A program made the translations under genes and the position numbers. A stretch of DNA of 64,000 nt from an uncultured Prevotellaceae bacterium (GTDB lineage Bacteria > Bacteroidota > Bacteroidia > Bacteroidales > Muribaculaceae): contig ONJX01000005.1 of the NCBI GenBank assembly GCA_900318255.1, positions 38,659 to 102,658 on the forward strand, given 5' to 3'. The notes below the pieces were generated by a model. It did not search any database. It had not been told where the DNA came from and saw nothing but the letters and a program-made list of their open reading frames with translations. Positions 1 through 64,000 of the stretch are shown here, piece after piece (position 1 is the stretch's first letter; each line of letters begins with the position of its first letter).

Positions 1-813
1 TTTGTTGTTCCTCCACTGAGCAATGAAGGATATATCGACACATTGCTGTCGATTTGCCTCGCCAACAATATTGGCATAGTTATTCCCACTATCGACACAG
101 AATTGCCACTGTTGGCCGCCAACAAGGAGCATTTTGCAAGCCATGGCATCAGTATCGTTGTGAGTTCACCTGAGTTTATTGAGAAGTGTTGCGATAAGAG
201 AGAAACGAATAAGATGTTTGAGGAGTACGATATACGCTCTCCTCGATGTGTTGATCCCGCGCACCCTGAGTTCCCGATGTTTGCCAAGCCCTATGATGGT
301 TCTATGAGCAAGAATCTGCATGTCATCAAGAGTGCTGATGACCTGAGCGAGAGCATAATCAACGACCCCAAGCTCATGTTCATGGAGTACATCGACATGA
401 GAGAGTACAGCGAGTTCACAGTAGATATGTATTACGGCCGCGACAATCACGTTAAGGCCATCGTGCCACGCGAGCGCATTGAGATTCGCAATGGAGAGAT
501 TAGTAAGGGCATAACCCGCAAGAATTACCTGGTTGATTTCCTGAAAGAACGGATGGAGCATTTGCCTGGAGTGGTAGGAACGGTATGCATCCAGCTCTTT
601 TACCGTCAGAGCGACAATGACATCATTGGTATAGAAGTCAACCCTCGTTTTGGCGGTGGCTATCCCATGAGCTTTCTCAGTGGCGCCAACTTTCCCAGAA
701 TGATAATCAAAGAATATGTAAATAAACAAACTCTCGATTACCGCGATGACTGGCATGACAACATGATGATTCTGCGTTATGATGCCGAGGTAATTGTTGA
801 ACCTCAAGCTTGA
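1..813 (+). CDS. ATP-grasp domain protein, 5' end cut by window
   Basis: The reading frame is open from base 1, so the gene begins upstream; an internal ATG lies at 43. The visible 270 codons look like the ATP-grasp half of a carbamoyl-phosphate-synthase-like ligase. Glycine-rich and acidic metal/ATP-binding stretches such as GIEVNPRFGGGYP near the C-terminus match the family pattern, in which Asn and Glu/Asp bind Mg-ATP. Such ligases join a carboxylate to an amine or thiol through an acyl-phosphate. The stop codon lies just before the glycosyltransferase start, and an HAD phosphatase follows, a grouping often seen in Bacteroidota surface-polysaccharide loci. The substrate cannot be read from the sequence. 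Family call is firm; role is inference. Confidence 0.8.
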   Translation, partial: FVVPPLSNEGYIDTLLSICLANNIGIVIPTIDTELPLLAANKEHFASHGISIVVSSPEFIEKCCDKRETNKMFEEYDIRSPRCVDPAHPEFPMFAKPYDGSMSKNLHVIKSADDLSESIINDPKLMFMEYIDMREYSEFTVDMYYGRDNHVKAIVPRERIEIRNGEISKGITRKNYLVDFLKERMEHLPGVVGTVCIQLFYRQSDNDIIGIEVNPRFGGGYPMSFLSGANFPRMIIKEYVNKQTLDYRDDWHDNMMILRYDAEVIVEPQA

Positions 814-824
814 TTTACCAAAGT

Positions 825-1847
825 ATGCTGTTAAGTATAATCATACCATTGTACAATTGTGCCGCCTACGTTGAGCGATGCATTCTATCCATCTATGACC
901 AGGGGCTCAACATTCAAGATTTCGAGGTGATTGCCATCAATGATGGCTCTATCGATGGTGGCGAGAAAATTGTTGAGAAACTTGCAAGGACACGCCCCAA
1001 CCTTATTCTGCTAAATCAAGAGAACAAAGGGGTGTCGGCAGTACGCAACCGTGGAGTGGAAGTGGCAAGAGGACGTTATGTGGAATTCCTCGATGCCGAC
1101 GATTACCTCATTCCATGTGGAATGTCAAGATTGCTTAAAACCGCAGTAGATAATGATGTTGACATTTTGGTGTTCAAAACGAAGAAGGTAGAAGACACTA
1201 TCGCACTTGGACTTCCTGAACCCGAAGAAGTTCTTGACAAGAATTACAAAGTGTCTCCAGTTTTGACTGGTCCTGAAGCCGAGACATATGAGTCAATGCC
1301 AGAGTACGTATTCTCAGTTAATTATCTGTTCGTGAGACGCCAGATGTATATAGACCACAATCTGCGTTTCGCCACCGACATAGCGTTCGGTGAAGACGGG
1401 ATTGTATCGATGCAGCTCTTCATCAACGCCAGGCGAGTGATAGTCACCGACTGTCTAGTTCACCGTTATGTGAAAAGAGGCTCGAGCTTGTGTAACTCTC
1501 GGGAGAAGAAGACTCAAGTAAACCGCATAAGATGCTACAAGAAGGCAGCAATAGAATTTCATCGCATTAACGAGGCCCATAAGGACCGTTCTTTACAAGG
1601 ATATGACTTGTATCGACAGCGCATAAATCTTTTCATTTTCTTCTATCTCTATGGAGCCATGAAGGACGATATTCCAAATTCCGAGCTGAAAGCCGGAATA
1701 AAAGAACTCAGAGAGCATGGTTTATACCCCATTGGCACATTTGAGCGTTTCGGCTACAGCGGTTTTAAAAATAAGTGCCTGATAGCTTTCTGCAACACAG
1801 GTTGGCTTTTCATATTGACCCACAGGATTCTACACCTATTTAGATGA
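825..1847 (+). CDS. Family 2 glycosyltransferase
   Basis: Inverting GT-A glycosyltransferase of about 340 residues that would move a sugar from a nucleotide sugar to a growing surface glycan at the inner face of the cytoplasmic membrane. The N-terminus has the typical strand and turn LLSIIIPLYNCAAYVERC, followed by INDGSIDGG for nucleotide binding and FLDADDYL for the metal-binding DxD-type motif; GEDG near residue 190 fits the acceptor or catalytic region. I start at the ATG at 825; a TTG at 810 would overlap the upstream stop. The 3' end overlaps the next gene by ATGA, so it is translationally coupled. The sugar specificity is unknown. Confidence 0.88.
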   Translation: MLLSIIIPLYNCAAYVERCILSIYDQGLNIQDFEVIAINDGSIDGGEKIVEKLARTRPNLILLNQENKGVSAVRNRGVEVARGRYVEFLDADDYLIPCGMSRLLKTAVDNDVDILVFKTKKVEDTIALGLPEPEEVLDKNYKVSPVLTGPEAETYESMPEYVFSVNYLFVRRQMYIDHNLRFATDIAFGEDGIVSMQLFINARRVIVTDCLVHRYVKRGSSLCNSREKKTQVNRIRCYKKAAIEFHRINEAHKDRSLQGYDLYRQRINLFIFFYLYGAMKDDIPNSELKAGIKELREHGLYPIGTFERFGYSGFKNKCLIAFCNTGWLFILTHRILHLFR

Positions 1848-2482
1848 AAGTCATAGTTTTTGACCTTGATGACACGCTTTACAAGGAGATAGATTTCTTA
1901 AAGTCAGCATATCGTGAGATTGTTGAGGCCATTGGCCATCCCGAGGCATTTGACTTTATGCTCGACTGTTATTTCCTTGGAGAGAATGCGTTTCAGTGTG
2001 TGATTGACAAGTACAATCTTTCTTCTACTGTTGAGCAGCTTCTTGTAATATACCGAAATCACAAGCCCAGCATTTCTTTAGACCCAAGCACTGTGGCCAC
2101 TCTTGATGTGCTGAAAGCGAGCGGGGCAATAATGTGCCTGCTCACTGATGGGCGTTCCGTCACACAGCGCAATAAGATTGAGGCACTCGGATTGGCACGT
2201 TGGTTCTCGCCTGACGACATCCTCATTTCAGAGGAATTCGGCCACAGCAAACCATCAATGGAATGTTATCAATATTTCCTTGACCGTTATCCGGACACTG
2301 AGTTCGTAGTTATAGGCGACAATCCAGCGAAAGATTTCATCACTCCCAATAAACTTGGGTGGACTACTATTTGCTTATGCTCCAATGGACAAAACATTCA
2401 TGATCAAAATCTTGAAGTTGAAAAGAACTATTTGCCAAAACATAGTATTAATAATCTGTCTGAAATAAAAAGATTTTGTTAA
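1844..2482 (+). CDS. HAD-superfamily hydrolase
   Basis: A 212-residue haloacid-dehalogenase-type phosphatase. Motif I is FDLDDTLY (Asp7 nucleophile, Asp9 acid/base), motif II is the LLTDGRS segment, and motif IV is VVIGDNPAKDF with the metal-binding Asp. A helical cap domain sits between motifs I and II. The start overlaps the glycosyltransferase stop (ATGA), so these genes form one operon with the ATP-grasp ligase. In this setting it probably dephosphorylates a sugar or a small building block for the same glycan, but that is inference. A hairpin with a T tract follows 26 bases after the stop and ends the operon. Confidence 0.85.
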   Translation: MKVIVFDLDDTLYKEIDFLKSAYREIVEAIGHPEAFDFMLDCYFLGENAFQCVIDKYNLSSTVEQLLVIYRNHKPSISLDPSTVATLDVLKASGAIMCLLTDGRSVTQRNKIEALGLARWFSPDDILISEEFGHSKPSMECYQYFLDRYPDTEFVVIGDNPAKDFITPNKLGWTTICLCSNGQNIHDQNLEVEKNYLPKHSINNLSEIKRFC

Positions 2483-2507
2483 TAGATTCGCCTTTACTTT
2501 AATTTCG

Positions 2508-2546
2508 CTCGCAATCACGATAAAATGGTTGCGAGTATTTTTTTCT
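2508..2546 (+). terminator. Rho-independent terminator of the polysaccharide operon
   Basis: Inverted repeat CTCGCAA (2508-2514) and TTGCGAG (2529-2535), followed by TATTTTTTTC. It sits just downstream of the HAD gene and reads on the plus strand. Confidence 0.75.
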
Positions 2547-2579
2547 TTAAATCGAATTTCTTAAAAAATCATAAGAATA

Positions 2580-2611
2580 TTTGTACATCTCAATTTTATG
2601 ATATAATTTTG
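2580..2611 (+). promoter_or_regulatory. Bacteroidota-type promoter before the orphan tRNA-like element
   Basis: TTTG at 2580-2583, a 20-base gap, then TAATTTTG at 2604-2611, an exact fit to the Bacteroidota primary promoter (-33 TTTG, -7 TAnnTTTG). Transcription would start near 2618 and run into the tRNA-like 3' half at 2699-2723. No gene of its own follows for 450 bases. The 582-base gap 2483-3064 otherwise holds only the terminator, this promoter, the tRNA fragment and AT-rich DNA. Confidence 0.55.
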
Positions 2612-2689
2612 CAATAGGTAAGAAAGGCTCTAGTGCTTCAAAAATAACTTAATTTGCTGATATTTAGCAAGTTGAGTGTTGCTGGCAGT

Positions 2690-2725
2690 GTTGAGGTGAG
2701 CAGTTCGAGTCTGCTATACTCCACA
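2690..2725 (+). other. Orphan tRNA 3' half (T arm and acceptor strand)
   Basis: A T stem AGCAG (2699-2703) and CTGCT (2711-2715) encloses a seven-base T loop TTCGAGT. It is followed by a seven-base acceptor strand ATACTCC and a discriminator A (2723), then CA. The matching 5' acceptor strand (GGAGTAT) and an anticodon arm are not found upstream, so this is not an intact tRNA. Such 3' halves are commonly the att copy left when an element integrates into a tRNA gene. It lies at the border between the polysaccharide operon and housekeeping genes, which fits that reading, but a degraded tRNA gene is also possible. Confidence 0.45.
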
Positions 2726-3064
2726 ACCAATATTTATATCGAATTGAGTATGAGAATTATACTTGATTTGTTGTTTTTTTGATCCCCTTAAAACTAACCT
2801 ATGATTGACCACTCACTTTCCAAAAGAGCACCAATTTTTGCGTGGGGAAATCTCATATATGTTGTAATAGTAGATGCAAGTGTGAGCATTAATAGTTGAA
2901 CGGCGACTTCTTTTTTTTTAATTTTTTAGGTATTATATGTGTAATAGTTTTGGCTGATTTTCAGTTTGTTATTATTTTTGTAATGATAAAAGTCGATTAT
3001 GGTAAATAGTTAGATGACATTATCATGGTCGTGATTATTAAAACATAATAAATAATATATTACT

Positions 3065-3571
3065 ATGGCAACAAAAGCAAATGTGACTATGGAATTCAGA
3101 CCAATGCGCCGGGGGCGTCAGCAGCTCTCCATTGAGGCTTGCAATGAAATATTGAGAAATGCTACGTCAGGCACGTTGGCTGTTCTTGGTGACGGTGATT
3201 ATCCCTATGCTGTGCCCTTGAGCTTCGTCTATGCTGATGGAATTATCTATTTCCACAGCGCAAAGAGTGGACACAAGATAGATGCTATTAGAAATCACGA
3301 CAAGGCATCGTTTTGTGTCATTGAGAAGGATGAAATTCATGGTGAGGAATATACCACCTATTTTAGTAGTGTTATAGCCTTTGGACGAATAACAATCGTA
3401 TCCTCTCCCGATGAGAAACTGGAAGGGGCAAAGCTCTTAGGCCGCAAGTACAATCCTGGCGATGAAACAGGCCTTACGCGCGAACTAGAGAAGGGTCTCG
3501 CCCACATGGAGTTGCTACGCCTCGATATTGAGCATCTAACTGGTAAGCGGGCCGTTGAGCTGCTTAAATGA
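3065..3571 (+). CDS. Pyridoxamine 5'-phosphate oxidase family protein (Nim-like)
   Basis: A 168-residue split-barrel flavin-binding protein of the PNPOx-like/NimA-type group. The N-terminal block RPMRRGRQQLS followed by a helix and GTLAVLGDGDYPYAVPLSF is characteristic, as is the IYFHSAKSGHK segment where FMN or a related cofactor binds, with His85-type contacts. Members reduce or bind flavin and F420-like cofactors; some (NimA-J) reduce 5-nitroimidazoles, but sequence alone does not show that here. It stands alone, with no Shine-Dalgarno site, as is usual in this phylum. TAGTTTTG at 2945-2952 is a possible -7 element with a long leader. Confidence 0.85.
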   Translation: MATKANVTMEFRPMRRGRQQLSIEACNEILRNATSGTLAVLGDGDYPYAVPLSFVYADGIIYFHSAKSGHKIDAIRNHDKASFCVIEKDEIHGEEYTTYFSSVIAFGRITIVSSPDEKLEGAKLLGRKYNPGDETGLTRELEKGLAHMELLRLDIEHLTGKRAVELLK

Positions 3572-3700
3572 GGTAAAGGCTATTAGTTCCTCCACTTTCC
3601 ACTGGTTGATGGTGCGAATGTCGGGGTTGACGGTCACGCCCACTTTCACCTTGCGGCGAGGGTCGTTCCTATGAAAACATTTTATATCGACCACAAGGAT
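3536..3700 (-). pseudogene. Possible remnant of a coding sequence, unknown family
   Basis: Read on the minus strand, one frame stays open for about 55 codons without a start codon and has a protein-like core (positions 3580-3670) reading RRKVKVGVTVNPDIRT then INQWKVEELIAF, with the codon use of neighbouring genes. Its 3' end runs antisense into the Nim-like gene and stops there. It has no promoter and lies downstream of the lpdA terminator. I do not recognise the family. It may be the tail of a gene lost by rearrangement, or chance. Confidence 0.25.
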
Positions 3701-3734
3701 AATGATATATTATTGAAATGCAAAAAATGGATAC

Positions 3735-3774
3735 CAAAAAACAAGGGGGCTGCATCTGTGTGCAAGCCCCCTTG
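3735..3774 (-). terminator. Terminator of the glycine cleavage operon
   Basis: On the minus strand CAAGGGGGCT and AGCCCCCTTG form a ten-pair stem with a GC-rich core, followed by GTTTTTTGG. It lies 27 bases past the lpdA stop. Confidence 0.85.
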
Positions 3775-3800
3775 ATTATAAGGGAAACGACCGTGTGGTT

Positions 3801-5147
3801 TTAGAACTGGCGGGCAGCTGCCATTACAACCTCGCTCAGGGTGGGGTGGCCGTGGATGGCGCTTGCCATCTGCTTGACGGTCATGCCAGCGTTCATGGCA
3901 GTGACAGCTTCCTGGATGAGGTCGGCGGCGTGTGGGCCACAGATGTGGCATCCCACTATTGTGAGATCCTCACTGCTGACGATGAGCTTTACCATTCCAT
4001 CGGTCTCGCCCATAGCCACCGCCTTGCCGTTGCTACGGAAGAACGACTTGGCAGTAACTACCTCGATACCTTGATCCTCGCACTGCTGCTCGGTGAGTCC
4101 CACCATAGCGAGCTCGGGTGTGGTGAACACGGCACTTGGCACTATGTCGAGCTTCACGTTGCTCTTCTCGCCCAGGATATGAGCCAGGGCCACGCTGCCC
4201 TGTGCGCTGGCTGCATGAGCGAGCATGCAGCGGCCATTCACGTCGCCAATGGCATAGATGCCCTCCACGTTGGTCATCATGTTGTCGTTAACCTCGATGC
4301 CACGACGGCTGGTTTCAACACCTGCTGCGTCAAGACCATCAGGCAGAACCGCCTGGCGTCCTACTGACATGAGCACACGCTCAGCTACTAAGCTCTTGGC
4401 CTTGCCCTTGTGGTCGAATGTTATCTCAAGCTGTCCGTCATCGGTCTTGTGGATGCCATTGACAGCGGCTTGCGTGAGTATGTTCACGCCACGCTTGCTC
4501 ATCACCGTCTTGAGGCGCTTGGCGATGTCTTTGTCGAACGGAGGCAGAATCTCTTTCATAAATTCTACCACCGTCACCTCAACGCCAAAGCTGCTGAACA
4601 CGCCGGCAAACTCCATGCCAATCACTCCACCGCCCACGATGCACAAGCTCTTGGGTAGCTCTTGCATGGCGAGGATGTCGTCGCTTGTCATCGCCAGGTC
4701 GGCACCCTCGATGGGAAGGCCACGGGGAATAGAACCAGTTGCAATGACGATTGCAGGAGCAGTATATTGCTCGCCGGCAACCTCAATGGTCTTGGCGTCA
4801 ATAAACTTCGCTTCTCCATTTACTACGGTGATGCCATCGCCACCCATGAGCATTGCCACGCCGTCGCGCAGTTGCTTAACTACTTCCTCCTTGCGTGAGA
4901 ATGCCGCACTGTAGTCAACAGTCACCTCGCCTGTGTTCACGCCAAACTGTGCAGCCTCGCGCACGGTGTTGATGACCTCGGCATTGCGGCACAGTGCCTT
5001 GGTGGGGATGCAACCGCGGTTGAGGCAAGTGCCACCCAGCATGTCGCGCTCCACAATCACCACTTGCTTGCCGTGGTGAGCGGCCTCGGCGGCCATCTCA
5101 TAGCCGCCAGGGCCTGCACCTATAATTATAATATCGGTTGAAATCAT
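3801..5147 (-). CDS. lpdA: Dihydrolipoyl dehydrogenase (L protein)
   Basis: FAD flavoprotein of 448 residues that reoxidises dihydrolipoyl groups with NAD+. The N-terminal FAD fold has GAGPGG at 9-14. The redox disulfide is Cys40/Cys45 in GGTCLNRGCIPTKAL. A second Rossmann motif for NAD (VGGGVIGMEFA) lies mid-protein and an FAD-binding YAIGDVNG follows. The C-terminal interface holds the catalytic pair His434/Glu439 in HGHPTLSE. It is the last gene of the gcv cluster; its start overlaps the gcvPB stop by four bases, so it most likely serves the glycine cleavage system as its L protein, though it could also serve other lipoyl complexes. Confidence 0.95.
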   Translation of the reverse strand: MISTDIIIIGAGPGGYEMAAEAAHHGKQVVIVERDMLGGTCLNRGCIPTKALCRNAEVINTVREAAQFGVNTGEVTVDYSAAFSRKEEVVKQLRDGVAMLMGGDGITVVNGEAKFIDAKTIEVAGEQYTAPAIVIATGSIPRGLPIEGADLAMTSDDILAMQELPKSLCIVGGGVIGMEFAGVFSSFGVEVTVVEFMKEILPPFDKDIAKRLKTVMSKRGVNILTQAAVNGIHKTDDGQLEITFDHKGKAKSLVAERVLMSVGRQAVLPDGLDAAGVETSRRGIEVNDNMMTNVEGIYAIGDVNGRCMLAHAASAQGSVALAHILGEKSNVKLDIVPSAVFTTPELAMVGLTEQQCEDQGIEVVTAKSFFRSNGKAVAMGETDGMVKLIVSSEDLTIVGCHICGPHAADLIQEAVTAMNAGMTVKQMASAIHGHPTLSEVVMAAARQF

Positions 5148-6626
5148 AATTCGTCAACGCTCAAGAGTTCACGATAAGTAACAATCTGCTTCAGGGCTGC
5201 CTTGGTGTCGTCGAGGCGACGCACTGGGGTATTGTGAGGAGCAGTCTTCACGAGCTCGGGATTATCTTTGGCCTCAATGGCAATCTTCTTCATTACCTCA
5301 ATGAACTCGTCGAGGGTCTCTTTGCTCTCGTTCTCGGGTGGCTCAATCATCATTGCCTCGTGGAACAGGAGAGGGAAGTAGATGGTGGGAGCGTGGAAGC
5401 CATAGTCGAGCAGGCGCTTGGCCACGTCGAGAGTGGTCACGCCTGTGCTCTTGTCCTTGAGGCCGTCGAAGACAAACTCGTGCTTGCACACACCGTCGAG
5501 GGGCAGTTCATAGTAATCTTTGAGCGACTCTTTCACATAGTTAGCGTTGAGCACAGCCAGAGGTCCCACGTTCTTAATCTCGTCACGACCCAGCGTGAGG
5601 ATATAGGCATAGGCGCGCATTATCACACCAAAGTTGCCCAAGAACCCGCTGATAGAGCCTAACGAGTCCTCGCCATCCTCGATGTGATACCAGTAGATGC
5701 CGTCGGCAATCTCCTCGCGGGTGACGCGTGGGTTGGGGAGGAACTTCTCCAAACCCTCACGCACTCCCACAGGACCGCTGCCAGGACCGCCGCCGCCATG
5801 AGGTGTTGAGAAGGTCTTGTGCAGGTTGATGTGCATGATGTCGAAGCCCAGGTCGCCAGGACGGCACTTGCCCAGCATGGGGTTGAGGTTGGCGCCGTCG
5901 TAGTACATCAAGCCGCCAGCCTCGTGCACGAGCTTGGCAATCTCGGCGATGTTGTGCTCAAAGATTCCCAGGGTGTTGGGGTTGGTCATCATCATGCCGG
6001 CGATGTTCTCGTCGAGAAGAGGCTTCAAGTCCTCCACATCGACGGTGCCGTCGGGACGGCTCTTGACAACTACCACCTCAAGGCCGCACACAGCAGCGCT
6101 GGCGGGGTTGGTGCCGTGAGCGCTGTCGGGGATGATAACTTTCACGCGGTTAGGGTTGCCGTTAGCAAGATGATAGCTGCGCATTACCATCAAGCCAGTG
6201 AGCTCGCCATGAGCACCGGCATAGGGGTTAAGGGTAAACTCTTTCAGGCCCGAAAGCTCGGCGAGCGAGTGCTGCAAGTTGTAATACACTGCGAGAGCGC
6301 CTTGCACGTTCTCCTCGTCTTGCAGAGGATGAAGGCCAGTGAACTCTGGCAGAGCGCACATCTGCTCGTTAATTTTGGGATTATACTTCATAGTGCACGA
6401 TCCCAGAGGATAGAAGCCTGTGTCAACACCAAAGTTGTTGTTGCTCATGTTGGTGTAGTGGCGCACCACGGTCATCTCGTCAACTTCTGGTAGGCAAGGA
6501 GCCTCTTGGCGCATTAGAGAAGTGGGCAGGTCGGCGAGTTTATACTCAGCGAGCTTGTTCTCGGGAAGGCTGTAGCCTTTGCGGCCCTCTTTTGAGAGCT
6601 CAAATATCAGTTTGCCATAGAAAGTG

Positions 6627-6634
<8 letters not shown>
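5144..6634 (-). CDS. gcvPB: Glycine dehydrogenase (decarboxylating) subunit 2
   Basis: C-terminal half of the split P protein, a PLP enzyme that decarboxylates glycine and passes the aminomethyl group to lipoyl-GcvH. The PLP lysine is Lys273 in HINLHKTFSTPHGGGGPG. The first Met of the conserved protein (MNNTFYGKL) is at 6634, giving 496 residues, the usual subunit length; an in-frame upstream Met at 6682 would add 16 unlike residues and lie deep in gcvPA. The start overlaps the gcvPA stop by eight bases, which points to coupled translation of the two subunits. Confidence 0.95.
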
Positions 6635-7982
<1,348 letters not shown>

Positions 7983-8020
7983 TGTTTGTTGTTAGGTGTG
8001 ATTTTGTTGTTTTTTAATTG

Positions 8021-8064
8021 AGAAAAGCCAAGGGCCAGGCACATCGGTGCCGGCCACTTGGCTT
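8021..8064 (-). terminator. Hairpin with T tract between gcvH and gcvPA
   Basis: On the minus strand AAGCCAAG..GGCC..GGCAC (8047-8064) pairs with its inverse at 8025-8042, followed by TTTTCT. It is a long GC-rich stem-loop that could end most transcripts after gcvH and so lower the amount of P protein mRNA, or protect the upstream mRNA. Confidence 0.65.
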
Positions 8065-8082
8065 AGATTGATGAGTTGTGTG

Positions 8083-8463
8083 TTACTCGTTGATGAAAGC
8101 CTTGTAGGCAGCTGCATCCATCAGGCCATCGAGCTCGCTCTTGTCGCTGAGCTCCACCTTGATGATCCAGTTCTCAAAAGCGTCCTTATTGATCAAGCCA
8201 GGCTCGTCGTCAAGAGCCTCGTTCACCTCAACCACGGTGCCGCTCACGGGGCTTACCAGGTCGCTGGCGGCCTTCACGCTCTCTACTGCGCCAAAGTCCT
8301 CGCCTGCCTCTACCTCGTCGTCCACCTCGGGCATGTCAACGTAAACCACGTTGCCAAGCTCGTGCTGTGCATAGTCGGTGATACCTACATAGCCAAAGTC
8401 GCCTTCAACTTTTACAAACTCGTGTGACTCGCTGTAATAGAGTCCGTCAATAATTTTACTCAT
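8083..8463 (-). CDS. gcvH: Glycine cleavage system H protein
   Basis: Small lipoyl carrier of 126 residues that shuttles the aminomethyl group between the P, T and L proteins. The lipoylated lysine is Lys64 in AVESVKAASDLVSPVSG, at the tip of the hybrid-motif barrel hairpin. The N-terminal SESHEFVKVEGDFGYVGITD matches the family. It lies after gcvT and before gcvPA. A lipoate ligase gene upstream in the same direction (lplA) could attach lipoate to it. Confidence 0.95.
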   Translation of the reverse strand: MSKIIDGLYYSESHEFVKVEGDFGYVGITDYAQHELGNVVYVDMPEVDDEVEAGEDFGAVESVKAASDLVSPVSGTVVEVNEALDDEPGLINKDAFENWIIKVELSDKSELDGLMDAAAYKAFINE

Positions 8464-8549
8464 AGTTGTATAAAAAATATGTTATGGAATATGTTTATGC
8501 TTTCCTAGTTATCTAGTTTACTTAACACTTAACACTCATTACTTATCAC

Positions 8550-9644
8550 TTACTTCTTGTAGCTCTTGTCGTGGAATTTCTTTTTAACGACAGTTGCGTC
8601 GAAGTATTTCTTGCGGATGTGAACCTTGAGGGCGGTGCCAAGCTTGCTATAGGCAGCATCGACGAGGGCCACAGCAATGCTCTTGTCAACCGAGATGCCG
8701 CGGTAGCCAGTGGTGACGTAGCCCACGGGCTCCTCGTTCTCGTTGCACACCTCATAGCCGTGACGAGGAATGGCCTTGTCGTGCAGTTCCAGGCCCACGA
8801 GTTTCTTGGGAGCGCCCTCGGCCTTTTGTTGTGCACACACTTCCTTGCCTATGAAGTCGTCCTTGTCAAGTTTCACAAAGAAGCCGAAACCTGCCATGAT
8901 GGGGGTGATGTCTTGTGTGAGCTCGTCGCCATAGAGTGGCAGTCCCACCTCAAAGCGCAGGGTGTCGCGGCAGCCCAGTCCGCAAGGCTGAACGCCAGCT
9001 TGGATGAGCATGTCCCACATGTCGCGAATGGTATCGTGGCTTGCATAAACCTCAAAGCCGTCCTCGCCAGTGTAGCCAGTGCGGCTCACAATCATCTTGT
9101 CGCCATTGTAGTCAACACACTTGAAGGTGTAGAAAGTGAGGTCGCTGCAGTCGAGGCTGAGCACTTCGAGCATAGTCTTCTCGGCCTCGGGACCTTGAAT
9201 GGCAATCTGACCGTAGCTCTCGCTTTGGTTGTCAACTTTCACGTCAAACTTAGCTGCCTGCTCGTTGATCCAAGCCACGTCCTTGTCGATGTTGGCAGCG
9301 TTGATAACGAGGAAGTAATCGTTCTCGCCCATAGTGTAAACCAGCAGGTCGTCAACGGTGCCGCCAGTGGGGTAGAGCATCATGCCATACTGGATGCCAC
9401 CCACCTCCATCTTGGTGATGTCGTTGGTGAAGATGTAGTTGACAAACTTTTGAGCCTCGGGGCCGGTGATGCGCACCTCGCCCATGTGAGAGACGTCAAA
9501 CACGCCAACAGCATTGCGCACTGCGTTGTGTTCCTCTACTATACCCTTGTACTGAATGGGCATATCAAAACCGCCAAAGGGGCTCATCAGGGCTCCCAAG
9601 GCCACATGCTTGTCGTGCAGACAAGTTACTTTGTTTTCACTCAT
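8550..9644 (-). CDS. gcvT: Aminomethyltransferase (glycine cleavage T protein)
   Basis: Folate-dependent enzyme of 364 residues that releases ammonia from aminomethyl-lipoyl-GcvH and makes 5,10-methylene-tetrahydrofolate. The N-terminus has FGGFDMPIQYKGIVEEH and VGVFDVSHMGEV, where the conserved Asp is the catalytic base; YTGEDGFEVY and GLGCRDTLRFEVGLPLYG are folate-site motifs. The last third forms the C-terminal beta-barrel. It leads the gcv operon; its 5' leader holds a long stem-loop at the predicted transcript start. An AT-rich spacer of 86 bases with short TTAACACTTA-type repeats separates it from gcvH. Confidence 0.95.
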   Translation of the reverse strand: MSENKVTCLHDKHVALGALMSPFGGFDMPIQYKGIVEEHNAVRNAVGVFDVSHMGEVRITGPEAQKFVNYIFTNDITKMEVGGIQYGMMLYPTGGTVDDLLVYTMGENDYFLVINAANIDKDVAWINEQAAKFDVKVDNQSESYGQIAIQGPEAEKTMLEVLSLDCSDLTFYTFKCVDYNGDKMIVSRTGYTGEDGFEVYASHDTIRDMWDMLIQAGVQPCGLGCRDTLRFEVGLPLYGDELTQDITPIMAGFGFFVKLDKDDFIGKEVCAQQKAEGAPKKLVGLELHDKAIPRHGYEVCNENEEPVGYVTTGYRGISVDKSIAVALVDAAYSKLGTALKVHIRKKYFDATVVKKKFHDKSYKK

Positions 9645-9703
9645 AATAGTTGTTTTAAGAGATATAAAGTAATATTAAATTGTTAATCAATTAGTTATGT
9701 TTT

Positions 9704-9750
9704 GAAAATAGAGGCTTGAGAACTCTGGAAGTGGAGCAAGCCTCATTTTC
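9704..9750 (-). promoter_or_regulatory. 5' leader stem-loop upstream of gcvT
   Basis: On the minus strand GAAAATGAGGCTTG (9737-9750) pairs with CAAGCCTC-T-ATTTTC (9704-9718): fourteen base pairs with one bulge and an 18-base loop. The -7 element TACTTTTG lies just upstream (9755-9762), so the stem would form the very 5' end of the gcvT mRNA. It may stabilise the message or act as a regulatory element. It does not resemble the tandem glycine riboswitch, which I looked for. Confidence 0.5.
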
Positions 9751-9754
9751 TCCA

Positions 9755-9762
9755 CAAAAGTA
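9755..9762 (-). promoter_or_regulatory. -7 element of the gcvT promoter
   Basis: TACTTTTG on the minus strand fits TAnnTTTG. No clear -33 TTTG is seen at the right distance. The predicted start near 9748 gives a leader of about 104 bases to the gcvT ATG. Confidence 0.45.
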
Positions 9763-9830
9763 CATAATAAAAATGAGATAAAATAATTTAAGCTAAAAAA
9801 ATTAATATTATTTATTAACAATCACAACAC

Positions 9831-9860
9831 AAAAAAACTCGCCACTATAGTATGGCGAGT
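9831..9860 (-). terminator. Terminator after the toxin gene
   Basis: On the minus strand ACTCGCCA and TGGCGAGT form an eight-pair stem, followed by TTTTTTTG. It separates the lplA/toxin-antitoxin transcripts from the gcvT promoter. Confidence 0.8.
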
Positions 9861-9879
9861 GATAATCATTCTATATTTA

Positions 9880-10161
9880 CTACTTATCGTCGTAGTGCCC
9901 ATAGGCTGTGAGGACAATAACAACAACTTCAGTCTCAAAAACACGATAAACTAATCTGTGTTTTTTTGTGATTTGTCGGCTCCATCGTCCCTCGGGCAAG
10001 CCCTTGAGTGGCTCAGGATGACCAATTCCTGTCTTTGGATGTGTTCTAAGTTCGTCAATTAAACGCTGAACCTTAGCAAATGTCTTAGGTTCATGTTTCG
10101 CAAGTTTTGCGAGGCCTATATTTGCCTCGGGTGTGAATCTCACCTCATATAGCATAGCCAC
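9880..10161 (-). CDS. yoeB: YoeB-type (Txe/YoeB) mRNA interferase toxin
   Basis: RelE-superfamily toxin of 93 residues that cuts mRNA on the ribosome at the A site. The family residues are in place: Glu50 in GHPEPLKG, Arg69 in KKHRLVYRV, and His89-Tyr90 near the C-terminus, matching Glu46, Arg65, His83 and Tyr84 of E. coli YoeB. The start lies 17 bases inside the antitoxin gene, so the pair is coupled. Either Met1 or Met3 could be used. A terminator follows at 9831-9860. The set of catalytic residues suggests an active toxin. Confidence 0.92.
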   Translation of the reverse strand: MAMLYEVRFTPEANIGLAKLAKHEPKTFAKVQRLIDELRTHPKTGIGHPEPLKGLPEGRWSRQITKKHRLVYRVFETEVVVIVLTAYGHYDDK

Positions 10162-10402
10162 ATCGTTTTAGCATGTCGGATAAAGATTCTCCTGGTAACA
10201 GAGTGGTGTATTCTCCTTTTGCATATTGAGACTCAGCTTCCTCAATATGCTTAAAGAACTCCTCCTTTGTCATCTCGGTGGGGTCATTTTTCTTTGCTAC
10301 AAGCTTTTTCAAATATTTGGCGAGCTGTTTCATGAGCTTCTCGTCATCGGCAATCTCAGCCATGTCACGAAAAATTTGGACATTTATTTCACTTGATGTC
10401 AT
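10145..10402 (-). CDS. Antitoxin of the YoeB-type module
   Basis: An 85-residue acidic and lysine-rich protein directly before and overlapping the toxin gene. I start at the ATG at 10402 because a promoter (TTTG at 10460-10463, TAATTTTG at 10432-10439 on the minus strand) lies between it and any earlier in-frame codon. The N-terminal half is helical and could bind DNA or dimerise; the C-terminal half, from about residue 45 (DPTEMTKEEFFKHIEEAE), is the likely toxin-neutralising tail. It does not show the clear YefM/Phd N-terminus, so its exact family is uncertain. Function rests on position and overlap with yoeB. Confidence 0.8.
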   Translation of the reverse strand: MTSSEINVQIFRDMAEIADDEKLMKQLAKYLKKLVAKKNDPTEMTKEEFFKHIEEAESQYAKGEYTTLLPGESLSDMLKRCGYAI

Positions 10403-10431
10403 AACTATTACATTGTTTTGATTTCTGAGTG

Positions 10432-10463
10432 CAAAATTACTCATAATTAGTGAAAAAAACAAA
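10432..10463 (-). promoter_or_regulatory. Own promoter of the toxin-antitoxin module
   Basis: On the minus strand TTTG (10460-10463), a gap of 20 bases, then TAATTTTG (10432-10439). It touches the lplA stop codon, so the module can be expressed apart from lplA. It fixes the antitoxin start at 10402. Confidence 0.7.
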
Positions 10464-11465
10464 CTAAAGTTCTAGGTTTTTATTCGCAAACAACAAGTTC
10501 AGCAATTGCTCTTGAGCGAGGTTCATTATCACCCTTGAGATGTTCAAATCACTCAATGCTTTTTCTATCTCGGTCTCAGTGAATTGGCAGCCTTTTAGGC
10601 GGGAGGTTATGCTGTCGATATCTCCCAGGAGGAAGAAGTCGCCGGCGATGTTGATGTCGCGGATGATGTTGTGATTCAGCTCTAAGCTGATGTGGAATTC
10701 ACCCACGCCGTCGAGGCGGCCTGTGCGCTCCATGTTGCAGCGCGGGTTGTTGCCCAGGATGAACTCGGGGGTGAGGTAGGTGCGCTCGATGTGCTTGATG
10801 GCTGCTATGTCGCTGTCGCCGAGCATTATCTCTCCATCGCACAGGGTGCTGTGGGCGTGTTGCTCAAACTCCTCGATGCTCATTGTGAGGTAGCGGTTGA
10901 GCGTGGTGATGTGGCTCTTAACGCTTTTCACCCCTTTGGAGTCGAGTTTTGTTGCCGATGGCGTGATGGCTCGCAGCATGTTTTCCATATTGGTGTCATA
11001 GAGCATGGTGCCATGCACGATGCTCACGCCTGGCAGGTGATAGAAGGCGTTGCCGCTCACCTTGCGCCCCTCGACCATGATGTCGTTGCGGCTCGTGTCG
11101 CTAGCGTCAAGCCCCAAGTCCTTGAGCATCGCCACGATGGCGTGGGTGTAGCGTGCAAATGTGGTGGTCACATCGTCGCTGCGGGTGATGTAGCTGAACA
11201 TAAGGTTATCCATGTCGGCATAGACGCACCCACCACCGCTCTTGCGGCGGTAATACTCGATGCCGTGCTCCTTGCAGTAGGCCACGTTAACCTCGCTGTC
11301 GATGAGCTGGTTGCGGCCAAAAATCACAGTGGGTCTCACTCGCCAAGTAAAGAAAAGCTCGTCGATGCTTTTGTTGTCTTTGAGCAACTGTGCAGCATGC
11401 TCCTCCATGGCAAGATAGAACGTGAGTCGCCGCACCTTGTCATTGGGTAATTTCAGGTATTTCAT
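10464..11465 (-). CDS. lplA: Lipoate-protein ligase A
   Basis: Enzyme of 333 residues that activates free lipoate with ATP and attaches it to lysine on GcvH and other lipoyl domains. The RRKSGGGCVYADMDNLMFSY block matches the lipoyl/biotinyl ligase RRxSGGGxVYHD motif and SRNDIMVEGRKVSGNAFY holds the catalytic lysine. A C-terminal accessory domain follows after about residue 240. The ATG at 11465 is the start: the promoter's -7 box is at 11489-11496, upstream of it, and this rules out the in-frame Met at 11501. It lies upstream of the gcv genes that need lipoate. Confidence 0.93.
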   Translation of the reverse strand: MKYLKLPNDKVRRLTFYLAMEEHAAQLLKDNKSIDELFFTWRVRPTVIFGRNQLIDSEVNVAYCKEHGIEYYRRKSGGGCVYADMDNLMFSYITRSDDVTTTFARYTHAIVAMLKDLGLDASDTSRNDIMVEGRKVSGNAFYHLPGVSIVHGTMLYDTNMENMLRAITPSATKLDSKGVKSVKSHITTLNRYLTMSIEEFEQHAHSTLCDGEIMLGDSDIAAIKHIERTYLTPEFILGNNPRCNMERTGRLDGVGEFHISLELNHNIIRDINIAGDFFLLGDIDSITSRLKGCQFTETEIEKALSDLNISRVIMNLAQEQLLNLLFANKNLEL

Positions 11466-11488
11466 AGTATGTTTTCTAAATAATTGTT

Positions 11489-11521
11489 CAAAGTTAAGCA
11501 TTTTTCCTTTAATGCATCAAA
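11489..11521 (-). promoter_or_regulatory. lplA promoter
   Basis: On the minus strand TTTG at 11518-11521, a gap of 21 bases, then TAACTTTG at 11489-11496. The transcript would start about 17 bases before the ATG at 11465. Confidence 0.65.
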
Positions 11522-11590
11522 ATTTTCGGAAAAAGGAGAGATTTTTGCGATAAGTTGAGCGTTTTTTATCAAATATCCCCAAAAAGTAGT

Positions 11591-11598
11591 TATCTTTG
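11591..11598 (+). promoter_or_regulatory. -7 element of the BspA-like gene
   Basis: TATCTTTG fits TAnnTTTG and lies 40 bases before the ATG at 11639. No good -33 match is seen. Confidence 0.4.
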
Positions 11599-11638
11599 CA
11601 AAAATCGCAAAATAACAATCAATTAAAAATACATACAC

Positions 11639-13342
11639 ATGAAAACAAGACTACTTGCATTTCTTTTATTGATAATGGCAGCAGCGATGCATGCCAGTGC
11701 TTACGACTTTATGGTCAATGGCTTGTGCTATAATTTTAATGATGACGGAACGAGCGTCACGGTGACATATCAAAACTCCACACAGCCTTATTATTCAAAC
11801 CTTAGCAGTTCACTGACAATCCCATCAAGTGTCACCTACAATGGCAAGACTTACGCAGTGACCTCAATTGGCGACCAAGCCTTCCGTCAGTGCTTTGGTT
11901 TGAGGTCGGTAACAATCCCAAATTCAGTGACCTCAATAGGTGAAGAGGCCTTTTATTTTAGCCATGGCATTACTTCGTTAACCATGGGTAATTCAGTGAC
12001 CTCTATAGGCAGATCTTGTTTCAATAATTGTCGAAGTTTAACTACAATATTTATTCCAAGCTCGGTGACCGAGATTGGCTATAGTGCCTTTTATGCTTGT
12101 GAAAGTTTGACACGAGTAGATATAACCAGTCTTGCTGCTTGGTGCAATATCAATTTTCTCAATGATTTTGCAAATCCCTTATATTGGGCTAAGAATCTAT
12201 ATCTAAACGGGACAAAGATTACCCATCTCTCGATTCCAAGTACTGTGACAAAAATCAAAGCAAATGCATTTGTTTGTGATACATGTCTGACACAAGTGAC
12301 AATCCCAAGTTCGGTGATAGAGATGGGTAGCAACACATTCTATAACTGCACTAACTTGACACGTGTCAACATCAGCGACCTTACCGCATGGTGCAATATC
12401 AACTTCCCAAACTCCACATCTAATCCATTATACTATGGCAAGAACCTCTATCTAAACAGCACCAAAGTCACCAATCTCACGATTCCGAGTGGTGTGACCA
12501 GTATCAAGAATTATGTTTTTGATGGCTGCACATCGATAACAAAAGTTACCATTCCAAATTCGGTGACCTCGATTGGCAACTATGCTTTCAGTGGCTGCAC
12601 TGGCATGACGCAGGTGACCATGGGCAATGCGGTGAACTCAGTTGGCTCTTCGGCATTCAGCAATTGCATTGGTTTGACTAAAGTGAACATCAGCGATGTT
12701 GCCGCTTGGTGCAATATCGATTTTGCTGATAACACAAGCAACCCATTAAATAATGCTCAAAATCTATACTTGAATAACAGCAAGATAACACATCTTGAGA
12801 TACCTGAGGGAGTGACTAAGATAAAGAAATATGTGTTCTACAAATGCTCTGGCTTGGAAACAGCTAAAATCCCCAACTCGGTGACCGAAATTGGCGACTG
12901 CGCTTTTAGACTTTGTGGCGGTTTGACAAAGGTCAATATACCCAATTCATTGACAACAATCGGATTTTACACATTTAGGGATTGCTCAAGTTTGTTGTCT
13001 ATCAGTATCCCCAACTCGGTGACAGCCATCGGGACTGCACCTTTTGAAAATTGCACAAGTCTGGAATCGGTGACAATCCCCGGCTCGGTGACAAAGATTG
13101 AGAACTGGGCATTCAATGGCTGTAGCAATCTCAACGTGGCGGTGTCAAAGATAAGTAACCCACAGGACGTGACCTATACTAACAGCAGCACTTCAAACCG
13201 CATTTTCAGTGGCATCCCCGCGACAAGCACGCTCTACGTCCCAAAGGTACTACCGACAAGTACCTCCTTGAGCAGTATGGCGACAAGCCCAACCCATGGC
13301 TGGCATTTGGCAATGTGCTGGAACTCATTGATGGTGACGTGA
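11639..13342 (+). CDS. BspA-like leucine-rich repeat surface protein, 5' part of a frameshifted gene
   Basis: Secreted protein with a signal peptide (LLAFLLLIMAAAMHASA) and a long run of TpLRR/LRR_5 repeats of about 23 residues with the core TIPNSVTSIGxxAFxxC. Three copies of a distinct insert built on AWCNI.F and LYLN..K.T.L.IP occur near residues 160, 245 and 365. BspA-like proteins act in adhesion at the cell surface. The frame ends 28 bases past the point where the dockerin frame opens. Around 13240-13248 a one-base deletion turns the expected YVPKGTTDKY into an unrelated tail (VLPTSTSLSS...). The remainder of the protein continues in the -1 frame to 13500. Either a pseudogene, an assembly error or a slippage site. 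Confidence 0.85.
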   Translation: MKTRLLAFLLLIMAAAMHASAYDFMVNGLCYNFNDDGTSVTVTYQNSTQPYYSNLSSSLTIPSSVTYNGKTYAVTSIGDQAFRQCFGLRSVTIPNSVTSIGEEAFYFSHGITSLTMGNSVTSIGRSCFNNCRSLTTIFIPSSVTEIGYSAFYACESLTRVDITSLAAWCNINFLNDFANPLYWAKNLYLNGTKITHLSIPSTVTKIKANAFVCDTCLTQVTIPSSVIEMGSNTFYNCTNLTRVNISDLTAWCNINFPNSTSNPLYYGKNLYLNSTKVTNLTIPSGVTSIKNYVFDGCTSITKVTIPNSVTSIGNYAFSGCTGMTQVTMGNAVNSVGSSAFSNCIGLTKVNISDVAAWCNIDFADNTSNPLNNAQNLYLNNSKITHLEIPEGVTKIKKYVFYKCSGLETAKIPNSVTEIGDCAFRLCGGLTKVNIPNSLTTIGFYTFRDCSSLLSISIPNSVTAIGTAPFENCTSLESVTIPGSVTKIENWAFNGCSNLNVAVSKISNPQDVTYTNSSTSNRIFSGIPATSTLYVPKVLPTSTSLSSMATSPTHGWHLAMCWNSLMVT

Positions 13343-13500
13343 ACATCGACGGGCAAATCACCAGTGCCGATGTCACGGCAATCTACAACTGCCTGCTCGA
13401 TGACGACAACAGCTACATCGCCACTTGCGACATCAACGGTGACGGCAACATCACCGCCGCTGATGTCACAGCCATCTACAATATGCTCTTGGGAGAATAA
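13249..13500 (+). CDS. Dockerin-like C-terminal part of the frameshifted BspA-like gene
   Basis: Reading in the frame -1 to the leucine-rich gene gives TTDKYLLEQYGDKPNPWLAF, then two EF-hand-like repeats: DVNIDGQITSADVTAIYN and DINGDGNITAADVTAIYN. These match dockerin type I repeats (Asp/Asn at calcium positions, then a helix). Such tails in Bacteroidales are common at the end of secreted proteins. An internal ATG at 13315 exists but has no reason to be used, since the homologous protein would be continuous. It belongs to the gene starting at 11639. Confidence 0.7.
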   Translation, partial: TTDKYLLEQYGDKPNPWLAFGNVLELIDGDVNIDGQITSADVTAIYNCLLDDDNSYIATCDINGDGNITAADVTAIYNMLLGE

Positions 13501-13600
13501 TATAGTTCACAGTTCATAGTTCATAGTTCACATTTCTCAGTTCATAGTTTATATTTGAGTTGCAACAATTTGTTGTGATTTTGTTGTTCATGTTGTTTGA
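13501..13600. repeat. Intergenic GTTCATAGTTCA-type repeats
   Basis: Four to five head-to-tail copies of a degenerate unit GTTCAYAGTT between 13503 and 13553, with the same motif again at 14886-14911 and, inverted, near 55465-55480. No coding potential. The rest of the gap before galK holds its promoter. Confidence 0.6.
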
Positions 13601-13676
13601 TGTGGCGGTAGAACAGATTCGGGATGTTGTCTTCGGGTTGTGACAAACTTTAATTTTGTTGAAATTTTTCAAAACA

Positions 13677-13709
13677 TTGTGGTTGTTTCAGAATAATGTT
13701 GTATCTTCG
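13677..13709 (+). promoter_or_regulatory. galK promoter
   Basis: TTGT at 13677-13680, a gap of 21 bases, and TATCTTCG (near TAnnTTTG) at 13702-13709. The ATG at 13758 follows 48 bases later, which supports that start over the longer frame from 13656. Confidence 0.5.
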
Positions 13710-13757
13710 TGCAATCTTTGTAAACGTAGAGTAAAAACACCAAAAACTATATCACAA

Positions 13758-14888
13758 ATGAAAGAGAAAATCATCGCTTTGTTCAAGGATCGCTTTGGCG
13801 AGGAACCGGTGATGTATGCATCATCGGGCCGCATTAATCTGATTGGAGAGCACACCGACTACAACGGAGGCTTCGTGTTCCCTGGAGCAATAGACAAATG
13901 TATCATGGCAGGCATCAAGGAGAACGGCACCGACAAGGTGCGCGTGTATAGTGCCGACCTCGACGCTTACACCGAGTTTGGCCTCAACGAGGAGGACAAG
14001 CCCGGGGAGCAGTGGGCATGCTACGTCTTTGGCGTGTGCCGCGAGACCATCAAGCGTGGCGGCACAGTCAGGGGCTTTGACGCCGTGTTTGCCGGCAATG
14101 TGCCTCTGGGCGCTGGCCTGTCGTCATCGGCAGCCCTGGAGTCGTGCTTCGCCTTCGCCCTGAACGATATGTTCAACGATAATAAAATCGACAAGTTTGA
14201 GCTTGCCAAGATTGGCCAGAGCACCGAGCACAACTACTGCGGCGTGAACTGCGGCATCATGGACCAGTTTGCCTCGGTATTTGGCAAGAAAGACCACCTC
14301 ATGCGCCTCGACTGTCGCTCGCTAGAATACAAATACTACCCATTCGATGCTAAGGGCTACAAACTGGTGCTGCTCGACTCTAGAGTGAAGCATGAGCTCG
14401 TTGACTCGCCCTACAACAAGCGCCGTGAGTCGTGCGAGCGCGTGGCAGCCACCCTGGGCGTGGAGACCCTACGCGACGCCTCGATGGAAATGCTTGAGGC
14501 CGCCCGCGACAAGATTAGCGACGAGGACTACAAGCGCGCCGTTTATGTCATTGGCGAGAAGCAACGCGTGCTTGACGTGTGCGACGCACTTGAGCGTGGC
14601 GACTTTGAGACAGTGGGCCGTTGCATGTATGAGACTCACCATGGCTTGAGCAAAGACTACGAGGTGAGCTGCGTAGAGCTCGACTACCTCAACGACATAG
14701 CCCGCGAGTGTGGTGTCACTGGCTCGCGCATCATGGGTGGCGGTTTTGGCGGCTGCACCATCAACCTGGTCAAAGACGAGCTGCACGACAAGTTCATCGC
14801 TACCGCCTGCGAGAAGTTTAATGAGAAATATGGCCACGAGCCCAGAGTTTATGAGGTAATCATCAGCGACGGCGCCCGCCGAGTATAG
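13758..14888 (+). CDS. galK: Galactokinase
   Basis: GHMP kinase of 376 residues that makes galactose 1-phosphate, first step of the Leloir pathway. The galactokinase signature GRINLIGEHTDYNGG is at 24-38, the GHMP phosphate loop GNVPLGAGLSSSAALE at 113-128, and the third motif GGGFGGCTINLV near the C-terminus. The chosen ATG (13758) gives the normal length; the promoter overlaps the codons of the longer frame. A nucleotidyltransferase gene follows 100 bases later across short repeats; no galT or galE is seen in the window. Confidence 0.95.
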   Translation: MKEKIIALFKDRFGEEPVMYASSGRINLIGEHTDYNGGFVFPGAIDKCIMAGIKENGTDKVRVYSADLDAYTEFGLNEEDKPGEQWACYVFGVCRETIKRGGTVRGFDAVFAGNVPLGAGLSSSAALESCFAFALNDMFNDNKIDKFELAKIGQSTEHNYCGVNCGIMDQFASVFGKKDHLMRLDCRSLEYKYYPFDAKGYKLVLLDSRVKHELVDSPYNKRRESCERVAATLGVETLRDASMEMLEAARDKISDEDYKRAVYVIGEKQRVLDVCDALERGDFETVGRCMYETHHGLSKDYEVSCVELDYLNDIARECGVTGSRIMGGGFGGCTINLVKDELHDKFIATACEKFNEKYGHEPRVYEVIISDGARRV

Positions 14889-14988
14889 TTCATAGTTCAC
14901 AGTTCATAGTTGGATCCATTCTTTCCACTTTCCAACGCGCCGCAGGCGCTCACTTAACACTTAAAACTTTAAACTTAACACTTAATAA
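14889..14988. repeat. Intergenic repeats between galK and the nucleotidyltransferase gene
   Basis: GTTCATAGTTCACAGTTCATAGTT at the left end and TTAACACTTAAAACTTTAAACTTAACACTTAA at the right. The second type recurs at 8519-8552 and 46905-46958. It looks like slippage-derived repeat DNA typical for this group. No promoter or terminator recognised. Confidence 0.55.
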
Positions 14989-15891
14989 ATGAAACCTACA
15001 TTATTTGTTCTTGCTGCGGGAATGGGGAGCCGTTATGGCGGTCTCAAGCAGCTCGATGGCCTGGGCCCTCATGGTGAGACCATCATGGACTATTCAATCT
15101 ACGATGCCATCCAGAGCGGATTTGGCAAAGTGGTGTTTGTAATTCGTCGCGACTTCGAGCAGGAGTTCCGCGAGAAGATACTTTCTAAATATGAGAGCAA
15201 GATTCCCACCGAGGTGGTGTTCCAGTCGGTTGACGCACTGCCCGAGGGTTTCACTTGTCCCGAAGACCGCACCAAGCCCTGGGGCACTAATCATGCCGTG
15301 CTAATGGGCAAGGACGTGATTAAAGAGCCGTTTGCCGTGATCAACAGCGACGACTTCTATGGCCGCAATTCCTTTGAGGTGCTGGGCAAAGCGCTGAGCG
15401 AGCTTCCCGAGGGCAGCCACGACCGCTACTTCATGGTGGGCTTTAACGTGGGCAACACCATGAGCGAGAGCGGCACAGTGTCGCGCGGTGTGTGCGAGAC
15501 CAAGAATGGCCTTCTCCAGAGTGTGGTGGAGCGCACCAAGATTGGATATGACGAGAACCACGATATCATTTTCACCGAGGGCGACCTCGTGGAGAAGCTA
15601 GAACCCACCACCCCCGTGTCTATGAACTTCTGGGGCTTTACTCCCGATTATTTCGAGCATAGCCAGAAGTCGTTTGTCAACTTCCTCAACCATAGCATTA
15701 ACGTTCCCAAGAGCGAGTTCTTCATCCCCATTGTGGTGAGCGAGCTGGTGGAGAGCGGTCAATCTACCGTTGAGGTGCTGCGCACCGACTCTAAGTGGTT
15801 TGGCGTGACCTACAGCGAGGATCGTCCTGCCGTGGTCGAGAAGTTCGCCGAGTTGCACCGCCAGGGCATTTATCCTGAAAAGATGTTCTAA
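14989..15891 (+). CDS. Sugar-phosphate nucleotidyltransferase family protein
   Basis: A 300-residue NTP-transferase with the nucleotide loop LAAGMGSRYGGLKQLDGLG near the N-terminus, INSDDFYG for metal binding (DD motif) and a central sugar-binding region. It resembles GalU/RmlA-like uridylyl- or guanylyltransferases, which join a sugar 1-phosphate to an NTP. Placed right after galK with no galT nearby, it could take galactose 1-phosphate or glucose 1-phosphate as substrate. That role is inference from context; the family alone does not fix it. Confidence 0.82.
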   Translation: MKPTLFVLAAGMGSRYGGLKQLDGLGPHGETIMDYSIYDAIQSGFGKVVFVIRRDFEQEFREKILSKYESKIPTEVVFQSVDALPEGFTCPEDRTKPWGTNHAVLMGKDVIKEPFAVINSDDFYGRNSFEVLGKALSELPEGSHDRYFMVGFNVGNTMSESGTVSRGVCETKNGLLQSVVERTKIGYDENHDIIFTEGDLVEKLEPTTPVSMNFWGFTPDYFEHSQKSFVNFLNHSINVPKSEFFIPIVVSELVESGQSTVEVLRTDSKWFGVTYSEDRPAVVEKFAELHRQGIYPEKMF

Positions 15892-15909
15892 CACTCATCA
15901 TGCGTGGCA

Positions 15910-16410
15910 ATGCTCAGTAAGAAAGGTCTTGAAACCAAGCCCGATAGTCTTGTTTTTGAGGACTTCGACATGTTCTTGAAAGAGCATGGTAAGCGTCGCA
16001 CCCCCGAGCGCTTTAAAATTCTTGAAAGCGTCTTGGAGTTTACAAAACAATTCACAGTCGAGGATCTTATTGATGCGCTGGTGGCAAAGAGCTTTATAGT
16101 GAGTAAAGCCACAGTATATAACACGGTGTTGTTGCTTGTTGAAGCAGGAGTGTTGAGGCATTTCAGCGTTGATAACCGCAGTCATTACGAGAGGGCCGAC
16201 AATGTTTCGTTCATCCACCTCGAGTGTGAGCATTGTGGCAAGGTAAAACTGGTGAAAGACCTCAATTTCATGGCCTACATGAACGCCCGCAAGTTCATGG
16301 CTTTTGCCACTTCCTATTATACTCTCACAGTATATGGCACCTGCAACGACTGCGCAAGAAAAATCAAGCAATTAAAACGTAAGAAAAACAGTAACAAAAA
16401 AGAAAAATAA
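15910..16410 (+). CDS. Fur-family transcriptional regulator
   Basis: A 166-residue metal-sensing repressor. An N-terminal winged helix (RRTPERFKILESVLEF, then SKATVYNTVLLLVEAG as recognition helix) is followed by the dimerisation domain with a CxxC pair CEHCGK and a second pair CNDC, a structural zinc site. The regulatory metal ligands around HLECEHC are partly kept. The C-terminus ends in a lysine-rich tail. It may be Fur, PerR or Zur; the sequence does not tell which. The ATG at 15910 is preferred to the GTG two codons earlier. It starts 18 bases after the nucleotidyltransferase stop. Confidence 0.88.
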   Translation: MLSKKGLETKPDSLVFEDFDMFLKEHGKRRTPERFKILESVLEFTKQFTVEDLIDALVAKSFIVSKATVYNTVLLLVEAGVLRHFSVDNRSHYERADNVSFIHLECEHCGKVKLVKDLNFMAYMNARKFMAFATSYYTLTVYGTCNDCARKIKQLKRKKNSNKKEK

Positions 16411-16462
16411 CTTTCTATTATTTACACAATTAACAATCAAACAAAGTAAAAAAACAACAATC

Positions 16463-17707
16463 ATGGCAAATGTAAAACCTTTCAAGGGCCTTCGTCCCCC
16501 TAAAGAGTTAGTTGAGAAAGTGGCTTCAAAGCCTTATGACGTTCTTTCGAGCGAAGAGGCAAGAGCAGAGGCTGGCGACAACGAGATGTCGCTCTACCAC
16601 ATCATCAAGCCCGAAATCGATTTCAACGACGGCACCACCGAGCACGACCCACAAGTCTATGACAAGGCTGTAGAGAACTTCAAGAAGTTCCAGGCCAACG
16701 GATGGCTCGTTCAAGACCCCAAAGAGATGTACTACATCTATGCTCAGACTATGGACGGTCGCACTCAGTATGGCTTTGTTGTTGCCGCCAACTACAAAGA
16801 CTATGTGGAAGGCCGCATTAAGAAGCATGAGCTCACTCGCCGCGAGAAGGAAGAGGATCGCATGAAGCACATACGCGTGAACAATGCCAATGTGGAGCCT
16901 GTGTTCCTGTCGTTCCCAACTAATGAGCCACTCGAGGCCATCATCAACAGAGTTAAGGAGACCGAGCCCGAGTATGACTTCGTGAGCGAGGATGGAATAG
17001 GCCACACCATGTGGTGCATCAGCGATGATGCCACTATCGCGCAGATTACTGAGGAGTTTGCCAAGATTCCTTATCTTTACATTGCCGACGGTCACCACCG
17101 CACCGCTGCTGCTGCACACGTTGGTGAGGAGAAGGCACAAGCCGACCCCAACCACACCGGCAAGGAGGAGTATAACTACCTGCTGGCAGTGTGCTTCCCC
17201 GAGTCGCACCTCAAGGTGATGGACTACAACCGCGTGGTGAAAGACCTCAACGGCAACACTGCCGAGCAGTTCCTCGAGAAAGTGGGCGAGCACTTCGACA
17301 TTGAGTGCAAAGGCACAGAGGAATATCGTCCTGCCAAGCTTCACAACTTCTCGCTCTACCTGGAAGGCAAGTGGTACTCACTGACCGCCAAAGAGGGTAC
17401 TTACGATGATAATGACCCCATCGGCGTGCTCGACGTGAAGATCTCTAGCGACTACATCTTGCGCGACATCCTGGGCATCATGGACCTGCGCACCGACAAG
17501 CGCATCGACTTCGTGGGCGGCATCCGCGGTCTGGGCGAGCTCAAGAAGCGTGTTGACAGTGGGGAGATGAAGATGGCGCTCGCGCTCTATCCCGTGACCA
17601 TGCGTCAAATCATCAACATTGCCGATAGCGGCAACATCATGCCTCCAAAGGCTACCTGGTTTGAGCCTAAGCTCCGCTCGGGACTCATCATCCACAAGCT
17701 CGACTAA
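16463..17707 (+). CDS. DUF1015 family protein
   Basis: A 414-residue protein whose start (VKPFKGLRPPKELVEKVASKPYDVLS) and central YIADGHHRTAAA match the DUF1015 family. In other Bacteroidetes this gene often lies next to serine biosynthesis genes (serA, serC); those are not here. The fold has a P-loop-free kinase-like pocket and its function is not established in general, though a role in phosphoserine metabolism has been proposed from context. A strong terminator follows at 17731. Spacing of 52 bases from the Fur gene suggests one transcript. Confidence 0.9.
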   Translation: MANVKPFKGLRPPKELVEKVASKPYDVLSSEEARAEAGDNEMSLYHIIKPEIDFNDGTTEHDPQVYDKAVENFKKFQANGWLVQDPKEMYYIYAQTMDGRTQYGFVVAANYKDYVEGRIKKHELTRREKEEDRMKHIRVNNANVEPVFLSFPTNEPLEAIINRVKETEPEYDFVSEDGIGHTMWCISDDATIAQITEEFAKIPYLYIADGHHRTAAAAHVGEEKAQADPNHTGKEEYNYLLAVCFPESHLKVMDYNRVVKDLNGNTAEQFLEKVGEHFDIECKGTEEYRPAKLHNFSLYLEGKWYSLTAKEGTYDDNDPIGVLDVKISSDYILRDILGIMDLRTDKRIDFVGGIRGLGELKKRVDSGEMKMALALYPVTMRQIINIADSGNIMPPKATWFEPKLRSGLIIHKLD

Positions 17708-17730
17708 TCACTAGCGATAATCAATAACAA

Positions 17731-17776
17731 AAGGCGGGTAATGCAAGCAATTAATGCATTACCCGCCTTTTTTATT
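17731..17776 (+). terminator. Terminator after the DUF1015 gene
   Basis: AAGGCGGGTAATGCA (17731-17745) and TGCATTACCCGCCTT (17755-17769) form a perfect fifteen-pair stem, followed by TTTTTATTTTTT. Confidence 0.92.
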
Positions 17777-17817
17777 TTTTTGAACTAAAAGAGAACCGTC
17801 CCCAATTGGTTCATTTT

Positions 17818-17969
17818 TTAGGATAATTGTCCTGTGGAGTTGAAGTAGGCTTGGGCGGTTGCTATCTCGCAAGCCAGCTCTAGGCGTTTGTTGGGAGCGC
17901 ATATTTCATCACTCCGTTAGCTATGTAAGCAACGTTGTCGAGGGCTTTGTGCTTGCGAAAGTCTTTCAT
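17818..17969 (-). pseudogene. Decayed small ORF, unknown family
   Basis: On the minus strand an ATG at 17969 opens MKDFRKHKALDNVAYIANGV and stops after 29 codons. A +1/-1 shift near 17890 restores a second stretch, RLELACEIATAQAYFNSTGQ, ending at 17818. The two parts together read as one protein of about 50 residues, broken by one indel. No family recognised. The rest of the 321-base gap holds the DUF1015 and tRNA terminators and a GAACCGTCCCC-type word at 17793. Confidence 0.3.
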
Positions 17970-17987
17970 GCGAATGATAGTAATAAT

Positions 17988-18018
17988 AAAAAAAACAGTC
18001 CACTGTGATGGTGAACTG
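17988..18018 (-). terminator. Terminator of the tRNA-Val/tRNA-Glu transcript
   Basis: On the minus strand CAGTTCAC and GTGGACTG pair (one G-U) around a seven-base loop, followed by eight T. Confidence 0.75.
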
Positions 18019-18028
18019 CTTGTGATTG

Positions 18029-18101
18029 TAGTGGTACGGGGAGTCGAACCCCGGTTTCCGGCGTGAGAGGCCAGCGTCCTAGGCCACTAGACGATACCAC
18101 C
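18029..18101 (-). tRNA. tRNA-Glu (anticodon CTC)
   Basis: A 73-base cloverleaf on the minus strand. Acceptor GGTGGTA pairs with TACCACT (G-U at 1-72), discriminator A. The anticodon stem CTGGC/GCCGG holds the loop CTCTCAC with anticodon CTC. The T arm is GGGG-TTCGACT-CCCC. No CCA is encoded. It shares a transcript with tRNA-Val upstream. Confidence 0.92.
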
Positions 18102-18112
18102 ATTTAACGTCG

Positions 18113-18187
18113 TGGGTGCTGACGGATTCGAACCGCCGACCCTCTGCTTGTAAGGCAGATGCTCTGAACCAGCTGAGCTAAGCACCC
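18113..18187 (-). tRNA. tRNA-Val (anticodon TAC)
   Basis: A 75-base cloverleaf on the minus strand, acceptor GGGTGCT with AGCACCC, discriminator A. The anticodon loop is CTTACAA (anticodon TAC). D arm TAGCTCAGCTGGTTCAGAGC and T arm GGCGGTTCGAATCCGTC are standard. The promoter is at 18211-18242. Confidence 0.95.
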
Positions 18188-18210
18188 ATGCTTTTATCGG
18201 AAAAGCGATG

Positions 18211-18242
18211 CAAAGGTACAGCGACTTTTTGAACTGTGCAAA
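18211..18242 (-). promoter_or_regulatory. Promoter of the tRNA-Val/tRNA-Glu pair
   Basis: On the minus strand TTTG (18239-18242), a gap of 20 bases, then TACCTTTG (18211-18218). An exact fit to the Bacteroidota consensus, 24 bases before the tRNA-Val 5' end. Confidence 0.8.
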
Positions 18243-18315
18243 TTTTTCACGACTTTTTTTTCAAAAAAAATGCATTTTGTGGCTTTTTTGTTGATTTTGG
18301 AGTAGAAAATAGGGG

Positions 18316-20799
18316 CTATTTGTATTTGTTGGCATGGATTTTGATGGTTTTGAGTATTTGCTCGCCCAGGTGGATGGTGTAGCCTTGTTGAGTGAAGAAG
18401 ATGTTTCCTTTACTGTCGGTCACAACAAAAAGAGGCATAGTTTTTTCGTTGGCTTTTGTTTCCCTGATAAGATCTTCCATATTTGTTCCATAAACGAATC
18501 TGTTTGTGCCCTCCATTTCCATTCTATCCTTGTCAATGCCCCAAATCACAGAAGCTGGTAGGTCGCTGAATTGTGACTTGTCGAAGCGTTGTTCTTGTTC
18601 ATCGTTTAGAGTTAGCAGAGTTATATCACATCCTAGTGCCTCAATTTGGCTTGCACAGGTGGCGATATCGTGCAGCGCGTGAGTTGTAGGCTCGTTACTT
18701 GGTGCTATAAATCCCACGATGTGATAGCAGTCATTGTCAAGAATTAGTCTCCTTTCTCCATTAGAATAATAGCCGTCTAAACGTAACGTTCCAATAATAC
18801 TCAACGCATTATCTTTGTTAAGCAGAGAAAGGTCAATATCGCTTTCTTTGTTGCTTTCAATTTCAAAAGTCGTGATGCTGGCGAGCACGCTGCCGTCGCT
18901 CTGGCGGTTGCCAGTGGTGAGCATGTAGGTTCCTGGCTCAAGTTCCACTTCGTTTTTGAAATAATTGTCCCAAGTGGCGTCTTCGGGGTAGGTGAGCAAC
19001 TGCGGTTTGTTATCCACTATCTTGCTCAGGGTAAAATGAGTGTAGTAGGCGAGATCGTTGTGGGTGTCGCTGGGTGTGAAATTCAGTCGAAGCGTTCCCG
19101 AAGGTTCGGTTTTGATCGATTTGCTTTTCTCAAATTTTACCTCATGCCAAACATTATTTGCATAGTATTCGAGCTTGCCGTTCACCTCGTTGATGCGTGC
19201 GGGCCAACCCATGCTGCGTGCAGCGCTCACGAAGAAGATGGCGCGTCCCAGCTCATCGGTGGTGTGGGTGCGGTACACACTCATAGGCTGCTGGCGCAAG
19301 CGCTGAGGATTGTGCTCGTTGTCAATTGTGAGGTTTGCTTTTGTCCAAACGATTAAATCGTCAATATTACTTATGTTATTGCTAAATTCCTTATGGAAGA
19401 ATTCTTTATAAGGCGTTAACCATTCATTCTCTACTCGTGGGCTCAGCACATAGCGACAGTAGATTTCGCTGGTGTCGATTAGCGCCACCTCATTGTCACG
19501 AAGCACATCAAGGTTGATGTCGCGCAGGTCTTTTTCGCTAAGCACTTCAAGGAGTTTTTGTGCCATTACCTTGTTCTTGGCTTTGTCAAGGAATTGCTGA
19601 ATGGTGCGGTGGTTGCCGCGCCACGCTTCTACTGGCATAGTCGCTTCGTAGGCTTGGCGGATGGAGTCCTCCTGTGCCTTGCGGCGGTCGTTGAGTGCAC
19701 GTTGCTCGTCGGAGATCTCTGGTAGTACTGCACTCAATGGTGGCGGCACTATGTCTAATTCTAAATGACGTGGCAACGCTTTGTCACGCAATTCTATCAA
19801 TACAAAGTCACCTTTATCGCCAGCCCATGACACTTTTTTAACAGCCACTAGGTCATCTTTTGTCACCCATACCAGCAGATCTCCTTTGCCAGCAGTGAGG
19901 GCAGCATTGCCTCGTTCGTTGGTAGTGTCTTTTGCGACAGTGTAGAACTCTGCGTAGTTGTATAATTTGAACTCTACTGTGGCATTTGGAACGGGATTGC
20001 CGTTTTTATCGTGGACTTTTATGATCCTGATCGAGGTGGGGGTGTAGTTGCTGGTGACGTTGATCTCGGTGTAGCATGGTGTGCGGCTCACCACTTGCTC
20101 GGGGCCGTGGTAGTCGCCTGCCACCTTGGTGTGCATGAGCATTCCGCGCGAGGCACTCTCGTTGAACCACCCCAGGTTGAGCACTGGCTCGGGCTCGCAG
20201 GCTCCCAGGAAGTACCATCGGCCACCCGCCCATGCCTCGACCCAGGCGTGGTTGTCGTCGGTGTGTGCCCAGCGTGGGGTATATACCTGGCGGGCGGGGA
20301 TGCACACCGCTCGCAGTGCGGCCACCAGGAATGTTGATTCCTCGCCGCAGCGGCCGTAGGCGGTGCGCATGGTGGCGAGCGGACTGCTGGTGCGCGCGTC
20401 GCTGGGACGGTAGCTCACCTTCTCGTGGCACCAGTGGTTCACCTCTAGGATGGCATCTTCCATCGATAGGTTCTTCACGCGGTCACGCAGCTCGCGGTAG
20501 AACACTATTCTGGCGGTGTCGAGGTTCTCGTTGTTGACTCGCACAGGCAGCACAAAGTGCTCCAGCTCGCGCTCGGGCACGCTCTTGCCCCACGGCATCT
20601 CGTCGCGGGCTTGCAGGGTGGCGAGGTAGTTGTGGTAATAGAATTGCTCGCTGTAGTCGGTGCGGTCAGGGGTGGCTAAGTGTAGATTGAGTTTTCTCAC
20701 ATATTGCCAGGCAAGGTCGCTGTTACTGGTGGCTGCTAGGCTTGCCATTGCTGTTGCCGCTATGGCAAGGGCTATAATTGCTTTTGATGAAAGTTTCAT
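18316..20799 (-). CDS. Secreted transglutaminase-like domain protein
   Basis: A protein of 827 residues with a signal peptide (IIALAIAATAMASLAA) and a papain-fold transglutaminase-like core. Cys in GRCGEES and His in DDNHAWVEAW are the catalytic pair; where the usual Asp of a DP turn would be expected the chain reads FLGACEPEP, so a nearby Glu may serve instead. An Ig-like or carboxypeptidase-regulatory-type region follows the core (GNPVPNATVEFKLYN), then a second transglutaminase-like segment (TTDELGRAIFFVSAARSMGW) and a C-terminal region with a thioredoxin-like look (VTDSKGNIFFTQQGY). It may cleave or cross-link peptides or glycopeptides in the periplasm; the substrate is not known. The start is at 20799, where the signal peptide begins. 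Confidence 0.82.
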   Translation of the reverse strand: MKLSSKAIIALAIAATAMASLAATSNSDLAWQYVRKLNLHLATPDRTDYSEQFYYHNYLATLQARDEMPWGKSVPERELEHFVLPVRVNNENLDTARIVFYRELRDRVKNLSMEDAILEVNHWCHEKVSYRPSDARTSSPLATMRTAYGRCGEESTFLVAALRAVCIPARQVYTPRWAHTDDNHAWVEAWAGGRWYFLGACEPEPVLNLGWFNESASRGMLMHTKVAGDYHGPEQVVSRTPCYTEINVTSNYTPTSIRIIKVHDKNGNPVPNATVEFKLYNYAEFYTVAKDTTNERGNAALTAGKGDLLVWVTKDDLVAVKKVSWAGDKGDFVLIELRDKALPRHLELDIVPPPLSAVLPEISDEQRALNDRRKAQEDSIRQAYEATMPVEAWRGNHRTIQQFLDKAKNKVMAQKLLEVLSEKDLRDINLDVLRDNEVALIDTSEIYCRYVLSPRVENEWLTPYKEFFHKEFSNNISNIDDLIVWTKANLTIDNEHNPQRLRQQPMSVYRTHTTDELGRAIFFVSAARSMGWPARINEVNGKLEYYANNVWHEVKFEKSKSIKTEPSGTLRLNFTPSDTHNDLAYYTHFTLSKIVDNKPQLLTYPEDATWDNYFKNEVELEPGTYMLTTGNRQSDGSVLASITTFEIESNKESDIDLSLLNKDNALSIIGTLRLDGYYSNGERRLILDNDCYHIVGFIAPSNEPTTHALHDIATCASQIEALGCDITLLTLNDEQEQRFDKSQFSDLPASVIWGIDKDRMEMEGTNRFVYGTNMEDLIRETKANEKTMPLFVVTDSKGNIFFTQQGYTIHLGEQILKTIKIHANKYK

Positions 20800-20872
20800 G
20801 GGCTTTAGAATTTCTATTTGTTGCAAAATTAGCAAATAATTGGCAAAAAAGATATAAAAACAGTCATAATAT

Positions 20873-20903
20873 TTTGCGTTTTCGCAGCATTTTCGTAATT
20901 TAG
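20873..20903 (+). promoter_or_regulatory. Promoter of the DJ-1 family gene
   Basis: TTTG at 20873-20876, a gap of 19 bases, then TAATTTAG at 20896-20903, near TAnnTTTG. The ATG at 20953 follows after a 49-base leader. Confidence 0.5.
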
Positions 20904-20952
20904 CAACCTGTAACAAAAACTTAAGGACAAAACAAAAAAACTAAAAGCTATC

Positions 20953-21501
20953 ATGAGACCAAGTTATGTTTTCTTTGCCGACGGCTTTGAGGAGATTGAA
21001 GCCTTGACCGTTGTTGATGTGCTGCGCCGTGCCGGGATGCCCGTGGTGACGATGTCGATTTATGACGCTCCCGAGGCGATAGGCGCTCACGGAGTGACAG
21101 TAGTTGCCGATGAGGCTTTTAACCCCGACCTGCTAGAGGATGCCGAGTGGCTCATTTGCCCAGGTGGCATGCCTGGAGCTTCTAACCTTGCCGAGTGCGA
21201 GACATTGTGCGAGATATTGCAAGAACACAACGAGAAGGGCGAGAAGATTGCCGCCATCTGCGCTTCGCCGTCGGTAATTCTAGGGCCATTAGGGTTGCTC
21301 GACGGTCGCGATGCGGTGTGCTATCCAGGCATGGAAGACGGCATGACTGGTGCCAATGTGCTCGACCAGCGGGTTGCCGTTGACCGAAACATTGTAACTG
21401 GCAATGGACCAGCTTCGGCAGCAAAGTTTGCCCTGACCATTGCCTCCATCAGCATGGGCGAGGATGTGGCAGCCGATGTCGCTGCCGGCATGTTGATGTG
21501 A
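20953..21501 (+). CDS. DJ-1/PfpI family protein
   Basis: A 182-residue protein of the DJ-1/YajL/ThiJ superfamily. The nucleophile elbow holds Cys103 in IAAICASPSVIL, and Glu14 in ADGFEEIEAL is the partner that lowers the cysteine pKa, as in YajL and human DJ-1. The MPGASNLAECE segment matches YajL closely. Members protect against oxidative or carbonyl stress, and deglycase activity has been claimed and disputed. It is transcribed away from the transglutaminase-like gene and ends at a terminator shared with the convergent barrel gene. Confidence 0.92.
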   Translation: MRPSYVFFADGFEEIEALTVVDVLRRAGMPVVTMSIYDAPEAIGAHGVTVVADEAFNPDLLEDAEWLICPGGMPGASNLAECETLCEILQEHNEKGEKIAAICASPSVILGPLGLLDGRDAVCYPGMEDGMTGANVLDQRVAVDRNIVTGNGPASAAKFALTIASISMGEDVAADVAAGMLM

Positions 21502-21525
21502 TCAGCTAGACATTAGACAATAAAT

Positions 21526-21560
21526 AAAAACGTGGAAGCCGAGTTGCCTCCACGTTTTTT
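21526..21560. terminator. Bidirectional terminator between convergent genes
   Basis: CGTGGA-A-GC and GC-C-TCCACG form the stem, flanked by five A on the left and six T on the right, so it can act on both strands (DJ-1 gene from the left, barrel gene from the right). Confidence 0.8.
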
Positions 21561-21579
21561 ATTTCATAAATCGCTGTAG

Positions 21580-22212
21580 TTACTTAAAGAAATAGGTCGC
21601 TTGCACAAACCAGGTGCGGTGCTTTGCCACATGGTCATCAAGGATTTTTGTGCCGAGGTTCTGGCCTATGCTGAAGCTGTATCCTCCACTAATCTGCACC
21701 TTGTTAAACAATTCCACACCTATACCGGCATGAAGCAGCACGCTCACGGCGGTGTATCTCAAGGCGTCTTTAATATTGTTGTGGCCCACGTGGAATGAGA
21801 AAGTGGGACCTGCATAGACAAACGGCATGATGGTGCTCTCGAGTCCTCCCAAGCGGCTGTAGCGAAACTTCAAGTTCAGTGGCACATCTATGTAGTGGAG
21901 TCGCACAGCCTGTGTCTCAATGCCTTGTGACTGCCAAGCCAGCTTGTCGCCAAAGTGTACCTTTCCTTGCCTTAAGGTGTATAGAATTGAGCCATCGATG
22001 CCAAAGCCCACGCCAGGTATCATCAGGTCGCCAGTGATACCCACCGAACCACCAAACATTTTGTCGCTAGCAAAGATGTCGGTTTGCTTAAAGTGAATCT
22101 CGTTGTAGTTTCCGCCCACGGTCACACCCCATCGGCGCTCGGGCTGGGCATGTGACGACACCGCGCACAGCAGCATCACAGCCAGCATTATCAGTTTTAT
22201 AGATTTTCTCAT
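21580..22212 (-). CDS. Outer-membrane beta-barrel protein (PorT-like), copy 1
   Basis: A 210-residue protein with a signal peptide (LIMLAVMLLCAVSSHAQ) followed by a small beta-barrel of the porin/PorT type: alternating hydrophobic strands such as WGVTVGGNYNEIHF and FGIDGSILYTL, ending in an aromatic residue pattern (WFVQATYFFK) fit for outer-membrane insertion. The start at 22212 lies 28 bases after a good promoter. It resembles the next gene along (22349) in order of strands, so the two are paralogues. Function is unknown; PorT-like proteins help in type IX secretion in some Bacteroidota, but this is too distant to claim. Confidence 0.8.
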   Translation of the reverse strand: MRKSIKLIMLAVMLLCAVSSHAQPERRWGVTVGGNYNEIHFKQTDIFASDKMFGGSVGITGDLMIPGVGFGIDGSILYTLRQGKVHFGDKLAWQSQGIETQAVRLHYIDVPLNLKFRYSRLGGLESTIMPFVYAGPTFSFHVGHNNIKDALRYTAVSVLLHAGIGVELFNKVQISGGYSFSIGQNLGTKILDDHVAKHRTWFVQATYFFK

Positions 22213-22239
22213 TTCTTGTGGTTTTCTTTTTTCAGAGTG

Positions 22240-22271
22240 CAAAACTAACACAATTTATCGTCACCACCAAA
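22240..22271 (-). promoter_or_regulatory. Promoter of the barrel gene at 21580
   Basis: On the minus strand TTTG (22268-22271), a gap of 20 bases, then TAGTTTTG (22240-22247). Confidence 0.65.
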
Positions 22272-22348
22272 GATTTCAAATTTTATAACACAATTAATTG
22301 TTGCAATTATTGTGTTTGCTGCTTTAATGGGGCTATATAGGGTTCCAT

Positions 22349-22957
22349 TTAGAACATATAGGCGGCGGTGATGGTCCAGAGCTTGTCTTTGCCTTTTATG
22401 GGTGTGGAGTCAACTTGCTTGCCTATGTATTCAAAGGCTTTGGTGAGTCCTATGCCATAGCTGGCATGGATTTGCACTTTACGGAAGAGCTCGGCACCAA
22501 ATCCCACGTTCCACGAAATGTTCCACTTGCGTGTTTTGAAGTCGCCTTTGTCGGTGTCGCCAAGCATTAGTGCGAAGTTGGGGCCAGTGGCGACGAAAGG
22601 AGATATTATTTTGCTGAGCACAGGAATCTGAAGCTTGTATTTCACATTGACAGGGATGTCGAGATAGTTGCGTTTGAGTTTTATTCTCTGCGTCTCGTCC
22701 TCTAAAAACATGTCGTCTTGCCGGTGAGCAAATAAAACTGAGGCGTCGATGCCGAGTCCCACTACAGGCATTCCTATCTCCATCATCAAGCCCGCTGTGA
22801 AGCCGGCTCTATTGTCTTTACTAATAATATCTTTGTCCCACTTGAGCTCGTTGAGTGTGATACCGCCCTTCACGCCAAATCTCACCTGCGCGTGTGCTAA
22901 TGGGGTGGCGGCGATGGCGATTGCCACAATCAGGGCTATTTGTGTTATTCTTCTCAT
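22349..22957 (-). CDS. Outer-membrane beta-barrel protein (PorT-like), copy 2
   Basis: A 202-residue barrel with a signal peptide (IALIVAIAIAATPLAHA). The strands FGVKGGITLNEL, MPVVGLGIDASVLF, NYLDIPVNVKYKL and FVATGPNFALMLG line up with copy 1, and the C-terminus ends in LWTITAAYMF. It has its own promoter-like element (CAAAGTAA on the plus strand at 22985-22992, a near TAnnTTTG). The start at 22957 begins the signal peptide; the frame extends further upstream but overlaps that element. Role unknown. Confidence 0.8.
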   Translation of the reverse strand: MRRITQIALIVAIAIAATPLAHAQVRFGVKGGITLNELKWDKDIISKDNRAGFTAGLMMEIGMPVVGLGIDASVLFAHRQDDMFLEDETQRIKLKRNYLDIPVNVKYKLQIPVLSKIISPFVATGPNFALMLGDTDKGDFKTRKWNISWNVGFGAELFRKVQIHASYGIGLTKAFEYIGKQVDSTPIKGKDKLWTITAAYMF

Positions 22958-23058
22958 AGTTATAATTCTGTTGGTCAATTTGTGGCAAAGTAACACAAAA
23001 AAAACGAAAAAAAGCAATTTTTTACTCATTATGTGTGCCTAATTAAAGTTATTTAGAT

Positions 23059-23066
23059 TATCTTTG
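23059..23066 (+). promoter_or_regulatory. -7 element of the apbE-like gene
   Basis: TATCTTTG, 36 bases before the ATG at 23103. It overlaps the first codon of the longer frame at 23064, which supports the shorter start. Confidence 0.5.
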
Positions 23067-23102
23067 TGTGAATTTTGTGTGGCAATAATAATTGAGACAA
23101 AA

Positions 23103-24107
23103 ATGATAAAATCAGATCGTTATTTAGTTGTTGTGCTGACGGTGGTAGTTGTGTTGATGATGGCCTCGTGTAACAATAAGCATTACATCATGAACCAGGG
23201 AGTGGTGTGGACTACCGAGTATCACGTGAAGTATGAGGCGAGTGCCGACCTTAATGACTCTATTCAGCAGCTGTTTAAGGTCATCGACGAGAGTGCCTCG
23301 GCCTTCAACAAGCAGTCACGCATCGCTGCCATCAACGACAATAAAACTGATGAGGCCGATGCCTTCTTCGTGAAGCTATACACTAAGGCTGCTGAGGTTA
23401 ATCATGCCAGCGACGGTCTCTACGACCCCACGGTGATGCCGCTAGTCAACGCCTGGGGCTTTGGCTACAAGAGTGGTGCGATGCCCACTCAGGCGCAGCT
23501 CGACAGCATCTTGCAGTTTGTGGGAATGGAGCACACCTCACTCCGTGGCAACAAGATAGTGAAAGACGACCCGCGGGTGCAGTTCGACTTCAGCTCCATA
23601 GCCAAGGGCATGGCGTGCGATGAGGTGGCAGCAATGCTCGAGCGCAATGGTGTGGAGAACTATATGGTGGAGATAGGCGGCGAGGTTGTGGCACGGGGCG
23701 TGAACCACGTGGGGCAGCCCTGGCATGTGTCGATCGATATGCCTGAGCCCGAGGGTAGCGATGGCGCGCAGCACAGCAGCGCACTGTTGATAACGCTCAA
23801 TGGACAGGCTGTGGCAACGAGTGGTAGCTACCGCAAGTATAAGGAAAGTAATGGCAAGAAGTTGAGCCACATTGTGAACCCAAAGACGGGCACTAGCGAG
23901 ACGTCAAGCCTGCTGAGTGTGAGCATTGTGGCCCCTAGCTGCATGGATGCTGATGCCTGGGCTACGGCGTGCATGGCAATGGGCGAAAACAAGACCAAGG
24001 CCATGATGGAAAGCAATGACACGCTGGGAGTGATGACTATCAGCGTGAACACCGATGGCGACTTTGTGATTTGGGCTAATAAACGCTTTGCCGACTTGGT
24101 GGAATAA
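23103..24107 (+). CDS. apbE: FAD:protein FMN transferase (ApbE family lipoprotein)
   Basis: A 334-residue lipoprotein with lipobox LMMASC (Cys23). ApbE links FMN through a phosphoester to Thr or Ser of periplasmic or membrane flavoproteins such as NqrB/C and RnfG. The FDFSSIAKGMACDEVAAML, YMVEIGGEVVARG and ATSGSYRKY segments match the family; the Mg site uses DADAWATACMAMG near the C-terminus. No Nqr or Rnf genes lie in the window. It is a single gene between divergent and convergent neighbours. Confidence 0.93.
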   Translation: MIKSDRYLVVVLTVVVVLMMASCNNKHYIMNQGVVWTTEYHVKYEASADLNDSIQQLFKVIDESASAFNKQSRIAAINDNKTDEADAFFVKLYTKAAEVNHASDGLYDPTVMPLVNAWGFGYKSGAMPTQAQLDSILQFVGMEHTSLRGNKIVKDDPRVQFDFSSIAKGMACDEVAAMLERNGVENYMVEIGGEVVARGVNHVGQPWHVSIDMPEPEGSDGAQHSSALLITLNGQAVATSGSYRKYKESNGKKLSHIVNPKTGTSETSSLLSVSIVAPSCMDADAWATACMAMGENKTKAMMESNDTLGVMTISVNTDGDFVIWANKRFADLVE

Positions 24108-24111
24108 AGGC

Positions 24112-24182
24112 GGAGGGTAGGAGTGGGTAGGAGTGGGTAGGAGGGAAATTATGCATTGTGCATTAGTGCATTGTGCATTGTT
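24112..24182. repeat. Short tandem repeats reaching into the pseudouridine synthase 3' end
   Basis: Three copies of a GGTAGGAGTG unit (24113-24143), then two copies of GCATTGTGCATTA-type units (24153-24181). The second repeat encodes the last residues (QCTMH) and the stop of the RluA-type gene. Confidence 0.65.
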
Positions 24183-24843
24183 CTAGCTCTTGCCACAAAG
24201 TGTCGTGGGGGAGAGGGGCGGTGATGTCGATTTCTTGTTTTGAGACTGGGTGGATGAAGTGGATGCGGTGCGACTGTAGCGAAATGCCGCCATCAGGGTT
24301 GCTGCGTGGTGCTCCATACTTTAGGTCGCCCTTGATGGGGCAGCCCAGGTGTGCGAGTTGGGCGCGGATTTGGTGCTTGCGGCCGGTGAGCAGGTCAATC
24401 TCGAGTAGGTAGTAGTTCTTGCTTTGCGCAATTATTCTGTATTTCATCACGGCCTTCTGTGCCCCTTTGGTGTCGTGGGAGGTGACATAGGTCTTGTTGT
24501 TCTTTTCCACCGAGATAAGATAGTTGGTGAGAGTGTCTTCGTCTTTGGGCGGGCGGTTCTTGACGATGGCCCAGTAGGTTTTTTGTACTTCTCCCTTGCG
24601 AAACAGCTCGTTCATGCGTGAGAGCCCTTTGCTAGTGCGTGCGAAGACCACTAGTCCGCAAGTGGGGCGGTCGATGCGGTGAGTCACTCCGCAAAACACA
24701 TTTCCGGGTTTGTTGTATTTCTCTTTTATCCACTGTTTCAGCGTCTCCACTAAAGGCACATCGCCAGTGCGGTCGCCTTGCACGATTTCACCGCACTCTT
24801 TGTTGACGATGATAATGTGGTTGTCCTCATATATTACTTCCAT
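24163..24843 (-). CDS. RluA-family pseudouridine synthase
   Basis: A 226-residue rRNA or tRNA uridine isomerase. The catalytic Asp58 is in HRIDRPTCGLVVFAR, the RluA motif II; LLTGRKHQIRAQLAHLGCPI and GDLKYGAP are later family motifs. No S4 domain precedes the core, as in RluA/TruC-type enzymes. Which uridine it changes is not predictable. The first Met of the conserved core is at 24843; an in-frame Met seven codons earlier is possible. The C-terminal end is made by a simple repeat (see 24112-24182). Confidence 0.9.
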   Translation of the reverse strand: MEVIYEDNHIIIVNKECGEIVQGDRTGDVPLVETLKQWIKEKYNKPGNVFCGVTHRIDRPTCGLVVFARTSKGLSRMNELFRKGEVQKTYWAIVKNRPPKDEDTLTNYLISVEKNNKTYVTSHDTKGAQKAVMKYRIIAQSKNYYLLEIDLLTGRKHQIRAQLAHLGCPIKGDLKYGAPRSNPDGGISLQSHRIHFIHPVSKQEIDITAPLPHDTLWQELEQCTMH

Positions 24844-24913
24844 GTATTTCTTTTTTTTTAGCAAGTTGTTAAGCCGGCATGTGGCTGAGGCGGTAGTTGT
24901 GTCGTTGCAGTTA

Positions 24914-24951
24914 TAAAAAAACAGCGCAGCGTGATGTGGATGCTGCGCTGT
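24914..24951 (-). terminator. Terminator of the M23 peptidase gene
   Basis: On the minus strand ACAGCGCAGC and GCTGCGCTGT form a ten-pair stem with an eleven-base loop, followed by TTTTTT. Confidence 0.9.
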
Positions 24952-24975
24952 GAAGTTTTGTCATGTTGGGGTCTG

Positions 24976-25749
24976 TTAACGGCGACGGCGGCTTGCGCTC
25001 TTGCGGCCAGTGGAGCCGCTGTTGTTCTCGTTCTTGTTGAACGTGAAGGAATCACGAACAATAGAGCCATTAACGAAGTCAAAAATCTTTTCTGGATTGA
25101 TGTCGATGCCCATGAAGCGGGTCTCGAAGTGAAGGTGTGGGCCAGTGCTGCGGCCAGTGTTTCCGCTCAGTGCGATAGGTGTGCCGGCTTTCACAAACTG
25201 GTTGGGTTTAACCAGGAATTTAGAAAGGTGGCCATATACAGTCTCAAGACCATTGTCGTGACGCACTACTACAAAGAAGCCATATCCGTTACGCTCAAAC
25301 TTGGCGAGTCTCACTTTTCCTGAGAAGGCTGCATAGACGGTGTCGCCAACCGATGCCTTGAGATCTACACCGCGGTGCATGCGTCCAAATTGCTTGCGGT
25401 ATCCATAATGTGAATTTACTACTTTGTGCTTAACAGGCATTGCGTATCTCGACACGTCAATGACTTTGGTGCTGGGGATGTTTGCGTTTTGGTAAGGATT
25501 TACGCGATCGTCGTTCCAAGCTTCGCTATAGATGTCGGCATTGTCGCCTTCTTTGTCTCCGTAGAGGTCTTTGGCATATCTTTGTGCCTCTTCTACTTGA
25601 ATTTTGTTTTTGATTTTCTCCTGCTTGGCAAGGAGGTCACGGTGTGCTTTGCGGTAATCGCTGATAGATTGTGCGCTAGCTGCGATGCTAACCGATATAA
25701 GTGCTATACCAATGAAACTTAATCGCAGACTAATAGTTGATAACTTCAT
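24976..25749 (-). CDS. M23 family metallopeptidase
   Basis: A 257-residue periplasmic LytM-type enzyme with signal peptide (LSFIGIALISVSIAASA). The zinc ligands are in MHRGVDLKA (His, Asp) and GPHLHFE (His), the latter two motifs separated by the usual 70-80 residues. Members cut peptide cross-bridges in peptidoglycan or activate amidases as degenerate EnvC/NlpD-like partners; here all the ligands are present, so it should be active. A charged coiled region lies before the catalytic domain and the tail is Arg-rich (GRKSASRRRR). Confidence 0.92.
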   Translation of the reverse strand: MKLSTISLRLSFIGIALISVSIAASAQSISDYRKAHRDLLAKQEKIKNKIQVEEAQRYAKDLYGDKEGDNADIYSEAWNDDRVNPYQNANIPSTKVIDVSRYAMPVKHKVVNSHYGYRKQFGRMHRGVDLKASVGDTVYAAFSGKVRLAKFERNGYGFFVVVRHDNGLETVYGHLSKFLVKPNQFVKAGTPIALSGNTGRSTGPHLHFETRFMGIDINPEKIFDFVNGSIVRDSFTFNKNENNSGSTGRKSASRRRR

Positions 25750-26175
25750 ATTACATTGTTTAAAAGTTTCAAGAAGCCAGTAAAAAATAAAAGCGAGTAT
25801 TTATGGTATGAGATGAGGCAGAACTCTTTTTTAAAAGCCTGCTCTCGGGCTTCTTGTTGACCTCAATAGTGGGTCACTACATGAATAAGAACGCACAAAA
25901 TTAGGGTTTTATTTCCACATAGGCTCTATTTTTTGCATTAAATAGTGTAAAATTGTGTCTAAAAGGCTAAAATTTTTTGCGTAATCTGTTGTGTGGCAAA
26001 GTATTGTGAAGGGTATTCTGAAAACGCTGTTTTTTGCCTTGCTGCCTCTGGCTGTTTTTGTGTAATGTGCCACAATGCGATGGGGCATGCAAAAGTAGTT
26101 TTTTTCTCTGTAATGTGCAAGAAAAAGTGTGGTTTAAGTGCTTGAAATGCTTGTTAGGGGGGGTGATGGAAATAG

Positions 26176-26352
26176 AGGTGGGTTCTAAAAATTAAGAAAA
26201 AGTAAAATAGTGTTTTGGTTGTATTTTGTTTTCTGCCGGCATCTTTATATTTAAAGTCTTGAAATGTAGCCCGCTACTATTCTTCAACTTTAAATAAAAA
26301 CCTGCTCGACATAAATTCAAAATCCATCTCAATTAATTTATAGAACCCACCT
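26176..26352. mobile_element. MITE-like element with 19-base inverted ends
   Basis: The left end AGGTGGGTTCTAAAAATTA (26176-26194) and the right end, read on the other strand, AGGTGGGTTCTATAAATTA (26334-26352) differ at one base. They enclose about 140 AT-rich bases with no coding capacity. GGAAA next to both ends could be part of a target duplication but is not exact. The size and structure suit a MITE; whether copies exist elsewhere in the genome cannot be told from the window. Confidence 0.45.
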
Positions 26353-26423
26353 GGAAAACAATCTTTTTGGGCACTTGTTAATAAATTAATAATATATATT
26401 TTCCCAAATAGCGAAAAAATCAC

Positions 26424-26431
26424 TATATTTG
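26424..26431 (+). promoter_or_regulatory. -7 element of the nuo-atp block
   Basis: TATATTTG fits TAnnTTTG. No clear TTTG at the -33 position. The leader to the nuoA ATG would be about 196 bases, with a CTCCC-TGGCA-GGGAG hairpin at 26464-26478. This is the only plausible promoter seen before the block. Confidence 0.5.
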
Positions 26432-26633
26432 CACCGCAAAAAGAGAAATAGTGCATGTGACGGCTCCCTGGCAGGGAGTGGGTGCATCACAAAATTTCTT
26501 TTGAAAAGATTGATTGCAATTAATGAGAGAAACCACATATAAGAACACTTAAGGTCTTGTGCGTCAATGCGCAATGCCACTTGTTTATGTGCTTATTTCG
26601 TCAACAATTTTAAAAACACAATATTTTATTTTT

Positions 26634-27002
26634 ATGGTTTTACTCGGTATTCAAAGTACTACATTGGCTGTCACAGCGGTGCTCACGGGCGTGGTCCTGG
26701 TCTTTGCCGCTTTGTTGATAGCCAGGCTCATTGGTCCTCGCAGCTACACTAAGAGGAAGGGTGAGACCTATGAATGTGGTATCCCAACTCGTGGCGAGAG
26801 CATGGCGCAGTTCCATGTGGGGTATTATTTGTTTGCTATCCTCTTTCTCATGTTTGATGTGGAGACAGTGTTTCTGTTTCCCTGGGCAGCAATCTCTAAG
26901 AGCTTGGGCACTCAAACCCTGGTGGCTGTAGGCACATTTTTATTTATCTTAGTTCTGGGCTTAGCCTATGCCTGGAAGAAAGGAGCCTTGAGATGGAAGT
27001 GA
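26634..27002 (+). CDS. nuoA: NADH-quinone oxidoreductase subunit A
   Basis: A 122-residue membrane subunit of complex I with three transmembrane helices. The conserved loop between helices 1 and 2 holds YECGIPTRG and the second helix [11 protein letters not shown], both typical of NuoA, which faces the quinone site with NuoH, B and D. The ATG at 26634 begins the first helix. The stop lies 10 bases inside nuoB. First gene of the co-directional nuo-atp-nuo series. Confidence 0.95.
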
Positions 27003-27646
27003 AAATAAAGAGCATGAAGCATGAGGACTTCAAGGACAATGAGTATATCGACAAGCTCGTTGAGGAGTTGAACGCCAGCGGCACTAATGTTGTCGTGGGC
27101 AAGCTTGACCAGTTGATAAACTGGGGCATCAGCAACTCGCTGTGGCCTTTCTGCTTTGGCACCAGCTGCTGTGCCATAGAGTTCATGTGCTTGGGCGCCG
27201 CCCGCTATGACATGGCGCGCTTTGGCTTTGAGGTGGCCCGCAACTCCCCCCGCCAGGCCGACTATATCATGTGCCAGGGCACCATCACTTACCGCATGGC
27301 ACCAGCCTTGAAGCGCCTCTATGAGCAGATGGCAGAGCCAAAATATGTGATTGCCTGTGGCGCGTGCACCGTGAGCGGCGGTCCTTTCAAGAACAGCTAC
27401 TGTGTGGTTAAAGGCGTTGACGAGATTATCCCAGTAGATGTGTATCTGCCTGGATGCCCACCTCGACCCGAGGCTATGTTCTATGCCCTGATGCAGCTTC
27501 AGCGCAAGATTAAGGTGCAGAAGTTCTTTGGTGGTGTCAACCGCAAGCAGAAACGCAAGGAGTTTTTTGAGGCCCAGCAGGCGGCACCTGCCGCCATTGA
27601 GCAGGCACAAGAACCGGCAATCGAGAGTTTGAACAATCAAGAATAA
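26993..27646 (+). CDS. nuoB: NADH-quinone oxidoreductase subunit B
   Basis: A 217-residue peripheral subunit that carries the last iron-sulphur cluster (N2) before the quinone. The ligands are Cys59-Cys60 in [11 protein letters not shown], Cys126 in GACTVSGG and Cys156 in [10 protein letters not shown]. The C-terminus has an extra Gln/Ala/Glu-rich tail of about 35 residues after the normal end of the domain. The start overlaps nuoA by ten bases. Confidence 0.95.
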
Positions 27647-27665
27647 GAAATACACATTTATATAT

Positions 27666-29315
27666 ATGGCAGATCTCAAAGAACAAATCGGCAACTTGTG
27701 TCCCGAAGCTCAGTGTGACGACAGCGGTGAGTTCCTGCTGGTGACAGTGCCCGATGCCAAGTGGCATGCTCTGGCTACCGCACTTAAGAACGAGATGCAC
27801 TTCGATTACCTCACTGCCCTGGTGGGTGTTGACTGGAAAGAGGAGCTGGGTGTGATGTACTATCTCACCAACACCGAGACCCAAGACATGATTCACGTTA
27901 AGGTGGCAACTACTAACCGTGAGCAGCCTCGCCTGCACAGCGTGAGCGACTTGTGGGCGGTGGCCAACTATCAGGAGCGCGAGGTCTATGACTTCTATGG
28001 CATAGAGTTTATCAATCATCCCGATATGCGTCGCTTTTTCTTGCGCAACGACTGGGTGGGATACCCCTTGCGCAAAGACTATGACGACAGCCCCGAGAAA
28101 AATCCCATCCGCCTCGACGACGAGCAGAACGAGGACGACACTTATCGCCTTGTAGAAGACGAGAATGGCAACGTCACCCGCATCGACGGCAAGGTCTTTG
28201 GCGACGATGAATATGTCATCAACGTGGGCCCGCAGCATCCCTCCACTCATGGTGTGATGCGCTATCGCGCCTCTATCGAGGGCGAGCTGGTCAAGAAAGT
28301 TGACGTGGTGAGCGGCTACATCCACCGCGGCATCGAGAAGATGTGCGAGAGCCTCACCTATCCGCAGACCCTGCTTTATACTGAGCGTCTTGACTATATG
28401 TCGGCTCACATCAACCGCCACTGCCTGTGCCTGTGCATTGAGAAGGCGATGGGCCTTGAGGTGCCACGCCGCGCCGAGCTCATTCGCATGACCATGGATG
28501 AGCTCATGCGACTGTCGAGCCACTTGCTCAGCTACGGCTGCTTGACGATGGACCAGGGTGCTACCACGGCATTCTTCTATGGCTTCAGGGAGAGAGAGCT
28601 GATTTACGACATCTTCGACAAGACTTGCGGCGCCCGCATGTCGATGAGCTACATGACCATTGGTGGTGTGGTGGCCGATGTTCACCCCGACTTTATTAAA
28701 GACGTGCGCCACTGTTGCGATGTGGTCACCGAGAAGCTCAAAGAGTATCACAAGCTCTTTAGTGGCAACGTGATAGCCGTTAACCGCATGAAGGGTGTTG
28801 GAATCCTGGGCAAGGAAGATGCCATCAATTATGCCATTACTGGTCCCTCGGGACGTGCCAGCGGCTGCCACTGCGACGTGCGCAAGTGCCATCCCTATTC
28901 TTTATATAATGAGGTGGACTTCGACGAGGTTATTCTTGAGAATGGCGACTCGATGGATCGCTACATGGTGCGCATGAAGGAGATGGAAGAGTGCATCAAG
29001 ATTTTGCGTCAGTGCTGCGACATGCTCGAGCAGGAAGGCATCGAGGGTGAGTACATCGCCAAGGTACCCAAGCTCATCAAGCTACCCGCCGGTCACTGGT
29101 ATCAGCAGGTGGAGGGCAGTCGTGGCGCCTTTGGAGTATATCTCGAGAGCGACGGCGACCCCAAACCTTTCCAGAAGCCTTACCGCCTCCACTTCCAGAG
29201 TCCTTGCTTCAACCTAGTGGGTGTCGTTGACCTCACCTGCAAGGACAACCTCATTGCCGACCTTATCACCATTACAGCGTCGATCGACTATGTGATTCCC
29301 GACATCGACCGATAA
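27666..29315 (+). CDS. nuoCD: NADH-quinone oxidoreductase subunit C/D fusion
   Basis: A 549-residue fusion of NuoC (about 1-140, with YDFYGIEFINHPDMRRFFL) and NuoD (from about 186, starting NVGPQHPSTHGVMR), joined by a 40-residue acidic linker. NuoD lines the quinone pocket. The NuoD part is somewhat shortened at the quinone His-loop compared with hydrogenase-type relatives but keeps its His residues. Fusions of C and D are known in Bacteroidota and gamma-proteobacteria. It sits between nuoB and nuoH. Confidence 0.95.
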   Translation: MADLKEQIGNLCPEAQCDDSGEFLLVTVPDAKWHALATALKNEMHFDYLTALVGVDWKEELGVMYYLTNTETQDMIHVKVATTNREQPRLHSVSDLWAVANYQEREVYDFYGIEFINHPDMRRFFLRNDWVGYPLRKDYDDSPEKNPIRLDDEQNEDDTYRLVEDENGNVTRIDGKVFGDDEYVINVGPQHPSTHGVMRYRASIEGELVKKVDVVSGYIHRGIEKMCESLTYPQTLLYTERLDYMSAHINRHCLCLCIEKAMGLEVPRRAELIRMTMDELMRLSSHLLSYGCLTMDQGATTAFFYGFRERELIYDIFDKTCGARMSMSYMTIGGVVADVHPDFIKDVRHCCDVVTEKLKEYHKLFSGNVIAVNRMKGVGILGKEDAINYAITGPSGRASGCHCDVRKCHPYSLYNEVDFDEVILENGDSMDRYMVRMKEMEECIKILRQCCDMLEQEGIEGEYIAKVPKLIKLPAGHWYQQVEGSRGAFGVYLESDGDPKPFQKPYRLHFQSPCFNLVGVVDLTCKDNLIADLITITASIDYVIPDIDR

Positions 29316-29372
29316 GGAGTGAGAAACAAGAGAAATTAAAACAGATTATCAATACACATTATTATAATAGTT

Positions 29373-30461
29373 ATGTTTAACTTTAGTGTAGTCACCGAGT
29401 GGTTTAATAACCTGTTGACGGTATCGGCTGGGATGCCGCAATGGCTGGCAACCACCATAGAGTGTGTGATAATAGCAGTGTTGCTGTTGCTGGCCTACAC
29501 CGTCCTGGCAATGTTCTACATCATGTATGAGCGATGGGTGTGCGCCTGGTTCCAGTGCCGCCGTGGTCCACTGCGTGTGGGACCGTGGGGCTCGCTGCAG
29601 ATTTTTGCCGACGTGATTAAGATGCTCATCAAGGAAGTGATAGGTTTGTGGAAGACCGATAATTTCCTTCACAAGCTGGCGCCTTACTTCGTGCTGGTGG
29701 CATCGGTGGTAGTCTTTGCCTGCCTGCCGTGGGGCAAGGGGATGCAAGCTATAGATTTCAACGTGGGCATCTTCTTCATGACAGCCGTGTCGTCGCTTGG
29801 CGTTATTGGCATCTTGCTTGCCGGCTGGTCGAGTAACAGCAAATACACGCTCATCGGCGCCATGCGCAGCGGAGCGCAGATGATCAGCTACGAGCTCTCG
29901 ATAGGCATCGCCATGCTCACCATTGTGTGCTTGGCTGGCACCATGAGTGTGACAGGGCTTGTTGAGGCGCAGCAGAATGGCTGGTTCATCTTCACTGGCC
30001 ACATTCCCGCTATTATCGCCTTCATCATCTATGTGATTGCCGCTACTGCTGAGACCAACCGTGGTCCCTTCGACCTTCCCGAGGCCGAGCATGAGCTCAC
30101 CGCTGGTTACCACACCGAGTATTCGGGTATCCATTTCGGTTTCTTCTATCTTGCCGAGTACCTTAACCTGTTCATCGTCTCGGGTATCGCCTCGCTGCTC
30201 TTCTTGGGTGGCTGGATGCCATTGCATGTGCCGGGGTGGGAAGGCTTCAACGCCGTGATGGACTATATCCCGTCAACCATCTGGTTCCTGGGCAAGGCGA
30301 TATTCGTGTCGTTCATCATCATCTGGTTCAAGTGGTCGTTCCCACGCGTGCGCATCGACCAGTTGCTGGCACTCGAGTGGCGCTACCTCATGCCCATAGG
30401 CTTGGTGAACCTGGTGGTGATGGCAGTCTTGGTGAGCCTGGGCTGGCATTTTGCAGGATAA
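29373..30461 (+). CDS. nuoH: NADH-quinone oxidoreductase subunit H
   Basis: A 362-residue membrane subunit with eight predicted helices that links the quinone cavity to the pump. Family marks are RRGPLRVGPWGSLQ near the N-terminus, ETNRGPFDLPEAEHELTAGY (the quinone-site loop) and FVSFIIIWFKWSFPRVRIDQ near the end. Its stop is 44 bases before the atpD start, with no terminator between. In ordinary nuo operons nuoI would follow; here the ATP synthase genes do. Confidence 0.95.
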   Translation: MFNFSVVTEWFNNLLTVSAGMPQWLATTIECVIIAVLLLLAYTVLAMFYIMYERWVCAWFQCRRGPLRVGPWGSLQIFADVIKMLIKEVIGLWKTDNFLHKLAPYFVLVASVVVFACLPWGKGMQAIDFNVGIFFMTAVSSLGVIGILLAGWSSNSKYTLIGAMRSGAQMISYELSIGIAMLTIVCLAGTMSVTGLVEAQQNGWFIFTGHIPAIIAFIIYVIAATAETNRGPFDLPEAEHELTAGYHTEYSGIHFGFFYLAEYLNLFIVSGIASLLFLGGWMPLHVPGWEGFNAVMDYIPSTIWFLGKAIFVSFIIIWFKWSFPRVRIDQLLALEWRYLMPIGLVNLVVMAVLVSLGWHFAG

Positions 30462-30502
30462 TAAATGAATAAAAGTAAATACAGCATAATAAATTCTCGT
30501 GA

Positions 30503-32008
<1,506 letters not shown>

Positions 32009-32067
32009 GAAACATTAATAGTTCTATATGTTGCGATGACATCGCATCATACTAAACAAGAAACACT

Positions 32068-32301
32068 ATGACACTGAAAATCATATCGGCCGAGAAGATA
32101 GAATTTGAGGGCGAGGTAGAGCAAATCACCTTGCCAGGGGCATTAGGCTCATTTCAGATTCTTAACAACCATGCGGCGCTAATGTCGTCGCTAGTTCCTG
32201 GCACCATGACTTTTGTTCATGGCGAGACCACCACTCATCAAGAGATAAAAGGTGGCATTGTCGATGTGAAGGACAATGTGGTGAGTGTGTGTCTTTATTA
32301 A
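32068..32301 (+). CDS. atpC: ATP synthase F1 subunit epsilon, short form
   Basis: A 77-residue subunit made only of the N-terminal beta-sandwich (PGALGSFQILNNHAALMSSL), without the C-terminal helical hairpin that inhibits ATP hydrolysis in E. coli and Bacillus. Short epsilon subunits are usual in this phylum. It follows atpD by 59 bases and is followed 32 bases later by atpB. The missing helical domain means inhibition of reverse ATP hydrolysis, if any, works in another way. Confidence 0.92.
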   Translation: MTLKIISAEKIEFEGEVEQITLPGALGSFQILNNHAALMSSLVPGTMTFVHGETTTHQEIKGGIVDVKDNVVSVCLY

Positions 32302-32333
32302 CAACAAGAACTGGATTATTGTAATTCTCTTTT

Positions 32334-33425
32334 ATGAAGAAAGCAATAACGATAATAATAGCACTGGTGATACTGGCGCTCATGGCGTGGGGCTACTCGC
32401 AGTCGGCAAGCCATCATGGGCATGACGGCGGTAAGGTCAATCCCAAGGAGACCATCTTTGAGCACTTGGGCGACACTTACGGCTGGGAAGTGCCATTCTC
32501 TCACAGCAAGAAGATAGCGCTGCCCATCATCGTCTTTGACAAGGGTGGAGCGCTGCATTGCTTCCTCTCGAGCCGTGTTACCGGTGGCGAGACCTATCAA
32601 GACGGCGACGCCAGCTTCAAAATATCGACCGATGCCGAGGGAGGCTACAAGGGCAAGCTCGTGCAGGTGGTTGATGGTGGCGAGTACCGTCCGTGGGACT
32701 TCTCCATCACCAAGAATGTGCTGGGCCTGCTCATTGCTGCTGCCCTGGTGATATGGATGGCGATGAGCCTGCGCAACTGGTACAAAAAGCAAGGCATGAA
32801 AGGTCCCAAAGGGGCAAAGGGAATGCTCGAGATGGTCATCGAGTTTGTCTATACCGACACCATCAAGCCCATCATGGGCAAGGAAGCTCCCAAGTATGGC
32901 CCTTATCTGCTCACAGCGTTCTTCTTCATCCTGACGATGAACTTGCTGGGCTTGATAGTGATATTCCCGGGTGGCGCTAACCTCACCGGCAATCTTGCCG
33001 TGACCATGGTGCTGGCACTTGCTACCTTCCTCATCACCAACCTCACTGGCACCAAGCATTACTGGAAGGACATCTTCTGGCCCGATGTGCCCATGGCTCT
33101 CAAGTGCCCCGTGCCCATGATGCCGTTGATTGAGTTCCTGGGCATCTTGACCAAGCCATTGGCACTGATGGTGCGTCTGTTTGCCAACATGCTCGGCGGC
33201 CACATGGTGGTGCTGGTGCTGATATTGCTCATCATGATTTTCACCGAGATGTTTGGAGCTGCGGTAGGTGCTGGCACAGCCGTTATATCGGTGCTGCTGT
33301 CGCTGTTCATGCTCCTTCTCGACACATTGATCAGCTTCATCCAGGCCTTTGTGTTCACCCTGTTGTCAACCATCTTCATCTCGATGGCTCACATTCATGA
33401 GGAGCCAAAACCCGTGACAGAATAA
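32334..33425 (+). CDS. atpB: ATP synthase Fo subunit a
   Basis: A 363-residue membrane subunit that forms the proton half-channels. The essential arginine is Arg281 in LALMVRLFANMLGGH. An N-terminal extension of about 120 residues contains a signal-like helix and a soluble region with SASHHGHDGGKVNPKETIFEHLGD, as known from other Bacteroidota a subunits. The small gene often found between atpC and atpB in Bacteroides (AtpI/Z-like assembly factor) is absent here: only 32 bases separate the two genes. Confidence 0.95.
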   Translation: MKKAITIIIALVILALMAWGYSQSASHHGHDGGKVNPKETIFEHLGDTYGWEVPFSHSKKIALPIIVFDKGGALHCFLSSRVTGGETYQDGDASFKISTDAEGGYKGKLVQVVDGGEYRPWDFSITKNVLGLLIAAALVIWMAMSLRNWYKKQGMKGPKGAKGMLEMVIEFVYTDTIKPIMGKEAPKYGPYLLTAFFFILTMNLLGLIVIFPGGANLTGNLAVTMVLALATFLITNLTGTKHYWKDIFWPDVPMALKCPVPMMPLIEFLGILTKPLALMVRLFANMLGGHMVVLVLILLIMIFTEMFGAAVGAGTAVISVLLSLFMLLLDTLISFIQAFVFTLLSTIFISMAHIHEEPKPVTE

Positions 33426-33455
33426 TAAAAAATAAAACAAATAATAACTACTTAA

Positions 33456-33713
<258 letters not shown>

Positions 33714-33738
33714 TATTCATTTAAAACAAGGTTTTTAG

Positions 33739-34236
33739 ATGGAACTGTTTAAGCCTGAATTTGGCCTGGTGTTTTGGATGTTTCTGGCATTTGCGTGCCT
33801 GTATTTCATCCTGGCAAAATGGGCTTGGCCTTTTATCATCAAGAGCATGGACGACCGTGCAAGCTTGATAGATAAAGGTGTGGCCTATGCTCAGGAGGCA
33901 AAGTCGCAACTCGACAATGCCAAGGCTCAGGCCGACGCACTCGTTGCCGACGCCCGCAAGCAACAGGCCGACATTTTGCGCGACGCAGCCAAGATGAAAA
34001 CCGAAATCATCGAGCAGGCTAAGGCCGAGGCTGCTGTCGAGGCGAAGAAAGTGACCGATGCCGCTCAAGTGTCGATAGAACAGGCACGCAAGGAGAGTGA
34101 GCATCAGTTGCGCCAGGACGTGGGTGCCTATGCGCTCCAGATTGCCGAGCAGGTGATACGCCGCAACATGAGCGACGACAAGGCTCAGCAAGACCTGGTG
34201 AAGAAGCTACTTAACGAGGTTGAATCTAAGAATTAA
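33739..34236 (+). CDS. atpF: ATP synthase Fo subunit b
   Basis: A 165-residue stator subunit: one N-terminal transmembrane helix (FGLVFWMFLAFACLYFILA) followed by a long alanine- and charged-rich coiled coil (Lys, Asp, Glu, Gln, Ala repeats) that reaches up to delta. The gene begins 25 bases after atpE and ends 8 bases before atpH. Confidence 0.95.
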   Translation: MELFKPEFGLVFWMFLAFACLYFILAKWAWPFIIKSMDDRASLIDKGVAYAQEAKSQLDNAKAQADALVADARKQQADILRDAAKMKTEIIEQAKAEAAVEAKKVTDAAQVSIEQARKESEHQLRQDVGAYALQIAEQVIRRNMSDDKAQQDLVKKLLNEVESKN

Positions 34237-34244
34237 TCAACACG

Positions 34245-34784
34245 ATGAACGACGGACTTATTCCCAACCGATATGCCAAGGCACTCTATAAGCTCTCGCA
34301 GGAGCGGGGCGACACTGCTTCCATCTACCAAGAGATGAAGCAGCTTGCTGCCGCCTATGCTGCCGAGGCGGGCTTGAAGAAGGCGGTCAACAACCCCTTC
34401 TTGCCCACTGGCGACAAGCTCAAGCTGCTGTGTGCGGCATCGGGAGCACCAAGTGACGGCACATCGGCGCGGTTCATGGAGTTGGTTATCAAGAACAACC
34501 GCATCGACTTCATGCGTGCCATCGCTCTAGCTTTCATGAAGCAATATCGTGAGCTCAATGGCATCGCCAGGGTCGAGATTGTCACTGCCACGCAACTTGG
34601 CGATGACGAGATTAATGCTATCATCGATGTGGTGAAAGGGCAGTTCGTCGGCAAGACCATTGAGCTGACCAAGAGGGTCGATGCCGACCTAATTGGTGGC
34701 TTCACGGTAGATGTTGATTCGCGCGTGCTCGACGCATCGGTGAAAAATCAATTAGAAAAATTGCGTTTAAAACTCCTAAGTTAA
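34245..34784 (+). CDS. atpH: ATP synthase F1 subunit delta
   Basis: A 179-residue stator connector (OSCP). The N-terminal six-helix bundle ([18 protein letters not shown]) binds alpha, and the C-terminal part ([30 protein letters not shown]) binds b. Spaced 8 bases after atpF and 10 before atpA. Confidence 0.94.
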
Positions 34785-34794
34785 TAAGAGTGAG

Positions 34795-36372
34795 ATGATA
34801 AACCCAAGTGAAATATCCGACATACTGAAACAGCAACTGAGCGACATCGAGAGCAAGGTGTCGTTTGAGGAGGTGGGAACAGTGCTTGAGGTGGGCGACG
34901 GTGTGGCTCATGTCTATGGACTCGAGAACGTTGAGGCCAACGAGCTCGTTGAGTTTGACAATGGTGTCACTGGCGTTGCCATGAACCTTGAGGAGAGCAA
35001 CGTGGGCGTGATCTTGATGGACAAGGTAGATAGCGTTGCCGAGGGCATGAAGGTGCGCCGCACCGGTGAGATTGCGTCAATTCCGGTGGGCGAGGGACTG
35101 CTAGGGCGTGTTATCAACGTGCTGGGCGAGCCGCTCGACGGCAAGGGTCCCATCGAGGGCGAACTCGTGCGTCTGCCCCTGGAGCGCAAGGCCCCGGGCG
35201 TTATCTTCCGCCAGCCTGTGAACCAGCCTCTGCAAACCGGCCTCAAGGCTATCGACTCGATGATTCCCATAGGCCGTGGCCAGCGTGAGCTTATCATCGG
35301 CGATCGTCAGATTGGCAAGACCGCCATTGCTGTAGATACTATAATCAATCAAAAGTCGGGCTACGAAGCGGGCAAGCCAGTCTATTGCATCTATGTGGCC
35401 ATTGGCCAGAAGGCTTCGACAGTGGCTGCGCTGGTCAACCAGCTCAACCAACATGGAGCCATGCCTTATAGCGTGGTGATTGCCGCTACTGCTGCCGACT
35501 CGGCGTCGATGCGCTACTACGCGCCATTTGCCGGCGCTGCCATTGGCGAGTATTTCCGCGACACTGGTCGCGATGCTCTCGTAGTCTATGACGACCTCTC
35601 AAAACAGGCTGTCGCCTATCGTGAGATTTCGCTCATCCTCAAGCGCCCCTCGGGCCGTGAGGCTTATCCTGGCGATATCTTCTACCTGCACAGCCGCTTG
35701 CTCGAGCGTGCCGCCAAGATTAATGAGAACCAGAAGGTGGCCGAGGCTATGAACGACCTCCCCGAGGCCCTCAAGGGCAAGGTTAAGGGTGGTGGCTCGC
35801 TGACCGCGCTTCCCATCATTGAGACTCAGGCTGGCGATGTGAGTGCCTATATCCCCACCAATGTGATTTCTATTACCGATGGCCAGATTTACCTAGAGAC
35901 GGCGTTGTTCAACAACGGCATCCGTCCGGCGGTGAACGTGGGTATCTCGGTGTCGCGTGTGGGTGGTAACGCTCAAATCAAGGCTATGAAGAAGGTGGCA
36001 GGAACGTTGAAGATTGCCCAGGCGCAGTTCCGCGAGCTGGAGTCGTTCACCAAGTTTGGTGGCGACATCGACCCCGTTACCGCGCGCACCATCGACACTG
36101 GTCGCAAGAATGAGCGCCTGCTCGTTCAGCCGCAATACAAGCCTGTTCCCGTCGAGGAGCAGATTGCGGTGATCTACTGTGGCGTGAACGGCCTGCTCGA
36201 GAGTGTGCCCATGGACAAGGTGGCAGAGTTTGAGCAGCTGCTCATCCAGTACTTGCACGCTAAGCACCAAGCCGATGTGCTCGATGTGCTCAAGAGCGGC
36301 AAGATCGACGACGACGTGATGGCCAAGCTCAAGGATGCTGCGGCCGAGATTTCAGGAAAGTATCAAGCTTGA
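34795..36372 (+). CDS. atpA: ATP synthase F1 subunit alpha
   Basis: A 525-residue non-catalytic nucleotide-binding subunit. Walker A GDRQIGKT is at 169-176, with [13 protein letters not shown] before it; the arginine finger lies in [11 protein letters not shown]. It begins with the usual N-terminal helix ([17 protein letters not shown]). 10 bases after atpH, 16 before atpG. Confidence 0.97.
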
Positions 36373-36388
36373 TAAAAGTTGATTATTA

Positions 36389-37276
36389 ATGGCAACACTT
36401 CGAGAACTTAAAGGACGCATTGGCTCGGTAGCCTCTACCGAGAAGACCACGAGCGCGATGAAGATGATTTCGTCGGCCAAGATGCACAAGTTCACAGGCA
36501 TGGTGCAGCGCCTCAAACCCTATCGTGGCATGGTGCGCAACGTGCTCAGCCACTTACTTGTCACCGACCAGGAGTTTTCCTCGCCATTGATAGAGACGCG
36601 CGATGTCAACAAGGTGGCTATTGTGGTATTTGGCAGCGACGACGGCTTGTGTGGGGCTTATAACATCAACATCTTCAAGCAACTGCTCACCGCTATCGAC
36701 GAGCTGCGCAAGCTCTATGGCAAGGGCGTGACGATTACCGTTATTCCTATTGGCAAGAAGATGGTCAAGGCCGTAGCCAAGATAGAGGGTGGCGGCATCA
36801 AGGTGCAGAATGTTGACTACATGAGCACCCGCAGCACCATGGAGCAGCTCTCTGACTTCACCGAGATGTTGAGGAGTGGCTTTGTTGACCATGTGTTTGA
36901 CCGTGTGGATATCGCTTACATGAGATTTGTCTCTACAAGCCGTCAGGTCATGCACCATGAGCAGCTGCTGCCGCTGAGTGCCGACGCGCTGGCTCAGGAC
37001 ATCGACCCGAAGGAGGCGTGCAGCCCGTGCATCTTTGAGCCCGATGCTAACAGCATCTTCAACAGCGTGCTGCCGCTGCACCTGCGTGCCACGATGCAAG
37101 AGGTGTTTGTGTCGAGTTCGGCATCGGAGCAAGCCTCTCGTGTGATGGCGATGCAGATTGCCAGTGACAATGCTGCCGATTTGCTCGAACAGTTGAACCT
37201 GGAATACAACAAGCTGCGCCAGCAAAGTATCACCACCGAGCTGCTCGACATCTTGGGTGGCCAAGTGGAGAGATAG
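36389..37276 (+). CDS. atpG: ATP synthase F1 subunit gamma
   Basis: A 295-residue rotor shaft. The N-terminal helix (LRELKGRIGSVASTEKTTSAMKMI, quoted in part) and the C-terminal ELLDILGGQ pair form the coiled coil in the alpha3beta3 ring; the SDDGLCGAYNINIFK motif is diagnostic. It closes the atp set. A gap of 144 bases holding one strong hairpin separates it from nuoI. Confidence 0.95.
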   Translation: MATLRELKGRIGSVASTEKTTSAMKMISSAKMHKFTGMVQRLKPYRGMVRNVLSHLLVTDQEFSSPLIETRDVNKVAIVVFGSDDGLCGAYNINIFKQLLTAIDELRKLYGKGVTITVIPIGKKMVKAVAKIEGGGIKVQNVDYMSTRSTMEQLSDFTEMLRSGFVDHVFDRVDIAYMRFVSTSRQVMHHEQLLPLSADALAQDIDPKEACSPCIFEPDANSIFNSVLPLHLRATMQEVFVSSSASEQASRVMAMQIASDNAADLLEQLNLEYNKLRQQSITTELLDILGGQVER

Positions 37277-37308
37277 CTCACTGGGCAGCCCAAGCGAGAT
37301 AATAAAAC

Positions 37309-37352
37309 GTGCCACGAAGCGAATCTTTCATGCCTGTTCGCTTATGGCGCAC
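37309..37352 (+). other. Hairpin without T tract between atpG and nuoI
   Basis: GTGCCA-CGAAGCGAA (37309-37323) pairs with TTCGCTTA-TGGCGCAC (37337-37352) in a long stem with small mismatches. No run of T follows, so it does not look like a simple terminator; it could act in RNA processing or in setting atp versus nuo mRNA levels. Confidence 0.5.
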
Positions 37353-37420
37353 AAGATAAACCTAAGGCATGAGTTATATTAGTGTCTAGAAAGTAGGCAC
37401 ACCACCGACAAAACATAATT

Positions 37421-37969
37421 ATGAACATCAAGGAGTATTTCTCTTCAATATTTAAGGGTGCTCACAGCCTCATCAAGGGTATGGAGGTGACAGGTAAAGA
37501 ACTCTTTACCAAGAAGGTTACCGAGCAATATCCCGAGAATAGGGCAGAGCTTGAAATTCCCGAGAGATTTAGGGCCACGTTGCAGTTCGTCTATGACGAG
37601 GAGGGTTATCACAAGTGCATCGCCTGCAAGACGTGCGAGCGCAACTGCCCCAATGGCACCATCCAGATTACCACCCGCATGGTTGACCTGCCCAATGGCA
37701 AGAAGAAGATGAAGCTCGACAAGTATATTTATGACTTGGGAAGCTGCACCTTCTGTGGACTGTGTGTCACTAGCTGCCCTACCGATGCCATCAAGTTCTC
37801 TAACGACTTTGAGCAAGCGGTATTCCGCCGCGAGGCGCTTGTCAAGCAGCTCAATTACCTGCCCGAGAAAGAGAAACCCGCTCCTGAGCCCGCTGCCAAG
37901 CCCGCTGCCGCCGCACCTGCTAAGGCCGCCGATGTTCAGTCACCTAACGCAGATAAAAAAGAAGAATAA
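37421..37969 (+). CDS. nuoI: NADH-quinone oxidoreductase subunit I
   Basis: A 182-residue ferredoxin-like subunit with two 4Fe-4S sites: Cys66, 69, 72, 76 in CIACKTCERNCPNG (N6a or b) and Cys109, 112, 115, 119 in CTFCGLCVTSCPTD. It passes electrons to NuoB. The tail after residue 150 is rich in Ala, Pro and Lys. It resumes the nuo series after the ATP synthase genes. Confidence 0.95.
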   Translation: MNIKEYFSSIFKGAHSLIKGMEVTGKELFTKKVTEQYPENRAELEIPERFRATLQFVYDEEGYHKCIACKTCERNCPNGTIQITTRMVDLPNGKKKMKLDKYIYDLGSCTFCGLCVTSCPTDAIKFSNDFEQAVFRREALVKQLNYLPEKEKPAPEPAAKPAAAAPAKAADVQSPNADKKEE

Positions 37970-37970
37970 T

Positions 37971-38483
37971 ATGGATTCAATTGGAAATGTAATCATGTAT
38001 TTCGTGTTCGCACTGGCGATCATCGTTTTCTCGGTGCTCGCAGTGACAACGAAGAAGATTTTGCGCTCAGCAACCTATCTGCTGTTTGTGCTTTTGGCTA
38101 CTGCCGGCATCTACTTCCAGATGGATTATGAGTTCTTGGGTGCTACACAAATTGCCGTTTATGCCGGTGGTATAGTCGTCCTGTTTGTGTTTGCTATCAT
38201 GCTCACTCACAAGCCGGGCGAGGACTCCGAGGCGCTCAACTCACATCGCAGAGCCCTAGGCCTGACGGCATGTGGGCTGGGAGTGCTGGTGTGTGGAGCT
38301 GCGCTGTTCAGCTTCATGAAGATAAGAGATGCCGTGGAATTGGCGACAAGTGGCGATTATACAGTCAATCAGCTAGGCGCCGACTTGCTTAGCAACAAAG
38401 GCTATCTGTTGCCCTTCGAGGCACTGAGCGTGCTGTTGCTGGCATGTATCATTGGTGCGATAGTTATAGCCCGTAAACGTTAA
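37971..38483 (+). CDS. nuoJ: NADH-quinone oxidoreductase subunit J
   Basis: A 170-residue membrane subunit with five helices. The second and third helices hold FLGATQIAVYAGGIVVLFVF, a hallmark of NuoJ, and the glycine-rich turn seen in the helix with the pi-bulge. It starts at 37971 directly after the nuoI stop; the frame is open much further upstream but those codons lie inside nuoI. Confidence 0.93.
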   Translation: MDSIGNVIMYFVFALAIIVFSVLAVTTKKILRSATYLLFVLLATAGIYFQMDYEFLGATQIAVYAGGIVVLFVFAIMLTHKPGEDSEALNSHRRALGLTACGLGVLVCGAALFSFMKIRDAVELATSGDYTVNQLGADLLSNKGYLLPFEALSVLLLACIIGAIVIARKR

Positions 38484-38505
38484 AAGAAGAAAGGAGAGAA
38501 GACAG

Positions 38506-38817
38506 ATGAAACTATCATTATTAATGTATCTCATTCCGAGCCTCATCATGTTTGGCTGCGGTGTTTACGGGTTCATCACCCGCAAGAATATGATTGCGAT
38601 GTTGATATCGCTGGAGTTGATGCTCAATGCTGTTGACATCAATTTTGCGGTCTTCAATCGTTACCTCTTCCCCAATGGCCACGAAGGCATGTTCTTCAGC
38701 CTCTTTGCCATAGCCATTGCCGCTGCCGAGACTGCTGTGGCCATTGCTATCATCATCAACGTGTATCGAGTGGCTAAGAAGGTGGATATTAACCAAATTA
38801 CTAAAATGAAATTCTAA
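38506..38817 (+). CDS. nuoK: NADH-quinone oxidoreductase subunit K
   Basis: A 103-residue antiporter-like small membrane subunit with three helices and the conserved Glu in LISLELMLNAVDINF and in AAAETAVAIAI, part of the central hydrophilic axis. Follows nuoJ by 22 bases and precedes nuoL by six. Confidence 0.94.
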   Translation: MKLSLLMYLIPSLIMFGCGVYGFITRKNMIAMLISLELMLNAVDINFAVFNRYLFPNGHEGMFFSLFAIAIAAAETAVAIAIIINVYRVAKKVDINQITKMKF

Positions 38818-38823
38818 ACAGTT

Positions 38824-40806
38824 ATGGAAATATTAAATAGTACAATCTACGTTCTTGCCATACCCCTGTTCATGTTCCTGTTCTTGGGGCTTGTGGGCAC
38901 CAAGATGCCTCGCAAGATTACCGGTGTGATAGGTGTGCTGGGAATGGCTGTGACTACAGTGTTGGCCTATGCCATAGCGTTTACTTATTTCTTTGGTGAA
39001 GGGCCACAGAAGATTGATGGTGTGTATCAGCAATTAGTGCCCACCGACTGGACGTGGCTCTCGTTTTATGCCGACAAGCTGGTGGTGCGACTGGGCGTGC
39101 TGCTCGACCCCATCTCGGCGATGATGCTGGTGGTGATTTGCACCGTCTCGTTCATGGTTCACCTCTATAGCTTGGGCTACATGAGTGACCACGACGGCAA
39201 CCCTGAGAAGGGTTTTCAGCGTTACTATGCCGACTTGGCCTTGTTCACCTTCTCGATGCTCGGACTGGTTGTCTCTACCAACATCTTCCAGATGTTCATC
39301 TTCTTTGAGATGGTGGGTGTTTCGTCCTACCTCCTCATTGGGTTCTACTATGGCCTGCAACCTGCCAACCATGCGTCGAAGAAGGCGTTTATCGTCACTC
39401 GTCTTGCCGACTTGTTCTTCTTGATTGGCATCTTGATACTGTCTTATTATACTAAGACATTTGATTTCATCAATATCATGGGCAAGAATGGCGGTGAAGT
39501 GATGAACGCGTTCACCAGTGCTCAAGGTCTCACATTTATGGGCTGCTCGGTGACTGGCTGGGCGTTGACCTTCATCTTCATTGGTGGTGCCGGTAAGAGT
39601 GCTATGTATCCACTTCACATCTGGCTCCCCGATGCTATGGAGGGTCCCACTCCCGTGTCGGCACTCATCCATGCTGCAACTATGGTTGTGGCAGGTGTGT
39701 TCTTGGTGGCTCGCATGTTCCCGCTATATGTGCTGGAGCAGGGTGCCATGGACATCATCTGCGTGGTGGGAGCGTTCACGGCATTCTATGCCGCCGCTAT
39801 TGCCTGCACTCAGAGCGACATCAAGCGTGCGCTGGCGTTCTCTACAATATCGCAGATTGCCTTCATGATGACGTCACTGGCCGTTAGCTCGGCCGATGGC
39901 GCGCTCATTGGCGGTCACGAGGCTGGTTTGGGCTACATGGCGTCGATGTTCCACTTGTTCACCCACGCTATGTTCAAGGCGTTGCTCTTCCTCTGTGCTG
40001 GTGCCATCATCCATGCCGTTCACAGCAACGAGAACAGCAAGATGCACGGCTTGCACAAGTTCATGCCCATCACCAGCATAGCATTCCTCATAGGTTGCTT
40101 GGCAATCGCCGGTATTCCTCCCTTTGCCGGCTTCTTCAGCAAGGACGAGATACTCGTGGCTTGCTATGAGAAGGGCCTGGGCTGGGGCTTGTGGATGAGT
40201 ATGGTGGCTGGCATGACAGCGTTCTACATGTTCCGCATCTACTACCTCATATTCTTCTGGAAGAAGCATGAGGTACACGGTGAGCACGCTCCAAAGGACC
40301 AGCCTTGGACCATGACAGTGCCACTGATTGTGCTGGCGCTCATCTCGTGCGTGGCAGGGTTCGTGCCCTTTGGCGACCTGGTGACTTGGAATGGCCAGGC
40401 ACTAGAGACTCACATGAACTGGCCGGTGGCTGGTGCCAGTGTTGCCATCGCTCTTGTGGGCATAGGTCTTGCAACGGTGATGTATCGCAAGGAAAACCCG
40501 CTTCCCGACAAGCTGGCAACTATGTTCAAGGGCCTGTGGACCGCAAGCTACAAGCGCTTCTACATGGACGAGCTTTATCAGTTCATCACCCACAAGATTA
40601 TCTTCCAGGGTATCAGCAAGCCCATAGCGTGGTTTGACCGCACCATCATCGACGGATTCTTCAATCTGCTTGGCAACGTCACCAACAGTGCCTCGTGGGG
40701 CATCCGCAAGATGCAGTCGGGCAGCGTGCAGGGTTATGTCTCGTATTATATCATTGGTGCGATGCTGCTTGCAGCCATCACCGGTGTTGTGGTTCTGTGC
40801 ATTTAA
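38824..40806 (+). CDS. nuoL: NADH-quinone oxidoreductase subunit L
   Basis: A 660-residue antiporter-like proton pump with about 15 helices and a lateral C-terminal helix. MVGVSSYLLIGFYY, WLPDAMEGPTPVSALIHAATMV and FSKDEIL mark the channel residues (Glu, Lys, His). The length is normal for NuoL. The long C-terminal helix that ties NuoL to NuoM and N appears in the last 100 residues. Confidence 0.95.
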   Translation: MEILNSTIYVLAIPLFMFLFLGLVGTKMPRKITGVIGVLGMAVTTVLAYAIAFTYFFGEGPQKIDGVYQQLVPTDWTWLSFYADKLVVRLGVLLDPISAMMLVVICTVSFMVHLYSLGYMSDHDGNPEKGFQRYYADLALFTFSMLGLVVSTNIFQMFIFFEMVGVSSYLLIGFYYGLQPANHASKKAFIVTRLADLFFLIGILILSYYTKTFDFINIMGKNGGEVMNAFTSAQGLTFMGCSVTGWALTFIFIGGAGKSAMYPLHIWLPDAMEGPTPVSALIHAATMVVAGVFLVARMFPLYVLEQGAMDIICVVGAFTAFYAAAIACTQSDIKRALAFSTISQIAFMMTSLAVSSADGALIGGHEAGLGYMASMFHLFTHAMFKALLFLCAGAIIHAVHSNENSKMHGLHKFMPITSIAFLIGCLAIAGIPPFAGFFSKDEILVACYEKGLGWGLWMSMVAGMTAFYMFRIYYLIFFWKKHEVHGEHAPKDQPWTMTVPLIVLALISCVAGFVPFGDLVTWNGQALETHMNWPVAGASVAIALVGIGLATVMYRKENPLPDKLATMFKGLWTASYKRFYMDELYQFITHKIIFQGISKPIAWFDRTIIDGFFNLLGNVTNSASWGIRKMQSGSVQGYVSYYIIGAMLLAAITGVVVLCI

Positions 40807-40836
40807 TCAACGGTTCTAAATAAAACAGTAACGATT

Positions 40837-42357
40837 ATGGAAATATTCTCTAATATACTTATTTATTTCGTGATAATCCCCGTGCTCACTCTTGCTGGCC
40901 TGGCGCTGACCAAGAACAAGGGCATTGATGCGATTAGGGCCGTTGCCGTGACTGGTGCCACAGCACTTGTGGCCCTGGCTATTTATCTAGTGTATATTTT
41001 CCTCAAGGCTCGCGGGCTGGGCAATACCGACGACATGATATTGCAGACCAGCGTTACATGGTATGAGCCACTAAATATAAAACTCGCACTGGGCGTGGAT
41101 GGCGTGTCGGTGGTGATGATACTGCTCTCGGCGTTTATCGTCTTTGCTGGCGTCTTTGCTTCGTGGAAGATGGACCCACTGCCCAAGCAGTTCTTCTTGT
41201 GGTTCTTCTTGCTCTCGACAGGCGTGTTTGGCTTCTTCATCAGCGTGGACTTGTTCACCATGTTCATGTTTTATGAGGTGGCGCTTATCCCTATGTACCT
41301 GCTCATTGGTGTGTGGGGCAGTGGCAACAAGAACTACAGTGCCATGAAGCTCACACTCATGCTCATGGGTGGCTCGGCATTCCTGATGCTTGGCATCATT
41401 GGCATTTATTTCCACTCGGCTCCCGAGGGACAGCCACTCACCATGAACCTGCTTGAGATTGCCAAGAACGATGCCATTCCTCACAACTGGCAGATGTATC
41501 TGTTCCCGCTCACCTTTGTGGGCTTCGGCGTGCTGGGTGCTATGTTCCCGTTCCACACTTGGTCGCCCGATGGTCATGCCAGCGCACCCACTGCGGTGTC
41601 GATGCTTCACGCTGGTGTGCTCATGAAGCTGGGAGGTTATGGCTGCTTCCGCATTGCCATCTTCCTCATGCCTTTTGCTGCTCAGCAGCTGGGATGGATA
41701 TTCTTGACCTTGACGGGCATCAGCATCGTGTATGGCGCCTTCAGTGCCTGTGTGCAGACCGACCTCAAGTATATCAACGCTTACTCGTCGGTGAGCCACT
41801 GTGGCATGGTGCTCTTTGCCATCCTGATGTTTAACCACACCGCCATGACTGGTGCAGTGTTGCAGATGCTCTCTCACGGCTTGATGACCGCCTTGTTCTT
41901 TGCCTTGATTGGTATGATTTACGGTCGCACCCACACTCGCGACATCCGCGAGATGGGTGGCTTGATGCACATCATGCCTTACCTGGGCGTGGGATATGTG
42001 ATTGCCGGTTTCGCCTCGCTGGGTCTGCCGGGCTTGAGCGGTTTTGTTGCCGAGATGACGATATTCGTTGGCTCGTTTGAGCATCAGGATATGTTCCGCC
42101 GCGTGCTCACCATTGCCGCCACCACGTCGATTGTCATCACTGCGGTCTATATTCTGCGCGTTGTGGGCAAGCTGCTCTATGGCGCGGTGCAGAACGAGCA
42201 TCATCGCTCGCTCACCGATGCCGACGCCACCGAGCGCATCTCTACTGCCACTCTCATCATTTGTGTGGCAATCATCGGCTGTTTCCCCAATTTCTTCATC
42301 AACATCATCCGCGACAGCTTCGATCCTGTGGTGAAGGCTTTGACAAGTGTTATGTAA
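40837..42357 (+). CDS. nuoM: NADH-quinone oxidoreductase subunit M
   Basis: A 506-residue antiporter-like pump subunit with 14 helices. FYEVALIPMYLLIGVWG and FHTWSPDGHASAPTAVSML are the channel motifs; the LKYINAYSSVSHCGM segment holds the conserved Lys/His of the broken helices. Follows nuoL by 30 bases. Confidence 0.95.
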   Translation: MEIFSNILIYFVIIPVLTLAGLALTKNKGIDAIRAVAVTGATALVALAIYLVYIFLKARGLGNTDDMILQTSVTWYEPLNIKLALGVDGVSVVMILLSAFIVFAGVFASWKMDPLPKQFFLWFFLLSTGVFGFFISVDLFTMFMFYEVALIPMYLLIGVWGSGNKNYSAMKLTLMLMGGSAFLMLGIIGIYFHSAPEGQPLTMNLLEIAKNDAIPHNWQMYLFPLTFVGFGVLGAMFPFHTWSPDGHASAPTAVSMLHAGVLMKLGGYGCFRIAIFLMPFAAQQLGWIFLTLTGISIVYGAFSACVQTDLKYINAYSSVSHCGMVLFAILMFNHTAMTGAVLQMLSHGLMTALFFALIGMIYGRTHTRDIREMGGLMHIMPYLGVGYVIAGFASLGLPGLSGFVAEMTIFVGSFEHQDMFRRVLTIAATTSIVITAVYILRVVGKLLYGAVQNEHHRSLTDADATERISTATLIICVAIIGCFPNFFINIIRDSFDPVVKALTSVM

Positions 42358-42393
42358 CAATAGTGTTGAATTAAAAATATACAAGATATAATT

Positions 42394-43863
42394 ATGAATT
42401 TAGATTATTCTCAGTTTTTAATGATGCCTCAGGAGTTGGGCCTGCTTGCAGTGTTCTTGCTCGTGTTCTTATATGACACTTTCATGCCAAAATCCACTCA
42501 GCAGGGGTTGCCACTCTTTGCCACCATAGCATTTGGCATCTTCATGATATTTGGTTTCTTTCCTGTTAACGAAGGCTTGATATTTGAAGGCATGTTCCAG
42601 GCCGACAAGGCCACATGGGCCATTAAGAACATCCTCAACATGGGCACCTTTATCGTGCTCTTGCAGGCGGTGAAATGGGCTAATAGCGACTTTGTGGCAG
42701 TGCGCCGCGGCGAGTTCTATGAGCTCATCCTGCTCACCCTCTTTGGCATGTACCTGATGATATCGGCCCGCCACTTCCTGGTGTTTGTCATTGGTCTCGA
42801 GACCGCCTCGTTGCCACTTGCCACTCTTGTGGCCTTTGAGAAGAAGCACTACGAGAGCCATGAGGCAGCTGCAAAATATGTGCTAACAGCGGTGTTCTCG
42901 TCGGCAATTTTGCTTATGGGACTCTCGTTTGTGTATGCTCTCTCGGGAGGAAATCTCTATTTCAACCAGCTGGCAACCTTCCTGATGGGTGAGAAGTCAT
43001 TGCTGCTCATCGTTGCACTGGCATTCGTGATTGCCGGTATTGGCTTCAAGCTCTCGCTGGTGCCTTTCCACCTGTGGACCGCCGACGTTTATCAAGGTGC
43101 TCCCACCATGGTCACCAGCTATCTGTCGGTAATCAGCAAGGGCTCGGCGGCATTTGCCTTCTTCATCATTCTGGTGCAGGTGTTTGGTTCGGCCTATGCC
43201 GAGGTGTGGCAGTGGATGCTCTATGCCGTGATTATCATCACCATCACTGTGGGTAACCTCTTTGCCATACGCCAGCGCAATCTCAAGCGCTTCCTGGCGT
43301 TCTCGTCAATCTCGCAGGCTGGCTACATTATGCTTGGTGTGATTGCCGCCAATGCCGTGGGCATGGCCTCGATGATGTATTACATTCTGGTCTATATCTT
43401 CAGTAACCTCGCCGCCTTTGGCGTGATTGCTGTGATAGAGCGCTGCACTGGCAAGGTGACTACCGACGACTACAACGGCCTGTTCAAGACCAACCCATGG
43501 CTTGCCTTTGTGATGATGCTTGCCATGTTCTCGCTTGGCGGTATTCCTCCATTTGCCGGCTTCTTCAGCAAGTTCTTCATCTTTGTGGGCGCTGCTCACA
43601 CGGGCAGTGTGGCAATCTATGTGCTCGTCCTCATAGCGTTGATTAACACCATCATCTCGCTCTACTACTACCTGCTGGTGGTGAAGGCAATGTTCATCCG
43701 TCAGGACGAGTGCGTTATACCCACCCTGCGCTCGCACTGGACCGAGAAGGCAGGTTTGATAATCTGCACCCTGGGCATCATCCTCATTGGCCTAGTGAGC
43801 TGCATCTACACAAGCCTGAGTGACATCGCCGCCACAACAGGCGAAGTGTTCACGATGATATAA
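42394..43863 (+). CDS. nuoN: NADH-quinone oxidoreductase subunit N
   Basis: A 489-residue antiporter-like pump subunit, the last of the nuo series. VIGLETASLPLATLVAFEK, KLSLVPFHLWTADVYQGAPT and FLAFSSISQAGY are diagnostic of NuoN. A terminator follows 33 bases downstream, closing the block that begins at nuoA. Confidence 0.95.
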   Translation: MNLDYSQFLMMPQELGLLAVFLLVFLYDTFMPKSTQQGLPLFATIAFGIFMIFGFFPVNEGLIFEGMFQADKATWAIKNILNMGTFIVLLQAVKWANSDFVAVRRGEFYELILLTLFGMYLMISARHFLVFVIGLETASLPLATLVAFEKKHYESHEAAAKYVLTAVFSSAILLMGLSFVYALSGGNLYFNQLATFLMGEKSLLLIVALAFVIAGIGFKLSLVPFHLWTADVYQGAPTMVTSYLSVISKGSAAFAFFIILVQVFGSAYAEVWQWMLYAVIIITITVGNLFAIRQRNLKRFLAFSSISQAGYIMLGVIAANAVGMASMMYYILVYIFSNLAAFGVIAVIERCTGKVTTDDYNGLFKTNPWLAFVMMLAMFSLGGIPPFAGFFSKFFIFVGAAHTGSVAIYVLVLIALINTIISLYYYLLVVKAMFIRQDECVIPTLRSHWTEKAGLIICTLGIILIGLVSCIYTSLSDIAATTGEVFTMI

Positions 43864-43895
43864 TATATATCTCTATTAACACACCCTAAAAGAAT

Positions 43896-43927
43896 AAGGA
43901 GAAGCATCAATTGCCTCTCCTTTTTTC
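43896..43927 (+). terminator. Terminator at the end of the nuo-atp block
   Basis: AAGGAGA (43896-43902) and TCTCCTT (43916-43922) with an inner GC pair, then TTTTTC. It is the first clear terminator seen after nuoA. Confidence 0.85.
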
Positions 43928-43933
43928 TTGAAG

Positions 43934-43965
43934 TTTGTGGGTGTAAATATTTCTTATTATCTTTG
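43934..43965 (+). promoter_or_regulatory. Promoter of the CotH-like gene
   Basis: TTTG at 43934-43937, a gap of 20 bases, then TATCTTTG at 43958-43965. The ATG at 44075 is 109 bases further on. Confidence 0.6.
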
Positions 43966-44074
43966 TTGCCGCAATAAGAAATAAAGCTTAGTGAATTGTC
44001 ATTAATTTTACTATAAAGAGTAATTATGGTTTGTTAAGACTCTATTTATTAGGCTATTGATACTATTAGAATTT

Positions 44075-45865
44075 ATGAAAGCATTGAATGCCTTATTGGT
44101 GATATTGTTATTGCAGGTTGTCGCAATAACATCTAGTGCCACTGATTTTGTGGCTATGGACTATTATTTTGACAATAGTAAGGTGCAATTTCCGGTTGTG
44201 AAGATGATAGTTGGTGACACCACAAATTGCCGCACTATAGTGCTCGACATGGACACAATGGGGCATGATGATTTGTGGAAAGCGTCGTTTAAAAAGGCGA
44301 TGCACGATGTTGACTTCTATGGCTTTATCAATCAAGACTTGGGTGCCGACACCATTAACCTTTCACCGCTTCAGTTGATCGATAGCCTAGAGTGTGAATT
44401 GGGCTCCAGTTTCAGGCACACCGCCCTCAAAGAGACCGACGAGTGGGGACATGTTTATGCTTACTGGGTTTTCTGTCCGGATTACAACATTAACAATAGC
44501 GACGGATACTGGCGGCCAATCGACAGCTATGGCATCACTCCATCGAGGAGTGTTCCTCTTGTTTATATTAATACCGAGAATTCTCGCCCCATAATTGACA
44601 AAATTCAATACATCGCCGGCACACTATGGATTGATAACTGCGGCATTGAAAACTGCTGTTCGTTAGGGAGTGAACAGGAACCACTAGCCATTGAGATAAA
44701 AGGGCGCGGCAACTGGACTTGGGTAACATCGCACAAGAAGCCTTATAAAATTAAATTTGCGACAAAACAATCTCCTTTGGGACTTGATAAGAGTAAGCAT
44801 TTTATTCTGAAACCCGACTGTCAAGATTGGAGCGGTTATTTGCGTAATGAAACCGGATTTGAAGTGAGCCGTCTTTTAGAAATGCCTTACACGCCACGGC
44901 AATACCCTGTTGAGGTGATGCTCAACGGAGAATATATAGGTTTGTATTTCTTATGTGAGAAAATACGTGTGGAGTCGGGCAGGGTAGAAGTGGTGGAGCA
45001 AGAGGACTATGAAACCAATCCCTATAATATCACTGGTGGTTGGCTCTTGGAGTCAAGGGGCTATGAGCATCCCATCTATTGGCAATTTGAGAATAACGAC
45101 CCCCAACGGGTGTTTTATGCTTTTGAATCTCAATCACCAGAATTGTTCTCCGAAGCGCAGCAGCAATACATATCCTCATTCATTAGCAAAACCGACAGCT
45201 GCATTTTTGTTGCCGACAAAACCGACCAAGGATGGGAGCAATACATTGACATTAACTCGCTGGCAAGGTTTTATGTGATACATGAGGTGATGGACAATAT
45301 CGAGGCCTTTGATGGCAGTCTGTTTCTCTATAAGGACTGGGGTGAGAATGAAAAGTTTCATTTTGGGCCAGTATGGGACTTTGACAACAGCAGCATGAAT
45401 ACGACCAACAGCAAGTTTATTTACCAGTATGACAACTTCAATTTGTTTTGGATTGAAGAGATATGCAAATTTCCGAGGTTTGAGCAGGAGGTGAGCTTAA
45501 TATGGAAGGAATTTAATGAAAAAGATATCCTTCAGAAAGCAAAGCTGCATGCTCATCAATGGAGGACGTTAATCAATGGTGCTGAGCAGCAAGATGCTAA
45601 GCGCTGGCGCACTTATGCTAGTGTACACTCTGCCGATGCCCCACAAGCCTATCTCGACATGATCGACCACAAGGTAAAGTGGCTTGATAAGCAATGGGGA
45701 GATGGCAGTGGCATAACCACAGTAACAGCTAGTGAAAAGGTGGTGATTGGTGTTAAGTTCTATAATCTTCAAGGCGTGCCAAGCGACAACCCCTTTGAAG
45801 GCTTTAACATCAGGGTGACGACCTACAGCGACGGCTCGCGATCGAGTGAAAAGGTGGTGCGGTAA
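44075..45865 (+). CDS. CotH kinase family secreted protein
   Basis: A 596-residue protein with signal peptide (LLVILLLQVVAITSSA) and a CotH-type atypical kinase fold: GRGNWTWVTSHKKPYKIKF near residue 225, FHFGPVWDFDNS near 430 for Mg-ATP, and HEVMDNIEAFDGSLFLYKD before it. In Bacillus CotH phosphorylates spore coat proteins; in Bacteroidota members are cell-surface proteins of unknown target. The C-terminal 60 residues (VKFYNLQGVPSDNPFEGFNI) resemble T9SS type A-like tails, so it is likely exported to the surface. ATG at 44075 begins the signal peptide. Confidence 0.85.
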   Translation: MKALNALLVILLLQVVAITSSATDFVAMDYYFDNSKVQFPVVKMIVGDTTNCRTIVLDMDTMGHDDLWKASFKKAMHDVDFYGFINQDLGADTINLSPLQLIDSLECELGSSFRHTALKETDEWGHVYAYWVFCPDYNINNSDGYWRPIDSYGITPSRSVPLVYINTENSRPIIDKIQYIAGTLWIDNCGIENCCSLGSEQEPLAIEIKGRGNWTWVTSHKKPYKIKFATKQSPLGLDKSKHFILKPDCQDWSGYLRNETGFEVSRLLEMPYTPRQYPVEVMLNGEYIGLYFLCEKIRVESGRVEVVEQEDYETNPYNITGGWLLESRGYEHPIYWQFENNDPQRVFYAFESQSPELFSEAQQQYISSFISKTDSCIFVADKTDQGWEQYIDINSLARFYVIHEVMDNIEAFDGSLFLYKDWGENEKFHFGPVWDFDNSSMNTTNSKFIYQYDNFNLFWIEEICKFPRFEQEVSLIWKEFNEKDILQKAKLHAHQWRTLINGAEQQDAKRWRTYASVHSADAPQAYLDMIDHKVKWLDKQWGDGSGITTVTASEKVVIGVKFYNLQGVPSDNPFEGFNIRVTTYSDGSRSSEKVVR

Positions 45866-45973
45866 TGCACCACGCATTAGCTCCGTAGGGCTATTAAAGA
45901 CGAGAGTCTATCTTGCAAGATTGACTGTTTATAGTTTTGTATCGTCGGTTGACATTTTTGTTGTGGACTCACG

Positions 45974-46897
45974 CTAGAACTTTATCATGAAAACGCCAGC
46001 GAGCATGATGATGATGCCGGCATATTGTGTCCATGAGATGTGTTTCTTGGGAGCTCCGAGCCAGCCGTGCCGTTCCATGAGGAGACTGAGCAGTAGCTGG
46101 CCTATGAGCAGTGCCATCATGAAGGCACTCACGCCAATGAGTGGTATGAGCCATGCGTTGCCATAGACGATGACCGCGCCCAGGATGCCGCCCATCCAAA
46201 TCCACCATGGTGCAGAGGTGGTGAACGCTTTTCTCGTCTTGACAATGCTGCCGCCGAGGCAGCAATAGACTATCATCACCACTGTGGCGATGGCAAAAAG
46301 CACGGTCGTGGCCTGAATTGCCGAACCAATGACTTGCCCCAGTGATGCCAAGATTGCACCGACTACCGCCGAGAGGCACCCCGAGAGCACCGCCGCAAGT
46401 TGCCACAGCACCTGGCGTAGTCCGCCATTGCCAGTGGTGGCGTTGCTGTTGAGGCGAGGGATGATGACCACCAGTGTCACGCCCACTATGAGGAGTGCTG
46501 CACCGAGGGCTCGTTGCCAGCCTAGTGGCATCACTCTGGCTCCAAACCACCCGAAGTGGTCGATGCACAGGCTGAAGAGCAACTGGCTGAACATAGGTAT
46601 CACCATGGCCTGTAGCTGGCCTATCTCCTTGAAGAGGTGAATGGCAATGGTGATGGTGATGAGTGGTATCACGCCAATGAACCAGCTCCACCAGGGTGCG
46701 TCTTGCAGTGCCTGCTGCGATGGCATGAGCGGAATGGATGCAATGAGCGCTACAATGATAAGCACTATGGTTGAAACGGCAAAGGAGATGAGCGTGGCCA
46801 GCGGAGCCGAGCTCACGAGCTGGCGCATGCGTGAGTTGGCAGCCGTCTGGAGTGGTGTGCAGAAGCCCAGCACGAGGGCGATGAGCAGGTAGAGCAT
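45974..46897 (-). CDS. YdcZ/DUF606-type DMT-family transporter
   Basis: A 307-residue inner-membrane protein with ten hydrophobic segments in two repeated halves; each half opens with a helix bearing a conserved Asn or Arg pattern (LQTAANSRMRQLVSSAPLA in the first, LASLGQVIGSAIQAT in the second). This duplication of a five-helix DUF606/YdcZ unit is typical of EamA/DMT-like transporters. No substrate is inferable. It stands alone, downstream of the CotH gene in the opposite direction. Confidence 0.85.
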   Translation of the reverse strand: MLYLLIALVLGFCTPLQTAANSRMRQLVSSAPLATLISFAVSTIVLIIVALIASIPLMPSQQALQDAPWWSWFIGVIPLITITIAIHLFKEIGQLQAMVIPMFSQLLFSLCIDHFGWFGARVMPLGWQRALGAALLIVGVTLVVIIPRLNSNATTGNGGLRQVLWQLAAVLSGCLSAVVGAILASLGQVIGSAIQATTVLFAIATVVMIVYCCLGGSIVKTRKAFTTSAPWWIWMGGILGAVIVYGNAWLIPLIGVSAFMMALLIGQLLLSLLMERHGWLGAPKKHISWTQYAGIIIMLAGVFMIKF

Positions 46898-46899
46898 AG

Positions 46900-47053
46900 A
46901 ATATTAAGTTTTAAGTGTTAAGTTTTAAGTGTTAAGTTTAAAGTGTTAAGTTTTAAGTAGGGACAAGGCGTGCCTTGTCCGTTTGTTGCTTGTGGTGAGC
47001 AAGGTGTGCCTTGTCGGTCTATTATTTTGGGGGATGATGAGAGCTGTTTCTTT
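46900..47053. repeat. Repeat tract with REP-like palindrome
   Basis: Four head-to-tail TTAAGTTTTAAGTG-type units at 46905-46957, then TAGGGACAAGGCGTGCCTTGTCC (46957-46979, a REP-like palindrome) and a diverged copy GAGCAAGGTGTGCCTTGTCGG (46998-47018). A related word sits in the terminator at 48702-48756. The 154-base gap holds nothing else recognised. Confidence 0.6.
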
Positions 47054-47632
47054 CTATATTTTTTTGATTATTTTGCAGGGGTTGCCGGCGGCAACAACGC
47101 CGGCAGGGATGTCGTGAGTGACCACGCTGCCAGCTCCGATGACTGCACCGTCACCAATGGTGACCCCAGGACACACCGTGACGTTGCCTCCGAACCACAC
47201 GTTGTTGCCCACGGTGATGGGTAGTGACCACTCCACACCCTTGTTGCGGGTGGCCACGTCGAGTGGATGGCATGGTGTGTAGAAGGAGCAGTTGGGCCCA
47301 ATGAACACATGGTTGCCAAAGGTGACACGTGCCTCGTCGAGGATGACCATGCCGGTGTTGGCAAAGAAATCTTCTCCCACCTCGATGTTGAAGCCGTAGT
47401 CGCAGAAGAAGGGCTGTATCACCTTGAGCCGCTCTCCCGTCTTGCCGAGGATGCACTTGATGAGTGTGTCTTTCTCCTTTTGAAGAGAGGGCCTCAAATT
47501 GTTGTAGTCGCGGCACATCTCCTGAGTGTCTTGTAGAATGTCGAGCAGAAGGGTGTTGCCGGTGGCGTCGTAAGGCTCACCGCTCATCATCTTCTCGAGC
47601 TCAACAAGCTGTTTTTGTGTGAATTGTCGCAT
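47054..47632 (-). CDS. Sugar O-acetyltransferase (maltose acetyltransferase-like)
   Basis: A 192-residue left-handed beta-helix acetyltransferase of the MAT/GAT group. Residues 15-50 form the N-terminal helix pair with SGEPYDATGNTLLLD; then hexapeptide repeats follow (IGPNCSFYTPCHPLD, with the catalytic His; VTIGDGAVIGAGSVV). It uses acetyl-CoA to acetylate sugars; the natural substrate is usually unknown. No partner genes are seen. Confidence 0.92.
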   Translation of the reverse strand: MRQFTQKQLVELEKMMSGEPYDATGNTLLLDILQDTQEMCRDYNNLRPSLQKEKDTLIKCILGKTGERLKVIQPFFCDYGFNIEVGEDFFANTGMVILDEARVTFGNHVFIGPNCSFYTPCHPLDVATRNKGVEWSLPITVGNNVWFGGNVTVCPGVTIGDGAVIGAGSVVTHDIPAGVVAAGNPCKIIKKI

Positions 47633-47680
47633 ATATTATTTTTTTGTCGTGCAAAAATACAAAAAAAGCAGGAATTGTAG

Positions 47681-47688
47681 TATCTTTG
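47681..47688 (+). promoter_or_regulatory. -7 element of the DUF362 gene
   Basis: TATCTTTG, 22 bases before the ATG at 47711. No good -33 match. Confidence 0.45.
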
Positions 47689-47710
47689 TAGCAAATAAAC
47701 AATTTGCAAA

Positions 47711-48673
47711 ATGAAAAAGACATTATTATTGATTGCTGTGATGCTCGCAGCAGTGATGGCTCAAGCACAGAGCAAAGTGTATTTCACACGTGACATCAGC
47801 CCCGAGGGGTTAGTGAAAATCTATAAGGCATTAGGCGTGGAGGCTACTGGCCGTGTGGCAGTGAAAATCTCTACTGGCGAGGGAGGCAACAACCACTACC
47901 TCAAGCCCACACTCATCCGCAACCTCGTTGATGAGGTTAATGGCACTATCGTGGAATGTTGCACTGCCTATGGCGGCTCACGTCAGGATGTGAAGAAACA
48001 CTGGCAGACTATTCACGAGCATGGCTTTGATTCAATCTTTGCCGTAGATATCATGGATGAGTATGATCAAATGCGCATCCCTATTCAGGACAAGAAGCAC
48101 TTGAAATATGACATCGTGGGAGGTCATCTGGCAAACTATGATTTCATGATTAACCTTGCGCACTTCAAGGGTCACGCAATGGGTGGTTTTGGCGGTGTGC
48201 TAAAGAATGCAAGCATTGGTGTGGCATCGACAGCTGGCAAGGCCTACATTCATAGTGCTGGCAAGACCGATGACCCTGAACTCACTTGGACTAAAGAATA
48301 CATCGCTGCTGGCCCCACTCAAGACCTGTTTCTAGAGTCGATGGCTGCCGCAGCTCAAGCAGTACACAACTATATGGGTGGTCGCGTGCTTTACATCAAC
48401 GTGATGAACAATATGAGTGTTGACTGCGACTGTGACGGCTCACCCGAAGCACCCATGCTCAAAGACATGGGCATCCTTGCCAGTCTCGACCCAGTGGCGG
48501 TAGATCAGGCGTGTCTCGACAAGGTGTTTAACTACAAGGGGCGTCCTGGCGATGACAACAAGCCTCTGATAGAGCGCATTAATCGCCAGCATGGCACTTA
48601 TATTACCGACTATGCCGAGAAGATAGGGCTCGGTAGCAAAACCTATATCTTAATTGACATTGACAAGAAATAA
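47711..48673 (+). CDS. DUF362 domain protein, secreted
   Basis: A 320-residue protein with a signal peptide (LLLIAVMLAAVMAQA). The N-terminal core (GRVAVKISTGEGGNNHYLKP) and the central VNLAHFKGHAMGGFGGVLKN-type block are those of DUF362, known from proteins that often carry ferredoxin domains. Here the cluster of Cys needed for iron-sulphur binding is not present (only scattered Cys such as DCDCDG), so it is the lone DUF362 version. Function not established. It ends at a bidirectional hairpin. Confidence 0.85.
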   Translation: MKKTLLLIAVMLAAVMAQAQSKVYFTRDISPEGLVKIYKALGVEATGRVAVKISTGEGGNNHYLKPTLIRNLVDEVNGTIVECCTAYGGSRQDVKKHWQTIHEHGFDSIFAVDIMDEYDQMRIPIQDKKHLKYDIVGGHLANYDFMINLAHFKGHAMGGFGGVLKNASIGVASTAGKAYIHSAGKTDDPELTWTKEYIAAGPTQDLFLESMAAAAQAVHNYMGGRVLYINVMNNMSVDCDCDGSPEAPMLKDMGILASLDPVAVDQACLDKVFNYKGRPGDDNKPLIERINRQHGTYITDYAEKIGLGSKTYILIDIDKK

Positions 48674-48701
48674 CTGAGGCAATTTGGTGATTGCCGAGGT
48701 T

Positions 48702-48756
48702 AAAAGATGCAGAATTAGGGACTAGACGTGCGTTGTCCCTAATTCTGCATCTTTTT
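48702..48756. terminator. Bidirectional terminator with long stem
   Basis: AAAAGATGCAGAATTAGGGAC (48702-48722) and GTCCCTAATTCTGCATCTTTTT form a 20-pair stem, with A tract left and T tract right. It serves the DUF362 gene and the convergent outer-membrane gene. The loop GACGTGCGTT resembles the REP-like word at 46957. Confidence 0.85.
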
Positions 48757-48825
48757 GAACCCAACTCGGTCTATACCGGCACACTCTACACTTGAATTAT
48801 GATTTGCTATCCTTGACTATTGGTC

Positions 48826-49551
48826 TCAGAACTTGTAGGTGAGTCCTAATGTAATGCTTTTGAAATTTTCTTTTTTGCCTATTACGATGGGTGTGTCGTT
48901 GATTTGAATGTTGCGGGCGCCACCGTAGAGGTCGAAATTGCTGTGGGTGTAGCCAATGGAAAATTCCCAGTTCTCTTCATACTCGAACACGAGTTCGGCT
49001 CGTGCGTACCAGTAGCAAAACTTTGCGCCAGAGTTGTCGTGATATTCCTCTGAAGAGATTATAATGTTGCTCGTTTCATCTTTGTTTTCAATCTCTTCGG
49101 GAACATCTGTCATTTCGCCCGTGAGGACTTTCACTCTCTTATTGGTGGGGAAAGGCATGATGATGCCGGGTGAGAGCCTCAGCGACAAGCCCATCTCTCC
49201 CTTAGTGAGCATCACTGCCGGAGTGGTGAACTGAAGGCCCGCCTTCACTGCCGTTCGGTAGAGGCAGTCATTGTTGTTTTTAATTTCTCTATACTGGTTG
49301 CCCGTGACGGGAATGTCTTTTACGATATTTTTGTTATAGTTGAATGGCGTGATGAACATGAAGCCCACGTTTGCCCCGATGTAGCGAAAAGGACGGTACT
49401 CGAGGTTAATCTCGGCGTCGATTGATGGGCTCAGCGACATGCCTAGTTTGAGCCCTGCAGCAATCTTGCCGTTGTTGCTGTAGTCGATGTCGAGGGCATG
49501 GCAGTTGAGCATTATAAGTAATGCCAAGCCTGTGAAGAATATTCTTTTCAT
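48826..49551 (-). CDS. Putative outer-membrane beta-barrel protein
   Basis: A 241-residue protein with a short signal peptide (FFTGLALLIMLNCHA). Strands such as GKIAAGLKLGMSLSP, EINLEYRPFRYIGANVGFMF and SITLGLTYKF alternate in the barrel style with a C-terminal Phe. No family recognised. The start overlaps the M64 peptidase stop by ATGA, so the two are coupled, and it may be the partner or the anchor of that peptidase's locus. Confidence 0.7.
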   Translation of the reverse strand: MKRIFFTGLALLIMLNCHALDIDYSNNGKIAAGLKLGMSLSPSIDAEINLEYRPFRYIGANVGFMFITPFNYNKNIVKDIPVTGNQYREIKNNNDCLYRTAVKAGLQFTTPAVMLTKGEMGLSLRLSPGIIMPFPTNKRVKVLTGEMTDVPEEIENKDETSNIIISSEEYHDNSGAKFCYWYARAELVFEYEENWEFSIGYTHSNFDLYGGARNIQINDTPIVIGKKENFKSITLGLTYKF

Positions 49552-50834
49552 TTTGTGTAAAAGTCAATGATTTGCTGTAACGAACGGCTGCACACGGGGC
49601 AAAACTCGGGCACCTTGAGGGTTTTCATCATGCAGTTAGGAGTGGGGCGATAGACGCCCTTGAGCACACATCCTGCGCCCTCGTAGAGGCCTATCGTCGT
49701 GGTGTCAAGGTTCTTGTCGTCGGCTAAGGAGATTGTGGTTTTGCCAGCTGGCATCAGGTCTTTCCATTTTGAGCCGAAGTCCACCAGTGTGGTGATATTG
49801 TGAGCCCATGGTTCCACGTCGAGAGGGAAGTCGTTAGGCTCTTCGCCAGGGTAGGCATACTCATCGGCAAGAGCCCCGAAAGAGTGCCCAAACTCATGTA
49901 CTAGCACCTCGATAAATAGCTTGTGCTTGGTCATCAGTAGGTTGAGGGTGTTGTAGATGCCACCACCGCCATAGCGGTCGGTGTTGACCATGACGATGAT
50001 GTGGTCATAAGGCGTGCCAGCTAGGGCATCGTGCATCTGCTTGATGCGCAGTGTGGTGAGGTATCGCTCCATGCCAAAGGTGTCGAAGCTCGACCCAATG
50101 GCAGTGCTGTGCCACACTCCCTCGCTGGGAATTGAGGGTCCGCTGTCGCGCGATGGTGTGAGCACGGCAATGATGTTGAAGCGGTCGCGGTTGCTCTTGA
50201 ATGGCTCAAAGCTGAAGATTCCTTCTACCCCCTTGTTGCAGTCGTCGAGGAAGTCTTGCATCTGCTCTTGTGTGTAGCCCTCGGCAACCATGGCAATGTT
50301 GATGCCTCGCTCGGGGCGAGTGGCTTGGTTGATGGTGACATATTGCGGCACATCGGTCTCGCCTTTGTGTACAATGGTGCGGTCGGTGGGAGATACCTTA
50401 TGGTTGATGGTTGCCGTCACCTCATGGCGATGGTTGTAGAGGTTGACCGTCACCACCACCGAGTCGCGCGGCATGGGCAGCAGCTCCACGCACTCAAAGG
50501 CTTTAGGAGCCAGGTGTGCGTCGTCAAGGTCGAGCCACTCCTGGAACAGCGTGCTGAAGGTGTGCAGGTAGATCAGCTCGCCAGTTGCTGCCAGTCGCAT
50601 CTCGATGGTGGCTGCGCCGTGCACTGGAATCTCGGTGAAGTGTTGCCGCTTGCCGTGCCACCCTGGCATGCGACTCATTCCCTCAAGCGAGATTGCCTGG
50701 CCATGCACATCGCCACTGAGGATATAGTCGATGCGCAACGTTGAGTCGCTGAAATGCTTGTCAAAATCCTTTGCGCTAATAGTTGCTGAGCTAACTGCAA
50801 GCCACAGCACTAAAAAACCTAAAACTGTTCTCAT
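49548..50834 (-). CDS. M64 family zinc peptidase (IgA peptidase M64-like)
   Basis: A 428-residue secreted metallopeptidase. The zinc motif is HEFGHSFGALADEY (His, His, and Glu as base; the third ligand lies further on). The N-terminal 150 residues form an immunoglobulin-like domain with RIDYILSGDVHGQAISL; the catalytic region begins around PERGINIAMVAEGYTQ. Clostridium ramosum IgA peptidase is the namesake; many Bacteroides have M64 homologues whose targets are unknown. It has a signal peptide (VLGFLVLWLAVSSATISA). The downstream barrel gene overlaps its stop. Confidence 0.9.
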   Translation of the reverse strand: MRTVLGFLVLWLAVSSATISAKDFDKHFSDSTLRIDYILSGDVHGQAISLEGMSRMPGWHGKRQHFTEIPVHGAATIEMRLAATGELIYLHTFSTLFQEWLDLDDAHLAPKAFECVELLPMPRDSVVVTVNLYNHRHEVTATINHKVSPTDRTIVHKGETDVPQYVTINQATRPERGINIAMVAEGYTQEQMQDFLDDCNKGVEGIFSFEPFKSNRDRFNIIAVLTPSRDSGPSIPSEGVWHSTAIGSSFDTFGMERYLTTLRIKQMHDALAGTPYDHIIVMVNTDRYGGGGIYNTLNLLMTKHKLFIEVLVHEFGHSFGALADEYAYPGEEPNDFPLDVEPWAHNITTLVDFGSKWKDLMPAGKTTISLADDKNLDTTTIGLYEGAGCVLKGVYRPTPNCMMKTLKVPEFCPVCSRSLQQIIDFYTK

Positions 50835-50921
50835 TGTTATTATTAAAACAAATTAGTGACTTGTTGTGTGTGTTACGATGCCATCGCAACATACTTTACC
50901 ATAAAGGCGCAAAACTCCTTG

Positions 50922-53324
50922 CTACTTGCTTCTCAGTTTTATTGTGCGGTTGAGGTAGCTTTTCTTGCCTTTCACACGCAGGGTGATGTCGCCAGGGGTT
51001 TTGGTCGTTTGCACCACCACTACCAGTTGTCCGTGGAAGAGTTTCATCTGTGGCTCGGTCATCACTTGCAGCGAGGTGGCGTCGCCATTACATACCCCCC
51101 TGAAAGTGCCGGCACCCTCTACGGTGAATTGAAGGTCGTCGTCGGCATCGGGTAGGATGGTGCCGTTCTTGTCGATGAGGCTCACGGTGATAAATGCCAG
51201 GTCGTTGCCGTCGGCGCTAAGTGTGGTGCGGTCAGCATCAAGTTGCAGTCGATGCGGCTTGCCAGCTGTCTTGACGGTCTTCTCACCGGCTTTCTTGCCG
51301 TTCTCGTCATATACCACAACTTTTATCTCTCCAGGCTCATACACCACATCGCGCCAGCGCAGGCGGTAGCGATCGAGGCGTGTGGTTGGGTCTTTGGTTA
51401 TCTTGCCCTGGCTCTTGCCGTTGACAAAAAGTTCGGCAGTGGGGTAGTCGGTGTAGCAATACACTGGTGTGACCAGGCCCTTGCGGTCGGGCCATGTCCA
51501 GTGTGGCAACAGGTGGATGGTGTGGCTATTCTTGTTCCAGTGACTGCGGTATAGGTAGTAGCGGTCCTTAGGCAGCCCGGCGAGATCCACGATGCCATAA
51601 TAGCTGCTTCGTGATGGCCAGTAGGCGTCGTAGGGTGAAGGCTCTCCCAGGTAGTCGAAGCCTGTCCACACAAATTCTCCTATGGTCCAGTCGAAGTCGT
51701 CTTGCAGTCGCCAGTCGTCATCGGGGAGATTGCTCCACCAGGGGTGGTCGAGGTCGTAGCTGTTGCATTGCCCGTTAGGATATTCCTTGCCTATGCAGCA
51801 TGTGTCGGGGAAGAAATACTGGCCGCGGCTGCTAACCGTCGATGTCGTCTCGCTGCCTAGCACAAAACCTTGAGGTAGCAGCTTGACGCAGTCCTCGTAG
51901 CGGTGCACGCGGTAGTTGAAGCCTGGCACATCGGCCTGTTGTGCGAAGCCACATTTAATGTCGGCATCGGGGTTGTCCATGCCACATGTCACCATGCGGG
52001 TGGTATCGAGTGAGTGACACCACTTCACTAGAGCGGCATATCGCTCGGCACCTTCCTCCTTCCATTGCTCGGGAATCTCGTTGCCCACGCTCCAGAGCAC
52101 AATACTAGGGTGATTGCGGTGGTTCATGATGAGGTTGTAGATGTCTTTTTTCCACCACTCGTCCCAAAAGCGGTTGTAGCCGTTTTTCACCTTTGGGTCT
52201 TTCCAGCAGTCGAAGCTCTCGGCCATGACCATCAGCCCCAGGCTGTCGCACAGTTCCATCTGCCAGGTGGAGGGCATGTTGTGCGAGGTGCGAATGGCGT
52301 CGGCTCCCATGTCTTTCATTATCTTGAGTTGGCGTGCCATGGCGGCTTTATTGGCGGCGGCTCCTAATGGCCCCAGGTCGTGGTGCAGGCACACCCCCTT
52401 GAACTTGCGAGTCACTCCATTAAGCTGGAAGCCGTGCTCACGGCTGAAAGCTACGGTGCGCACGCCCAGGTTGTCGTTGCGCTCATCCACTATCTCATCG
52501 TTGAGAGCCACGGTGGAGTGGATTTTGTAGAGATAAGGCGACTCTGGCGACCACAGGTGTGCGTGAGGCATCATCAGCTCCATGCGGCAGTGGCCATCGG
52601 CTGCGATGCGTCGCTGGGTCTCTGCCACGACCTTGCCGTCGCGGTCGGTGATTTCTACTGTGACTACAGGGTGGTCGCCAACCACGCAGCCGTTGAGCTG
52701 GGAGTTGACGGCAACCCATGCGGTGTCGTTTTGCACCTTCATGGTGTGGATGTCGTGTCCCCAGGTGTCGAATGCCACGCGTCCGCTAGTGATGAGCTTG
52801 ACGGGGCGGTAGAGTCCAGCGCCAGGATACCAGCGGCTACTTTCCTCTACATTCTTGAGATGCACTTCAAGGATTGCTGCTCTAGGCTTTTCTTTTAAGT
52901 AGGGCGTCAAGTCAACTCTGAAGGCGTTGTAGCCGTAGGCCCAGCGCCCTATCTCCTTGCCGTCGAGGTAGATTACTGGCTCGCTCATGGCACCGTCAAA
53001 GAGCAACTCGGCTCGCCCTGGAAGTGCTGGCAGCAGAATCTCGGTCTTGTATTGTCCTTCTCCAATCCATGGCAGTGCTCCTGAGCGCCCGCTGTGCTCG
53101 GTAGCCGTTTCCTCGCCATTTTCCTTGATGGCGACCACTTGCAGGTCCCATTTCTTGTCAAAGGGGCCGCTTATTGCCCAGTCATGAGGAATGTTCACTG
53201 CTTGCCAGCTGTTGCCGTCGCGGCTGAATTCCCAGTTAGTCAATTCAAGCGTTTTGGTCATTTGAGCGTTACCGCTCATTGCTATGATTGCTGCAGCAAT
53301 CGATATTAGATGTCGTAGTTTCAT
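50922..53324 (-). CDS. Glycoside hydrolase family 2 beta-galactosidase-type enzyme
   Basis: An 800-residue periplasmic or surface GH2 enzyme with signal peptide (LISIAAAIIAMSGNAQ). The GH2 sugar-binding domain comes first (LTNWEFSRDGNSWQAVNIP), then the Ig-like domain, then the TIM barrel with acid/base Glu in VLWSVGNEIPE and nucleophile Glu in FVLGSETTSTVS. A DUF4982-like and a Big-like domain end the protein (EPGEIKVVVYDENGKKAGEK and VSLIDKNGTILPDA). Such length and tail are usual for Bacteroidota beta-galactosidases. It stands alone, not in a PUL with SusCD. Confidence 0.92.
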   Translation of the reverse strand: MKLRHLISIAAAIIAMSGNAQMTKTLELTNWEFSRDGNSWQAVNIPHDWAISGPFDKKWDLQVVAIKENGEETATEHSGRSGALPWIGEGQYKTEILLPALPGRAELLFDGAMSEPVIYLDGKEIGRWAYGYNAFRVDLTPYLKEKPRAAILEVHLKNVEESSRWYPGAGLYRPVKLITSGRVAFDTWGHDIHTMKVQNDTAWVAVNSQLNGCVVGDHPVVTVEITDRDGKVVAETQRRIAADGHCRMELMMPHAHLWSPESPYLYKIHSTVALNDEIVDERNDNLGVRTVAFSREHGFQLNGVTRKFKGVCLHHDLGPLGAAANKAAMARQLKIMKDMGADAIRTSHNMPSTWQMELCDSLGLMVMAESFDCWKDPKVKNGYNRFWDEWWKKDIYNLIMNHRNHPSIVLWSVGNEIPEQWKEEGAERYAALVKWCHSLDTTRMVTCGMDNPDADIKCGFAQQADVPGFNYRVHRYEDCVKLLPQGFVLGSETTSTVSSRGQYFFPDTCCIGKEYPNGQCNSYDLDHPWWSNLPDDDWRLQDDFDWTIGEFVWTGFDYLGEPSPYDAYWPSRSSYYGIVDLAGLPKDRYYLYRSHWNKNSHTIHLLPHWTWPDRKGLVTPVYCYTDYPTAELFVNGKSQGKITKDPTTRLDRYRLRWRDVVYEPGEIKVVVYDENGKKAGEKTVKTAGKPHRLQLDADRTTLSADGNDLAFITVSLIDKNGTILPDADDDLQFTVEGAGTFRGVCNGDATSLQVMTEPQMKLFHGQLVVVVQTTKTPGDITLRVKGKKSYLNRTIKLRSK

Positions 53325-53343
53325 GTTTAATGTGTTAATTTGA

Positions 53344-53370
53344 TAAAAAACCATGGCGCCGCCATGGTTT
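53344..53370 (-). terminator. Terminator of coaBC
   Basis: On the minus strand AAACCATGGC and GCCATGGTTT form a ten-pair palindrome around GGC, followed by TTTTTTATC. Confidence 0.9.
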
Positions 53371-53399
53371 AGTAAGCTATGTGGAATGATGCGAGGTCA

Positions 53400-54605
53400 T
53401 TATTTTAAATAATCATCGACTAGCACGTTGATGATGTCTTTTGCCACCTCGCTTTTAAGTTTAGAAGGGTATTCCATCACCTTTCCATCGTTGGTGATAA
53501 TGGTGATGACGTTGGTATCTACCTGGAAGCCTGCGTTTTTGTTCTGAAGAGAGTTAAGGACGATGAAGTCAAGGTTTTTGCGCTGGCATTTACCTGTGGC
53601 ATTTTGTACCTCATTGTCGGTCTCAAGAGCAAAGCCTATTGTCACCTGTCCAGGACGTTTCTTCTGGCCTATGGCGCGAGCAATGTCGGGGTTCTTCTTG
53701 AGACGTATAACGGGTATTTCGTCTTTCTCACGCTTGATTTTGTGGTCGGTAACATTCTCCACAGCGTAGTCGGCAACGGCGGCACAAAGTATTGCCACGT
53801 CGCTCTTCTCGAACTCCTTGATTGCCGCATCGTGCATCTGTTGTGCGCTCATCACGTCGATGCGGGTGATTGCTGGCGACTCGGTCTTGAGGGCAACGGG
53901 GCCGGCGATCAGTGTCACCTCGGCACCACGTGCGGCGCACTCCTCGGCGATGGCAAAGCCCATCTTCCCTGATGAGAAATTGCCAATGAATCGCACTGGG
54001 TCAATCTTCTCGTAGGTGGGTCCGGCAGTAATCATTACTCGTTTCCCCGCCAAGTCCTGACCTTGCTCAAAGAAATGGTCAATCACCTCAAAAATCTTCT
54101 CTGGCTCTTCCATGCGTCCCTTGCCTATGAGGTGACTGGCAAGTTCGCCTGCGGCAGGCTCAATGATGTGGTTGCCATAGCTGCGCAGCAGCTCAAGGTT
54201 GTGGGTGGTGGTGGGGTGCTTGAACATGTCGAGGTCCATTGCTGGAGCCACAAAAACTGGAGCTTTTGCCGACAGATAGGTCGTCACAAGCATGTTGTCG
54301 GCCACGCCATGCGCCATCTTTGCGATGGTCGAAGCAGTAGCTGGCGCTATCACCATCGCGTCGGCCCAAAGGCCGAGGTCCACATGGCTGTTCCACTGGC
54401 CAGTGTTGGCAGTAAAGAACTCGCTGATAACGGGCTTGCCGCTAAGTGTAGAGAGTGTCACTGGCGTGATAAACTCCCTAGCGTTGGGTGTCATGATCAC
54501 TTGCACGCTCGCGCCTGCTTTCACAAACAGTCGCACGAGCGACGCCGTCTTGTAGGCCGCTATGCCGCCAGTGATACCCACTATTATGTTCTTGCCTTTC
54601 AACAT
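53400..54605 (-). CDS. coaBC: Bifunctional phosphopantothenoylcysteine decarboxylase/phosphopantothenate-cysteine ligase
   Basis: A 401-residue enzyme for two steps of coenzyme A synthesis. The N-terminal flavin domain (CoaC) has GITGGIAAYKTASLVR, the active His in NSHVDLGLWAD and PAMDLDMF; the C-terminal ligase (CoaB) has ITAGPTYEKIDPVRFIGN and FSSGKMGFAIAEE. It is third in the dnaN-dnaQ-coaBC series, which is common in Bacteroidales. recN, often next in that order, is missing here; a GH2 gene follows instead. Confidence 0.95.
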   Translation of the reverse strand: MLKGKNIIVGITGGIAAYKTASLVRLFVKAGASVQVIMTPNAREFITPVTLSTLSGKPVISEFFTANTGQWNSHVDLGLWADAMVIAPATASTIAKMAHGVADNMLVTTYLSAKAPVFVAPAMDLDMFKHPTTTHNLELLRSYGNHIIEPAAGELASHLIGKGRMEEPEKIFEVIDHFFEQGQDLAGKRVMITAGPTYEKIDPVRFIGNFSSGKMGFAIAEECAARGAEVTLIAGPVALKTESPAITRIDVMSAQQMHDAAIKEFEKSDVAILCAAVADYAVENVTDHKIKREKDEIPVIRLKKNPDIARAIGQKKRPGQVTIGFALETDNEVQNATGKCQRKNLDFIVLNSLQNKNAGFQVDTNVITIITNDGKVMEYPSKLKSEVAKDIINVLVDDYLK

Positions 54606-54638
54606 TCAAATAGATTTCAGATTTAAAATCCTTGCTCT

Positions 54639-55436
54639 TTATTTAAATTGTATAGTCCCTGTGCTGGTGCGCTGCTTCATCTTGATGTAAATCTCGCGCA
54701 GCACGTTCTTGGTGTCCTCGGCGAAGTCGCGGTTCTGGATCCAGTCGTAGTACTGAGGGGTCTTGGTGAGCACCTCTTCCACGCTCTCGCCCTTGTGTTG
54801 ACCAAAGTTGAACACCACCACACCTTGCTCGTTGCGCACGAGGCGTCCCGCCAGGTCCACGTTGCGGTTTTGGCTCGAAAAGCTCGACAGGAATTCCACA
54901 TTGTTTTGCAACTCGTCGCCATAGCGGTCGAGTTGTGCCTTGAGCACCTCGAGGGTGGCACGTGTGTCGGCATTTGCCGAGTGGGCATCCTTGAGATCCT
55001 TGCCGCAGTAGAACTTGTAAGCCGCTATCAGGTTGCGAGGCTCCATCTTGTGGAAAATAGTCTGCACATCAATAAACTTACACTTGTTAAAGTCAAACTT
55101 GATGCCAGCATTGAAAAACTCCTGCGAGAGCACAGGTATGTCAAAGCGGTTGCTGTTGAAGCCACCTATGTCGCAGCCCTCAAAAATTTGTGCTAGGCTT
55201 TTCGAAACTTGCTTGAAAGTGGGGCAGTCCTTCACGTCGTCGTCGGTGATGCCATGCACCGCGCTAGCTTGCTCGGGGATGTGCATCTCGGGGTTGAGGC
55301 GGCGTGTCTTCTCCTCCTCATGTCCATCAGGGAAAACCTTGATGATAGAAATCTCTACAATCTTGTCTTTAGTGATGTTGAGCCCAGTGGTCTCCAAGTC
55401 AAAGAAGATGATGGGGCGTTTTAAATTCAGCTGCAT
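54639..55436 (-). CDS. DnaQ-like 3'-5' exonuclease
   Basis: A 265-residue DEDDh nuclease: Asp13 and Glu15 in FFDLETTGLN, Asp99 in FNSNRFDIP, His152 and Asp157 in DAHSANAD. The C-terminal 90 residues form an extra domain found in Bacteroidota homologues (VRNEQGVVVFNFGQHKGES). It may be the proofreading exonuclease of DNA polymerase III, given dnaN next to it, but it may equally act alone in DNA or RNA repair. Confidence 0.9.
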   Translation of the reverse strand: MQLNLKRPIIFFDLETTGLNITKDKIVEISIIKVFPDGHEEEKTRRLNPEMHIPEQASAVHGITDDDVKDCPTFKQVSKSLAQIFEGCDIGGFNSNRFDIPVLSQEFFNAGIKFDFNKCKFIDVQTIFHKMEPRNLIAAYKFYCGKDLKDAHSANADTRATLEVLKAQLDRYGDELQNNVEFLSSFSSQNRNVDLAGRLVRNEQGVVVFNFGQHKGESVEEVLTKTPQYYDWIQNRDFAEDTKNVLREIYIKMKQRTSTGTIQFK

Positions 55437-55488
55437 GAGAAATCAGTCTCTTAAAAAATAAAGCTATGAACAGTGAACTATAAAATCA

Positions 55489-56610
55489 TCATGCCATCAC
55501 CATCATTGGCATCAGCAGCACGAGCAGGTCTTCATTCTCGCGTTGCTCGGCGGGCTTGAAGATGCCGGCGCGAGAGGGATCCATCAGTTCTACTGTCACC
55601 ATGTCGTGGCCAATGTTGTTGAGCACGTCGATGATGTTGTCGTCGTTAAAGCCAATGAGCATCTCAGTGCCGTTGTAGTCGCATGCAACAACCTCCTCGC
55701 TCGACTTTGAGAAGTCGATGTCCTGTGTGGAGAGGTGAATCTGGTTCTCCTTGAGGTCAAACTTCACGAGTCCGCCAGGGCTGGCAGTTACCGACACGCG
55801 CTTGATGGCAGTGAGCATGGTCATGCGGTCGATGGTGAGCGTGTATTGGTTGTCCTGTGGAATTACCGAGTTGTAGTTGGGATAGCGCCCGTTCACAAAG
55901 CGGCACGACATGGTGTATTCTTCACTCTCGAATGTAGCACTCTTTGAGTCGATGGTGATGCGCACGTCGCCCTCTTGCTTGTCGAGGATGCTGGCAAGGA
56001 TGGTGGCAGGCTTGGTGGGCAAGATGAACGACTGCTCCAGGCCAGTGTTCAGGTTCAACTCACGGAAGCGCACCAGCTTGTGGGTGTCGGTAGAGACGAA
56101 GGCGATCTCGTCGGGCTTTATGTCCCAGTAGATACCCATCATCATGGGGCGCAGCGACTCGGTGCCAACGGCAAATACCGTCTGCTGGATGCCGCGTGCC
56201 ACTTTCTCGGCGGGAATGACAAAGGTCTTCTGCTCCTCTTCGCTCTGGGCTTTGGTGGGGAACTCGTTGCCGTTGATGCCAATGAAGTTGAATTGACCAT
56301 TAAGATAGTCGATGTTGATGGCAAGGTTCTGGTCATTGATGTCGAATGCCAAGCCCTGATCGGGGATCTCCTTGAGCATGTCAAGTAGCTCTTTCACGCC
56401 AGCGGCAAATTTGCCACTTCCCTCGGCGTTAGTCACTTCTACCCTTGTTGTGAGCGTTGTTTCTTGGTCGCTAGCGGTAATAACCAGCGTGTTACCGCTT
56501 AGGTTGAACAGGAAATTGTCGAGAATGGTAATCGTGTTCTTTGAGTTGACCACTTTGCTCACAGCCTGCAAGTGAGTGAATAACAGTTTGCTTTGAATGT
56601 TGAATTTCAT
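55489..56610 (-). CDS. dnaN: DNA polymerase III beta sliding clamp
   Basis: A 373-residue protein of three repeated clamp domains that encircles DNA and binds the polymerase. FNIQSKLLFTHLQAVSKVVN opens domain 1; the C-terminal VELMDPSRAGIFKPAE and VLLMPMMV are typical of the peptide-binding pocket. It heads a three-gene set with the exonuclease and coaBC, not next to dnaA, a usual arrangement in this phylum. Confidence 0.97.
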   Translation of the reverse strand: MKFNIQSKLLFTHLQAVSKVVNSKNTITILDNFLFNLSGNTLVITASDQETTLTTRVEVTNAEGSGKFAAGVKELLDMLKEIPDQGLAFDINDQNLAINIDYLNGQFNFIGINGNEFPTKAQSEEEQKTFVIPAEKVARGIQQTVFAVGTESLRPMMMGIYWDIKPDEIAFVSTDTHKLVRFRELNLNTGLEQSFILPTKPATILASILDKQEGDVRITIDSKSATFESEEYTMSCRFVNGRYPNYNSVIPQDNQYTLTIDRMTMLTAIKRVSVTASPGGLVKFDLKENQIHLSTQDIDFSKSSEEVVACDYNGTEMLIGFNDDNIIDVLNNIGHDMVTVELMDPSRAGIFKPAEQRENEDLLVLLMPMMVMA

Positions 56611-56773
56611 CGTCGTTATTATTTTTTAGTGTTTTGATTTTTCGTGCATTGTAATTTAACTTACAAAATTACAAATTATTTTTCAATTATTAATGTGTAA
56701 ATGAAAAAAACTGCTATTAAGTTATCAACATCATTTAAAAATGCGATTTAGATTGAAAAAAACGACATTTTTC

Positions 56774-56804
56774 TTGCAGGATTTAAAACTTCGTTGTAAC
56801 TTTG
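56774..56804 (+). promoter_or_regulatory. tRNA-Ser promoter
   Basis: TTG at 56774-56776, a gap of 20 bases, then TAACTTTG at 56797-56804. The transcript would start near 56812 and have a 70-base leader. Confidence 0.65.
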
Positions 56805-56881
56805 CACCCGCAAAACGAGGCGTCAGTGGCTAAAGGCGTGCTTGACAAGTGCAGTACACGTGATTTAGCAACTGATAATTT

Positions 56882-56967
56882 CGGAAAGATGGTAGAGTGG
56901 TCGATTACACCGGTCTTGAAAACCGGCGTGCCGAGAGGCACCGGGGGTTCGAATCCCTCTCTTTCCG
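56882..56967 (+). tRNA. tRNA-Ser (anticodon TGA)
   Basis: An 86-base class II tRNA. Acceptor GGAAAGA/TCTTTCC with discriminator G, anticodon stem ACCGG/CCGGC-type with loop TCTTGAAAA (anticodon TGA), a long variable arm GTGCCGAGAGGCAC and T arm GGGGG-TTCGAAT-CCCTC. CA follows but not CCA. Its 3' end is copied at 57126. Confidence 0.95.
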
Positions 56968-56980
56968 CAAAACATTAATG

Positions 56981-57008
56981 CTGGTTGAGTTTTCTCAACC
57001 AGTTTTTT
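56981..57008 (+). terminator. Terminator of tRNA-Ser
   Basis: CTGGTTGAG (56981-56989) and CTCAACCAG (56994-57002) with loop TTTT, followed by six T. Confidence 0.9.
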
Positions 57009-57125
57009 ATTTTGGGTTGCATCAAGTTTACTTGAATGAGAACTAAAAATAAAAAACTGATAAGCACAAAGTGCCAGCCTTAATGCTTTAGCATCCCCCG
57101 CGGGAGCGCAAGGGATGCACGCAGT

Positions 57126-57144
57126 GAATCCCTCTTTTTCCGCA
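57126..57144 (+). repeat. Second copy of the tRNA-Ser 3' end
   Basis: GAATCCCTCTTTTTCCGCA matches the tRNA 3' end GAATCCCTCTCTTTCCGCA (56951-56969) at 18 of 19 bases. The copies lie 175 bases apart, with a GCATCCC/GGGATGC inverted repeat (57091-57118) in between. It looks like an attachment-site copy left by an element that integrated at the tRNA and was lost. No integrase is left. Confidence 0.6.
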
Positions 57145-57154
57145 TCTTATCTCA

Positions 57155-59596
57155 TCATTTTCCGCCTTGCCCAGAGCCACCCTCGAGGTCATTGTTCTCA
57201 ATGGTCTTGTTGGTTTGCTTCACGTTAGCCTTGAGGGATCCAAAACGGAAGGTCACAGTGAGCCTGAATTCGCGTAAAAACTGCCAATAGCGGTCAGAGC
57301 CTGTGTAGTCGCCATGGGTAGTGTACATGGTAATTTTATTGAACTTACTGGCATTGAAGAGGTTTGCAGTGCTCAAGTTCACTGTTAGGCGGTCTTCTTT
57401 GAGGAATGAGCGCTGTAAGCTAAAGTTATAATACATAGTGCCTGTGTGGTGGCCATAGAGTCCAACAATGCCACCACTGCGGCCGCTCAAGGTTGCAGCA
57501 AATCGCAACTTCCATGGCAACTGCTGATTGAGTTGTGCATAGTAGAACGCAACCCATCGTTTGTTTTTCAAATTGAGGTCACTGCTCTCATAGTTGTAAT
57601 GCCCCACGCTGCCATTGAGTGTGAAACTTGTGGTTGGGCCAATCGCCCACTGCATGAAACCACTCAGGTTAAAGTATCGAATCTTGAGAGTGTTGGCGTA
57701 GGTTGAAACCAGCACATCGCCGTCGGTGTACTGAATGCCAGTTATGCGGTTGTTGCTGAGCGAGATGCTTGGAGTAAGGCTGAATGTGAGCTTGCTGCCA
57801 ATCTTCATGTAGGTCATACTAATTGAATGGTTGAGCGAGCTGCCGAGGTGAGGATTACCAAACTTGCGGCTTGTGGGATCTTCCTCAACTGCAGGATTCA
57901 GATAGCTGATACCAGGGCGACGGATGCTTGTAGAGTAGTTAATCTTGAGGCTATGTGCATCGTTGAACTTATATCGCATACTCAAGTCGGGTACCCAGTC
58001 ATTCAAGTTGCGGTGATAGTTGTCCTGCACGCCGTCGGGGAACTCAGCATTGAGGCGGCTATACTCATAGCGCAGTCCAGCCCGGGCCGCCCAATTGTTC
58101 TTACTGAAACGGTAACTCAAGTAGGCGGCTGCCACATGGGTGCGATGGTTGAAGAGCGTGGTATTATCCATCTCGGGCGCACCATGAAATTCAAAAGTGC
58201 CTTCGCTCGTATTGAAGCGGTTGATGTACTTCAATCCTGTCTCAATAGTGTGATACTTAGCAAATGGGCGAGTCCAGTCGAGTTGGAAGGTGTGCTCGGC
58301 AAAGGTCTCTTTGGTGTCGGTGGTTTGTCCAGTGTAGGGGAACGGACAATTGAGCATATCGCTGAATGAACTGATGCTCTTTAGATTATTATGACTGGTA
58401 GAGAGCATGTAGCTGAGTGTCAACATTTCCCCAGGATTGCTCATCGTGTGCTGGTAGTCGATACGGCCATGCAGGTCATAGGAACCACTCTTGGGGACAC
58501 AACCTGTAGTTGTGTACTTATACAAGATGTTTCCATCACGGTCGGTCATGCGAGCGTTATTGAGACCATCGGAACGATGGTCATAATAGTAGCCGCCAAA
58601 CGAGAGAGAAACAAGATTCAATGTGTCTGGCTCCCAGCTGGCACTGAGGTTGCCATAGTGGAAATTGAAAGAGCCGCGAGTTTCGTTGTGGCTATGCAAT
58701 AAGTTGCCAGTGGTGGCATAGGTGTGCTCGCTCTCCATGATATTGTGGTCATAATGGCGATTCTTATTAGTGTAACCATAGTTTACCGAGGCGACCACTT
58801 TTCCAATTTGTGTAACGATGTTGGTATTACCATTAGGGCTACCGGTGTTATCGACCGACAGACTTACTGTACCCATCACACCCTGCATCAGTGAACCACT
58901 GCCGCCCACAGTCACGATGTTAAGAATGGCCTCAGTGCCCTCAGCGTCATATTTTGCTCCAGGGTCGGTAATAACTTCTATCTTCTTGATGGAGCTGGCT
59001 GGAATTGCCTTGAGAACGTCTTTCATGTTTTGGCCGCTCAGTGCAGGATCGGGATGGCCGTTGCGATACACCTTGAACGACGATGACCCTTTAACTAAAA
59101 TATCGTCTTTACCATCAACCGAGACCATTGGCACCTTCTTTAGCATGTCGAGCACGTTGCTGGTGCGACTGTCGGCATCGGCTTGCACGTCGTAGGTGAG
59201 GCGATCAATCTCGGAGGTCACAAGTTGGCGTTGGGCTATAACAGTCACTTCTTTGAGCATCGTTGATTCAGTATTGAGAACTATTGTGCCAAGTTTTGCA
59301 ACAGGCGACGATGCACTAATCTCAAAGTTTCGGCTTTGTGGTGTCATGCCCACAAAATGCACGCGCATCAAGTAACTGCCAGGACTTGCGAGTTTGTGGT
59401 CGACCTTGCCGAAGGCGTCGCTCACTCCGCTGCTCACTACCGTAGTTGTGTCACTAGTATTATAGATGTAAATTGTGGCAAAGGGAACACCTTCGCCATT
59501 GCTGTCATCCACTTGACATTGCACACCATATTGCTGCGCCATCGCACCAAAGGCACACACCACAAGCATTAAGAAGGTAGCAATTTTCTTTTCCAT
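57155..59596 (-). CDS. TonB-receptor-like outer-membrane beta-barrel protein, long form
   Basis: An 813-residue protein with signal peptide (IATFLMLVVCAFGAMAQ), a carboxypeptidase-regulatory-like domain (residues 20-115, VPFATIYIYNTSDTTTVV), a plug (LKEVTVIAQRQLVTSEIDRL to AEGTEAILNIV) and a 22-strand-type barrel of the family often called outer membrane beta-barrel (PF14905-type). The barrel ends in RFGSLKANVKQ with a Gly-rich tail. No TonB box is clear. It shares its signal peptide and promoter block with the 688-residue paralogue at 61268. Ligand unknown; the ECF sigma operon beside it may control it. Confidence 0.85.
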   Translation of the reverse strand: MEKKIATFLMLVVCAFGAMAQQYGVQCQVDDSNGEGVPFATIYIYNTSDTTTVVSSGVSDAFGKVDHKLASPGSYLMRVHFVGMTPQSRNFEISASSPVAKLGTIVLNTESTMLKEVTVIAQRQLVTSEIDRLTYDVQADADSRTSNVLDMLKKVPMVSVDGKDDILVKGSSSFKVYRNGHPDPALSGQNMKDVLKAIPASSIKKIEVITDPGAKYDAEGTEAILNIVTVGGSGSLMQGVMGTVSLSVDNTGSPNGNTNIVTQIGKVVASVNYGYTNKNRHYDHNIMESEHTYATTGNLLHSHNETRGSFNFHYGNLSASWEPDTLNLVSLSFGGYYYDHRSDGLNNARMTDRDGNILYKYTTTGCVPKSGSYDLHGRIDYQHTMSNPGEMLTLSYMLSTSHNNLKSISSFSDMLNCPFPYTGQTTDTKETFAEHTFQLDWTRPFAKYHTIETGLKYINRFNTSEGTFEFHGAPEMDNTTLFNHRTHVAAAYLSYRFSKNNWAARAGLRYEYSRLNAEFPDGVQDNYHRNLNDWVPDLSMRYKFNDAHSLKINYSTSIRRPGISYLNPAVEEDPTSRKFGNPHLGSSLNHSISMTYMKIGSKLTFSLTPSISLSNNRITGIQYTDGDVLVSTYANTLKIRYFNLSGFMQWAIGPTTSFTLNGSVGHYNYESSDLNLKNKRWVAFYYAQLNQQLPWKLRFAATLSGRSGGIVGLYGHHTGTMYYNFSLQRSFLKEDRLTVNLSTANLFNASKFNKITMYTTHGDYTGSDRYWQFLREFRLTVTFRFGSLKANVKQTNKTIENNDLEGGSGQGGK

Positions 59597-59624
59597 AGTC
59601 TTTGGGTTTATATTATTCTATGTG

Positions 59625-59669
59625 CAAATATAGAAAGGTCTTTTTGAGTTAGACGCACACTAAAGTGTG
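59625..59669 (-). promoter_or_regulatory. Promoter block with palindrome, copy A
   Basis: TATATTTG on the minus strand (59625-59632) is a -7 element; upstream of it lies the perfect palindrome CACACTAAAGTGTG (59656-59669). The block is nearly the same as at 63363-63406. A second CACACTTTAGGGTGT word lies at 59706-59720. Confidence 0.6.
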
Positions 59670-59718
59670 AATGTTGCAGCTGTAAAGCAATAAATAATCA
59701 TTTTCACACTTTAGGGTG

Positions 59719-59832
59719 TTAAAATGATTTCATGATGGCGCCGTTAATGACGGGATTGAACTGCACATCGCTGCGGTCGGTATTCTTGCCGAAATTGAAA
59801 GTGTAGGTTACCTTAAGGCTTATGCTGCGGCC
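59719..59832 (-). pseudogene. 3' remnant of a third barrel gene
   Basis: The 128 bases 59705-59832 repeat 61254-61382 with seven mismatches counted by eye. Read on the minus strand they encode 37 codons and a stop, ending TDRSDVQFNPVINGAIMKSF, against TDHSDVQFNPVINSAIMKSL at the end of the 688-residue paralogue. Left of 59832 (towards higher numbers) the match breaks abruptly. It is what remains of a barrel gene whose body was replaced by the sigma operon. Its edge supplies the last codons of the gene at 59813. Confidence 0.75.
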
Positions 59833-60211
59833 TTATTTTGTTTACCATTTCATTGATGTTCATCATTTCAACGATGCAGAATGCAATTATCAATGAGGTC
59901 AGTAGCATGGAAATCAGGCGACTGTTTTGCTCAATTAACATCAGCGGATAGAAATTGATGCCAAAAGAAAACAAAGGCACATCAGACGGTGTTGTCAGGA
60001 TGATAGCAAAAATGACACTGCCGAAAATGATACCTGCCACGAATGCTGCAACTACTGCCATTCGGTAATGGCGTATCTGGTTTGTCTGTGCCTGTTTGAT
60101 TTCATCAATCATTTTGAGTTTCCTATCAAGTCGTTGGTTGAACAAATTGCTGTCGGCCAGCGTTGGGTGGAAACTGTCAAACAGTTCTTGTAGTCTTATG
60201 TCGTCATTCAT
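59813..60211 (-). CDS. Membrane protein next to ECF sigma factor, candidate anti-sigma
   Basis: A 132-residue protein: a soluble N-terminal part of about 45 residues, then two transmembrane helices (MAVVAAFVAGIIFGSVIFAI and a second at LISMLLTSLIIAFCIVEMM). It overlaps the sigma-factor stop by eight bases and so is coupled, as anti-sigma factors commonly are, but it has no recognised zinc or FecR-type anti-sigma domain. The last six codons (RPQHKP) come from the barrel remnant, so its original end was cut off. Anti-sigma role is inference. Confidence 0.7.
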   Translation of the reverse strand: MNDDIRLQELFDSFHPTLADSNLFNQRLDRKLKMIDEIKQAQTNQIRHYRMAVVAAFVAGIIFGSVIFAIILTTPSDVPLFSFGINFYPLMLIEQNSRLISMLLTSLIIAFCIVEMMNINEMVNKIRPQHKP

Positions 60212-60674
60212 CTTTCAAAAGGTTTTTAAGTTTGACTCTGCCTCGCGAGAGTTGCTTCTTCACGGCATCCTCAGTTGCGTCTACAATATCAGCTATTTCC
60301 TTGATGGAATATCCTTTAAGATAGAAGAGCAATATGGCCGTGCGTTCTTTGGGTGGTAGTTTTTCCAATGCCATGTAAAGTGGCTGGTAGCGAAAATCGC
60401 GGTCAGCATCGAAGGTGGCATCAACGTGTTTTTCGAGCGTTTCCAATGATTGCAGTGTTCGGCGGCAGCGGTTTGTGTCGATAAACAGGTTGTAGGCGAT
60501 GCGGTAAAGCCATGTTGTGCCCTCGTATTTGGAAATAGATAGATATGCCTTCAGCAGTGCATTCTGTGCGATGTCGTCTGCCTCATCTCGATTGCCACAG
60601 CAGAGTGCGAGCAGAAAACGTCTGAGCCGTTCCTGCTCGATATTAATAATCTCTATGAATTGCTCGCGGGTCAC
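60204..60674 (-). CDS. ECF-family RNA polymerase sigma factor
   Basis: A 156-residue sigma factor. Region 2 (RRFLLALCCGNRDEADDIAQ to TWLYRIAYNLFID) recognises the -10 element and region 4 (LEKLPPKERTAILLFYLKGY to VKKQLSRGRVKL) the -35 element. Regions 1.1 and 3 are missing, as in all ECF factors. It overlaps the DUF6249 gene upstream (ATGA) and the membrane gene downstream. Likely targets include the barrel genes beside it. Confidence 0.93.
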   Translation of the reverse strand: MTREQFIEIINIEQERLRRFLLALCCGNRDEADDIAQNALLKAYLSISKYEGTTWLYRIAYNLFIDTNRCRRTLQSLETLEKHVDATFDADRDFRYQPLYMALEKLPPKERTAILLFYLKGYSIKEIADIVDATEDAVKKQLSRGRVKLKNLLKDE

Positions 60675-61108
60675 GCCTGGTTTCTGGATTCGGCCTCAAT
60701 CTCTTGCTTCAGTACCCTTAGCCCCACAAAGTAATTGATAAGGAAAGCAAGCCCAACACCCAATGACGGTACTGCGGCGAAAGAAAGGCCAATGAACAAG
60801 TCGGCATTAACTTCGTCAATGACCATTCCGTATATTGCCAGGGCAGCATATATGCACAAACCAAAAAAGGTGAAGCAGCAGCCACACAGCAACCTGTCAA
60901 GTAGCCTCTCTTTAATGCTTCGGCTCGGTGGGTTCATCTTCTTGAAGAACGCTTCCAAATCCACATCAGAGTTCTTTTCAATTGCGGCCAGCGCAATTTG
61001 GGCGCGTTTATTAGTGGCGTTTGTCTTTGTACGTGCTACAATTGCCACGATGATAATTGGAAGCACAACAAAAAATCCTAAAAAGACAATCATTTCACCA
61101 AATTTCAT
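60671..61108 (-). CDS. DUF6249-type membrane protein
   Basis: A 145-residue protein with an N-terminal helix (IVFLGFFVVLPIIIVAIVA), a soluble stretch, and two further helices (LCGCCFTFFGLCIYAALAIY and FAAVPSLGVGLAFLINYFVG). It belongs to a group often placed before ECF sigma genes in Bacteroidales, called DUF6249. The operon reads DUF6249, sigma factor, membrane protein, with overlaps between each pair. Function unknown; a sensor or regulator of the sigma factor is plausible. Confidence 0.8.
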   Translation of the reverse strand: MKFGEMIVFLGFFVVLPIIIVAIVARTKTNATNKRAQIALAAIEKNSDVDLEAFFKKMNPPSRSIKERLLDRLLCGCCFTFFGLCIYAALAIYGMVIDEVNADLFIGLSFAAVPSLGVGLAFLINYFVGLRVLKQEIEAESRNQA

Positions 61109-61215
61109 GATTACTAATTTTTATGTTACACAATGATTTTGTTATCTCTTTTGAACTCGCTCATATATATAACGAACAAGTAAGACAAAAAGTGACATGA
61201 AAATGCTTCCAATGG

Positions 61216-61265
61216 GTGAATGTTGCAGCAATTTTGAGAAAAAAGTCAACTTTCACACTTTAGGG
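61216..61265. repeat. 50-base direct repeat flanking the 688-residue barrel gene, right copy of pair B
   Basis: The 50 bases from GTGAATGTTGCAGCAATTTT at 61216 to CACACTTTAGG at 61265 recur at 63403-63452, on the other side of the barrel gene, without visible mismatch in that stretch. A diverged third copy is at 59667-59715. These repeats are the joints of a tandem duplication. Confidence 0.75.
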
Positions 61266-61267
61266 TG

Positions 61268-63334
61268 TTACAATGATTTCATGATGGCGCTGTTAATGAC
61301 GGGGTTGAACTGCACATCGCTGTGGTCGGTCTTCTTGCCGAAATTGAAAGTGTAGGTTACCTTAAGGTTTACGCTGCGGCCTGCTGTTTCGTTCATGCGC
61401 CAGCGGTCCATGTCGTAACAACCATAGTCCATCCACTCGTGGCTCTTGTAGTAACGGTTGAAGGGATTGTTAAGCCGTAACTCCACGCTCCAGCCATTAT
61501 GGTTCCATCCCGCAAGGAAGTCCAGCATCATAGGGTCATGCACCAGAAACGGCTCGCGTATGTCGAGTTGCGTAGATGGGGTTTTGAAATTTGCGCTAAA
61601 TTTAAAGTCTCCCTGTAGCCAAGTCACGTTGGCACGTCCGCGCACGATGGTCCGCGACAGGTCATACACATCACCGCGCACGGCGTTGTATTCGCCTATA
61701 CCAGTTAGGCTCACACGCAGACGGTCGCTCAATGCGCTAAATGACCAACTCGCACTGAGCATGTTGCCGTAGAAGTTACCGTCATTCAGTTTTTTGTCAT
61801 AGATGACAGACGGGTCAGCATAGTATTTATGCACGATGTTGTTGAAGTAGATGTAGCTCATATAGGAGATCGCCAGTGAATGCTTGCCCCACTGCTTGCT
61901 AAGCGATAACGTGTTGCTCAACACCCTTAGAGGCTCAATGTCGGGGTTCCCCTGTGTGGCCTCGAAGAACGATACGGGCAGCGTCATACTGTTCTTGTTG
62001 CTAGGGTCGAAAAGCGTGTGGGTCAGCACGCCGTTTAACGAAAGCGACAGTTCTTCACGTGGAGCGTAGGTGCCGCCATAGTAGGCGATGGGACTGCAAT
62101 AGTTGTAGTGCTTGCCTCCTAGCGACACTGCCGAGTTTGACACGCCAGCTGTGGCATACCACGACAGACTGCCAGCCGAACGGCTGAGCTGCAGCATAGC
62201 AGTTGTGACGTTGGTGACCAAGTGCTGATAGCCGGTTGAGGTGCCGCTATAGTGGTCCTTGTAGTTGGTGAGCACATGTCCTGTCATAAGCATAAACATC
62301 AGTTGATTGGTAAACGTCTTGAAGTAACGTCCCTGCCCAGCCAGTGCGAAGTTGTCCTCCTTAACGTGCGATGTCACTGTGTTCTGGCCGGTTTCTTCAT
62401 ACAAGCTGTGATAGGTGTTGTGACCGTAGCTACCGCTAGCGACAAATTGTATAATCTGGTTGGACGGCAACCACTTGGTATATTCAAGAAAGATATTGGG
62501 CGACAGAGCCTTGCTGTTCGCGTGACGATGCATAGATGTTGTGTCGTTGAGATAAATAACAGCTGTTGTCATGTCATGGGTCGGCATGGTTGATGCATCC
62601 AAGCCGAGGGTAAGGTTAAAGCGGTGAGCATCGCCTTTGTTGTTCAACTCAAAGCGTACATCTTCGTTGTGGTGGCGAGTGAGTGCGTGATCAGGGTTGT
62701 AGTAGCGAGTCAACTGATAGCCGTTAGTAAAGGTATAGAGCCCCGACTCCTCAACATAACTATGGTCGCGGTCCCATTTGCTCATGGCAGCCAGCCGTAG
62801 TTTGGTCTTGCCGCGGGTGTAATCGACAGCTGCCACATATTCGCCTCGCTGATAAATGAACCCCTCGTCGGCAGAGAGATAGACGTTGCCACCCGAGTTG
62901 CGGACTATGTAGTTGAGCACTGCCGCTTTGCCGGCCCATTTGCCCGATGGGGCTCGCAAATACTCCATTTTGACCACATCTTGTGCCTGTAGCATGGCCA
63001 CATCCTCGGCGCGAGCTACCACGCCATTGATGCACAATACCGCCTCAGCGCCAGTGTGTGTGGTAACTGATTTCTCCTGTGGCGACACTATCAGTCCTGC
63101 AATGCCCATCAGTCCCGTTAGATCCAGCGCGTTTGCAGAGTGCTTGCGCAGAGATGCCGTAGGCATGAGAATGACCTTGTCGGCCGTCTCAATCCGCTCC
63201 TTGGCCTTTACAATTATCTCGGGCAAAGTATCAGTCATCACGCTATCACGTTGAGTTGAAAAGTCTTGAGCCGAAACACTTAAATCGAAGGCGCATACCA
63301 TGAGCATTAAGAAGGTAACAATTCTCTTTTCCAT
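61268..63334 (-). CDS. TonB-receptor-like outer-membrane beta-barrel protein, short form
   Basis: A 688-residue paralogue of the gene at 57155. The signal peptide (IVTFLMLMVCAFDLSVSA) is almost the same as in the long form, but the carboxypeptidase-regulatory-like domain is missing: the plug starts soon after (PEIIVKAKERIETADKVIL). The barrel ends in VTYTFNFGKKTDHSDVQF. Loss of the regulatory domain is the main difference. It is flanked by 50-base direct repeats. Divergent from it, a truncated regulator gene begins at 63515. Confidence 0.82.
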   Translation of the reverse strand: MEKRIVTFLMLMVCAFDLSVSAQDFSTQRDSVMTDTLPEIIVKAKERIETADKVILMPTASLRKHSANALDLTGLMGIAGLIVSPQEKSVTTHTGAEAVLCINGVVARAEDVAMLQAQDVVKMEYLRAPSGKWAGKAAVLNYIVRNSGGNVYLSADEGFIYQRGEYVAAVDYTRGKTKLRLAAMSKWDRDHSYVEESGLYTFTNGYQLTRYYNPDHALTRHHNEDVRFELNNKGDAHRFNLTLGLDASTMPTHDMTTAVIYLNDTTSMHRHANSKALSPNIFLEYTKWLPSNQIIQFVASGSYGHNTYHSLYEETGQNTVTSHVKEDNFALAGQGRYFKTFTNQLMFMLMTGHVLTNYKDHYSGTSTGYQHLVTNVTTAMLQLSRSAGSLSWYATAGVSNSAVSLGGKHYNYCSPIAYYGGTYAPREELSLSLNGVLTHTLFDPSNKNSMTLPVSFFEATQGNPDIEPLRVLSNTLSLSKQWGKHSLAISYMSYIYFNNIVHKYYADPSVIYDKKLNDGNFYGNMLSASWSFSALSDRLRVSLTGIGEYNAVRGDVYDLSRTIVRGRANVTWLQGDFKFSANFKTPSTQLDIREPFLVHDPMMLDFLAGWNHNGWSVELRLNNPFNRYYKSHEWMDYGCYDMDRWRMNETAGRSVNLKVTYTFNFGKKTDHSDVQFNPVINSAIMKSL

Positions 63335-63362
63335 AGTCTTTGGGTTTATATTATTCTATGTG

Positions 63363-63406
63363 CAAATATAGAAAGGTCTTTTTGAATTAGACGCACACTA
63401 AGTGTG
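63363..63406 (-). promoter_or_regulatory. Promoter block with palindrome, copy C
   Basis: TATATTTG on the minus strand (63363-63370) and the palindrome CACACTAAGTGTG (63394-63406), one base shorter in its centre than copy A. TTTCACACTTTAGGTTGTGAAA (a seven-base inverted repeat, TTTCACA/TGTGAAA) follows at 63439-63460. Confidence 0.6.
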
Positions 63407-63452
63407 AATGTTGCAGCAATTTTGAGAAAAAAGTCAACTTTCACACTTTAGG
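63403..63452. repeat. 50-base direct repeat, left copy of pair B
   Basis: Matches 61216-61265 (see there). It is part of the promoter region shared by the barrel gene and the divergent regulator. Confidence 0.75.
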
Positions 63453-63486
63453 TTGTGAAAATGGCTGAATGATTGGAAATGTTTTG

Positions 63487-63494
63487 TAAATTTG
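63487..63494 (+). promoter_or_regulatory. -7 element of the truncated regulator gene
   Basis: TAAATTTG fits TAnnTTTG, 20 bases before the ATG at 63515. Its transcript would begin near 63500. Confidence 0.4.
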
Positions 63495-63514
63495 CAATCA
63501 CAAAACTATCCATT

Positions 63515-63940
63515 ATGGTAAAAATCGAGGACTTCTTTTTTGAAGAGAATAGCGTGAGTGAGCTTAATGATGAGCGATATTCTTACGTTGAGATGCTAAA
63601 ACGTGCCGTTGATGCAATGGCTAATGCCACCTATCAAAGCATATATGTGATTGACTATTTTAAGCGCGAATTTCTTCACGTAGCAAGTAACCCACTATTT
63701 CTTGGTGGTCACACAGCAGAGCAGATGAAGAAGTTGGGTTATCAGTTTTATATTGAGCATGTGCCTGAAGATGAGCAAGCAATGTTGCTTGAAATCAATT
63801 CTGCCGGATTCAAGAAGTTCAACGAAATCCCCTTTGAAGAACGTGATGGTTTTTTCATAAGTTATGACTTCCATATTGAGGATGGCGAAAACTGTTTTCT
63901 TATACCTAAAATCCGCAACTATCATCCAATACACGATTAA
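63515..63940 (+). CDS. Truncated PAS-domain regulator, LuxR-type DNA-binding part missing
   Basis: A 141-residue protein. Residues 20-120 (YQSIYVIDYFKREFLHVASN, QFYIEHVPEDEQAMLLEIN) resemble the N-terminal PAS-like domain of Bacteroidales LuxR-family regulators, but the chain stops soon after FISYDFHIEDGENCF with a short new ending and lacks the expected C-terminal helix-turn-helix. It is likely a decayed gene, unless it works as a sensor-only protein. It is divergent from the barrel gene and shares its palindromes. Family assignment is from memory of similar proteins, so moderate. Confidence 0.6.
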   Translation: MVKIEDFFFEENSVSELNDERYSYVEMLKRAVDAMANATYQSIYVIDYFKREFLHVASNPLFLGGHTAEQMKKLGYQFYIEHVPEDEQAMLLEINSAGFKKFNEIPFEERDGFFISYDFHIEDGENCFLIPKIRNYHPIHD

Positions 63941-64000
63941 GGGTAGATTTATGAGTCGTTAGTAGCAGCTTTCAGTAAAAAGCAACAGCACAACATCAAT

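Follow-up and report, generated by a model that had tools for sequence, protein, structure and literature searches.

An ATP synthase gene cluster inside the complex I locus of Muribaculaceae and related Bacteroidales families

Background

The closest described system is the complex I locus of the S24-7 family ("Ca. Homeothermaceae", now Muribaculaceae), for which Ormerod et al. (2016; PMC4936053) already stated in print that the ATP synthase genes lie inside the complex I locus and that complex I is of a type with 11 of 14 subunits, lacking NuoEFG. In one genome of that account, H5, complex I and ATP synthase are reported to have been lost together. The nuo operon of Bacteroides fragilis 638R likewise lacks nuoEFG, and NADH:quinone activity of the encoded complex was not detected (PMC7002350); its genes carry the ten consecutive tags BF638R_0850-0841, so that, unlike in the locus studied here, atp genes would not be expected inside. 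Standalone atpDCBEFHAG clusters, such as those of Prevotella bivia (L149) and Butyricimonas synergistica (L087), have the same internal order as the embedded cluster, but are located outside nuo. In the P. bivia cluster, atpC and atpB are separated by a 140-aa reading frame, for which neither the Butyricimonas type nor the embedded type has room.

In this work, we analyzed a stretch of 64,000 nucleotides (the window) that contains such a locus, together with its counterparts in other Bacteroidales. The preliminary description had contrasted the arrangement with the separate clusters of other Bacteroidetes and had named its being widespread and known from earlier work as a refutation, which applies here: the arrangement is real but not new, since it is found throughout the surveyed family and has been in print since 2016 (PMC4936053). 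The position of the ATP synthase genes and the absence of NuoEFG agree with the S24-7 account in that paper, to which we add the exact insertion border, a wider clade including relatives of Barnesiella and Coprobacter, a promoter-word pattern, and a conflict between the nuo and atp trees.

Results and discussion

Layout of the locus and encoded enzymes

Ten complex I genes (nuoA-B-CD-H and nuoI-J-K-L-M-N) flank a complete atpDCBEFHAG cluster in the window, and all 18 genes are located on the + strand. The gene order, the nuoH-atpD gap of 44 nt and the position of the insertion borders between genes, with none damaged, had been proposed in the preliminary description and are borne out by the coordinates. 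In the list below, gene names were assigned by NCBIfam, and TANNTTTG is the word that we take to be the Bacteroidota promoter -7 word.

26424-26431, + strand, promoter-like -7 word TATATTTG, fitting TANNTTTG, about 200 bases upstream of the nuoA ATG
26634-27002, + strand, nuoA (open reading frame start GTG at 26559, ATG at 26634)
26993-27646, + strand, nuoB
27666-29315, + strand, nuoCD fusion
29373-30461, + strand, nuoH
30462-30505, left joint nuoH-atpD, 44 nt, without TANNTTTG
30506-32008, + strand, atpD (beta)
32068-32301, + strand, atpC (epsilon), 77 aa
32334-33425, + strand, atpB (a)
33468-33713, + strand, atpE (c)
33739-34236, + strand, atpF (b)
34245-34784, + strand, atpH (delta)
34795-36372, + strand, atpA (alpha)
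36389-37276, + strand, atpG (gamma)
37277-37420, right joint atpG-nuoI, 144 nt, without TANNTTTG
37421-37969, + strand, nuoI
37971-38483, + strand, nuoJ
38506-38817, + strand, nuoK
38824-40806, + strand, nuoL
40837-42357, + strand, nuoM
42394-43863, + strand, nuoN
43896-43926, + strand, likely intrinsic terminator downstream of nuoN, with a 7-bp stem closing a 13-nt loop and then a T-rich tail

The ATP synthase set is complete for an F-type enzyme, comprising the eight subunits alpha, beta, gamma, delta, epsilon, a, b, and c. The N-terminal beta-sandwich domain is the sole domain matched by Pfam in the atpC product. With regard to H+ or Na+ coupling, inspection of the c subunit by eye showed an IEG motif in helix 2, whereas Gln is absent from the position expected for a Na+ ligand. 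The complex I locus lacks nuoE, nuoF, and nuoG, which corresponds to the type with 11 of 14 subunits and a missing NADH module; the sole PF01512 (51K) match in the genome is located on another contig (C11). The earlier label "respiratory proton pump" needs care, given the missing NuoEFG and the result reported for the B. fragilis counterpart in PMC7002350. A second copy of either complex in the genome was rejected on the basis of the single nuoH and single atpH. Rfam gave no match at gathering scores in the locus, the right joint included.

Distribution of the arrangement

At least one nuo/atp joint was found in 97 of the 99 genomes surveyed from the family of the window, which we take to be Muribaculaceae, when split genomes were read too, and adjacency was evident from coordinates alone in 87 of the 99. 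The two remaining genomes stop at contig ends, and separated clusters were found in none of the 99. In the survey of the order, the arrangement occurs in 7 of 109 sampled families, including the window's own and the Barnesiella- and Coprobacter-like ones; neither this survey nor that of the phylum showed a further case outside these seven families, although draft contigs limit claims of absence. One genome (G276) was considered as a possible independent occurrence elsewhere in the phylum and was rejected: its atp genes share the strand of nuoH and lie some 12 kb upstream of it, with opposite-strand open frames between.

Gene order is identical in all 20 fetched members of the group (nuoA was uncalled in three of them and nuoK in one). 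Median gaps over 60 distinct members are 51 nt for nuoH-atpD and 57 nt for atpG-nuoI, both slightly exceeding the widest internal medians (44-50 nt), and the nuoH-atpD gap of 707 nt in member L116 is an exception. Where the insertion is absent, nuoH is followed by nuoI in all 31 fetched nuo loci. The arrangement can serve as a simple marker of this group of Bacteroidales families. It also means that common gut bacteria have their ATP synthase and a respiratory complex fixed in one DNA stretch, so that one mutation or regulator would hit both and joint loss is possible.

Promoter words, terminators, and probable co-transcription

Occurrences of TANNTTTG were counted in the 200 nt upstream of each gene, with expectations from base shuffles; the members counted are relatives and not independent events. 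The word precedes nuoA in 33 of 51 members (5.6-6.1 expected), atpD in 18 of 27 standalone clusters (3.2 expected), and nuoA in 10 of 27 standalone nuo loci (3.1 expected). Upstream of embedded atpD it is at chance level (6/60 vs 4.5-5.3 expected), in a comparison of unlike stretches, as the 200 nt before embedded atpD are mostly nuoH coding sequence, and upstream of members' nuoI it is likewise at chance level (3/60 vs 1.9-2.1 expected). Within the proposed operon, the excess at 200 nt is confined to the first gene. As a point against this reading, a fuller promoter, with TTTG 17-23 nt further upstream, was found before nuoA in no more than 10 of 51 members (0.3 expected) and before standalone atpD in 3 of 27 clusters (0.0 expected). 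A generic sigma-70 scan (22 sites vs 16.5 in shuffles) was set aside in favor of the Bacteroidota word.

At the distal end, the terminator stem is perfect (43896-43902 pairs with 43916-43922) and is followed by TTTTCTT on the + strand; none is visible before the end of nuoN, in agreement with the preliminary description. A simple terminator scan listed no candidate on the + strand of the left or the right joint and reported the site after nuoN on the - strand only; the scan showed no excess of sites over shuffles in the region (17 vs 16.5 expected).

Taken with the single strand and the short gaps, to which L116 is the sole exception, these data favor an explanation that we consider probable as a whole, namely that the atp cluster came to lie within nuo by one ancestral insertion, lost its inner promoter, and is co-transcribed with the complex I genes. 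The 18 genes are likely read together, from the predicted promoter before nuoA to the predicted terminator after nuoN. Since TANNTTTG is enriched before nuoA and standalone atpD, and not before embedded atpD or nuoI, the embedded cluster has likely lost its own promoter and is now read from the nuoA promoter. The earlier guess of one transcript thus gains in silico support from this promoter-word contrast. Under this explanation, an ancestor of the families concerned would have received a standalone atpDCBEFHAG cluster between nuoH and nuoI in a single insertion, the cluster would have lost its promoter afterwards, and co-transcription would couple the supply of the membrane-charging complex to that of the charge-spending enzyme. 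The locus clearly exemplifies the placement of a core operon within another, with inner promoter loss as a testable consequence.

Separate transcription units, in which nuo and atp merely adjoin as a frozen accident of no regulatory meaning and have their own promoters, located either in the joint or in the coding sequence ahead of it, are an unlikely alternative. A right joint of up to 144 nt leaves enough room for a promoter, and when the range before nuoI is extended to 300 nt, TANNTTTG shows a weak excess (8/60 members vs 2.6 expected), so that a weak internal promoter is possible in some members. However, neither embedded atpD nor nuoI at 200 nt shows the excess seen at nuoA and standalone atpD, the window joints have no + strand terminator-like site, and neither joint exceeds 135 nt in any of the 20 fetched members.

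Origin of the embedded atp genes

The nuo genes of the members form one clade, both in a FastTree phylogeny (27/27 rows, support 1.0) and by SH-aLRT (14/14 rows, 99). In the atp trees, among them one with 38 rows and one with 22 rows under a simpler model, the embedded genes group with Butyricimonas-type standalone clusters, at odds with the nuo history, and this conflict suggests horizontal transfer. In the atp trees of fuller sampling, both of these included, the standalone clusters of Butyricimonas, of the S18_Bin4 MAG, and of G193 are placed together with the members or next to them; because of these three clusters, a single insertion with no later exit does not follow from the atp genes. 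As a tentative reading, to which we give somewhat less than an even chance, the ancestral nuo operon of the Muribaculaceae-Barnesiella-Coprobacter group may have captured a whole atp cluster of the type otherwise found in Butyricimonas-like genomes, which lacks the frame between atpC and atpB. The captured cluster would have taken the place of the native standalone one (or would later have passed to the Butyricimonas line), and the ATP synthase would thereby have come under control of the complex I promoter.

It appears very improbable that several families acquired the cluster independently at this one nuoH/nuoI border. Separation of the members from the Butyricimonas type is not firm in the atp trees (support 72 in the 22-row tree, where the second group tested was chosen with the nuo tree already known), whereas the members' nuo genes form one clade at 99, and the members read share the border, the internal order, and the tight atpC-atpB spacing. 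A misjoin of two clusters at 30,462-37,420, raised in the preliminary description as a possible refutation and favored by nothing beyond the 58-contig draft state of the window's assembly, has a negligible probability, because other genomes carry the same adjacency: a joint is present in 97 of 99 family genomes, including G092, which is a single contig, and G057, which has three, and both joints occur in Barnesiella sp. An22 and Heminiphilus faecis, among other named genomes.

The window clusters with Muribaculum and Heminiphilus in both the nuo and the atp trees, which places its host within Muribaculaceae; its AtpA is 97% identical to those of L110 and L114 and 88.6% identical to that of Ca. 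Sodaliphilus aphodohippi.

Gene organization of the locus

As the preliminary description stated, an ATP synthase cluster is embedded in the complex I locus: 18 same-strand genes were placed and named by NCBIfam. The locus and its neighbors are as follows.

23064–24107: protein of the ApbE family, probably a flavin transferase, ahead of the nuo locus
26424–26431: TANNTTTG
26634–43863, + strand: nuoA-B-CD-H, atpD-C-B-E-F-H-A-G, nuoI-J-K-L-M-N, in that order
after nuoN: terminator-like end (7-bp stem, T-rich tail)
44057–45865: CotH-family protein, 602 aa, beyond the terminator
47711–48673: DUF362 protein

The spacing is 44 nt at the left joint (nuoH-atpD) and 144 nt at the right joint (atpG-nuoI), and the genome holds one nuoH and one atpH. 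The encoded epsilon subunit has 77 aa, with the beta-sandwich domain alone detected by Pfam. Genes nuoE, nuoF, and nuoG are absent from the complex I locus of the window. The sole PF01512 (51K-type) match in the genome is on a different contig (C11, 133612–134127), within a frame of 635–642 aa followed by a ferredoxin-like frame; by eye, a hydrogenase-type NADH module seems a better fit than NuoF. The Nuo complex of B. fragilis, likewise without NuoEFG, did not add NADH:quinone activity (PMC7002350). For Prevotella bryantii, the headless complex has been proposed to help generate, from a sodium gradient, the proton gradient that drives an ATP synthase (PMC6560451), a role that would fit a joint nuo/atp operon.

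Distribution of the embedded cluster

The arrangement, initially thought unusual, is not novel: it is a published trait of Muribaculaceae (Ormerod et al. 2016, PMC4936053). In our survey of 99 genomes from 30 genera of this family, the window's genome counted, nuoH was matched in 98 and atpH in 97. In 87 genomes, atpH lies 3.7–4.3 kb downstream of nuoH on the same strand; in the remaining 12, the two genes are on separate contigs (9 genomes) or one of them is missing (3 genomes). The contigs of all 12 were read, and a left or right joint was found at the broken contig in 10, while those of G045 and G047 stop short of any joint. Thus, at least one joint is present in 97/99 genomes, two cannot be judged, and separated nuo and atp clusters were found in 0/99.

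The order survey covered 158 genomes from 109 coded families; 103 of the genomes gave a PF00146 match and 141 an atpH match. Coordinates were compared by eye among the matches listed, and nearby pairs were then checked. Among these matches, nuoH and atpH are adjacent in 13 genomes from seven families (f1, f18, f24, f54, f61, f80, and f99), including a Barnesiella-like family (f99; AtpA 98% to Barnesiella sp. An22) and a Coprobacter-like one (f54; AtpA 89–94% to a Coprobacter MAG). In G193 and G180, both clusters share one contig on opposite strands, with nuoH and atpH 20 kb and 68 kb apart, respectively; the clusters of G193 are convergent and ~11 kb apart. In G217 and G240, they are >1 Mb apart. 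The phylum survey took in 138 genomes, all with an atpH match and 124 with a PF00146 match; inspection by eye revealed no embedded case besides the window among the matches listed, outside which fell nuoH of G351 and some second copies; the nearest candidate, G276, was rejected on reading its locus.

A GTDB scan with an AtpH alignment, from which the best 80 of 575 loci were kept, gave both joints in 42, the left alone in 6, the right alone in 5, and neither in 27; the ranking follows similarity to a Barnesiella-like protein, and these counts are not a census. Both joints are present, for example, in Barnesiella sp. An22, Muribaculum sp., Heminiphilus faecis, and Ca. Sodaliphilus aphodohippi, and the right joint in a Coprobacter MAG. 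The 27 include four contigs too short to reveal a joint (L094, L097, L130, L139) and the standalone clusters, outside nuo, of Butyricimonas synergistica and Prevotella bivia. Barnesiella and Coprobacter are the closest characterized relatives of S24-7/Muribaculaceae according to Ormerod et al. 2016 (PMC4936053), which agrees with a wider clade carrying the embedded cluster. No further paper on the arrangement, or on its presence in these two genera, was found among the matches listed from open-licence literature. Two MAGs with the locus, titled 'Clostridium sp.' (L106) and 'Barnesiella sp.' (L089), cluster with Muribaculaceae in the atp tree; their record titles look mislabelled.

Proposed insertion site and standalone clusters

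Of the 31 Bacteroidales nuo loci that were fetched and lack the insertion, every one has nuoI as the first nuo/atp gene past nuoH, at a spacing of -19 to 202 nt (476 nt in L178, a non-member locus whose nuoH-type match, G222:C108:4956-5903, runs through one TGA). Embedded clusters and standalone clusters beginning with atpD have identical internal gene order. Nine standalone clusters with a wide gap between atpC and atpB were inspected; seven of them (L063, L077, L137, L145, L149, L181, L195) contain there an open frame of 119–140 aa, absent from L067 and L120, which by place and size looks like an atpI candidate. Unlike these seven, the 60 distinct embedded clusters (median gap 11 nt, maximum 93) and three Butyricimonas-type clusters (8–10 nt) have no room for the frame.

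Histories of the atp and nuo genes

First trees were built from concatenated proteins by FastTree with up to 17 outgroup genomes. The members, i.e., genomes with the embedded cluster, form one clade in both the nuo tree (27/27, support 1.0; two members and two outgroups with missing genes left out) and the atp tree (29/29, support 0.99), the latter placing G193 just outside. When named standalone clusters were added, Butyricimonas, S18_Bin4, and G193 shared a long branch with the members in the atp trees: inside them with 51 rows, in an unresolved fork with 38 of these rows, and beside them (support 72) with 22 rows and a simpler model. In the nuo tree (25 of 42 rows), G193, the stand-in for the Butyricimonas lineage, clusters with standalone families; it has member-type atp genes and nuo genes that are not member-type. 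Constraining nuo of G193 with the members was rejected (p-AU 7.6e-05), as was constraining Butyricimonas-type atp with G241, G106, and Prevotella bivia (p-AU 1e-37), a group picked once the nuo tree had been seen. The conflict between these tests argues that the atp cluster and nuo genes have different histories in the Butyricimonas/G193 lineage, for which horizontal transfer in either direction would be the simplest reading.

Promoters and probable transcription unit

We searched 200 nt upstream of each gene in 60 distinct members for TANNTTTG, which we take to be the Bacteroidota -7 promoter word; a literature text match finds it together with Bacteroides and promoter in 15 published papers.

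Occurrence of TANNTTTG within 200 nt upstream, against 20 or 30 base-composition shuffles per stretch (rows are related to one another)
nuoA, members: 33/51 (9/60 lack nuoA or upstream sequence); shuffles 5.6–6.1
embedded atpD (stretch mostly coding): 6/60; shuffles 4.5–5.3
nuoI, members: 3/60; shuffles 1.9–2.1
standalone atpD: 18/27 (from 31 clusters); shuffles 3.2
standalone nuoA: 10/27; shuffles 3.1

The fuller, rarer form with upstream TTTG occurs in 0/60 for both embedded atpD and nuoI of members, in 10/51 for nuoA of members, and in 3/27 for standalone atpD. The contrast in the promoter word and the predicted terminator after nuoN lend in silico support to the earlier single-transcript idea: the nuo-atp-nuo series is likely one transcription unit, and the inner promoter of the atp cluster was likely lost following insertion. 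When the stretch is extended to 300 nt, the word precedes nuoI of members in 8/60 (2.6 by shuffles), a result that speaks against one strict promoter; for standalone nuoA the count becomes 11/27 (5.4 by shuffles). The likely promoter loss and the atp/nuo conflict are worth following. Two otherwise tight loci have one unusually wide gap each, nuoH-atpD in L116 (707 nt) and nuoL-nuoM in L117 (626 nt).
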